From: Myxococcales bacterium
Lineage (GTDB): Bacteria > Myxococcota_A > Polyangia > Polyangiales > Polyangiaceae
Assembly (NCBI GenBank): GCA_025351875.1
Contig: JANXVA010000708.1
Coordinates: 1 to 34,151 of the forward strand
Direction of reading: 5' to 3'
DNA: 34,151 nt
The position numbers and the translations under genes are program-made. A model generated the notes under the pieces. That model searched no databases. It worked only from the letters and a program-made list of their open reading frames with translations, and was not told the DNA's origin. Shown piece by piece: positions 1-34,151 of the stretch (positions within the stretch are counted from its first letter, which is position 1; each line of letters opens with the position of its first letter).

Positions 1-330
1 CTCGGTGGCGTGCCGTACCTCATCGACCTCTCGGCCAAGAGCACATGGCAGCTTCAGGGAAGCTACGGCAGCGGCGTTCGCGATGTCGGTCTGTCGGCCG
101 ACGGCGCGACCGCGCAGCTGAGGTTGCGCCTGCCCGCGAACGTCCATGACGGCGGCTTCTACAGCCGCGAGGGCCTCTGCTCGTCGACGACCGGTACGTG
201 CGGCGTATCGCTCACCGCAACGTACGAAGCGACCGTCCCGTTCGCGATGGTTCCGCCGCCGCCGCCGGCGTACGAGCCGCCGCCGGTCCCCCCGGTCGAC
301 GAGTGCCCCGGCGGCCACGACTGCTACTAG
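1..330 (+). CDS. 3' end of an unidentified probable exported protein
   Basis: The reading frame is open from the first base of the window and stops with TAG at 328-330, so about 109 C-terminal residues are visible and the start lies upstream. The visible part is a Gly/Ser/Thr/Ala-rich, beta-looking stretch with a Cys pair around the phrase LCSSTTGTCG. A proline-rich segment (VPPPPPAYEPPPVPPV) follows, and the chain ends ECPGGHDCY. Paired cysteines and a proline-rich tail suggest an extracytoplasmic protein, but I recognise no family. It converges on the NAD-kinase-like gene, with 51 bases between the two stops and no clear terminator hairpin. Confidence 0.7.
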   Translation, partial: LGGVPYLIDLSAKSTWQLQGSYGSGVRDVGLSADGATAQLRLRLPANVHDGGFYSREGLCSSTTGTCGVSLTATYEATVPFAMVPPPPPAYEPPPVPPVDECPGGHDCY

Positions 331-381
331 CCGCAAGCGACGCTCCGTCGAGCCCGCGCGCGCAGAGGCTGCGCGGACCGC

Positions 382-1302
382 TCACGCCGCGCTTCGCACC
401 AGACGAAGGCGCTCCGTCGCGACGCCCAGCGTGGCGCAGAGGCCCCATCGAAAGTCGATCGCGTCGTCCTCGATACCGTCGCCGAAGAGCGTTCCACCGT
501 CGTTCATCTCCGACACCACGGCGAGCTCGTCCTCGATCGTGACCTCGCCCTCCGTGATCGTCGTTGCGGTCGAGATGCTCGGAAATGCCTCGCGTACGAA
601 GAACGCGAGCCGTGGATCGGTGGGGCGCGGAAGCTTCGACGCATCACCGTGCTTGCCGAGGGCGATCGAACGCGCCCATCCCGTTGCGCCGGTGCCGGTG
701 GCGACGACGACCCCCGAAGACGAATGGCGCTCCTCCTCGCCGCGCCAGCGCACGCGGTAGCGCGCCGACTGGTGCGTGCGGTGCCCGAGGTAGATCTCGT
801 TCGCCGCGAGCAGCCTCTGGCCGTCATCGACGCGCGCCTCGACCATCGTGCGCTCCTCGACGACGACGCGGTTCTCCGCGACGGCGGCGAGCAAGCGCGC
901 GGCCTCACTCGCGCGATGTGGCACGAGGACGCCGTCGTTGCGCTCGGGATCGGGATTGATGCCGACGACGAGCTGCCCCGTGAGGTACTTCGCCGCGTTC
1001 GCGACGAGCCCGTCCTGGCCTACGCACGTGACGATGTCCTCAGGCTCGAAGACGAACCGGTTCAGATCGGCACGGGTGATGTGGCTCCGACGCCACTTCA
1101 TCGGCACGGCGCGAGAGATTTCGCCCAGGACCTCCTCGAAGCGGCGGTGCCGGCGCTCGACGTCCGTGATGTCCTGCCCGCGCGTCTCCAGGAAGAAGCG
1201 CGCCTGCTCGCGCGTGCCATGACGCGCGAGCAACGCCTCGTAATCGGTCGCGCGCGTCACGACGACGACGCGCGGAGGCGCGCCTCCCTGTGACCGCGCC
1301 AT
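382..1302 (-). CDS. NAD-kinase-like protein (NAD(+)/NADH kinase superfamily)
   Basis: A 306-residue protein whose ATG at 1302 shares one base with the TGA of the SPFH gene (TGATG), so it is probably translationally coupled. NAD kinases phosphorylate NAD to NADP in the cytosol. The family hallmarks can be followed: a GGDGT-like site read here as VGQDGL (residues 94-99, Asp97 kept), a following GIN, the NE motif in AANEIYLG (Asn168-Glu169), the ATGTGATGW loop (about 201-209, equivalent to the TPTGSTAY loop) and a C-terminal FGDGIEDD (273-280). The first motif is non-canonical (GQ instead of GG, and L instead of T), so activity or substrate may differ from housekeeping NadK. The NrtR-like regulator upstream supports an NAD-related role. 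It is last in a three-gene operon. Confidence 0.75.
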   Translation of the reverse strand: MARSQGGAPPRVVVVTRATDYEALLARHGTREQARFFLETRGQDITDVERRHRRFEEVLGEISRAVPMKWRRSHITRADLNRFVFEPEDIVTCVGQDGLVANAAKYLTGQLVVGINPDPERNDGVLVPHRASEAARLLAAVAENRVVVEERTMVEARVDDGQRLLAANEIYLGHRTHQSARYRVRWRGEEERHSSSGVVVATGTGATGWARSIALGKHGDASKLPRPTDPRLAFFVREAFPSISTATTITEGEVTIEDELAVVSEMNDGGTLFGDGIEDDAIDFRWGLCATLGVATERLRLVRSAA

Positions 1303-2324
1303 CAGCTCTTGCTCTCGAGCCGCTTGGTGTCCGCCTCGATGAGCTGCTGGATCATCGGTCCGAGCGCGCCCTCGCCGATGTTGAGGTGATCGATCGAGCG
1401 CAGCTTCCCGGCGAGCTCCTGCGCGGCCATTCCCAGCATGACGTTGGTGGGGAGGTTCTGGAACGTCGCTATCCGGTCGCGCTCCACGTCGACCTTCGCG
1501 CCCTCGACCATGCGAATACCCTCCGCCTTGGCTTCGCCTTCGATGTGCGCACGCGCCGCGGCGGCTTCGACGGCGATGCGCTCGGCCTGGGCCTTCTCGG
1601 TCGCCTCCTGGCGCGTGTTCGCGCCCTTCTGCGAGATGAGCTGCTCTTCGCGCTTCGCGAGCTCGATCTGGTTCTTGAGGGCGTTCTCCTGAATGGCGCG
1701 CTCCTTGTCGACGGCCATGGCGCGACGCGAGAACGCCGCCTCGTCGGACACCTGCTGGATGTGCTCGCGGGTCGGCGCCTCGAGTGCCTTCTCGAGCTCC
1801 GGTGTGGGCGCGACGGATGAGACACGAACGCTGACGATCTCGATCCCCATGTCGTGGATGCTCGCATCGTCGCGCAGCGCGGCCTCGACGGCCTCGCGGA
1901 TGCGCGCGTGTCCCTCGGCGAGGATGGTTCGCACGGGGGTGGTCGCGATGTACGTCCACGCGTGCTGGTGGGACATCTGCGCGAGGAGCAGCGCGATCTT
2001 CTCGAGCGGCTGCTTGGTGTGCGAGCCGCTCACGAGATCGATCGTGAAGTCGACACGCTGCGAGACGATGCGGGGATCGACGACGCGATAGGTGACGACG
2101 CCCTGCACGGCGACGTCCTGATAGTCGGACGAGCGGCCGTGCACGATGAGCGAGACCTCGCGATCGTCGACGGGCACCTCGGCGACGCTCGACGACATGG
2201 GCAGGAACCAGAAGGAGAGGCCGCGGCCGCTCCGAACGAGCTGGTCGCCCTTGTAGTGCAGGACGTGGGAGCTGGTATCCGCGCGCAAGTGTCTCAAGAA
2301 GATGACGCGTGTGACGTCAGCCAT
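1302..2324 (-). CDS. SPFH/band-7 domain protein
   Basis: A 340-residue protein, MADVTRVIFLRHLRAD at the start, with GGAG seven bases before the ATG. The N-terminal half (about 20-180) reads as an SPFH/band-7 domain: FWFLPMSSSVAEVPVDDRE, then a VQGVVTYRV strand, then a region ending MGIEIVSVRVSSVAPTPEL. The second half is a long charged helix (about 185-290, rich in Ala/Glu/Lys/Arg) that should form the stomatin/flotillin-type coiled coil. There is no convincing N-terminal membrane helix, so it may act as a soluble or peripheral scaffold. SPFH proteins generally oligomerise on membranes and organise partner proteins. The partner is probably the NAD-kinase-like protein whose start codon overlaps this stop. 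Confidence 0.85.
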   Translation of the reverse strand: MADVTRVIFLRHLRADTSSHVLHYKGDQLVRSGRGLSFWFLPMSSSVAEVPVDDREVSLIVHGRSSDYQDVAVQGVVTYRVVDPRIVSQRVDFTIDLVSGSHTKQPLEKIALLLAQMSHQHAWTYIATTPVRTILAEGHARIREAVEAALRDDASIHDMGIEIVSVRVSSVAPTPELEKALEAPTREHIQQVSDEAAFSRRAMAVDKERAIQENALKNQIELAKREEQLISQKGANTRQEATEKAQAERIAVEAAAARAHIEGEAKAEGIRMVEGAKVDVERDRIATFQNLPTNVMLGMAAQELAGKLRSIDHLNIGEGALGPMIQQLIEADTKRLESKS

Positions 2325-2359
2325 GGTGCTTCTCCGAACTGTGAGGATGTTGTGAGACT

Positions 2360-3133
2360 TCAGACGGCAGAGCGCTTGACGAATCGATAGAGCTCGGCGG
2401 GGCGATGATCGACCTCGCGCTCCATCTCGCCGGTGGCCTCGAGCTGCCCCGACGCGAGCATGCGACGACGGAACGAGTCCTTGTTGAGCGGGCGACCCAG
2501 CACGGTCTCGTGGACGCGCTGGAGATCGAGGAGCGTGAACGTGTCGCCGAGGAGCTGGAATCCGATGGGGGTGTAGTCGAGCTTTCCGCGAATGCGCTTC
2601 ACCGCCATCCCGAGGATCTCGGCGTGGTCGAACGCGAGCTCGGCGACGCTGCGCGCCTCTCCCACGTGGACCTCGACGGGACCTCCGGTCTCGCCTTCCC
2701 ACGGCACGGCGATGCGAGCCACGGTCAGCGCGGAGCGGGAGGGCGCCGCCGCCTCGAAGCGCCCGCGATCGACGAGCGCGAAGAAGCTGACGGTGATGAC
2801 TCGCATGCGTGGGTCGCGGTGCGGATCGCCAAACGTGTAGAGCTGCTCGAGGAACAGGTTCGTGAGCCTTCCTTTGGCGGCGAGCACACGGCGCGCCGCT
2901 GCTTCGAGCGGCTCGTCGATGGCGACGAAGCCTCCAGGCAACGACCACTTCCCCTTGAAGGGGTGGTCGGGCCGCTGCAGCAGAAGAGTGAAGAGCGCAC
3001 CATCGACGACGGAGAGGAGCGCGACGTCCACCGACACCGACGGTCGCTCGAATGCCCCGGGATCGTAGGCGTCGAGAAAGGCCTTCTCGGAGACCACCGA
3101 GGCGTCTCTACTCTCACTCTTGCGCCGTTTCAT
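2360..3133 (-). CDS. NrtR-like Nudix/winged-helix transcriptional regulator
   Basis: A 257-residue protein with an N-terminal Nudix fold (about 30-170) and a C-terminal winged helix (about 185-255, ending RPAELYRFVKRS). The phrase HPFKGKWSLPGGFVAIDEPL is typical of the family. In the Nudix box, however, the REUxEExGU core reads RRVLAAKG, so the metal-binding glutamates are lost. That is the pattern of NrtR regulators, which bind ADP-ribose or related NAD metabolites rather than hydrolyse them and repress NAD genes. It is first of the operon with the SPFH and NAD-kinase-like genes (35-base gap), and those are its likely targets along with itself. The start lacks a good Shine-Dalgarno sequence, so the message may be leaderless or the true start slightly different. 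A plain Nudix hydrolase is less likely. Confidence 0.8.
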   Translation of the reverse strand: MKRRKSESRDASVVSEKAFLDAYDPGAFERPSVSVDVALLSVVDGALFTLLLQRPDHPFKGKWSLPGGFVAIDEPLEAAARRVLAAKGRLTNLFLEQLYTFGDPHRDPRMRVITVSFFALVDRGRFEAAAPSRSALTVARIAVPWEGETGGPVEVHVGEARSVAELAFDHAEILGMAVKRIRGKLDYTPIGFQLLGDTFTLLDLQRVHETVLGRPLNKDSFRRRMLASGQLEATGEMEREVDHRPAELYRFVKRSAV

Positions 3134-3160
3134 TGGTTATCTACATAATACATATATGCC
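3134..3160 (-). promoter_or_regulatory. AT-rich promoter/operator candidate upstream of the NrtR-like gene
   Basis: The bases immediately before the regulator's ATG form an AT-rich island that stands out in this GC-rich window. On the plus strand it holds a direct repeat TACATA at 3142-3147 and 3149-3154 and a perfect 8-base palindrome CATATATG at 3151-3158. It lies between the divergent regulator and kinase genes. Position and composition fit a promoter or an autoregulatory operator. I do not recognise a published NrtR consensus in it. Confidence 0.4.
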
Positions 3161-3268
3161 CGGCGCATCGAAGTGACAAGGGCCGGCCGGCGGATTCCCG
3201 CGCGCTGATACGGTTCCACGGGTGCGTCCCTTGCGTTGCGCTGCACGGACGGTGGGGGATCGCGACCC

Positions 3269-4714
3269 GTGAGCACCCTCGAGGTGGGCCGCTCGCTGGG
3301 GGGCTATCGCATCCTGGAGCGTCTTCGCGCCGGCGGGATGGGGATCCTCTATCTCGCGCAGCGCGCGGGGGCGACCGAGTTCTCGAGGCGCGTGGCGATC
3401 AAGGTGATCCACGATCACCTCGCCCAGAACAGCCGCTTCGCCCGGATGTTCATCGACGAGGCGAAGGTCTCGGCGCACATCGACCATCCCAACGTGGTCC
3501 GCGTCGAGGAGTTCGGACAAGCCGACGGGCGGTACTACCTCGTCATGGAGTACGTGCACGGAGTCTCGCTCGCGCAAGCGCTCGGTGTCCTCCACGCCAG
3601 CGGCCGCGTGCCGATCGAGCTTGCAGTGGCGATGGCCGTGGGGGTCGCAGGCGGGCTCCACGGTGCCCACGAAGCGACGGACGAGATGGGTGTGCCGCTC
3701 GGCATCGTCCATCGCGACGTCAGCCCACACAACGTGCTCGTCTCGTACACCGGCGCGGTCCGTCTCATCGACTTCGGCATCGCGAAGACGCGTCAGGTCG
3801 GCGGACAGACGCGGACCGGATCGCTGCGCGGCAAGCTCGCGTACATGCCGCCGGAGCAAGCACGCTCGGCGCGGACCGTCGATCGGCGCGCCGACCTCTA
3901 CGGACTCGGGCTCGTTCTCTGGGAGATGCTCACGACCCGTCGCGCCTTCGATGCCCCGACCGAGCTCGCGCTCTTCGACCAGATCCGAAATCCGAAGATC
4001 GTGCCGCCGAGCGCGCTGGCGCCGTCAGTGCCGAAAGCGCTGGATGACGTCGTGATGCGCATGCTGGCGCTGGATCCCGAGGCCCGACCGCAGACGGGAC
4101 TGGAGCTGCAGCGCGCGCTCCTCGAGGCGCTCCCCGCGGCTGCTCGCGTGCTGCCCTCGGACATCGGCGCCCTCATGCTGAAGGTCCGCGCGACCGCGAC
4201 TTCACTCGCGCTGGGCCAAGACGATCCCTCCGGGCTGTATGGCGAGGAGATCCGTCGCACGCTGACCATTCTCGGCAAGGGGATGCACGAGCGCCTCGAG
4301 GAAGACCCCCAGCCTCGTGAGAGCGGGGCGCCACGCAGGCGCGATGGCGCCGGCTCGCTCGCGCTCGCGTCGGTGATCGTCGCCAACGACGCTGGCATCG
4401 TCGTCGAGGACGAGGCGACGTGGAAGATGCCCGCACCGCCGGTGATGAAGCCGTTTTACACGCCCGACGCTCCTCTCCCCGTCGACGCGACGATCGCGGG
4501 TCCGGGTCGCTCGTCGCGGCTTGCGGGCGGGGGAGGGCTCACGTTCGAGAGGAAGGAGCTTCCGGCGCTCGCGATCCTCGTCGTCGTGACGGCCCTCTCT
4601 CTGATCGCGCTCGGCATGCTGATCGGGAATGGGCCTGCTGGAGGCGACGCCCCTGGCGCGCAGCCGAAGCCGAGCGCCGCTGGGGCGGCGCGGGCGGCTC
4701 CTCTCAGGCCGTGA
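3269..4714 (+). CDS. membrane-anchored Hanks-type serine/threonine protein kinase
   Basis: A 481-residue protein from a GTG at 3269, preceded by GGTGGGGG at 3251-3258. An in-frame TTG at 3236 is the alternative start. The N-terminal 280 residues are a eukaryotic-like kinase: a glycine loop (RAGGMG, 21-26), Lys45 in VAIKVI, Glu64, the catalytic loop HRDVSPHN (Asp150, Asn155), DFG (168-170) and a PPE that replaces APE near 195. All residues needed for phosphotransfer are visible. After about residue 285 come a low-similarity juxtamembrane region and one transmembrane helix (about 427-447, LPALAILVVVTALSLIALGM). A short Gly/Ala/Pro-rich tail lies outside, with no PASTA or other sensor domain. 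Myxobacteria carry many such kinases; the substrate is unknown. The gene ends 11 bases inside the convergent monooxygenase-like gene. Confidence 0.92.
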   Translation: MSTLEVGRSLGGYRILERLRAGGMGILYLAQRAGATEFSRRVAIKVIHDHLAQNSRFARMFIDEAKVSAHIDHPNVVRVEEFGQADGRYYLVMEYVHGVSLAQALGVLHASGRVPIELAVAMAVGVAGGLHGAHEATDEMGVPLGIVHRDVSPHNVLVSYTGAVRLIDFGIAKTRQVGGQTRTGSLRGKLAYMPPEQARSARTVDRRADLYGLGLVLWEMLTTRRAFDAPTELALFDQIRNPKIVPPSALAPSVPKALDDVVMRMLALDPEARPQTGLELQRALLEALPAAARVLPSDIGALMLKVRATATSLALGQDDPSGLYGEEIRRTLTILGKGMHERLEEDPQPRESGAPRRRDGAGSLALASVIVANDAGIVVEDEATWKMPAPPVMKPFYTPDAPLPVDATIAGPGRSSRLAGGGGLTFERKELPALAILVVVTALSLIALGMLIGNGPAGGDAPGAQPKPSAAGAARAAPLRP

Positions 4715-5006
4715 CCTTGGAGGCGAGCACGTCGGCCTTTTCGATCTTCGGCGGCTCGGAGAAGAGGTCGCCGGCCTTTGCCATGAGCGCCTTGGCAATC
4801 TCGCCGGTGAGGTGCTTGCCGCGATCGTCGTCGCTCGCGAACGCGTCCACGATGTAGAAGACGTTCGGCTCGGTGCGCAGCGCAAACCAGACCGGCGTGA
4901 ACGCCTCGCCTTGCGCGAGCGGCTGGGCCCCCGCGAGGAACTTGCTGACCTCGTCCTCTTTCCCAGACTTCGCCACGAGCCGAACCACGAGCGCGACCTT
5001 GACCAT
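4704..5006 (-). CDS. antibiotic biosynthesis monooxygenase (ABM) fold protein
   Basis: A 100-residue ferredoxin-like ABM-family protein (MVKVALVVRLVAKSGKEDEV...). The phrases LVAKSGKEDEVSKFL, FALRTEPNVFYIVDAF and HLTGEIAKAL match the small dimeric ABM/YgiN type, which includes quinone or polyketide monooxygenases and heme-degrading relatives. The start is decided by a perfect AGGAGG (plus-strand 5013-5018). It sits six bases before the ATG at 5006 but directly abuts the ATG at 5012, so the shorter form is preferred. It is transcribed divergently from the GlxA-type regulator, which is the usual arrangement for a regulator and its target. The exact substrate cannot be read from the sequence. 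Confidence 0.82.
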   Translation of the reverse strand: MVKVALVVRLVAKSGKEDEVSKFLAGAQPLAQGEAFTPVWFALRTEPNVFYIVDAFASDDDRGKHLTGEIAKALMAKAGDLFSEPPKIEKADVLASKVTA

Positions 5007-5079
5007 GTGCATCCTCCTGTAGGTGTAGAGCGGACCACGCTAAGCGGTCGCGCCGGTCATGGGGAGTGGCGGAATCGAC

Positions 5080-5094
5080 AACGATGGTATCGTT
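5080..5094. promoter_or_regulatory. inverted repeat, candidate operator of the divergent ABM/GlxA pair
   Basis: A perfect 6-3-6 inverted repeat, AACGAT-GGT-ATCGTT, lies between the divergent starts and ends six bases before the regulator's ATG at 5101. A regulator-bound dyad here could control both genes. Symmetry and position are seen directly; function is inferred. AraC-type domains more often bind direct repeats, which weakens the case. Confidence 0.4.
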
Positions 5095-5100
5095 TACGAC

Positions 5101-6051
5101 ATGCGTGTCGCGGTGCTCACTCTCGACGGTGTGTTCGATACGGGGCTTGCGACTCTTTGCGACACCCTCGCGATCGCCAACGCCCTCGCCGGACCAGGGC
5201 GCTCGCCGTTCGCGGTGTCGCGGGTGGGGGTGAGACGCCGCGTGAGGACCGGCCAGGGCCTCATCGTCCCGCTCGATGCGCTCCCGCGGCGCGCGCCCGA
5301 CCTGGTGCTGGTTCCCGCCCTCGCCGCGAAGAGCGCAGCCGGGATCGAGAGCGCGCTCGGACGCTCCGACGTTCGCGACGCGGCGCAGCTGCTCTCGAGC
5401 TGGGCCGCGCGCGGGACGACGGTGGCCGGCGCGTGCACCGCGACGTTCGTCCTCGGCGCGGCGGCGCTGCTCGATGGGCTGCCGGCGACGACGACCTGGT
5501 GGCTGGCCGCGGCCTTCCGCGAGCGGTTCCCGAACGTGAAGCTCGACGAGACGCAGATGCTCATCGAGGCCGGCACGCTGATCACCGCAGGAGCCGCGCT
5601 CGCGCACCTCGATCTCGCGCTCTGGGTGGTCCGTCGGACGAGCCCGTCCCTCGCGCGCACGACGGGCCGCCATCTCGCGTTCGATCAGCGCCCGTCCCAG
5701 GGCGCCTATGCGCTCCCTCATCACGTCGCGCACAGCGACGAGCTCGTCGAGCGCTTCGAGCTCTGGGCAAAGCGGAACCTCGCGAGCGGCTCGCTCGCCG
5801 ATGGGGCGCGCGCGCTCGGCGCCAGTCAGCGCACGCTCGAGCGTCGTGTCCACCACGCGCTCGGAAAGTCTCCGCTCGCCTTCCTCCAGGACCTCCGCGT
5901 CTCGCACGCCATCCACGAGCTCGAGACGACCGACCGTGGCCTCGACGAGATCGCGTCGCGCGTCGGGTACCAGGCGGGCGCCACGCTCCGCACCTTGCTG
6001 CGCAAGCGCACGGGGCTGGGCGTTCGTGAGCTCCGCGCGCGCGGGGCGTGA
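5101..6051 (+). CDS. GlxA-family transcriptional regulator (DJ-1/PfpI-like domain plus AraC HTH)
   Basis: A 316-residue protein. The N-terminal domain (1-190) is DJ-1/PfpI-like: MRVAVLTLDGVFDTGLATL, the cysteine elbow VAGACTATFVLGAAALLDG, then PATTTWWLAAAFRERFPNV. This is the ligand-sensing, non-catalytic half typical of GlxA regulators. The C-terminal 100 residues hold the double helix-turn-helix of AraC proteins (SLADGARALGASQRTLERRV, then GLDEIASRVGYQAGATLRTL). The ATG at 5101 gives the usual family length. An upstream in-frame ATG at 5059 would add 14 residues unlike the family and would place the inverted repeat inside the gene. It probably controls the divergent ABM gene in response to a small molecule. 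No Shine-Dalgarno sequence is obvious. Confidence 0.9.
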   Translation: MRVAVLTLDGVFDTGLATLCDTLAIANALAGPGRSPFAVSRVGVRRRVRTGQGLIVPLDALPRRAPDLVLVPALAAKSAAGIESALGRSDVRDAAQLLSSWAARGTTVAGACTATFVLGAAALLDGLPATTTWWLAAAFRERFPNVKLDETQMLIEAGTLITAGAALAHLDLALWVVRRTSPSLARTTGRHLAFDQRPSQGAYALPHHVAHSDELVERFELWAKRNLASGSLADGARALGASQRTLERRVHHALGKSPLAFLQDLRVSHAIHELETTDRGLDEIASRVGYQAGATLRTLLRKRTGLGVRELRARGA

Positions 6052-6213
6052 CGGCAGGCCACCTCCCGGAGCGTCAGCGCTCCTGGCGGTCCGGCGACGC
6101 GGGTGTCGCGGCGCGCGAGACACCGCTGTCCCAGGACCGAGACACACGCGGGTGCGAGAACGCCGATCGCGCGCTCTTGCCGTGCGGTCTGCCCCTTGCA
6201 ACCCGTCCGTTCG

Positions 6214-7425
6214 ATGAAGCCCGCCCCCTCCCGGTTCGTGACCGCGATCGCGTTCGCCTGCACGATGGCCTTCGGCTGCGCGGTGGCGCCCGAGGAGACC
6301 GTCGCCATGGACGAGGCGAACCTCTGGACCGCGAGCGGCGTGCGATGGCCGGCGCAGGACGCGGGCGGTCACACGTTCATCATCGTCTGCTTCGAGACGC
6401 CGGGCTTCGCCAAGGAGAAGCGCGAGACCATGGCGAACATTCGCGGCTCGTGGGGGCACGCGGCCAAGGTCATCTTCCTCGGCGGCGGCGACTGCGGCGA
6501 CTACGGGACCAAGAAGACGGGTTTCCCGGCCGCCGACGTCCGCGTGCGCATCGCCGACGAGAGACCGCGCGCGGAGAAATTCGGCGCGGCGCTCCGCGGC
6601 GTCCACGGTGGCGTGACGCTCAACTACTTCGGCAAGAACTGCATCGACAAGGACGGCACGACGACGCTCTGCCGCCGCTACTACGACGTCCACGAGTTCG
6701 GTCACGTCCTCGGCTTCCTGCATGAGCAGGATCGCGCGGACGCGCCGCTCTGCGCCGACGGGTCCGACCAGAAGACCGGGACGACGGTGACCGGGATGGT
6801 CCTGAACGCCTACGACCCGGGCTCGATCATGAACTACTGCAACTACGCCTTCGGTCATCCGGTGCTCAGCGCACGGGATGTCGAGGGCGTACGGAAGGCC
6901 TACGGGCACGAGGACCACCCCGGCGGGCTGCAAGGAGGGGAGGAGCCGGTCTCGGCGTCGCCTCCGAGCGGGTCGAGCGGGCCGAGCGGGTCGAGCGGGT
7001 CGAGCGGGTCGAGCGGGCCGAGCGGGCCGAGCGGGTCGGGGGCGACCAGCGCTGCGCCGAGCGTTGCGCTCGTGCGGAGCTACTCACCGTCGCGCGGGCA
7101 CTGGACGTCGGCGGACGCGCCGCCTGCCGGGTTCGCGGAGGAGCAGCGCGTGTACATCGGCGCGAGCGGCCCGGTGGCACTCTACGCGTGCCGGGTCGGC
7201 GAGCACGCCATGCCGTCCCTCGACGCGAAGTGTGAGGGCCAGGAGGGCCTGGGCCTTCTCGGCTACCTCGAGAGCGTGCGTACCGCGTCGAACGTCGCGA
7301 TCTACAGGTGCAGTGTCGGCGCCGGCGTCGATCACTTCTTCTCGACCGATGCCGGCTGCGAGGGACAGAACCGCGAGAACGGCGGCGCGCCGCTCGGGTT
7401 CGTGGGGCTCGGTCCGGGGCGGTAG
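6214..7425 (+). CDS. secreted M12A/astacin-like zinc metalloprotease with C-terminal repeat domain
   Basis: A 403-residue exported protein. Residues 1-22 form a signal peptide ending CTMAFGC, probably with lipidation at Cys22, although the lipobox is not classical. The catalytic domain (about 35-230) carries the metzincin zinc site HEFGHVLGFLH (His160, Glu161, His164, His170) and a Met-turn SIMNY (204-208), so it looks active. A Gly/Ser/Pro linker (about 250-275) encoded by 9-base repeats leads to a C-terminal domain. That domain holds two similar Cys-containing repeats (VALYACRVGEHAMPSLDAKC and AIYRCSVGAGVDHFFSTDAG), resembling the DUF5648-type surface domain. ATG 6214 is chosen because it begins the signal peptide; the open frame extends further upstream without one. 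Likely role: extracellular or surface proteolysis. Confidence 0.85.
   Translation: MKPAPSRFVTAIAFACTMAFGCAVAPEETVAMDEANLWTASGVRWPAQDAGGHTFIIVCFETPGFAKEKRETMANIRGSWGHAAKVIFLGGGDCGDYGTKKTGFPAADVRVRIADERPRAEKFGAALRGVHGGVTLNYFGKNCIDKDGTTTLCRRYYDVHEFGHVLGFLHEQDRADAPLCADGSDQKTGTTVTGMVLNAYDPGSIMNYCNYAFGHPVLSARDVEGVRKAYGHEDHPGGLQGGEEPVSASPPSGSSGPSGSSGSSGSSGPSGPSGSGATSAAPSVALVRSYSPSRGHWTSADAPPAGFAEEQRVYIGASGPVALYACRVGEHAMPSLDAKCEGQEGLGLLGYLESVRTASNVAIYRCSVGAGVDHFFSTDAGCEGQNRENGGAPLGFVGLGPGR
6966..7037 (+). repeat. eight tandem 9-base units encoding a Gly/Ser/Pro linker
   Basis: Eight consecutive units of GAGCGGGTC or GAGCGGGCC run without interruption and encode alternating Gly-Ser-Ser and Gly-Pro-Ser in the protease linker. 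Such near-identical repeats can gain or lose units by slippage without breaking the frame. Confidence 0.9.
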
Positions 7426-7436
7426 CGGGTCGGCCG

Positions 7437-7464
7437 CCTCGCAGGTGCGGCAGGTCGTGCGAGG
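7437..7464 (+). terminator. stem-loop after the metalloprotease gene
   Basis: CCTCGCA (7437-7443) pairs perfectly with TGCGAGG (7458-7464) across a 14-base loop, 11 bases after the protease stop. There is no T-run, so it would be at best a weak intrinsic or Rho-assisted terminator. The structure is seen; the function is a guess. Confidence 0.25.
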
Positions 7465-7489
7465 ATGGCCTCCTTCTCCGGAGGCACGG

Positions 7490-7665
7490 ATGGCGCAGAC
7501 GGTTCTCTTCATCAGCACGCGTAAGGGCTCGTGGACGCTCCGCAGTGACTCGGGCGATCGCCAGACGCTCCGCCTCGGAACGTGGGCGGCGAGGAGACGA
7601 CGGCGCTCGATACTCCGGTAGGCGAGCGCGCGGTGCAGATCGTGGCGGCGCTGTCCGGCGGCTGA
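7490..7665 (+). pseudogene. remnant of a BNR/WD40-repeat (exo-alpha-sialidase-like) gene
   Basis: An ATG at 7490 with GGAGG five bases before it opens MAQTVLFISTRKGSWTLRSD, which resembles the N-terminus of BNR/WD40/YVTN-repeat glycosyl-hydrolase-like proteins (typically an xLFVGTRKGxFxLxSD pattern). The frame turns into an arginine run and stops at 7621. From about 7582 a different frame reads like a normal protein end (VGGEETTALDTPVGERAVQI and on to LSGG) and stops at 7665. The likely reading is a gene reduced by internal deletion and frameshift to its two ends. Alternatively it is a spurious 43-codon ORF. The family assignment is from memory of the motif only. Confidence 0.4.
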
Positions 7666-7686
7666 GGGTGTGCTTTACTCGAGGGG

Positions 7687-8580
7687 ATGCCTTCGCCTAC
7701 CGCTCGCTGGATCGTCTGGCTGGTCGTCCCGATGCTCGCCATCGCGTGCGGCTCCTCCTCGGAGAACAGCGCCCTCTGCAGGACGTGCGGAGGGAGCTCG
7801 GGTGGCTCGTCCGGCACGAGCGGCGGTCCCGGGGTCGACGAGGCGGGCGCGCCCCTCGGAGGCCCGCTGGCGGCCATCACGGTGACGCCGCCGACGGCGA
7901 TGGTCCCGGCGGGGACGCTCAAGCAGTTCACGCTCGTCGCGAAGGACGCCGACGGCAAGACGCCGAACCCGTACCCCACGTTCAAGTGGTCGGTGAGCGG
8001 GGGAGGAACGATCGGCGACACGGGCCTCTTCCAGGCGGCGACGGTCGGCGGCCCGTACACGATCACGGTCGCGAGCGGCGCCATCAGCGCGACCGCCACG
8101 GTGACCGTGACGGAGGGAACGGCTCAGACGATCACGATGGGCGAGACGATGATCCTCGGCACCGACGACTCGGGCAACGGCGACGTCCTGCTCGCGCAGG
8201 AGGCGACGCTCGTCACCGCGGCGACCCTCCGGAGCATCTCGTTCTACGTGGCGGCAGCTGACGGCAACCTCCGTCTCGGCGTGTACGATGCGACGGGGCC
8301 GGCCGGCGGCCCGGGCGCGAAGAAGGCGGAGACGGCGGAGTTCATCCCGGTGGACGGCTGGAACACCGTGAAGGTTGTGGCGCCGGTGCTCCTCGCGGCG
8401 GGCACGTACTGGCTCGCGTACGCGCCGAGCAGCGGCGATCTCCACTTCGTCCGCGGCGATGACGGCACGGGCAAGATCGCCTTCTTCCAGACCCCGTACG
8501 GCCCGATGCCCGACACCTTCTCGGACACCCCGCAGACCACGATGGATCGCTGGTCGCTCTACGCCACGCTCACGCCGTGA
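7687..8580 (+). CDS. lipoprotein with bacterial Ig-like domain
   Basis: A 297-residue protein with a lipoprotein signal (MPSPTARWIVWLVVPMLAIAC, Cys21) followed by a Gly/Ser/Thr linker containing CRTCGG. Residues about 62-140 form a BIG2-type Ig-like domain (AAITVTPPTAMVPAGTLKQF, then TFKWSVSGGGTIGDTGLFQA, then VTVTEG). The C-terminal part (about 145-297) is a beta-rich domain with GNLRLGVYDATGPAGGPGAK and AAGTYWLAYAPSSGDLHFV, as seen in surface proteins that describe or bind ligands. No catalytic motif is visible. It is probably anchored in the outer membrane. It converges on glmS with a 4-base gap. Confidence 0.85.
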   Translation: MPSPTARWIVWLVVPMLAIACGSSSENSALCRTCGGSSGGSSGTSGGPGVDEAGAPLGGPLAAITVTPPTAMVPAGTLKQFTLVAKDADGKTPNPYPTFKWSVSGGGTIGDTGLFQAATVGGPYTITVASGAISATATVTVTEGTAQTITMGETMILGTDDSGNGDVLLAQEATLVTAATLRSISFYVAAADGNLRLGVYDATGPAGGPGAKKAETAEFIPVDGWNTVKVVAPVLLAAGTYWLAYAPSSGDLHFVRGDDGTGKIAFFQTPYGPMPDTFSDTPQTTMDRWSLYATLTP

Positions 8581-8584
8581 GCGC

Positions 8585-10474
<1,890 letters not shown>

Positions 10475-10562
10475 GGAACGAACGGTAACGCGCCCGCCCC
10501 GCGAGGTCGACCGTCACCGTCGCCTGTTGCATTTCGACGTTCCGCGGCGCGACTATCCGCCC

Positions 10563-11492
10563 ATGCGAGCGCTCGTCACCGGAGGCGCAGGCTTCATCGG
10601 CTCACATCTTTGTCACCGGCTGCTCGAGCTCGGCCACGAGGTCGTCGTCCTCGACAACTTCTTCTCCGGATCGCGGGCGAATCTGCGGGCGATCGCCGAG
10701 CACGTTCGCATCGTCGAAGGGGACGTGCGAGACCTGGCCACGGTCGAGGTATGCGCGGCAGGGTGCGAGGTCGTCTTCCACGAGGCCGCGATCGTCAGCG
10801 TGCCGTTCAGCGTCGAACGCCCGCAGGAGTCGCACGACGTCAACATCCAGGGCACGCTCAACGTCCTCCAGGCGGCCCGAAGAGCCGGGACGAAGCGCCT
10901 CGTCTTCGCTTCGTCGGCGGCGATCTACGGGGAGGAGCCGACCCTGCCGAAGTCCGAGGGGATGCGCCCCGAGCCGATGTCTCCGTACGGCGTCGAGAAG
11001 ATCACGGGCGAGCACTACCTCGCGACGTGGAGCCGCCTGTTCGGCCTGGAGACCGTCGCGCTCCGCTACTTCAACGTGTTCGGTCCGCGGCAGGACCCGA
11101 AGTCCGCCTATTCCGGTGTGATCAGCATCTTCGTCGACCGGATCCTCGGCGGCCGACCGATCACGTTCTTCGGTGACGGATCGCAGTGTCGCGACTTCGT
11201 CTACGTCGCCAACGTGATCGACGCGAACATCCTCGCCGCCACGCGGGACGGCGTGTCCGGTCGCGCGTTCAACGTCGCGTGCGGCAAGCGCACCACGCTG
11301 CTCGAGCTCGCGACGCTCATCGAGCGCGCCGCCGGCGTCACCGTGGCCCGGTCGTTCACCGACGCTCGCGCAGGCGACATCAAGGACTCGCTCGCCGACA
11401 TCGCTCGCGCCGCCCGCGACCTCGGCTACGCGCCGGGGGTCGGCGTCGAGGAGGGCCTGAAGCGCCTCGTCGACCATGTCCGCACGGCGTGA
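10563..11492 (+). CDS. NAD-dependent UDP-sugar 4-epimerase (UDP-GlcNAc epimerase type)
   Basis: A 309-residue extended short-chain dehydrogenase. It shows the Rossmann motif GGAGFIG (7-13), Asp31 in VVVLDNFFSGS (binding NAD), the catalytic SSAAIYG serine region (117-123) and the YGVEK pair (Tyr142, Lys146). The family interconverts C4 epimers such as UDP-Glc/UDP-Gal or UDP-GlcNAc/UDP-GalNAc. The next gene is a UDP-HexNAc 6-dehydrogenase, as in WbpP/WbpO and TviC/TviB pairs, which favours a UDP-GlcNAc/GalNAc(A) substrate. The ATG at 10563 puts the Rossmann motif at the usual place; the in-frame extension to 10473 would overlap glmS. A 150-base gap separates it from the dehydrogenase gene. Confidence 0.9.
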   Translation: MRALVTGGAGFIGSHLCHRLLELGHEVVVLDNFFSGSRANLRAIAEHVRIVEGDVRDLATVEVCAAGCEVVFHEAAIVSVPFSVERPQESHDVNIQGTLNVLQAARRAGTKRLVFASSAAIYGEEPTLPKSEGMRPEPMSPYGVEKITGEHYLATWSRLFGLETVALRYFNVFGPRQDPKSAYSGVISIFVDRILGGRPITFFGDGSQCRDFVYVANVIDANILAATRDGVSGRAFNVACGKRTTLLELATLIERAAGVTVARSFTDARAGDIKDSLADIARAARDLGYAPGVGVEEGLKRLVDHVRTA

Positions 11493-11642
11493 GCGCGTCG
11501 CTGTGGGTCGCAGGTTCGAAGCGCGATCCGCTCTGTGCCCGTGCCCGATCTCCCTCTCGGACACCCTCAAGGCCCGCGAGAGTCATTTTCCGGCGCCTCC
11601 GACGGTATGTCCGCGCCGGTCGTTCGTGATATTCCCGAAGCA

Positions 11643-12917
11643 ATGACCGAGAACATCGCCGTCATGGGCCTCGGATACGTTGGCCTCCCCGTCGCGCTCG
11701 CGTTCGCCAAGAAGTTCAATACGGTGGGCTTCGACATCGACGCCGCCAAGGTGAAGGAGCTGGTGGGCGGGTACGATCGCAACCACGAGGTCCCCGAAGA
11801 CGTCCTGAAGGGGACGGCGCTCAAGATGACGAGCGACACCGCGGATCTCGCCAAGGTGACGTTCTGGGTCATCGCCGTCCCCACGCCCGTCGACGAGAAC
11901 AACGTGCCCGATCTCTCGCCGGTCGTCCGTGCGTCGGAGACGGTCGGCAAGCACCTGAAGAAGGGTGACGTCGTCGTCTACGAGTCCACCGTCTACCCCG
12001 GGGTCACGGAGGACATCTGCGGTCCCGTCCTCACGAAGGTCTCGGGCCTCGCGCGCTCCGACTTCAAGCTCGGATACTCGCCCGAGCGCATCAACCCCGG
12101 CGACAAGGAGCACACGCTCGAGCGCATCATCAAGGTGGTCTCCGGCGAGGATGCCGCGACCCTCGAGCGCGTCGCCTCGACCTACGGCGCCATCATCGAG
12201 GCCGGCGTCCACCGTGCGCCCTCGATCAAGGTCGCCGAGGCGGCCAAGGTCATCGAGAACACGCAGCGCGACATCAACATCGCCCTCATGAACGAGCTCT
12301 CGCTCATCTTCGACCGCATCGGCGTCCGCACTGCAGACGTGCTCGCCGCGGCCGGGACCAAGTGGAATTTTCTCAAGTTCCGCCCGGGCCTCGTCGGCGG
12401 TCACTGCATCGGCGTCGACCCGTACTACCTCACCACGATGGCCCAGCGCGTCGGCTACCACTCCGAGGTCATCCTCGCGGGCCGGCGCATCAACGACAAC
12501 ATGGGCCGCTACGTCGCGCAGCGCATGGTGAAGCAGCTCGTGAACGCGAACGTGCCCGTGAAGGGCGCGCGCGTCGGCGTCCTCGGCCTCACCTTCAAGG
12601 AAGACGTCAACGACATCCGCAACAGCAAGGTGCCGACGATCATCCACGAGCTCCGCGAGTTCGGCGTGCAGGTCCTGATCCACGATCCCCAGGCCAACGC
12701 CAAGGAGACACGCCACGAGTATGGTCTCGAGCTGAATGAGCTCGAGGAGTTCCGCGCGCTCGACGGCCTCATCCTCGCGGTCAGCCACAAGCAGTACCTC
12801 GAGATGGGCGCCGAGAAGATCGTCGCGACGCTGCGCGACGGAGGCGTCTTCATGGACGTGAAGAGCGCCTTCGAGCCCGCGCAGGTCGGCGACCGCGTCC
12901 GTTACTGGAGCCTCTAG
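11643..12917 (+). CDS. UDP-N-acetyl-hexosamine 6-dehydrogenase (WbpO/TviB type)
   Basis: A 424-residue nucleotide-sugar dehydrogenase that oxidises C6 of UDP-GalNAc or UDP-GlcNAc to the uronic acid using two NAD. Visible landmarks are GLGYVGLP (9-16), AVPTPVDENNVPDL (78-91), ESTVYPGVTED (114-124), the SPERINPGDKEHT substrate loop (146-158), the catalytic-cysteine motif VGGHCIGVDPYYL (Cys255) and GLTFKEDVNDIRNS in the C-terminal domain. The GGHCIGVDPYYL form separates the UDP-HexNAc enzymes from UDP-glucose dehydrogenases, which read GFGGxCxPKD. The ATG at 11643 directly precedes the Rossmann strand. The TAG is two bases before the acyl-CoA-dehydrogenase-like ATG, so the downstream aminoacyl-carrier-protein operon is probably on the same transcript. 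Confidence 0.94.
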   Translation: MTENIAVMGLGYVGLPVALAFAKKFNTVGFDIDAAKVKELVGGYDRNHEVPEDVLKGTALKMTSDTADLAKVTFWVIAVPTPVDENNVPDLSPVVRASETVGKHLKKGDVVVYESTVYPGVTEDICGPVLTKVSGLARSDFKLGYSPERINPGDKEHTLERIIKVVSGEDAATLERVASTYGAIIEAGVHRAPSIKVAEAAKVIENTQRDINIALMNELSLIFDRIGVRTADVLAAAGTKWNFLKFRPGLVGGHCIGVDPYYLTTMAQRVGYHSEVILAGRRINDNMGRYVAQRMVKQLVNANVPVKGARVGVLGLTFKEDVNDIRNSKVPTIIHELREFGVQVLIHDPQANAKETRHEYGLELNELEEFRALDGLILAVSHKQYLEMGAEKIVATLRDGGVFMDVKSAFEPAQVGDRVRYWSL

Positions 12918-12919
12918 AG

Positions 12920-14095
12920 ATGTACACCCCGACCCACAAGACCAGCCCGCTCGTCGCGAAGACGCACTCGATTGCCCGCGAGATCGCGGCGGCCCACGCT
13001 TCGGATGTCGACGTCCGCGCGCGTTTTCCCGAGGAGACGATCGACGCGCTGAAGCAGGCCAAGCTGATGTCGGTCGGCGTGCCGAAGGAGCTCGGCGGCG
13101 AGGGCGCCAACCTGCAAGAGCTCACGGCGATGTGCTTCACGCTCGGGCAGTGCTGCGGGTCGAGCGCGATGGTGTTCGCGATGCACCTGATCCAGGTGGC
13201 CTGCGTCGTGCGCCATGGGCAGAACGACAAGTACTTCGAGGGCTACCTGCGCGAGATCGTCGACAAGCAGCTCTTGCTCGGGTCGATCACCTCCGAGGTC
13301 GGCGTCTGGGGCGATACGCGAACGTCCCTCTGCGCGGTGTCCTGCAAGGACGGCCGCTTCACGCTCGACAAGGACGCCAGCGTCGCGTCGTACGCCGTCC
13401 AGGCCGACGACATCCTCGTCACCTGCCGCCGCAACGCGGAGGCCGCCCCGAGCGACCAGGTGCTCGTGCTCGTCCGCAGGAAGGACCGTACGCTCACGCA
13501 GACGACGACCTGGGACACGCTCGGCATGCGCGGCACGTGCAGCCCCGGCTTCAAGCTCGCCTCTTCGGGGCCCCAGGAGCAGATCCTCCCGAGCCCCTAC
13601 GCCGACGCGTCCGCGCAGACGATGGTCTCGTATTCGCACATCCTCTGGGGCGGTCTCTGGCTCGGGATCGCGTTCGATGCGGTCGCGCGCGCCTCGGCGT
13701 TCGTCCGCGCCGAGGCCCGCAAGACGCCCGGCGTGGTCCCGGTCAAGGCGTCGCACCTCGCGCGGCTCTCGGTGAAGCTGCAGTCGATGCGCAACGACGT
13801 CCAGGCGCTCGCCACCGAGTTCGACCGCATCACCGCGACGCCGAACGGCATGGAGGAGCTCCTCACCATCGGATGGGCGCTCCGGATGAACAACCTGAAG
13901 GTCGCCGCCTCCGAAGCCGCGCACGCCATCGTCCACGACGCGCTCCAGATCATCGGCATCAGCGCCTACAAGAACGACTCGAAGCTCTCGGTCGGCCGCC
14001 ACTACCGCGATGCGCTCTCGGCCTCGCTCATGATCTCGAACGACCGCATCTTCTCGAAGACGGCATCCTTGCTGCTCGTCTACAAGGACGAGTGA
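12920..14095 (+). CDS. acyl-CoA dehydrogenase-like flavoprotein of an aminoacyl-carrier-protein operon
   Basis: A 391-residue acyl-CoA dehydrogenase-fold protein. The N-terminal helical domain has PEETIDALKQAKLMSVGVPK and ELGGEGANLQEL. The middle domain has LLLGSITSEVGVWGDTRTS (the flavin-contacting strand) and DTLGMRGTCSPGFKL. The C-terminal helical bundle ends LVYKDE. In classical family members a catalytic Glu lies in a YEGT motif near the C-terminus. Here the matching place, after GRHYRDALSA, reads SLMISND, so the usual base appears absent. The next two genes are an amino acid:carrier protein ligase and a DUF1839 protein. I therefore infer that its substrate is an aminoacyl- or acyl-carrier protein rather than a beta-oxidation CoA ester, by analogy with prolyl-carrier-protein oxidases. 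The gene is followed by a 5-base gap to the ligase. Confidence 0.85.
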   Translation: MYTPTHKTSPLVAKTHSIAREIAAAHASDVDVRARFPEETIDALKQAKLMSVGVPKELGGEGANLQELTAMCFTLGQCCGSSAMVFAMHLIQVACVVRHGQNDKYFEGYLREIVDKQLLLGSITSEVGVWGDTRTSLCAVSCKDGRFTLDKDASVASYAVQADDILVTCRRNAEAAPSDQVLVLVRRKDRTLTQTTTWDTLGMRGTCSPGFKLASSGPQEQILPSPYADASAQTMVSYSHILWGGLWLGIAFDAVARASAFVRAEARKTPGVVPVKASHLARLSVKLQSMRNDVQALATEFDRITATPNGMEELLTIGWALRMNNLKVAASEAAHAIVHDALQIIGISAYKNDSKLSVGRHYRDALSASLMISNDRIFSKTASLLLVYKDE

Positions 14096-14100
14096 CAGCG

Positions 14101-15018
14101 ATGCGTGAAGACCGCGAGTACGGCGCCGATAGCTTCTACAAGGGGCTCGTCGAGCACGGCCTCATCGTGCCGACGCGCGTGCCGGGCTCCTTCGGCCGCA
14201 ACGCCGTCTTCGAGGACGTGCTCGCGCGCTTCGACGGGCTCATCAACGAGCTCGCGAAGAACGACGCGGCCGAGCTCTTCGTCTTTCCCCCGGTGATCGA
14301 TCGCACGATCATCGAGAAGACGGGCTACCTCGACTCGTTCCCGAACCTCGCGGGGACCGTCTTCAGCTTCTTCGGCAACGAGCGCGAGGCCAAGGCGCTC
14401 TCGGCGAAGGTCGGCGAGGGTCAGCCCTGGGCCGATACGCAGGGCATGACGGAGGTCTGCCTCAACCCGGCGGCCTGCTACCCGATCTACCCGACGATGA
14501 CCGGAACGCTCCCCGAGAACGGGCGGCTCATCACGATGTTCCAGTGGGTCTATCGGCACGAGCCGTCGCTGGAGCCGACGCGCATGCAGTCTTTCCGCGT
14601 GCGCGAGTTCGTCCGCGCGGGCTCGCCCGATGCGGTCGTGGCGTGGCGCGACATGTGGCTGCAGCGCGGCGTCGAGCTCCTCGCGTCGCTCGGGCTGCCC
14701 GCCAAGCCCGACGTCGCGGCCGACCCGTTCTTCGGTCGCACGGGGAAGATGCTCGCGAACGCCCAGATCGACCAGAAGCTGAAGTTCGAGGTGCTGATCC
14801 CGGTGATCTCGCTGGAGAAGCCGACCGCGTGCTGCTCCTTCAACTACCACCAGGATAAATTCGGCGAGGTGTTCGGCATCCGCACCGCCGACGACCAGGT
14901 AGCGCACACGGCGTGCCTCGGCTTCGGGCTCGAGCGCTGCGTGATGGCGCTGTTCAAGACGCACGGCTTTCGCCCGGCGGAGTGGCCAAGCGGCGTGCGC
15001 GCGCGGCTGTGGCCGTGA
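14101..15018 (+). CDS. amino acid--[acyl-carrier-protein] ligase (seryl-tRNA synthetase-like)
   Basis: A 305-residue class II aminoacyl-tRNA-synthetase relative without a tRNA-binding domain. Known homologues in Bradyrhizobium activate small amino acids with ATP and load them on the phosphopantetheine of a dedicated carrier protein. Seen here are a motif 2 region FQWVYRHEPSLEPTRMQSFR, the phrase CCSFNYHQDKFGEVFGI (244-260) and a motif 3 ACLGFGLERCVMALF (271-285). Cys126 (AACYPIYP), Glu154 (YRHE) and Cys272 match in order the Cys-Glu-Cys zinc site of the atypical SerRS and carrier-protein-ligase group, so the site looks intact. Its length is far below that of a true SerRS. It is co-transcribed with the flavoprotein and overlaps the DUF1839 start (GTGA). 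The probable partner carrier protein is at 21528-21770 on the other strand. Confidence 0.92.
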   Translation: MREDREYGADSFYKGLVEHGLIVPTRVPGSFGRNAVFEDVLARFDGLINELAKNDAAELFVFPPVIDRTIIEKTGYLDSFPNLAGTVFSFFGNEREAKALSAKVGEGQPWADTQGMTEVCLNPAACYPIYPTMTGTLPENGRLITMFQWVYRHEPSLEPTRMQSFRVREFVRAGSPDAVVAWRDMWLQRGVELLASLGLPAKPDVAADPFFGRTGKMLANAQIDQKLKFEVLIPVISLEKPTACCSFNYHQDKFGEVFGIRTADDQVAHTACLGFGLERCVMALFKTHGFRPAEWPSGVRARLWP

Positions 15019-15983
15019 GCCGGTTCACCTCGCTCGCGCTCGACGCGGCGACCTACCAGCGCCACCCGCTGCACGCCGAGGATCGCGTGTGGGTCGAGAA
15101 GAACTGCTACGTCGACGTGTGGATCGAGCTGATCCACGCGCTCGGTTGCGAGCCGCTCGCCATGCTCCCGTTCGTCGCGGCGATCGACTTCGAGGGAGAC
15201 CAGTGGACGTTCTTCAAGCCGAAACACGACGAGCTCTTCGAGCTCTACGGCATCGACGTCCAGGAGCTCAACGTGTGGCGCACGCTCACAGAGCACGTCC
15301 AGGTCCACGTGGGCGCCGGGAAGATGATCGCGACCGAGGCCGACGCCTTCTACCTGCCCGACACGGCGGGCACCGACTACCAGCGGCAACACACGAAATC
15401 GACGATCATCATCAGCGACTTCGACCTCGAGAACCGGCGCCTCGGGTACTTTCACAACGCGGGGTACTACGCGCTGGAAGGCGCCGACTTCGAGCAGCTG
15501 TTTCGCGTGGCTGCTCCACCCGATCCCACGTTCATGCCGTTCTTCGCCGAGGTCGTGCGCGTCGATCGCCTCGCGAAACGCACCGGCGACGAGCTACGCA
15601 CGATCTCCCGCGCTCTGCTCGCGAAGCACGTCGCGCGCCGCCCGGCGACGAACCCGGTGGCGCGCTTCGGTGAGCACATCACCGGCGACCTGACGCGGCT
15701 CCAGGGCGAAGGACTACCCGTGTATCATGCATGGGCATTTGCCACGATCCGCCAGCTGGGCGCGGCGATGGAGCTCCTGTCGCTTCATCTCGGATGGCTC
15801 GGTGACGACAACGCGCGGGCCGCGGCTGCCGAGCTCGACAAGGTGAGCCACGCCGCCAAGGCGCTCATCCTCAAGGGCGCGCGCGCCGTCAACGGCAAGC
15901 GCTCGCTCGACGCCGCCGCGATGTTCGAGGAGATGGCGGGCGCCTGGCAGCGCGGCATGGATCTCCTCGCGAGCGTTTCGTGA
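15015..15983 (+). CDS. DUF1839 family protein
   Basis: A 322-residue protein from a GTG at 15015 that overlaps the ligase stop by four bases. I recognise it as the DUF1839 family from RHPLHAEDRVWVEKNCYVDV, IDFEGDQWTFFKPKHDELFE and YLPDTAGTDYQRQHTKSTII, followed by RRLGYFHNAGYYALEGADF. The function is unknown. Homologues occur beside amino acid:carrier protein ligases, so it may act on the aminoacyl-carrier protein, possibly transferring or condensing the aminoacyl group. The combination of conserved Tyr, His and Asp near FHNAGYY and TAGTDYQRQH could form an active site, but that is speculation. It has no signal peptide or membrane helix, so it should be cytosolic. The last third (about 225-322) is helical, ending EMAGAWQRGMDLL. 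Confidence 0.82.
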   Translation: MSRFTSLALDAATYQRHPLHAEDRVWVEKNCYVDVWIELIHALGCEPLAMLPFVAAIDFEGDQWTFFKPKHDELFELYGIDVQELNVWRTLTEHVQVHVGAGKMIATEADAFYLPDTAGTDYQRQHTKSTIIISDFDLENRRLGYFHNAGYYALEGADFEQLFRVAAPPDPTFMPFFAEVVRVDRLAKRTGDELRTISRALLAKHVARRPATNPVARFGEHITGDLTRLQGEGLPVYHAWAFATIRQLGAAMELLSLHLGWLGDDNARAAAAELDKVSHAAKALILKGARAVNGKRSLDAAAMFEEMAGAWQRGMDLLASVS

Positions 15984-16624
15984 TCGCGACGGGGGCGCTC
16001 GAGCACGGGCAGGTGAGGCTCGTGCCGCTCTCGCTCGATCACGTCGGTGCGCTGGCGGAGGCTGCCTGCGCCGATCGCTCGACCTTCGATCTCGCGCCGG
16101 TTCCGCGCGATCGCGACGCGACGGTTCGTTACGTGGAGCGCGCGCTGGCCGATCACGAGGCCAAGCGTGCCGTCCCTTTCGCGGTGCTTCATGCCGGCAA
16201 GGTCGTGGGCTCGTACCGGCTCATGTCCCTCGAGTGGTGGACGTGGCCGGAGGGGCCGGTAGAGGTCAGCGGTGACCCTCGCAGCGTCGAGCGCGATCCG
16301 CCGGACGTCGCCGAGATCGGCCACGCCTGGCTGACGCCCGCCGCCCAGCGTACCGCCGTGAACACGACCGTCGCGTACCTCCTCATGCGTCATGCCTTCG
16401 ACGCCTGGCGCGTCCACCGCCTCGTCCTCAAGACCGACGCGCGCAACACCCGCTCGCGGAGCGCCATCACGAGGCTCGGCGGCAAGCTCGAAGGCGTGCT
16501 GCGCTCGCATCAACCGGCCGCTGACGGGATCGTGCGCGACACCGCGATGTTCGCGATCGTGGCCGCCGAGTGGCCCGAGGTGCGCGCGCGGCTCGAGGCG
16601 GCGCTCGCCTCCACGCACCCATGA
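15980..16624 (+). CDS. GNAT-family N-acetyltransferase (RimJ/RimL-like)
   Basis: A 214-residue protein from a GTG at 15980, overlapping the DUF1839 stop by four bases. It shows the GNAT pattern of the RimJ/RimL type: VRLVPLSLDHVGALAEAACA at the start, VVGSYRLMSLEWW in the middle and EIGHAWLTPAAQRTAVNTTV (motif A region). It continues AFDAWRVHRLVLKTDARNTR and ITRLGGKLEGVLRSH. Such enzymes transfer an acyl group from acetyl-CoA, or in some cases an aminoacyl group from another donor, to an amine. In this operon it could acylate the amino acid product or use the carrier-bound aminoacyl group; neither can be decided from sequence. A housekeeping acetyltransferase captured in the operon is the simplest alternative. 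Confidence 0.87.
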   Translation: MIATGALEHGQVRLVPLSLDHVGALAEAACADRSTFDLAPVPRDRDATVRYVERALADHEAKRAVPFAVLHAGKVVGSYRLMSLEWWTWPEGPVEVSGDPRSVERDPPDVAEIGHAWLTPAAQRTAVNTTVAYLLMRHAFDAWRVHRLVLKTDARNTRSRSAITRLGGKLEGVLRSHQPAADGIVRDTAMFAIVAAEWPEVRARLEAALASTHP

Positions 16625-17331
16625 AGGAAGAGGAGCTCGAGATCGCGGGGCTGCGCGTCGTCTCGGTCGGCGAGCCTGAACTCGCCGAGCAGGTCGTGGT
16701 GCTCCTCCACGGCTTTGCGATGACGCCGCGCGATCTCTCACCGTTCGCGCACTCGCTCCGGGCTCCCGCGTGGTTCCTCTTCCCCGACGGGCCGCTCGCC
16801 GCCGAGCCCTCCGGCCGAGCATGGTGGCACATCGACGCGAAGCTGCGCGACGCGGCGCTCCTCCAGGGCCCGCGCGATTTTGCGGTGCAGCATCCCCCGG
16901 ATCTACCGGCGGCGCGCGCCCAGCTGGTCGCGCTCGTCACGGCGCTTTCGCCGCGTGTGGGGACGAGGCCGCTCATCCTCGGGGGCTTCTCGCAAGGCGC
17001 GATGCTCACGTGTGACACCGTGCTGCGCTCGTCGTTCGATCTGTCGGCGATGGTACTGCTCTCCGGCTCGCGTATCGCCTTCGACGAATGGGAGCCGCTC
17101 CTGCCGAACGGGCGCCTCGATCGCCTACCGACGCTCGTGGCCCACGGCAGCGCGGACGCCGATCTCGCGTTCGCCGCCGGCACCGCGCTTCGCGATTGCC
17201 TCGTCGCCTCCGGGGCCGACGTCACCTGGCAGCCGTTCGAGCAAGGCCACGAGATCCCGCTCGTCGTCTGGCGCACCCTGAAAAAATTCCTCGCGAACGT
17301 TCCGCGAGCGCGGCCGTTCCGATCTCCATGA
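16621..17331 (+). CDS. phospholipase/carboxylesterase-type alpha/beta hydrolase
   Basis: A 236-residue serine hydrolase of the small carboxylesterase/phospholipase family. The fold begins VVVLLHGFAMTPRDL (oxyanion region about 29-31), the nucleophile elbow is GGFSQGAML (Ser124), the acid is Asp179 in AHGSADAD and the histidine is His210 in EQGHEIPL, so the triad looks complete. There is no signal peptide, which points to a cytosolic enzyme. The ATG overlaps the GNAT stop by four bases (ATGA). Because the operon makes an aminoacyl thioester, this protein may be the thioesterase that releases or edits it. That is inference from context; a general esterase is equally compatible with the sequence. 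Confidence 0.88.
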   Translation: MKEEELEIAGLRVVSVGEPELAEQVVVLLHGFAMTPRDLSPFAHSLRAPAWFLFPDGPLAAEPSGRAWWHIDAKLRDAALLQGPRDFAVQHPPDLPAARAQLVALVTALSPRVGTRPLILGGFSQGAMLTCDTVLRSSFDLSAMVLLSGSRIAFDEWEPLLPNGRLDRLPTLVAHGSADADLAFAAGTALRDCLVASGADVTWQPFEQGHEIPLVVWRTLKKFLANVPRARPFRSP

Positions 17332-19313
17332 CCAGGTCCATCCTCGACGCGAGCGTTGCTGCCGTTCGTCGGTTTTCCCCGGCCGAACAGCATGCGGCGC
17401 TGCAGCTTCCGCTCAACGGCCGGCTCCAGCTCCGCGCCAAGCTCGCTCCTGCGCTCGCCGACGTGTCGACGCCCGACAAGCTCCTCGCGGCGATGGAATC
17501 GAACGACGTGGTCGCGCGCTCCTTGTCGCTGGTCGTCTTGGCCGAGCTCGATCCCGTCCTCGCCGAGACGCTCCTTCTCGAGGCGGTCGCCGCGCTGCAG
17601 CACGAGCAGCGTGAGCGCGTCGTGAAGGTGCTGAGCGAGCTTCCGGAGGAGCACGCGCTGTCGATGGCGCGCTACTACGAGCTCGACGCCAGCGACGTGG
17701 CGACGGCGGCGCGCGGCGTCGCGAGCCGCTTCACGCCTGCGCTCTACAACACGTTCCACGCCATCACAGCGGCGATGGCGGACCCGACCGAAGCGCAGCG
17801 GCTCATGACGGAGCTCATGCCGCCACGGGACGTCGCGCTCCCCGCGGAGCTCGCGTCGGAGGGTCTGCTCGAAGACGTGAGCCTTCGCGCCATGCCGCTC
17901 GCCGCGTTTGTCGCGCTCGTGAGGGCCAACACGGTCCCCTGGCCGGCGACCGCGAAATACGCACGACGGCCGGATCTCGTCACGCCGCCGCAGAAGATCG
18001 CGCTGCTCACGCAGATCATGGATGACGTGGCGGGGGTCCACCTCGAGGACTTGATCAAGTGGTTGATCGACGGGCTCGCGAAGACGAAGGCCAAGGAGGC
18101 CAAGGAGGCCGATGCGCTGTTCGCGAAGATCCTCCGTACGCACCCGGCGCTCGATCGCGGGACCGCTGCCGTCATGGCGCTGCACGGGCGCAAGGGCCCG
18201 GTCGCGAGGGGCGCGCTCGTCGAGCGCATCGAGGCGTCCTCGGTCGCCGAGCCGACCGCGCGCGATCTGCGCCTTGCGTGGCTCGCCGCGGCGGCCGTCG
18301 TGAGCTCGGATCCGAACGACGTCGACGCGCTGGCGCGCTTTCTCACGCCCGAGGCTGCTCGTACGCCGGTCGGTCGCGCCGTCGGAGAGGGCGCGGTCCT
18401 GACGCTCGCGGGCTTGCCGTTGAAGAAGTGGGACGCCTCGGCCGAGCGGTGGGGAGCGCTCGCGGTCGTCTTGCTGCGGGGGCCGCTCGACGATGGTGCG
18501 CGCCGGGTGCTCAACAAGCTACCCGCACCGTCGTTGACGGAGCTGCTCTCGGGTCTCATGAAGCCGGCCGCGCGAGCGGTGACGGTGCCGGAGTCGCCGC
18601 GATGGCTCGAGCGGTACGACGCCGGCGAGCACGACGCGGTGTGGCGCGAGATGCGCGAAGCGGGCGCGGCGGTCTTCACGATCGACGAAGCAGCCGCCGT
18701 CGCGACGCGCACGATGGATCGCGTGAAGAAGGAGATCGCACGCATCGTCACGATCTTGAAGGACGACGGCTACCTCTTCGGCCTCGAGAGTCCGGTCGGA
18801 GCTCCGGAGAAGACGCGCGTCAAGGATCTCGCCGCGATCGAGAAATCGATCGGCCGCGCGCTGCCGCTGTCCTTTCGCGCGTTTCATCTCGCGATGGGCA
18901 CGGTCGATCTCTCGACCGACCCGAACGCGGGATCGTCGACCACGTTTCGTGCGCTCGAGTGGCTCGACCCGCTGCAGGTCGCGCCCCTCTCGGTGACGCG
19001 TGACCTCGCGGCGAGAGAGGTCACGCGCCTGAAGAAGGCGTGGGTAGAGGCGCTTCGTTTGCCTCCCGATCTTTTCTTCGCGATGTCGCCCAACCGGAAG
19101 GGCCGACACGACTCCGAGGAGGACGAACCGTACATGCTCGAGGCCTTCGATCAGGGCGCGGACGGGCTCGTCCGGCAGGGCTCACGCGCGCCCGTGCACT
19201 TCGTCGACTACCTCCGCGCGACGCTCGCGAACGGCGGCTTCGCGAAGCTCGACGAGCACCCGCACGCGGCCGAGCTGCGCGAGCGTCACTCGAAGGGCCG
19301 CATCCTCTTCTGA
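17328..19313 (+). CDS. helical-repeat protein with C-terminal SMI1/KNR4 (SUKH) domain
   Basis: A 661-residue protein starting with ATG at 17328, four bases inside the previous gene. About 480 residues are Ala/Leu-rich helical pairs of HEAT-like character (LLAAMESNDVVARSLSLVVL and similar). The last 160 residues read as a SUKH domain: DLAAIEKSIGRALPLSFRAF, then LEWLDPLQV, and the closing VHFVDYLRATLANGGF. SUKH domains are common in immunity proteins of polymorphic toxin systems and also in intracellular scaffolds. No toxin gene is visible nearby, so an immunity role is unsupported. It is the last gene of the coupled operon and converges on the beta-helix lipoprotein gene with 19 bases between stops. 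Function unknown. Confidence 0.78.
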   Translation: MTRSILDASVAAVRRFSPAEQHAALQLPLNGRLQLRAKLAPALADVSTPDKLLAAMESNDVVARSLSLVVLAELDPVLAETLLLEAVAALQHEQRERVVKVLSELPEEHALSMARYYELDASDVATAARGVASRFTPALYNTFHAITAAMADPTEAQRLMTELMPPRDVALPAELASEGLLEDVSLRAMPLAAFVALVRANTVPWPATAKYARRPDLVTPPQKIALLTQIMDDVAGVHLEDLIKWLIDGLAKTKAKEAKEADALFAKILRTHPALDRGTAAVMALHGRKGPVARGALVERIEASSVAEPTARDLRLAWLAAAAVVSSDPNDVDALARFLTPEAARTPVGRAVGEGAVLTLAGLPLKKWDASAERWGALAVVLLRGPLDDGARRVLNKLPAPSLTELLSGLMKPAARAVTVPESPRWLERYDAGEHDAVWREMREAGAAVFTIDEAAAVATRTMDRVKKEIARIVTILKDDGYLFGLESPVGAPEKTRVKDLAAIEKSIGRALPLSFRAFHLAMGTVDLSTDPNAGSSTTFRALEWLDPLQVAPLSVTRDLAAREVTRLKKAWVEALRLPPDLFFAMSPNRKGRHDSEEDEPYMLEAFDQGADGLVRQGSRAPVHFVDYLRATLANGGFAKLDEHPHAAELRERHSKGRILF

Positions 19314-19332
19314 CGACGGACCTCGCGAGCGT

Positions 19333-20982
19333 TCAGCGAACGAGCGAGGCCTCGACGCTGTTGCCGTAGGCGCCGAGCTCGGTGCGGGTGCCTGCGCGAG
19401 GCGGGTTGTCGTTCGTCGCTCCCGCGGGATCGCCGATCATGAGACCAGCGCTATCGGCGCTGTCCTTGACGTACGCCGTGGGCGCCCAGTGCGCGTGCGT
19501 CGAGCGGAGGTGGAAGTCGTGGGCGTCCGGCGCGACGAAGAGCGGATCGACGCTCGCCAGGTTCCCCATCCCGAACGCGATCGCGACGCCGAGCCCGCCG
19601 CTCGCGTACGCCGTCTGCACGTCCGAGTAGCTCACGGCCACCGCGATATTTGCGCAGCCCGAGCCGCACGAGGCATTGAAATCGAGCCCCTTGGCGTTGC
19701 CCCAGAAGATCGAGTTCGTGAACGTGTAGGCGTCCTTCGCGTCGTTGTTCTTCGTGATGTCGACCCCCGGCCCCGGCGCTCCGCAGCCGACGGCGAGGGC
19801 GCGGTGGTTCGTCATGTGGTCGAACGAAGCGACCGTCGGCCCCGCGCCGTCCGGACCGCAGTCGAGGTAGATGTTGCCGCCGCAGTTGCTGTCGAAGACC
19901 TCGTGGTCGCTGATGCAGTGGGCGGAGTCGTCGCAGAAGAGCCCGCCTCCGTAGATGCCCGCGCGGTTGTCGCGATAGACGTTCCAGGAGAGCTGGGCGG
20001 TGGTCTGCTTGCCGCCGCCCGTGTCGGCGCCGACGTAGAGACCGCCGCCCCAGCCGTTGACCTTGTTTCCGGTGAACTCGTTCGCGGAGACGGTGAGCTT
20101 GTTGGCGAAGAGGTAGAAACCGCCGCCGTGGCTCGTGCCGGCCTCGCTGCCGGCGTTCGAGTCGACGAGGTTGCCCGTGATTGCGATCGTGCTCGTGTTG
20201 GTCGAGTCGTCGACCGCTCCAGCGCCGCCGCGAGAGCAGGTGTTCCTGGAGAAGACGTTGCCGCTGATCGTGCCCGAGACGTTGTTCAGGAAGAACGCGC
20301 CGCCGACGTCGCCGCCGCCCGTGCACGTGTTGTCGTGGATGAAGTCGTTCGTGATGTCGAGGCGCTGCGCGTAGAAGATGTCGCGGACGATGCCCTGCGA
20401 GTACCCCGTGATCTCGAAGCCATCGATCGCGGTCAGCTGGCCGGCGGTGGGGCCCGGATCGACGATGCGGAGGAAGGTGTCCGAGCCGTTGCCTTGCGCC
20501 TTGGTCACGTAGAGAGAGGAGTCGCGGACCGCGAAGCTCTTGCCCGTCTGGAAGCCGCCGGCCAGGGTGAAGTACTTCTCCCCCGGCGACAGGGCCTCCG
20601 CGTACGTCCCCTGAGCCACGCAGAGGATCGCGCCGCTGCTCGCGGCAGCCACGGCGGCGCCAAGCGTCTTGTGAGGCTGGGCCGCCGTTCCATCGGCGGT
20701 CCCGGCGTTTGCGCCGTCGACGAAGACGGTGCACGCGGGAATCGTGGTGGCACGCGCGACCTTCACCGCATGCGGCGCGGCTCCCGGCGGCGGTCCGACC
20801 GGCGGTGGGTCGACCGTCCCCGAGGTGCCTGAAGTGCCTGAAGTGCCCGACGTGCCCGACGTGCCCGAGGTGCCCGAGCTACCGGAGGAGCCTGACGACG
20901 AGGACGACGACGAGTCGCCGCTGCTCCCGCACGCAGCGAGGACGACAAAAGGCAGAACGACCCCGAGGAATTTCAAAGCCAC
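19333..20982 (-). CDS. beta-helix (DUF1565/pectate-lyase-like) surface lipoprotein
   Basis: A 549-residue protein with a lipoprotein signal (MALKFLGVVLPFVVLAAC, Cys18), then a long Ser/Gly and Gly-Thr-Ser linker (about 20-58), then a right-handed parallel beta-helix. The helix begins CTVFVDGANAGTADGTAAQP and KTLGAAVAAASSGAILCVAQ, which is the DUF1565 opening. It carries repeated rungs with paired Asn/Gly such as GNVFSRNTCSRGG and ANEFTGNKVNGWGGGLYVGA. It ends PLFVAPDAHDFHLRSTH and NPPRAGTRTELGAYGN, which is the usual end of the choice-of-anchor/beta-helix class. Cysteines along the chain suggest disulfides. The likely location is the outer-membrane surface, and the role may be glycan binding or adhesion. 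No catalytic residues are evident. It lies beside the polysaccharide locus. Confidence 0.86.
   Translation of the reverse strand: MALKFLGVVLPFVVLAACGSSGDSSSSSSSGSSGSSGTSGTSGTSGTSGTSGTSGTVDPPPVGPPPGAAPHAVKVARATTIPACTVFVDGANAGTADGTAAQPHKTLGAAVAAASSGAILCVAQGTYAEALSPGEKYFTLAGGFQTGKSFAVRDSSLYVTKAQGNGSDTFLRIVDPGPTAGQLTAIDGFEITGYSQGIVRDIFYAQRLDITNDFIHDNTCTGGGDVGGAFFLNNVSGTISGNVFSRNTCSRGGAGAVDDSTNTSTIAITGNLVDSNAGSEAGTSHGGGFYLFANKLTVSANEFTGNKVNGWGGGLYVGADTGGGKQTTAQLSWNVYRDNRAGIYGGGLFCDDSAHCISDHEVFDSNCGGNIYLDCGPDGAGPTVASFDHMTNHRALAVGCGAPGPGVDITKNNDAKDAYTFTNSIFWGNAKGLDFNASCGSGCANIAVAVSYSDVQTAYASGGLGVAIAFGMGNLASVDPLFVAPDAHDFHLRSTHAHWAPTAYVKDSADSAGLMIGDPAGATNDNPPRAGTRTELGAYGNSVEASLVR
20822..20884 (-). repeat. 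tandem 9-base units encoding the Gly-Thr-Ser linker
   Basis: Six clear units of nine bases (plus-strand GAGGTGCCT, GAAGTGCCT, GAAGTGCCC, GACGTGCCC twice, GAGGTGCCC) run from 20822 to 20875, with a seventh degenerate unit to 20884. They encode the Gly-Thr-Ser repeats just after the lipobox of the beta-helix protein. Confidence 0.85.
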
Positions 20983-21027
20983 CTCGAAACCGTAGCCCCG
21001 AAGCGGGGGCCTGTCGCGGGGCCTTCG

Positions 21028-21527
21028 CTAGCAGCCGACGCACGTGCAGGCGCCTTGGGCCTTGCACGTCGACGCGCACGTCGCGGCATCGGGTTGGCCC
21101 GCGGTTCCCATCGGCGCTCCGGACACCGAGGCGCACGGGTTGCTCGTACCGCAGTCCCACTCGAGCGTGCAGCCGGCGCCACCTGACGTACCCGAGCTTG
21201 CTCCGCTGCTGGCGCTCGGAGCCGTCACGACCGGGACGGGGGCACCCATGATGGCGGCACCAAGGCTCATGGGAGTCGCCGCAGCGAACGGAGCTCCCTG
21301 GCCCGTCAGGTTGCTCTTGATCTCGGCATAGGTGCTCGCGTCGTTCAGTCGGTCGAGGGAGCCTTGGGATCGCTGTAACGCCAGGTGTTGGCCGGAGGTG
21401 GATAGGCACCTCCGGGGCAAATCATCTCGCTTGCGACCGTCGTCGCTGGTTGACGTCGATCTCGAGCTCCGCGCCGTCTACCGCGAGATCTTTGGGGAGC
21501 TCGGCGATCAGGAACAGCCCCTAAGGG
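21028..21527 (-). pseudogene. frameshifted remnant of a Cys-rich exported protein
   Basis: The only long frame runs 21420 to 21028. Its last 100 residues look genuine (NDASTYAEIKSNLTGQGAPF, a Ser/Gly linker, then a Cys cluster CTLEWDCG...CASTCKAQGACTCVGC). Its first 25 residues do not, and there is no signal peptide. Just upstream two other minus-strand frames carry protein-like text. One reads EMICPGGAYPPPANTWRYSD up to a TGA at about 21345. Before it, another reads LFLIAELPKDLAVDGAELEI up to a TGA at about 21425. Joined in order through two -1 shifts they would make one exported protein. It begins directly after the carrier-protein stop. Either this is a decayed gene or only the C-terminal ORF is expressed from an unseen start. 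Confidence 0.45.
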
Positions 21528-21770
21528 TCAGCTACTCGACGTCAGCTGGGTGATCGCGTCACGCATCGACCCCATGCTCTCGAACACGCTGCGCTTGAGC
21601 ATGTGGTCGGGAAACTCGATGTCGAACTCCCCCTCGAGCGCGAGCATCACGTTGACGCTCGCATGCGAGGTCATGCCGGCCTGGTAGAGATCCCCGTCCT
21701 CCGGATAGACGGCTGCGTCCTTGTTGAGGCGGCCGTGCTCTTTGAGGATCTTCCGAATCCTGTCGATCAT
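21528..21770 (-). CDS. acyl/aminoacyl carrier protein of the amino acid:carrier protein ligase type
   Basis: An 80-residue carrier protein (MIDRIRKILKEHGRLN...). The prosthetic-group site is GMTSHASVNVML, where Ser35 would take 4'-phosphopantetheine. The usual DSL is replaced by TSH, which matches the dedicated carrier proteins charged by amino acid:[carrier protein] ligases (a G-[LM]-T-S-x-A pattern) rather than fatty-acid ACP. Helix III continues LALEGEFDIEFPDHMLKRSV. Its ATG overlaps the acpS stop by four bases, so the holo-synthase and its substrate are made together. The likely charging enzyme is the ligase at 14101-15018, about 6.5 kb away on the opposite strand. The amino acid carried is not deducible. 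Confidence 0.9.
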   Translation of the reverse strand: MIDRIRKILKEHGRLNKDAAVYPEDGDLYQAGMTSHASVNVMLALEGEFDIEFPDHMLKRSVFESMGSMRDAITQLTSSS

Positions 21771-22171
21771 GGATGTTCCCGTCGCGCTGAGATGACAACC
21801 GCAGTGGCGTAATCGCCCTCGTGACTCAAGCTGAGGGACAAGGAGGGATCCCCGGCCTCGACGGCGGCCGCGCGCGCGGCGCCGTGGAGCACGAGGCGTG
21901 GCGCCCCCGAGGGGCTGCGCGTGACCTCGATCTCTCGCCATCCGACGCCGCGCTCCGCGAGATCGAGCGCCTTCACCGTGGCCTCCTTCGCGGCGAAGCG
22001 GGCGGCGAGGCGCGCCGGCGCGAGCGCGGGCGTGGACGTCGCGTAGGCGATCTCCCCTTCGGTGAAGACCCGCCGCAAGAAGCGATCGCCAAACGTCGCC
22101 ATCGACTCCTGGATGCGGCTGAGCTGCACCAGATCGATCCCTACGCTCAGCGGCGGTGCCCCGGGCCCCAT
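21767..22171 (-). CDS. acpS: holo-[acyl-carrier-protein] synthase
   Basis: A 134-residue AcpS-type phosphopantetheinyl transferase that moves 4'-phosphopantetheine from CoA to a carrier-protein serine. Seen are the N-terminal VGIDLVQLSRIQ (Asp13, metal ligand), FLRRVFTEGEIAY and RFAAKEATVKAL (Glu63), and the late LSLSHEGDYATAVVI. The start is taken at the ATG at 22171; a GTG at 22177 is possible. Its TGA overlaps the carrier-protein ATG, which suggests that this copy serves that carrier protein. Whether it is also the cell's general AcpS cannot be told here. The gene lies 49 bases after the BY-kinase-like gene and may belong to the same minus-strand transcript as the polysaccharide genes. Confidence 0.93.
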   Translation of the reverse strand: MGPGAPPLSVGIDLVQLSRIQESMATFGDRFLRRVFTEGEIAYATSTPALAPARLAARFAAKEATVKALDLAERGVGWREIEVTRSPSGAPRLVLHGAARAAAVEAGDPSLSLSLSHEGDYATAVVISARREHP

Positions 22172-22220
22172 CGTCACGGAGTATCCGTGCGCGCGGGTGC
22201 CGACTCAAGGCGCATCGTGC

Positions 22221-23261
22221 TCAAGGCCGCACCGCAGCGTCGATGAGCGCGATGCCGATGCCCCGCCCCTCGGGGATCTGGTCGGTCGCGCGCCGCAGCG
22301 CACGAGCGGTCGTGACGCCCGCGCGTACGGCCATGAGCGTCGCGTCGGCCGTGGCGATCAGCTGGGCGACGGTCGGGGACGCGGACACCGCCGCAGCGTC
22401 GATGATGATGAAGTCGTAAGGGAACCGTCGCAAGGCTCCGATGATCTGCTCGAACCATTGCTTCTCGAAGCGCGGAGCGGGCTGCCCGGGCTGAGGTACC
22501 ACCGCGGCGACGTGGAGACCGGGGGAGAGCTGGACGATCCGGTACGGGTGCAGCCAGGGCGCGTTCATCGGCCACGGAGGCGTCGACTCGGGGATGCAGA
22601 AGATCGAGGCGAGCTCGGGCTCGAGGAGGTTGCCGTCGAGCAGAAGCACCTTCGCTCGCTCCGCGAAGGAGAGCGCGAGGTTCATCGCGCACGTCGTCTT
22701 GCCGTCGTTCCTCGCGGCGCTCGACACCGCGAGCACCCGCGGCATCCGCTTCGCGAGGAGGTTGTCGCGCAGGAGGCGAAAGCTCACCGCGCGCGCCGAG
22801 TTCGGCTCGGTGATGAGGACGAGCCGAGGATCGGGCGCTCCCTGCAGCACCACGGTCGGCGGGCCGCCCATCGGCGCGGGCCCAGCAGGTTGAAAGGGCG
22901 CGCCCGTCGGCGGCATCGGCATCATGCGGCGCGGGTCGTGCCCAGGCTGCATCATCTGCATCGGGTACCCGGGCGGAGGCTGCGAGCCAGGCATGACGCC
23001 CTGCGGATTCGACTGCGGATACTGCTGGGACAGCGCGCTCGCGGGATGCGCGGGCTGGGGCGCGGGCTGGGGCGCGACGTACATGAGCGTGCTCTCACCC
23101 GCCGGCTGCTGCGTCTCCGGGTCGGGCACGTACATCTGGGTTCGCTCCGACGAAGGCGGACCTGCGGCGGGCTCCGGGCGGCCTGGGCGCGGCACCTTCA
23201 CAGGCACGTAGAGCGTCGCCTCCTCGTGCCCGCCAGGCTTTTCGCGGGAACCTCCAGCCAT
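22221..23261 (-). CDS. BY-kinase-like P-loop ATPase (CpsD/Wze-type) with proline-rich N-terminus
   Basis: A 346-residue protein. Residues 1-145 are a disordered Pro/Gln/Met-rich region with three short repeats: ATLYVP (15-20), TQMYVP (41-46) and TLMYVAP (58-64). Residues 150-346 form a MinD/CpsD-type ATPase: Walker A as SSAARNDGKTT (180-190), Walker A' as LLLDGNLLEP (206-214) and Walker B as FIIIDAAAV (284-292). Canonical tyrosine kinases read S-x-x-PGEGKST, LLIDADLR and VIIDTPP, so several positions differ, and there is no C-terminal tyrosine cluster. It sits 71 bases after the Wzc-like copolymerase and would normally be its cytoplasmic partner controlling chain length and export. Kinase activity is uncertain given the substitutions. 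Confidence 0.82.
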   Translation of the reverse strand: MAGGSREKPGGHEEATLYVPVKVPRPGRPEPAAGPPSSERTQMYVPDPETQQPAGESTLMYVAPQPAPQPAHPASALSQQYPQSNPQGVMPGSQPPPGYPMQMMQPGHDPRRMMPMPPTGAPFQPAGPAPMGGPPTVVLQGAPDPRLVLITEPNSARAVSFRLLRDNLLAKRMPRVLAVSSAARNDGKTTCAMNLALSFAERAKVLLLDGNLLEPELASIFCIPESTPPWPMNAPWLHPYRIVQLSPGLHVAAVVPQPGQPAPRFEKQWFEQIIGALRRFPYDFIIIDAAAVSASPTVAQLIATADATLMAVRAGVTTARALRRATDQIPEGRGIGIALIDAAVRP

Positions 23262-23332
23262 TCTGGTCCGTCATCATAGGCGGCCTCGGCGTGGGCCGAT
23301 ACCCCAGGTTTCAGGCGTTTCAGCCCCGCGGC

Positions 23333-24844
23333 TCACCCGGTGTCGCGTCGTCGGCCTGCGGGGGCCGCCCGAGGAATGACCCCGATGACGGGCAGGATGT
23401 CGAGCATCTCCAGGTCGCCGCGCTGGTAGATGCGGTCGTCGAGGCGGGCGGAGATGAGGGCCACGACCGCAGCGAGGATCAACCCCGCGGCGAGGAACGT
23501 GGCGAGCGCCGTGGAGCGCGGCTTCGAGATCGGGTGCACCGGCAGGTATGCCGCGTCGAGGATCGAGACCTGGATGTTGCGGTCGTTCGTGTTGGCGCCA
23601 GCGTTGAGATCCGCCTTGAACAGCTTGTCGTCGAGCTGACGCTGCGCGTCCTTCAGGTACTCGACCTCGCGCTGCAGCCGCCTGAACTCGACCTCGAGGG
23701 CGACGGCCGGCGAGCCGGGGACGGCGGCGGGCGACGAGCCGTCGGGAGCGGGAGCGGGGGCGATCGCGCCGGGCGGCGGCAGCCCGGCACGACGCGCGGT
23801 GATCGAGCGGTGCAGGGTGGCGAGGCGCTGCTCCAGGGCTTCCTTGTCGGCCTCCGAGAGCCTGCCGGTCGGAGGCGCGGACGGCGGCGGAGGAACGGCG
23901 GCCTTCTTGTCGGCCTCGATCGCGAGCGCGAGGCGGCGTCGTGCGGCGACGACGTCAGGATGTTGATCCGTGAACTGTGCACGCTTCTCCGCGAGGTCCT
24001 TGCGCGCGGCGACGACCTCGGGGCCTTCGGCCGGCGCGGCCACTGGCGCAGGGGCAGAAGCTCCGCCCGACCCCGCCCTCAGCTGGCGCTCGATGTTCCG
24101 TGCCTCCGCCTCCATCTGGAAGAGGACGCGATCCTTGGTCCCGGGCGGCATGGCGGCGCCGGACGGCGGCAGAGCAACCGCGAGCCCCTTGCCGCCACCA
24201 CCGGGGAGGGTGAGGGGGAGAAACTCCGGGTGGAGCGTCAGGAAGCTCGAGAGGTTGCCGTCCGCCACGCGGAGCTTCGCCTTGTTCTGGTCGCTCTGGG
24301 CCTCGAGGTACTCCTTCGTCGCCTTGCCTTGCTCGGCGCGCCGGGAAGCGGCCTCCTGGACGATGCGCTCGCCGAGACGGCGCGTGACGTCCTGCACCTC
24401 TTTGGGGCTGAGCCCCTCGAAGCCGATCTCGAAGGTGTCGCCTTCGCGAGCCTTGAAGCTGATGTGCCCCCTCAGCTCGTCGACGGCGTCCTGCATTCCG
24501 CGGCGGTCGGCGAGGGCGGCGTAGCGAGGGAGGTCCGCGACGATCGGCTCGAGACTCGCGCGCGACAGGAGCATCTCCTTGAGTCGCGCGCCGACGCGGC
24601 GTGCGTTCTCGCCGCTGCCTTCGCCGCCGGTGAGATCGGTCGACTTGATCGTCTCCTGGTACTGAACGACCGTCTCCGATTTGTAGATCCGCGCCTTCAG
24701 GAACACGCCGGGGATCGAGGCGAGCGCCACCAGGAGGAAGACCACGGAGGAGCGCTTCCAGAACATGAAGCTCCGGCGGACGAACGTGAGGACGCCTTCG
24801 AGCGTCTCCGCGGCCGTCTTCGGCGCGTCGTCTTTCTTGCTCAT
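23333..24844 (-). CDS. Wzz/Wzc-type polysaccharide chain-length determinant (no kinase domain)
   Basis: A 503-residue inner-membrane polysaccharide copolymerase. Transmembrane helix 1 is at about 33-53 (SVVFLLVALASIPGVFLKAR), the periplasmic Wzz domain and long coiled-coil helices run about 60-430, and helix 2 is near 450-472 (ALATFLAAGLILAAVVALIS). It is preceded by the proline motif PVHPISKPRS. A Pro/Ala-rich insertion (about 270-300) and another (about 370-400) interrupt the coiled coil. The chain stops about 30 residues after helix 2, so the cytoplasmic tyrosine kinase of Wzc is not fused; the BY-kinase-like ATPase downstream supplies that module. The ATG overlaps the glycosyltransferase stop by four bases. 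The role is control of polymer length and coupling to the Wza-like exporter. Confidence 0.9.
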   Translation of the reverse strand: MSKKDDAPKTAAETLEGVLTFVRRSFMFWKRSSVVFLLVALASIPGVFLKARIYKSETVVQYQETIKSTDLTGGEGSGENARRVGARLKEMLLSRASLEPIVADLPRYAALADRRGMQDAVDELRGHISFKAREGDTFEIGFEGLSPKEVQDVTRRLGERIVQEAASRRAEQGKATKEYLEAQSDQNKAKLRVADGNLSSFLTLHPEFLPLTLPGGGGKGLAVALPPSGAAMPPGTKDRVLFQMEAEARNIERQLRAGSGGASAPAPVAAPAEGPEVVAARKDLAEKRAQFTDQHPDVVAARRRLALAIEADKKAAVPPPPSAPPTGRLSEADKEALEQRLATLHRSITARRAGLPPPGAIAPAPAPDGSSPAAVPGSPAVALEVEFRRLQREVEYLKDAQRQLDDKLFKADLNAGANTNDRNIQVSILDAAYLPVHPISKPRSTALATFLAAGLILAAVVALISARLDDRIYQRGDLEMLDILPVIGVIPRAAPAGRRRDTG

Positions 24845-26157
24845 CGATTCATCTCCGCGAGGCGGTCTCCGTGCGCGGCCCTCAGGACCGCGAGGAGCGC
24901 CGCCGCGCTCTCGTCCCACGAGCCGCCGCTTCGCGCGCGGATCGCGCTGGGCTCGAACTCCCGGCCTGCAACGTCGAGGAGCGCCTCGCCGAGCGCCGCC
25001 GGATCGTGGGCGGGGACCATCGCGCCGAGCGCGCGGGCGCTGCCGCTGGCGTCGCTCAGGAGCTCCGGGATGCCGCCCACCGCGGTGCCGACCACCGGAC
25101 GCCCGCACGCGAGCGCTTCGCGGATCACGTTCGGCGACCCCTCGGCGTGGCTCGGCAGCGTCACGAGCGTGCTCGCCGCCATCCACTGCGGGACCTCCGC
25201 GAGCGGGCGGGCTCCGAGGAAGACGATGCGCTCGCCGTACGGCTCCGCCATCGCCTTCGCCTCCGCCATCGCGCCGCCTTCACCGAGGAGCGCGAGCGAG
25301 AGATCGGGCGCGCGTGAGGCGATGGCCGAGAACGCCTCGATCAGATCGAAGACCCCTTTTTCACGCTCGATGCGACCGCAATACAGGACCACGCGACGCG
25401 GCCACGGGGCCTTCGCCGGCCACGCGAGCGCGCTCCTCGTCGCGCCCTGATCGCGCACGTAGAAGAGCGATGCGTCGGTCCCGTTCTGCACGACGGCGAC
25501 GCGCTCGCGCGAGACCCCGAGCGAGATGGCCTTCTCGCCGAGCGCGGCGCTCACGGCGACGAGTCGCGCGGCCCGCGGCAGCGCGACGGAGAGATTCACG
25601 CGCGGTCCGAACATCGACGACTGGACGTTGAGGTCGGAGCCGTGGGCCTTGATGACCGCGGGCACGCCGATGAGGCGCGCGAGCGCGACGGCCGCGGCGC
25701 CGTCGGGATACGCCCAGGAGCCGAGGACGACGTCGATGTCACGACGCCGCGCGAGAAATCCTGGAAGGAGCGAGGCCACCTCGAGCGCGCCGGAGAGGCC
25801 GGCGAGCCCGGGTACGTAGGCGACGCGCGGATGGGCGACGTCCAGCCCCGCGATGACGTCACGCGCGGCGACCTTGCGCAGGCCCCATGATCGCGACTGA
25901 CGAACCAGCCTCGCCCCGGGAAACCAGGGGATGGTCGCCATCACCCGGAGGTCGCACAGCTTGCCGAGCGCGGCGAACTGCTGGCGGTTGAAGGGCGACG
26001 AGAGCGGCTCGACCGAGTTCGGGAAGATCCGCGTGATGGCGAGGACACGCAGGCGGCGCTCGCCCCCGCTCCCGGAGGAGGTCGAGGTCGCGGTTCTGCG
26101 TCCAGCCGCCTCCTGATCCGAGAGTGCGATGGGTGCGGTCGTCCCGGCGTCCACCAC
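24841..26157 (-). CDS. family 4 glycosyltransferase
   Basis: A 438-residue GT-B fold glycosyltransferase of the GT4 class. The N-terminal domain has RRLRVLAITRIFPNSVEPLS, NRQQFAALG, PAVIKAHGSDLN and VVQNGTDASLF. The C-terminal nucleotide-sugar domain has VVLYCGRIEREKGVFDLIEA and the retaining-enzyme motif EGSPNVIREALACGRPVVGT, with its two glutamates spaced seven residues apart. The first 35 residues are a Ser/Thr/Gly-rich extension. The start is one of two consecutive GTG codons (26157 or 26154). It is first of the minus-strand set GT, Wzc-like, BY-kinase-like, acpS, carrier protein, and is divergent from the Wza-like gene. It is presumably a cytoplasmic enzyme that adds a sugar to the lipid-linked repeat unit; the donor is unknown. 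Confidence 0.93.
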   Translation of the reverse strand: MVDAGTTAPIALSDQEAAGRRTATSTSSGSGGERRLRVLAITRIFPNSVEPLSSPFNRQQFAALGKLCDLRVMATIPWFPGARLVRQSRSWGLRKVAARDVIAGLDVAHPRVAYVPGLAGLSGALEVASLLPGFLARRRDIDVVLGSWAYPDGAAAVALARLIGVPAVIKAHGSDLNVQSSMFGPRVNLSVALPRAARLVAVSAALGEKAISLGVSRERVAVVQNGTDASLFYVRDQGATRSALAWPAKAPWPRRVVLYCGRIEREKGVFDLIEAFSAIASRAPDLSLALLGEGGAMAEAKAMAEPYGERIVFLGARPLAEVPQWMAASTLVTLPSHAEGSPNVIREALACGRPVVGTAVGGIPELLSDASGSARALGAMVPAHDPAALGEALLDVAGREFEPSAIRARSGGSWDESAAALLAVLRAAHGDRLAEMNR

Positions 26158-26223
26158 ACAAACCTAGCCCACCAAGGTGCACAACACGAGCTTGCCCTGC
26201 AGATGCTATCGTGCGGCCTTCCC

Positions 26224-26838
26224 ATGGCTTCCCACATGAAAGCGCTCGTGTCGAGCCGGCCGATCCCGACGTTGCTCGTGTCGCTCGTGCTGCTCGCCTC
26301 CGTCGGATGCGGTGCGGCGGCAGCCTACGACTACAAGAAGGAGCCCGATCCGCGGCTGACCGAGTACCAGGTCGGTCCGCTCGATCAGCTCAAGGTCGTC
26401 GTCTGGAAGAACGCGGAGCTCTCCGCGGACGTCGTCGTCCGGCCGGACGGCGTCGTGACCTTGCCGCTCATCGGCGACGTGAAGGCGTCGGGCCGCACGC
26501 CGTCGCAGATCCAGAAGGAGATCACGCAGCGCTACGCCAACTTCATCCGCGTCGAAGAGGCCGTCGTCTCGGTCGGCGTGTCGCAGGTCAACAGCCTCAG
26601 CTTCACGATCAGCGGCAACGTCGAGAAGGCCGGCGTGTACGCGGTGAAGAGCTACGTCACCGTGCTCGAGGCGATCGCGACGGCAGGCGGTACCAACAAG
26701 TACGCCGGCAGCTCCGCGTACATCCTCCGCGGCGCGCCGAGCCGAAAGATCCCGATCGATCTGAAGCAGGCGAGCTCGGGCGAGCACCCCGAGATGAACG
26801 TGGTCGTCCTCCGCGGCGACGTCATCGTCGTGCCGTGA
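26224..26838 (+). CDS. Wza-like polysaccharide export lipoprotein
   Basis: A protein of about 204 residues with a lipoprotein signal (PTLLVSLVLLASVGC) and the polysaccharide export (Poly_export) domain: YQVGPLDQLKVVVWKNAEL, then VRPDGVVTLPLIGDVKASGR. One SLBB-type domain follows: SFTISGNVEKAGVYAVKSYV, then EAIATAGGTNKYAGSSAYIL. It ends in a DVIVVP motif. It is shorter than E. coli Wza and lacks its C-terminal amphipathic pore helix, as is common in myxobacterial and cyanobacterial homologues. Three in-frame ATGs (26203, 26224, 26236) are possible and none has a good Shine-Dalgarno sequence; the last gives the cleanest signal peptide. It acts in the outer membrane or periplasm with the Wzc-like protein and ends 17 bases inside the convergent phosphatase gene. 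Confidence 0.92.
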   Translation: MASHMKALVSSRPIPTLLVSLVLLASVGCGAAAAYDYKKEPDPRLTEYQVGPLDQLKVVVWKNAELSADVVVRPDGVVTLPLIGDVKASGRTPSQIQKEITQRYANFIRVEEAVVSVGVSQVNSLSFTISGNVEKAGVYAVKSYVTVLEAIATAGGTNKYAGSSAYILRGAPSRKIPIDLKQASSGEHPEMNVVVLRGDVIVVP

Positions 26839-28774
26839 AGTCGCGGTCGGTCTTCGGTGCCTCCTGAATCGACGGGAAGCGCCGAGGCTGCAGCGAGGCT
26901 GGCCCGCCGGTGACGCGGTGGCAGATGAAGATGGTCAGGTCGTCATTCGCGGGCGCCGACTGCGTGTGCTGCCCGACGCTGCGCAGGATCTGCTCGGAGA
27001 TGTCAGCCGGACCCGAGCCCGCACTCTCGAGACACGCCGCGAGACGCTCGTCACCGAACAGGCTGCCGTCGGCGGCGGAGGCCTCCACGACGCCGTCCGT
27101 GTAGAGGACGAGCGAGTCACCGTCCCGGAGGAACAGCTGCGTCGCCGTGAACTGGGGATCGTCGAGCATGCCCACGGCACCGGAGGCACCCTCGGTGATC
27201 GTCTCGAGGGTTCCGTCGGCGTGGCAGAGGTACGGGGGAGGCTGCCCCGCGGTCGCTAGCCAGACCTCGCCGGTCCTCACGTCGAGCGTGAAGTAGGCCG
27301 CGGTGAAGAAGAGCTCGGGCTGGCCGCGGTTGATGACCGCCTTGTTCATGATGGTGAAGACCGCCACCGGATCGACATGCGCGAGCGCGGCGACGCGGAG
27401 CTCGCCCGAGATGCGGGCCATCAGCAGCGCGGCCGCGACGCCCTTGCCGGAGATGTCGCCGATGAACACCGCCAGGAGATCGGGCCCGACCCAGAAGACG
27501 TCGTAGAAATCACCGCCGACCGTGTAGGCCGCCTTGTACGTCGCGAGGAACTCGACGCCCGGTACGGAGAGGACCTCACGCGGCAAGAAGCTCTTCTGGA
27601 TCTGCGCGGCGAGCTCGAGGTCGCGGTTGAGGCGCTCGCGCTGCAGCGACTCCTCGTGCATGCGCGTGTTCTCGAGCATGATCGCGGCGGGGACCGCGAT
27701 GCCGTTGAGCAGCTCGAGGTCGCCGACCGTGAAGAACTCGCGGCGCTCCTCGCCGGTCGACACGGAGATCACGCCGAGCGCGTCCTCGTGATCGATCATG
27801 GGCGCGTACATCGTCCAGCCCGCCGTCGCTCCCTCCTTCGCGGCGGCGCTGAAGATCGCCTGACGCGCCCAGAGCACGGCGCGGCTCGTCGAGCCGTGCA
27901 GGAGCGGCTCCTGCTTGGCGTCCTCGGCGCCCGCGAGATGAACGAGCTGGAAGACGCTCTCCTCGTCCTGCTTGGCGCGCGGGCCGCGGAGATAGATGCC
28001 GACCGAGCGCGCTGCGGGGTAGATCTCGAGGACCTTTCCCGCGATGAGCTCGAGCAGCTCCTGCTTGTGGATCGTCTTCGAGATCGCCTGCATGAACGCG
28101 TACATCGTGCCGAGCTTCTCGTACGCGTCCTCCAGGTGGTTGAGGTCGACCGATGCGATCTCGGCGCGGAAGCTGGACGACTCTCGCGAGGCGGGCGGCT
28201 CGCCGAAGCCAGGGTCGGAGTAGTCGGTGGTCTCCTCGAGGCTCCCGACGCCTTCGGGGGGAATGGTGTCGCGCGTGCTCTCTTTGAGCGTCTCGCGAAA
28301 CGCGACCTGGTCCTCGGCGCTGGTCGCCGCCAGGGAGATGGGTTGCGGGATCTTGGCCGCGACGGCCAGCTGCTTGAGCTGATGAAACTTGGTGATGCTC
28401 TCGGTCGCCCGCCACTTCACCGGGTTCGCGTGGGGCGCCCCGGTCGCGACGGAGTCGACCTGCCACTCGACGCGGAACGCGTGAGGTCCGAAGCGCACCT
28501 CGTCACCCAGCTTGATCGGCTGGCGCCTCACCGCGACGCCGTTCACCGACGTCCCGTTCGCGCTGTTGAGGTCGTAGACGACGAAGCCGTCACGCTCGTT
28601 GGCGACGCGCGAATGCTGCCGCGAGATGCGGTAGTCGTTCAGGACGAGGTGGTTGTGGGTGCCGCGGCCGACGAGCAGCGGGCCGTCCGCGCTGAGGCGC
28701 ACGCGACGGGTGTTCGCTCCGAGGCCGACTAGCCAGTAGGAACCCCTCGGTTCGTTCGGTTGGCTCGGCTCCAC
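26822..28774 (-). CDS. FHA-GAF-PP2C (SpoIIE/RsbU-type) serine phosphatase
   Basis: A 650-residue regulator. The N-terminal FHA domain (about 12-105) has VGRG (35-38), RISRQHSRV (49-57) and LNSANGTSVNG (69-79), the residues that bind phosphothreonine. A linker follows, then a GAF-like domain (about 235-385, LELIAGKVLEIYPAARSVGI to EFFTVGDLELLNGIAVPAAI). A helix IQKSFLPREV leads to the SpoIIE PP2C domain (about 430-620) with GGDFYDVFWV, FIGDISGKGVAAALLM and NDDLTIF, so the metal-binding aspartates are present. The start is set at a GTG ten bases after a strong GAGGAGG (28785-28791); the longer frame upstream lacks such a site. RsbU-type phosphatases dephosphorylate STAS proteins, and an RsbW/STAS pair lies at 29690-30426. 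The FHA domain could link it to a Ser/Thr kinase. Confidence 0.93.
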   Translation of the reverse strand: MEPSQPNEPRGSYWLVGLGANTRRVRLSADGPLLVGRGTHNHLVLNDYRISRQHSRVANERDGFVVYDLNSANGTSVNGVAVRRQPIKLGDEVRFGPHAFRVEWQVDSVATGAPHANPVKWRATESITKFHQLKQLAVAAKIPQPISLAATSAEDQVAFRETLKESTRDTIPPEGVGSLEETTDYSDPGFGEPPASRESSSFRAEIASVDLNHLEDAYEKLGTMYAFMQAISKTIHKQELLELIAGKVLEIYPAARSVGIYLRGPRAKQDEESVFQLVHLAGAEDAKQEPLLHGSTSRAVLWARQAIFSAAAKEGATAGWTMYAPMIDHEDALGVISVSTGEERREFFTVGDLELLNGIAVPAAIMLENTRMHEESLQRERLNRDLELAAQIQKSFLPREVLSVPGVEFLATYKAAYTVGGDFYDVFWVGPDLLAVFIGDISGKGVAAALLMARISGELRVAALAHVDPVAVFTIMNKAVINRGQPELFFTAAYFTLDVRTGEVWLATAGQPPPYLCHADGTLETITEGASGAVGMLDDPQFTATQLFLRDGDSLVLYTDGVVEASAADGSLFGDERLAACLESAGSGPADISEQILRSVGQHTQSAPANDDLTIFICHRVTGGPASLQPRRFPSIQEAPKTDRDFTARR

Positions 28775-28918
28775 GTCTGCGTTTCCTCCTCGAGACCGAC
28801 AGGCAATCTTACCCTTGATCCGATCCGCTTGGGAGTCCTTCGGAACCCACGCCCGGGCCGCGTTTTGCCGCGCCACGGCGGCGGAGACAGGGGAGCGCGC
28901 TTCGCGGTACCATCAGAC

Positions 28919-29662
28919 ATGACTCCGGGCGTGCGGCTCGTGAAGCGTCTCATCGACCTCGCTGGCTCTTCCGCCGGCATCGCGCTCACGTGGCCGCTGG
29001 CCGTGCCGATCGCCCTCGCGATCCGCCTCGATTCGCCGGGCCCCATCTTCTTCGTCCAGCGGCGCTCGGGTCCGCTCCTCGACGACGAGGACGACGCGCG
29101 CGTCCCGCACGATCGCAAGGCCCACCGCTGGTCGGACTTCGACATCTACAAGTTCCGGACGATGCGCGTCGACGCCGAGCGAGGGACGGGCGCGGTGCTC
29201 GCCTCGAAGGGCGATCCGCGCGTCACCCGCGTGGGTGCGTTCCTGCGGAAGACGCGGCTCGACGAGCTGCCTCAGTTCTGGAACGTGCTCCGCGGTGACA
29301 TGTCCCTCGTGGGCCCGCGTCCGGAGCGTCCGGAGCTGCTCGAGACGCTCGCGCACGCCATCCCGTACTTCGAGGAGCGCACGCGCGGCGTGAAGCCCGG
29401 GCTGACGGGGCTGGCGCAGATCTCGCTCGGCTACAGCGGCAACGCGTCACCGGACAGCGAGGCGGGGAAGGTCTTCGCGAGCCTCGCCAACCCGTTCGGC
29501 GTCGACGAGGCTGACGGCGCGGTCGCGGACGACATGCGCAACAAGCTGATGTTCGATCTGGCGTATGCCGCGTCGCTCGAGGACTTCTGGACGTACCTGC
29601 GCCTCGAGCTGACGATCCTGGTGAAGACCCCGCTCATCATGGTGCTTTCGCGGGGTCACTGA
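28919..29662 (+). CDS. initiating sugar transferase (polyprenyl-phosphate glycosyl-1-phosphate transferase)
   Basis: A 247-residue monotopic PGT of the small catalytic-domain class, which moves a sugar-1-phosphate from a UDP-sugar to undecaprenyl phosphate and so begins the polysaccharide repeat. Seen are KRLIDLAGSSAGIALTWPLA (membrane re-entrant helix), SPGPIFFVQRRSG, FDIYKFRTM, RKTRLDELPQFWNVLRGDMS, LVGPRPERPE and GVKPGLTGLAQISLGYSG. These cover the catalytic Asp-Glu and the UDP-sugar binding loop. An acidic insertion (LLDDEDDARVPHD, about residues 53-65) lies between the RRSG and the YKFRTM segments and is unusual. The ATG at 28919 directly precedes the conserved helix; the upstream in-frame extension is unlike the family. 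No Shine-Dalgarno sequence is evident. It is followed after 27 bases by the RsbW-like gene. Confidence 0.93.
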   Translation: MTPGVRLVKRLIDLAGSSAGIALTWPLAVPIALAIRLDSPGPIFFVQRRSGPLLDDEDDARVPHDRKAHRWSDFDIYKFRTMRVDAERGTGAVLASKGDPRVTRVGAFLRKTRLDELPQFWNVLRGDMSLVGPRPERPELLETLAHAIPYFEERTRGVKPGLTGLAQISLGYSGNASPDSEAGKVFASLANPFGVDEADGAVADDMRNKLMFDLAYAASLEDFWTYLRLELTILVKTPLIMVLSRGH

Positions 29663-29689
29663 GCTGTTACGCTCCAGCGGACGAGCGCC

Positions 29690-30130
29690 GTGAATGCCGA
29701 GACGAAACCGAGCGATGCGGGCGAGCCGACGGTCACTCACGTCACCTTCCGGCTGAGGGCGAGCCTCGCCCATCGGTCGCTGGCAATTGGCCTCGTCTCG
29801 ACGCTCGTGGAGCATGTGAAATCTGCGGACCGCGACTTTCGTAACGCCATCACGACGGCCTTCGGCGAGGCCTTCAACAACGTCGTGATCCACGGCTACA
29901 GAAACCGCACCGACGGTATGCTCGACGTCGAGGCGGAGCTCGGCTCGGATCACATGACACTCAGACTGATCGACGACGGGGTGCAGGCGGATCTCTCGAG
30001 CGTCACCCCGCCTGATCTCTCCACGCTGCCGGAGGGGGGCCTCGGCATCTTCATGATCCACGCGCTCGTCGACGAGGTCGTCTACGACAGCGGCACCCGC
30101 AACGTCCTGTCGCTCACCAAACGAACATGA
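29690..30130 (+). CDS. RsbW-like anti-sigma/switch serine kinase (HATPase_c_2)
   Basis: A 146-residue GHKL ATPase from a GTG at 29690. The N box is FGEAFNNVVIHGY (58-70, Glu60, Asn63/64), the G1 box LIDDGVQA (Asp96) and the G2 region PEGGLGIFMI (114-123). Kinases of this type phosphorylate a STAS antagonist and, when free, bind a sigma factor or another output protein. The STAS gene overlaps its stop by four bases (ATGA) and is the certain partner. No sigma factor is present in the window, so the controlled target may be elsewhere or may not be a sigma factor. It is probably co-transcribed with the sugar transferase gene. Confidence 0.92.
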   Translation: MNAETKPSDAGEPTVTHVTFRLRASLAHRSLAIGLVSTLVEHVKSADRDFRNAITTAFGEAFNNVVIHGYRNRTDGMLDVEAELGSDHMTLRLIDDGVQADLSSVTPPDLSTLPEGGLGIFMIHALVDEVVYDSGTRNVLSLTKRT

Positions 30131-30426
30131 AATGCAATCGCACTGACATCGACACCGAGACACGGCTGGAGCTCGAGGGTGCGCTCGACGCGCTGACCGC
30201 CCCCGAGATCCGCCCTATCTTCGACAAGGTGGTCACCGATGGCCGGAAGCGCGTCACCGTCGACATCCACAAGGTGACGATGATCGACAGCTCGGGCATC
30301 GGGGCGATCGTGTCGCTCTTCAAGCGCATCAAGGCGGAGGGCGGCCAGGTCCTGGTCATCGGCGCGCGCGATCAGCCGCTGGCCGTGTTCAAGCTCCTGA
30401 AGCTAGACCGCGTCTTCGGGCTGTAG
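30127..30426 (+). CDS. STAS-domain anti-anti-sigma factor (SpoIIAA/RsbV-like)
   Basis: A 99-residue single STAS domain: TRLELEGALDALTAPEIRPI, VTVDIHKVTMIDSSGIGAIV and VLVIGARDQPLAVFKLLKLD. The DSSG turn (54-57) carries the serine (55 or 56) that an RsbW-like kinase phosphorylates and the SpoIIE-type phosphatase at 26822-28774 would dephosphorylate. Its ATG overlaps the kinase stop, giving balanced synthesis of the pair. In its dephosphorylated form it would bind the kinase and release the kinase's target. The length is normal for the family. Confidence 0.93.
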   Translation: MKCNRTDIDTETRLELEGALDALTAPEIRPIFDKVVTDGRKRVTVDIHKVTMIDSSGIGAIVSLFKRIKAEGGQVLVIGARDQPLAVFKLLKLDRVFGL

Positions 30427-30427
30427 G

Positions 30428-30441
30428 GCGCCCATGGGCGC
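30428..30441. other. 14-base perfect palindrome after the STAS gene
   Basis: GCGCCCA-TGGGCGC is a perfect palindrome with no loop, starting two bases after the STAS stop. It has no T-run, so it is a poor terminator. It could be a protein-binding site or a chance event in GC-rich DNA. Confidence 0.25.
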
Positions 30442-30504
30442 ACGGTCGGCGCCGCCTCATCCATCTCGCGAGGTGGGAGTACTCGCCCGCCTGCGCTCTC
30501 GGCG

Positions 30505-30645
30505 ATGAACGCGCCCGATCTCTTCGACGAGGAGATCGCGCACGCCATCGAAGAGATCCGACGAAGGCCAACGGCGGGCACCGTGTTCGCGGCGCGCTTC
30601 CCCGAGGAAGCTCGCCGCGTGTTCCCGCGGCGCGTGCATGTGGAG
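30505..30645 (+). pseudogene. possible remnant of a RelE/ParE-type toxin gene
   Basis: An ATG at 30505 opens a frame whose first 47 residues look like the helical core of a ParE/RelE toxin: LFDEEIAHAIEEIRRRPTAG, a variable stretch, then RRVFPRRVHVE (the family usually continues into an LLPRFPYHVYYRV-like strand). After about 30645 the frame runs antisense through the 3' end of the Cys-rich lipoprotein gene and loses protein character, so the toxin's last strands are missing. No antitoxin is seen upstream. The call rests on pattern memory over a short segment and may be wrong; a chance ORF is the alternative. Confidence 0.3.
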
Positions 30646-30658
30646 CCGTCACGCTCGG

Positions 30659-31129
30659 TCACTCCGGGACGCAGGCCGTGTACGGGCTCAGGTTGCAGGC
30701 CCAACCCCTCGGGCAGTCGGCGTTCGCCGTGCACTGCTTCGTGCAGAAGCCGACCGTCTTCGCGATGATGCACTTGCCGCCCTCGCACTCGGCGCCCTTC
30801 GTGCAGTCCTCGCCGAGTGCCTTCTTCGCCGGCGTCGTTCCGCCGGAGGTGGTTCCTCCGCTCGTGGTTCCGCCGGTCGTGCACGGGTCCGCCGCCAGCG
30901 GGCTCAAGGACTCGGTGTCGAGACCGCCGGGATCCGCCGGCGGAGTCGAGCCACCACCACCACCGCCGCTCGGCGGCTTCTCAGTCCCCGTTCCGCCGCT
31001 GGGGGTGCCGCTGGACGCTGGGCAGTTCGAGGTGCCCGAGGAGGGCGAGCCGGAGTCGCTCGACGAGCAGGCGGCGACGAGGGAGACGAGGAGGGCAGCG
31101 GCGGCGACGAGGACGTTCGAGCTTTTCAT
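30659..31129 (-). CDS. Cys-rich lipoprotein with Gly/Thr linkers
   Basis: A 156-residue protein with a lipoprotein signal (MKSSNVLVAAAALLVSLVAAC, Cys21), then a long disordered Ser/Gly/Pro/Thr region with the repeat GGTTSGGTTSGGTT. A compact Cys-rich C-terminal domain follows (GEDCTKGAECEGGKCIIA, then FCTKQCTANADCPRGWACN, then TACVPE). The spacing of nine cysteines resembles the small disulfide-rich modules frequent in myxobacterial surface proteins. The function is unknown; it is likely outer-membrane anchored. It lies 42 bases after the second SUMF1 lipoprotein gene on the same strand and may be co-transcribed with it. Confidence 0.87.
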   Translation of the reverse strand: MKSSNVLVAAAALLVSLVAACSSSDSGSPSSGTSNCPASSGTPSGGTGTEKPPSGGGGGGSTPPADPGGLDTESLSPLAADPCTTGGTTSGGTTSGGTTPAKKALGEDCTKGAECEGGKCIIAKTVGFCTKQCTANADCPRGWACNLSPYTACVPE

Positions 31130-31171
31130 ACCGCCAAGACGGAGCCCGCCCGGCGCTGTCGCAAAAAGAAA

Positions 31172-32554
31172 TCAGTTTCCCGGACGAACGCAGCGCATCC
31201 CGATGCGCACCCCCTGCGGCGACGACGTCCCGATGCTCTGAGCGGCGGCGGCGCGCAGCTGGCCGGCTCCGAGCTCCGCCCACGACGTGCCCCGGATCGG
31301 CCATCCCGCCTGTCGGCCAGGCTCCGTGCAGACCGGGTCGACCACCGGATTCCCTTGGTAGCAGGGCTCGTCGGAGTCCTGATTCGTGTCGCGCGTCCAC
31401 TCGGCGAGGTTGCCTGCGAGATCGACGACCTCACCCTCGGGCAGCGAAACCCGATCGAGGCGGCCGCTTCCCGGCTTTGCCGGCCCGACACCGAGCGCCG
31501 CGCATTTTCGCCACTCCGGCGGTCGGGCGGCGTCGTAGCTGCGGCCGAAGACGGCGTCGTCGCAGCCCGCGTTGACGTCGCCCCAGGGGAACGTCGCGTC
31601 CCGGCGCGCGCCCGCCACGAACTCGAACTGCGCTTCGCTCGGCAGCGTCCCGCCACGTGCCTCGCAGAAGTGCCGCGCCAGCTCGACAGATACGCAGTTC
31701 ACCGGCAGCTCCTCGTTCGTCCCGGGTCGCGTCGTGTACGTGCAGTAGAGGTTGAACTTCGTCGCGTCGGTGCCCTGGCTCTGCGGATCACCCTTGTCGA
31801 ACGTGCCGCCGCCGATCGCGAGGCCCGAGGCACGCATCTCGGCGACCGTGACCTCGTGCTTGTCGATGAAGAAGGGCGCCACGGCGACGAGGCGCTCGTA
31901 AGGGACAGTGAGCGAGAGGTCGCCGAACCAGAATGCGCCGCCCGCGACGCATGCCTCGCCTTCGCGCGCGGGCGAGGCGCACGCGCTCACCACCTCGGAG
32001 CGCCAGGTCCCGGCGAGCCCCTTCGGGGGCGGTCCTGCCGAGGCTGCAACGGGGGCCGCGAGCGTGCCGCGCGGAGTCAGGATGTCGTCCGTGAGGAGGA
32101 CGACGTGCACGTCGACGATCCCGTCCGCGCCGACGGGCGGTAACGACACGACCGTCTCGAGCGTGGAGGACGGCTGCGGCTCGGCGCTGCTCTCGGTGGG
32201 GCCCGCGTGATAGAGGCGGACGCGCGCCCGGTACCCGGAGGCCCCCGGCCTGGGCACGAAGCCGACCGTGGCGCGACCCTCGTTGAACACCACGTGCTCC
32301 GCGCCGAAATCCCTGAAGCACTCGCGACATGGCTCCGTCTCGCCCGGCGCGAAGAGCTCGATGCGCATGCGCTCGAAGAGCGCGTTCCGCCCGACGGCCT
32401 CGAAGGGGGCGCCCGTGCCGCGCGGGAGCCACGCATCCGTCGCGACGCCGAGCACGACCTGACCTTCGGGCGGCAACGGGGCGGGTTCGAGCACGCTGCA
32501 CGAGGCGATCACGAGCGCGAGCGCGACGGCTGCGACCTTGCGCGCGCGCATCAT
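31172..32554 (-). CDS. SUMF1/FGE-domain lipoprotein (second of tandem pair)
   Basis: A 460-residue exported protein with a lipoprotein signal (KVAAVALALVIASC). Residues about 25-225 are a beta-rich domain of unknown type (QVVLGVATDAWLPRGTG; GYRARVRLYHAG; GIVDVHVVLLTDD). The C-terminal 250 residues are a formylglycine-generating-enzyme-like fold: FFIDKHEVTVAEM, LPVNCVSVELARHFCEARGG, LPSEAQFEFVAGA, FPWGD and VVDLAGNLAEWTRD, then IRGTSWAELG and GVRIGMRCVRP. The RCA-x-R catalytic-cysteine region of true FGE is not evident, so it is more likely a binding or structural SUMF1 protein, as many bacterial ones are. The ATG overlaps the stop of the preceding SUMF1 gene (ATGA). Confidence 0.88.
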   Translation of the reverse strand: MMRARKVAAVALALVIASCSVLEPAPLPPEGQVVLGVATDAWLPRGTGAPFEAVGRNALFERMRIELFAPGETEPCRECFRDFGAEHVVFNEGRATVGFVPRPGASGYRARVRLYHAGPTESSAEPQPSSTLETVVSLPPVGADGIVDVHVVLLTDDILTPRGTLAAPVAASAGPPPKGLAGTWRSEVVSACASPAREGEACVAGGAFWFGDLSLTVPYERLVAVAPFFIDKHEVTVAEMRASGLAIGGGTFDKGDPQSQGTDATKFNLYCTYTTRPGTNEELPVNCVSVELARHFCEARGGTLPSEAQFEFVAGARRDATFPWGDVNAGCDDAVFGRSYDAARPPEWRKCAALGVGPAKPGSGRLDRVSLPEGEVVDLAGNLAEWTRDTNQDSDEPCYQGNPVVDPVCTEPGRQAGWPIRGTSWAELGAGQLRAAAAQSIGTSSPQGVRIGMRCVRPGN

Positions 32555-34089
32555 GGCTTCTTCACCGGATAAGCGCAGCGCACGCCCGTGACCTGGTAGC
32601 CGTCCTGGTCGACGGGCGTGAAGCGGAAGGTGGGACGCTGCGCATCGCTGATCCAGGAGTTGCCGCGCGTCACCTGCGCGATGCCCTTGTCCACCACGAC
32701 GGGATCCACGATCGACACCTTGGCCCACACGCTCGAGGCGTACGGCGCAGCGTCGTCGACGACCCACTCGACCACGCCGCCGAAGAGCCCGCGAACGCCG
32801 AGCGCCGAGACGTCGGTGCCGATCTCCGAGGCGCGCCGGGGGCCGTCGCCGAGCGGACAGCTCGCAGGCCTGGGAGGGAGCGGCACGCGTCCCCAGATGC
32901 CGCGCGCGCACGTCGGTCGCTCGTCGCCCCACGGGTAGCGCGCCTTGCCGCGATGGCCTGCGACCGTCGCGACGTGCTCCCACTGCGCCTCGGTGAGGAG
33001 GTCACCGCCGCGGTACTGGCAGATGGAACGGGCCGCGCGGTACGAGGCGCAGGTCACCGCATAGTCGTCGCGGTCCTTCGCCTTGAACGACCACGTGCAC
33101 GCCGCGAGCTTGTTCGCGACGGTCTGCTGCGCGAGGACTCCGTCGTACGCGAGCGGAAGCGCGCCCGAATAGCCGCCGTCCACGAGCGCGGAGAGCTCCT
33201 TCACCGTGAGCTCGTTCTTGTCGACGAAGAACGGCGAGAGGCCGAAGACGCGCGGCGGCGCGGGGTCGAGCTGGAAGGTCGCGCCGGGCGTGTACTCGAC
33301 GTTCTCCCGGCTGCCCAGGATCGTCGCTCCGCCGGGGATGCAGACGCGCGTGTCCGACTCCGCGGCCGGAGGACACGTCCCGGTCAGCCACGTCCCCGCG
33401 AGCGTCGACGTCGGCGTCGAGAGATTGTCGACCTCGAGCGGCAGCTTCGCCACCACCTCGCGCTCCTTCTCCGTGGCCACGCAGCTCTCCGATTGGCCGA
33501 CCACCGGGAGCCCGGCCGGTCCCATCTTCACCATCGTCCCGACGCATGCGCCGTCGAGGAGCACGCGCACGCGCCCTCGCGTCTGCGGCTCGAGGCGGAC
33601 GAGGATGAGGCGGTCGACGGTCATGAGCGGCGTGGGTTCGGTCGCCGGCGTGATGTCGCGTCCATCCCTGGCGATGCGCGGCTGCTCGTCGCCGTCGACG
33701 CGCGCGAACGGATCGGTGATGTCGCGGAAGCGCTCGCCGACGTAGCCGTCGACCGCGCCTTCGGGATGCACACGGAGGCGCACCCAGACCAGCCGGGCGC
33801 GCGATTCGTCGTCGCTGTAGACGCTGAAGCTCGCAGGCCAATCGCGGACATCGGGACGTCCGAAGTCGGACGTCTCGAACCATGTGCCGTCCTCCGCATA
33901 GAGATCGACGCGAAGCCTTCCTGCCACGAGCGGCGTGGGCAGGTTCGTGTCGACCACGACGACCACCTCGGGTCGCGGCGGCGCCTCGGCGACCTTGCCG
34001 CAGCCGCTCAGCGCCGATGCGGTGACGAGGAACGCCAGCGCGCGCGCGCCTGCTACCTGCAGTCCGTACCGCACCGATCGTTCTCGCAC
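32551..34089 (-). CDS. SUMF1/FGE-domain lipoprotein (first of tandem pair)
   Basis: A protein of about 512 residues from a GTG at 34089; a second GTG at 34074 is possible. Both starts lie inside the end of the upstream gene. The signal peptide ends LVTASALSGC. The N-terminal beta domain (about 35-235: VVVVVDTNLPTPLVAGRLRV, then LVWVRLRVHPEG) parallels that of the next gene but is poorly conserved in sequence. The SUMF1 domain (about 245-510) has FFVDKNELTVKELSALVDGG, YAVTCASYRAARSICQYRGG, LLTEAQWEHVATVAG, YPWGDERPTC, LFGGVVEWVVDD, TRGNSWISD and GYQVTGVRCAYP. As in its neighbour, the formylglycine catalytic cysteine motif is not seen. The two genes probably arose by duplication and may form a surface complex with the small Cys-rich proteins that flank them. 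Confidence 0.88.
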   Translation of the reverse strand: MRERSVRYGLQVAGARALAFLVTASALSGCGKVAEAPPRPEVVVVVDTNLPTPLVAGRLRVDLYAEDGTWFETSDFGRPDVRDWPASFSVYSDDESRARLVWVRLRVHPEGAVDGYVGERFRDITDPFARVDGDEQPRIARDGRDITPATEPTPLMTVDRLILVRLEPQTRGRVRVLLDGACVGTMVKMGPAGLPVVGQSESCVATEKEREVVAKLPLEVDNLSTPTSTLAGTWLTGTCPPAAESDTRVCIPGGATILGSRENVEYTPGATFQLDPAPPRVFGLSPFFVDKNELTVKELSALVDGGYSGALPLAYDGVLAQQTVANKLAACTWSFKAKDRDDYAVTCASYRAARSICQYRGGDLLTEAQWEHVATVAGHRGKARYPWGDERPTCARGIWGRVPLPPRPASCPLGDGPRRASEIGTDVSALGVRGLFGGVVEWVVDDAAPYASSVWAKVSIVDPVVVDKGIAQVTRGNSWISDAQRPTFRFTPVDQDGYQVTGVRCAYPVKKP

Positions 34090-34151
34090 GTCTTCACGTC
34101 GAGCAGCTTGGTCGCTTCCGGGTCCTTGCCGGTCGCGCAGGTTCGGATGCA
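34053..34151 (-). CDS. 3' end of a Cys-rich exported protein gene
   Basis: The frame is open from the right edge of the window and stops with TAG at 34053-34055, giving 32 C-terminal residues: CIRTCATGKDPEATKLLDVK followed by TCENDRCGTDCR. Five cysteines in 32 residues and a clean reading frame mark it as a genuine gene end. The downstream SUMF1 gene starts within it (overlap of 37 or 22 bases), which suggests coupling. It resembles the Cys-rich style of the lipoprotein at 30659-31129. No family is recognisable from this fragment. Confidence 0.7.
   Translation of the reverse strand, partial: CIRTCATGKDPEATKLLDVKTCENDRCGTDCR

Follow-up and report, generated by a model that had tools for sequence, protein, structure and literature searches.

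The closest described relatives of the locus analyzed here are the amino acid:[carrier protein] ligases and carriers represented by Bll0957 and Atu2571 (PDB entries 4h2w, 3mey and 2jq4). A larger gene set, comprising a SerRS paralogue, an ACP, a redox enzyme, an Atu2574-type protein, a glycosidase and liposaccharide genes, was listed in the note added in proof of PMC2922099, and essentially the same carrier-to-sugar model as is considered below was printed in that note in 2010. According to an excerpt of a 2022 review, the biological role of loading amino acids onto these carriers was still unknown (PMC9437257). DUF1839 proteins were assigned a papain-like fold with a C-(T/S)-H site and a glycan-related context in the excerpt of PMC10318531. 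The excerpt of a paper on corallorazine (PMC11342130) concerns a different system, and it was set aside.

Five genes of the window, i.e., of the whole stretch of 34,151 nucleotides that was analyzed, constitute a known, functionally unsolved bacterial cassette in which an amino acid is loaded onto a small carrier protein. The window shares with Bll0957 and Atu2571 the ligase and carrier families, the lack of a tRNA-binding domain, the zinc ligands and the carrier serine. It differs from them by a gap of 6.5 kb between the carrier and ligase genes and their opposite strands, by a TviB-like dehydrogenase gene upstream, and by genes for a GNAT protein and a small hydrolase after the DUF1839 gene. 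Core content and proposed chemistry are shared with the cassette outlined in the 2010 note. Unlike in that outline, the glycosidase gene lies on another contig, and genes of the hexosaminuronic-acid type, belonging to a myxobacterial exopolysaccharide locus, are in operon contact with the set.

Gene Content of the Cassette

The cassette genes and two accessory genes are:

12920..14095, plus strand: acyl-CoA dehydrogenase-superfamily flavoprotein (Acyl-CoA_dh_N and Acyl-CoA_dh_1 over the Pfam cut-offs)
14101..15018, plus strand: amino acid:[carrier protein] ligase by family, 305 aa (NF005479 over cut-off; PDB 4h2w; zinc ligands by homology)
15015..15983, plus strand: DUF1839 protein, putative aminoacyltransferase (PF08893, 345 bits)
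15980..16624, plus strand: GNAT acyltransferase, accessory (PF13302, 61.7 bits; 4-base overlap with the DUF1839 gene)
16621..17331, plus strand: small alpha/beta hydrolase, accessory (PF02230, 48 bits on the longer ORF 16570-17331)
21528..21770, minus strand: dedicated carrier protein with S35 (GMTSHASV) as phosphopantetheine site (NF005480 over cut-off)
21767..22171, minus strand: holo-carrier-protein synthase AcpS (PF01648, 69.7 bits; TIGR00516 over cut-off)

The original prediction had listed the flavoprotein, ligase, DUF1839, carrier and AcpS genes. All five ORFs were open at the positions given above and matched their family models, which confirmed the list. The description of the ligase as SerRS-like and devoid of a tRNA domain also held: the protein scored 399.6 bits with NF005479 (cut-off 357) and only 64 and 50 bits with SerRS models, and its SerRS-like part (query 120-302) aligned to the C-terminal core of SerRS only, without the tRNA-binding domain. 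Its best match in the PDB was 4h2w (E 1.6e-75), and an ordinary SerRS is encoded separately in the same genome (contig C588, 413.8 bits). A tRNA synthetase identity was rejected in view of the model scores, the PDB match and the separate SerRS; judged by model scores rather than by a tree, the ligase did not group with tRNA synthetases. The zinc ligands assigned by homology, C126, E169 and C272, were invariant in all 13 ligases of alignment A2 and align with the residues that we take to be C131, E176 and C279 of Bll0957. The stretch GRTGKMLANAQIDQK, presumably the carrier-recognising part of the ligase, was nearer to its counterpart in 4h2w than to that in 3mey. The protein belongs to the ligase family, and judging from its sequence it probably aminoacylates the carrier.

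The carrier scored 99.4 bits with NF005480 (cut-off 72) and was the one carrier of this family over the cut-off in its own genome. S35 was invariant in 26 of 26 aligned rows. The closest carriers in the PDB were 4h2w_C and 2jq4 (Atu2571), with E values of about 1.6e-13. The proposed comparison with characterised pairs gave the two chains of the complex 4h2w as the best PDB relatives of ligase and carrier. Ordinary acyl carrier models reached 22.6 bits at most, and a fatty-acid identity of the carrier was rejected on these scores. A second AcpS-like piece was found at C566:3-221, interrupted by the contig end.

Arrangement and Conservation of the Cassette

The carrier gene is separated from the DUF1839 gene by 5.5 kb and lies on the opposite strand. 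This arrangement would suit an explanation in which the two groups of the window are unrelated and the minus-strand pair, carrier and AcpS, works in the synthesis of fatty acids or polyketides. We consider this very improbable, given that the carrier exceeds the cut-off of its own family and scores so low with ordinary acyl carrier models, and that genes of both groups are adjacent in other loci.

A comparison of loci revealed the usual companions of the ligase gene. In the 50 related loci with full flanks, the carrier was present in all 50, the flavoprotein and DUF1839 in 48 each, and the family-2 glycosidase in 46. Ligase and carrier genes were a median of 1.26 kb apart in these loci, compared with about 6.5 kb here, and only one of the 50 (L052, 6.9 kb) had a greater gap. 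The carrier gene was opposite to the ligase gene in 15 of them. Hence, of the arrangement that had been called unusual, the distance remains so and the opposite strands do not.

Among 188 genomes of the phylum, its own included, the carrier was found in all five that had a ligase over the cut-off, and 182 had neither. The carrier was not missing where the ligase was present, and no grouping of it with fatty-acid or NRPS carriers was found. One genome (G119) has carrier, flavoprotein and DUF1839 without a ligase match, which counts against the explanation preferred below. Pairwise protein distances of ligase, carrier, flavoprotein and DUF1839 across 62 loci correlated with rho of 0.60-0.81 (permutation maximum 0.18), a correlation partly due to shared descent. 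Adjacency in other loci, co-occurrence and correlated distances together bear out the view that the two gene groups form one functional set.

The set had also been called complete. This could not be upheld: a family-2 glycosidase and a double alpha/beta hydrolase are usual in the cassette, and here they lie outside the window, on another contig of the same genome. The glycosidase was present in eight of eight cassette genomes searched, and its two GH2-type glutamates were conserved in a 25-row alignment. The double hydrolase on contig C356 came out nearer to a copy in the congener G006 located 50 kb off the cassette (69%), with 40% for the cassette copy; this closer kinship to the non-cassette copy was counted against the preferred explanation.

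Possible Chemistry of the Flavoprotein and DUF1839

In alignment A4 (30 rows, inspected by eye), the flavoprotein and its relatives showed no catalytic glutamate at either the MCAD 376 or the IVD 254 place, the positions being those we assume for these enzymes, with less certainty for IVD. The MCAD place is occupied by Ile or Val, the stretch around the IVD place is free of Glu, and H240 and N374 were invariant. Since both catalytic glutamates are missing, chemistry at N or C-alpha appears likelier than alpha,beta-dehydrogenation. True dehydrogenases (9w60, E 9.6e-26) ranked above monooxygenases when the flavoprotein profile was searched against the PDB, and this counts against the N or C-alpha reading.

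C31 and H147 of the DUF1839 protein were kept in 36 of 36 rows of alignment A3, from which the fragmentary row L114 was omitted, with T or S at 129-130. The protein itself had no sequence relatives in the PDB, and its profile matched just two coiled-coil chains there (E 0.14 and 0.16).

These features are consistent with a sequence of steps, in which the processing roles given to the flavoprotein and DUF1839 in the original prediction, similar to those put forward in PMC2922099, stay putative. First, AcpS would transfer phosphopantetheine onto S35 of the carrier, as expected from its family. Second, the SerRS-like ligase would form an aminoacyl-AMP and charge the carrier with a small amino acid, which we take to be Gly or Ala as in characterised ligases. 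Third, the flavoprotein may act on the carrier-bound amino acid, with N-hydroxylation or imine formation likelier than alpha,beta-dehydrogenation. Fourth, the DUF1839 protein, as a papain-like cysteine enzyme, could transfer the carrier-bound aminoacyl group to a sugar, at one of its amino or hydroxyl groups. The glycosidase encoded on the other contig might conceivably trim or proofread the product.

The fourth step would be different if the pathway merely modified the amino acid and DUF1839 were a thioesterase that frees it. Papain-like enzymes are often hydrolases, and pathways that modify a substrate on a carrier and then release it are known, as with prolyl-carrier dehydrogenases. The glycosidase usual in these loci is left unexplained by such a release, which we regard as improbable.

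Exopolysaccharide Context and Possible Destination of the Amino Acid

The cassette is flanked by the following genes, which are absent from the account given in the original prediction:

10473..11492, plus strand: UDP-sugar epimerase, TviC-like (UDP-GlcNAcA C4-epimerase; PF01370, 221 bits)
11535..12917, plus strand: nucleotide-sugar dehydrogenase, TviB-like (UDP-GlcNAc 6-dehydrogenase; TIGR03026, 374.7 bits, cut-off 189.8)
22221..23261, minus strand: exopolysaccharide tyrosine kinase-like ATPase, context (TIGR03018, 60.8 bits, cut-off 230.65)
23333..24745, minus strand: polysaccharide chain-length determinant-like protein, context (TIGR03007, 100 bits, cut-off 278.85)
24841..26157, minus strand: family 4 glycosyltransferase, context (PF13692 and PF00534 over cut-off)
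26203..26838, plus strand: Wza-type polysaccharide export protein, context (PF02563, 79 bits)
28760..29662, plus strand: polyprenyl glycosylphosphotransferase, context (PF02397, 171 bits)

The TviB-like gene probably starts about 100 bases inside the listed ORF, and 2 bases separate its end from the flavoprotein gene; the congener G006 has the same neighbour (88% identity). The closest NCBIfam models were NF011728 TviC for the epimerase (214 bits, cut-off 760) and NF011729 TviB for the dehydrogenase (462.5 bits, cut-off 592). With both under their equivalog cut-offs, the two are only relatives of the enzymes of the Vi-type hexosaminuronic acid pathway.

Because the cassette sits among surface-polymer genes, a sugar is suggested as the destination of the amino acid. 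With a little less than even confidence, we propose that the cassette provides a small amino acid in activated and probably oxidised form, to be attached to a sugar of the adjacent exopolysaccharide or of a precursor of that polymer. This proposal is supported by the scores over cut-off, the matches to 4h2w including the ligase stretch, the conserved cassette, the co-occurrence in the 188 genomes, the TviB-like neighbour, the Myxococcota context, the missing glutamates, the DUF1839 site, the glycosidase and the earlier publication of the same model. The narrower claim that, in this myxobacterial lineage, the papain-like transferase puts a carrier-bound, flavin-oxidised amino acid onto a hexosaminuronic-acid exopolysaccharide is on balance unlikely. 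The operon contact with nucleotide-sugar genes makes the exopolysaccharide a concrete place to seek the product.

Alternatively, the cassette may make a small molecule that diffuses away, either an aminoacyl sugar or a peptide-like compound, with the polysaccharide neighbours accidental; to this we assign a substantial minority chance. The cassette occurs in many unrelated settings, e.g., after nif genes in Rhizobium gallicum, and of the conserved neighbours outside the core, most are common to a single genus only. In Priestia, acpS, carrier, flavoprotein and ligase genes lie next to genes for an ATP-grasp protein and alanine racemase, and DUF1839 is missing from the set. Ligase and flavoprotein genes sometimes neighbour NRPS/PKS genes (L048, L086 and G068), and NRPS-like matches lie near L010, a locus with DUF1839; the association of NRPS/PKS genes with loci lacking DUF1839 (2/5 versus 4/72 others, p 0.046) is weak and was not relied on. 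By eye, the glycosidase consensus had no obvious signal peptide. Over all 80 loci, polysaccharide genes were not significantly enriched (8/80 versus 1/40 control stretches drawn from six genomes and unmatched to the loci, p 0.27). Contrary to a diffusible product, the TviB-like operon contact exists in the window and one congener, and polysaccharide genes were near the loci of three of six Myxococcota relatives compared with 1/40 control stretches (p 0.005; 2/5 and p 0.029 without the congener). These six were taken from eight stretches of relatives, the short L015 and L017 being left out. Since enrichment over the 80 loci was not significant, the link to a glycan may be local.

If attachment to the exopolysaccharide is true, it would represent a non-Dlt route by which a surface glycan is decorated with amino acids, and the activating enzyme of this route would be a SerRS relative. 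The likeness to D-alanylation by DltA and DltC would be that an amino acid bound to a carrier ends up on a glycan of the cell surface. DltA differs in being an AMP-binding-type ligase and not SerRS-like, and DltB- or DltD-type families were not found in Pfam scans of the window ORFs.

XrtA exopolysaccharide systems are similar in two respects: the cassette double hydrolase is related to hydr1_PEP and hydr2_PEP (123.4 and 95.2 bits for the C356 copy), and the export, chain-length and kinase genes of the window match XrtA-type models. All these matches of window and C356 genes are below the curated cut-offs. The exosortase model TIGR02602 had no match in the own genome and none over the cut-off in eight of eight genomes, with one weak match in G019, and membership in an exosortase A (XrtA) system was rejected.

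The two accessory genes after DUF1839 recur in a minority of loci. A relative of the GNAT gene was present in 4 of 80 loci, immediately 3' of DUF1839 in L036 and L037, and one of the small hydrolase gene in 13 of 80.

Identity of the Cassette

The genes in the window make up a well-supported example of a cassette type that is known but functionally unsolved. All five ORFs of the original prediction were found, and they are listed here with two further genes of the plus-strand group:

12920-14095, plus strand, flavoprotein
14101-15018, plus strand, ligase
15015-15983, plus strand, DUF1839 protein
15980-16624, plus strand, GNAT acyltransferase
16621-17331, plus strand, small alpha/beta hydrolase
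21528-21770, minus strand, carrier
21767-22171, minus strand, AcpS

The ligase and the carrier scored above the curated NCBIfam cut-offs for the amino acid--[acyl-carrier-protein] ligase and its carrier, respectively, and Pfam confirmed the flavoprotein, DUF1839 and AcpS. The ligase was closest in the PDB to carrier protein ligases (4h2w, E 1.6e-75; 3mey, i.e., Bll0957, 1.9e-72), with type-2 SerRS far behind (6.1e-13). The ligase step of the mechanism is based on this family membership. The best PDB matches of the carrier were the aminoacyl carrier of 4h2w and Atu2571 (1.6e-13 and 1.7e-13), followed by aminoacyl carrier protein 1 of 4h2s (1.4e-4) and by chains named acyl carrier protein (at least 0.0023).

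The Two Gene Groups Form One Set

The two groups had been proposed to form one pathway, and adjacency in relatives' loci as well as ligase/carrier co-occurrence in genomes support that they are one set. Carrier, flavoprotein, ligase and DUF1839 genes lay in a single run in loci L010, L011, L012, L015 (with GNAT and AcpS interposed) and L016, and about 3.6 kb separated ligase and carrier in L014. In the congener G006, genes for the carrier, the glycosidase and a double hydrolase occupy C14:11743-16381, and the group of DUF1839, ligase and flavoprotein lies at 26.7-29.8 kb.

Scanning genome contigs for relatives gave at least 587 loci, from which the best 80 were taken; at least two of these (L037 and L046) come from records already represented among the Myxococcota relatives. 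Gene counts were based on the 50 of the best 80 with more than 6 kb on each flank. These contained the carrier (50), flavoprotein (48), DUF1839 (48), glycosidase (46), double hydrolase (41) and AcpS (24), with the carrier on the ligase strand in 35 and on the opposite strand in 15.

Among 188 genomes spread evenly over the phylum, own genome included, ligase, carrier and DUF1839 exceeded their cut-offs in 5, 6 and 5, respectively. Ligase and carrier occurred together in 5, the carrier by itself in 1, the ligase by itself in 0 and neither in 182 (Fisher p 3e-9, uncorrected for shared descent). Three more of these genomes had weaker ligase-like matches and no carrier above cut-off. DUF1839 was found in 8/58 near genomes, own included. 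Within the genus, G006 was the one genome of the 11 others that had it; thus, the set is sporadic. In all 8 near genomes with DUF1839, the carrier family was above cut-off.

Contrary to what had been claimed, the system is not complete within the window, since the usual glycosidase sits on another contig of the own genome, C356, together with a double hydrolase. The glycosidase family was present in 8/8 cassette genomes; the first part of the own-genome copy is apparently on C56. Pfam assigned it GH2 beta-mannosidase-type side domains, and 25 aligned rows conserve two glutamates with GH2-like surroundings, of which E341 is almost and E422 completely invariant.

Setting and Possible Product

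The flavoprotein gene starts 2 bases past the end of a nucleotide-sugar dehydrogenase gene, and the DUF1839, GNAT and small hydrolase genes downstream have overlapping or touching ends, which fits a single operon from the dehydrogenase through the small hydrolase. Surrounding genes encode GlmS, a TviC-like epimerase, and kinase, chain-length, glycosyltransferase, export and sugar-phosphotransferase functions. G006 also has dehydrogenase, kinase, chain-length, glycosyltransferase and export genes, in a different order, with 3 bases between the dehydrogenase and the downstream flavoprotein gene.

Polysaccharide genes lay near the cassette in 3/6 loci of Myxococcota relatives, 8/80 general loci (best 80 of at least 587) and 1/40 control stretches; for this lineage the link to glycans is fair, and for cassettes at large it is unproved. 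Among these 80, L036 ranks first by ligase, and a glycosyltransferase and a GalE-type epimerase are encoded close by; in L039, a PEP-CTERM-type response regulator scored above its cut-off.

This setting suggests what the product may be. That an amino acid passes from the carrier onto a sugar of the exopolysaccharide or of its precursor has close to an even chance of being correct. The note added in proof of PMC2922099 proposes that a redox enzyme modifies the aminoacyl group and that the Atu2574-type/DUF1839 protein couples it to an amino sugar through an amide bond. This model is consistent with the data presented here, which add the operon contact of the cassette with hexosaminuronic-acid-type genes. 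The flavoprotein would accordingly be the redox enzyme acting on the carrier-bound aminoacyl group, and DUF1839 would join that group to the amino sugar. PMC10318531 describes DUF1839 as papain-like, gives it a C-(T/S)-H site and proposes a glycan-related role; Cys31 and His147 were invariant in 36 rows.

In 30 aligned flavoprotein rows, inspection by eye found non-Glu residues at both acyl-CoA dehydrogenase glutamate places and invariant His240 and Asn374. The PDB chains nearest to the single flavoprotein sequence were 5gj7/5z8t and DnmZ, an amino-sugar nitrososynthase, but the profile ranked true dehydrogenases closest, which allows more than one chemistry. If glycine is the substrate, oxidation would more likely occur at N or C-alpha, since this amino acid lacks a beta carbon.

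Exosortase-A-associated hydrolases 1 and 2 are relatives of the double hydrolase. The C356 copy shares 69% identity with a G006 copy that lies about 50 kb away from the cassette of that genome, and 40% with the one adjoining the G006 carrier; the own genome has two further paralogues (C465), and none was found in G019. Because of such paralogues in these genomes, its part in the pathway is uncertain here. The profile ranking and the hydrolase paralogues slightly lower the probability of sugar decoration and raise that of a small metabolite as cassette product, which is plausible at rather less than an even chance.

Departing Loci and Further Observations

In L122 (genome G068), L048 and L086, ligase and flavoprotein lie near NRPS or PKS genes and DUF1839 is absent; possibly, the same building block is used for a natural product. 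L122 and L048 also have the carrier, and in L086 the neighbouring NRPS has formyltransferase and luciferase-like monooxygenase domains. L082, L110 and L115 have neither DUF1839 nor NRPS/PKS genes, and L043, L052, L069, L076 and L010 combine DUF1839 with NRPS-like matches. A search of genome G119 gave no ligase match, which may reflect another activating enzyme or an assembly gap; its locus L121 has carrier, flavoprotein, DUF1839, glycosidase and hydrolase genes. On the Priestia megaterium plasmid of L023 (12148-20695), acpS, carrier, flavoprotein and ligase genes occur without DUF1839 and together with genes for ATP-grasp, alanine permease and alanine racemase; this locus has the look of a cluster for a metabolite derived from alanine.

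Inside the exopolysaccharide locus of the window, a partner-switch set was observed at 26822-30426 (SpoIIE-type phosphatase with FHA and GAF, RsbW-like HATPase, STAS); a STAS relative (58% identity) adjoins the glycosidase and hydrolase on C356. A 661-aa ORF (17328-19313), without a match in Pfam and NCBIfam, overlaps the small hydrolase gene. Between operon and carrier gene lies a lipoprotein-like ORF (19333-20982) whose early part contains a Ser/Gly/Thr repeat; the congener has a relative of this ORF. The cassette of L019 (Rhizobium gallicum plasmid, 12536-18396) immediately follows nif genes. Bradyrhizobium bll0957 and bll0958 appear in a table of PMC10888616 on differences between phaR and wild type under microaerobiosis.
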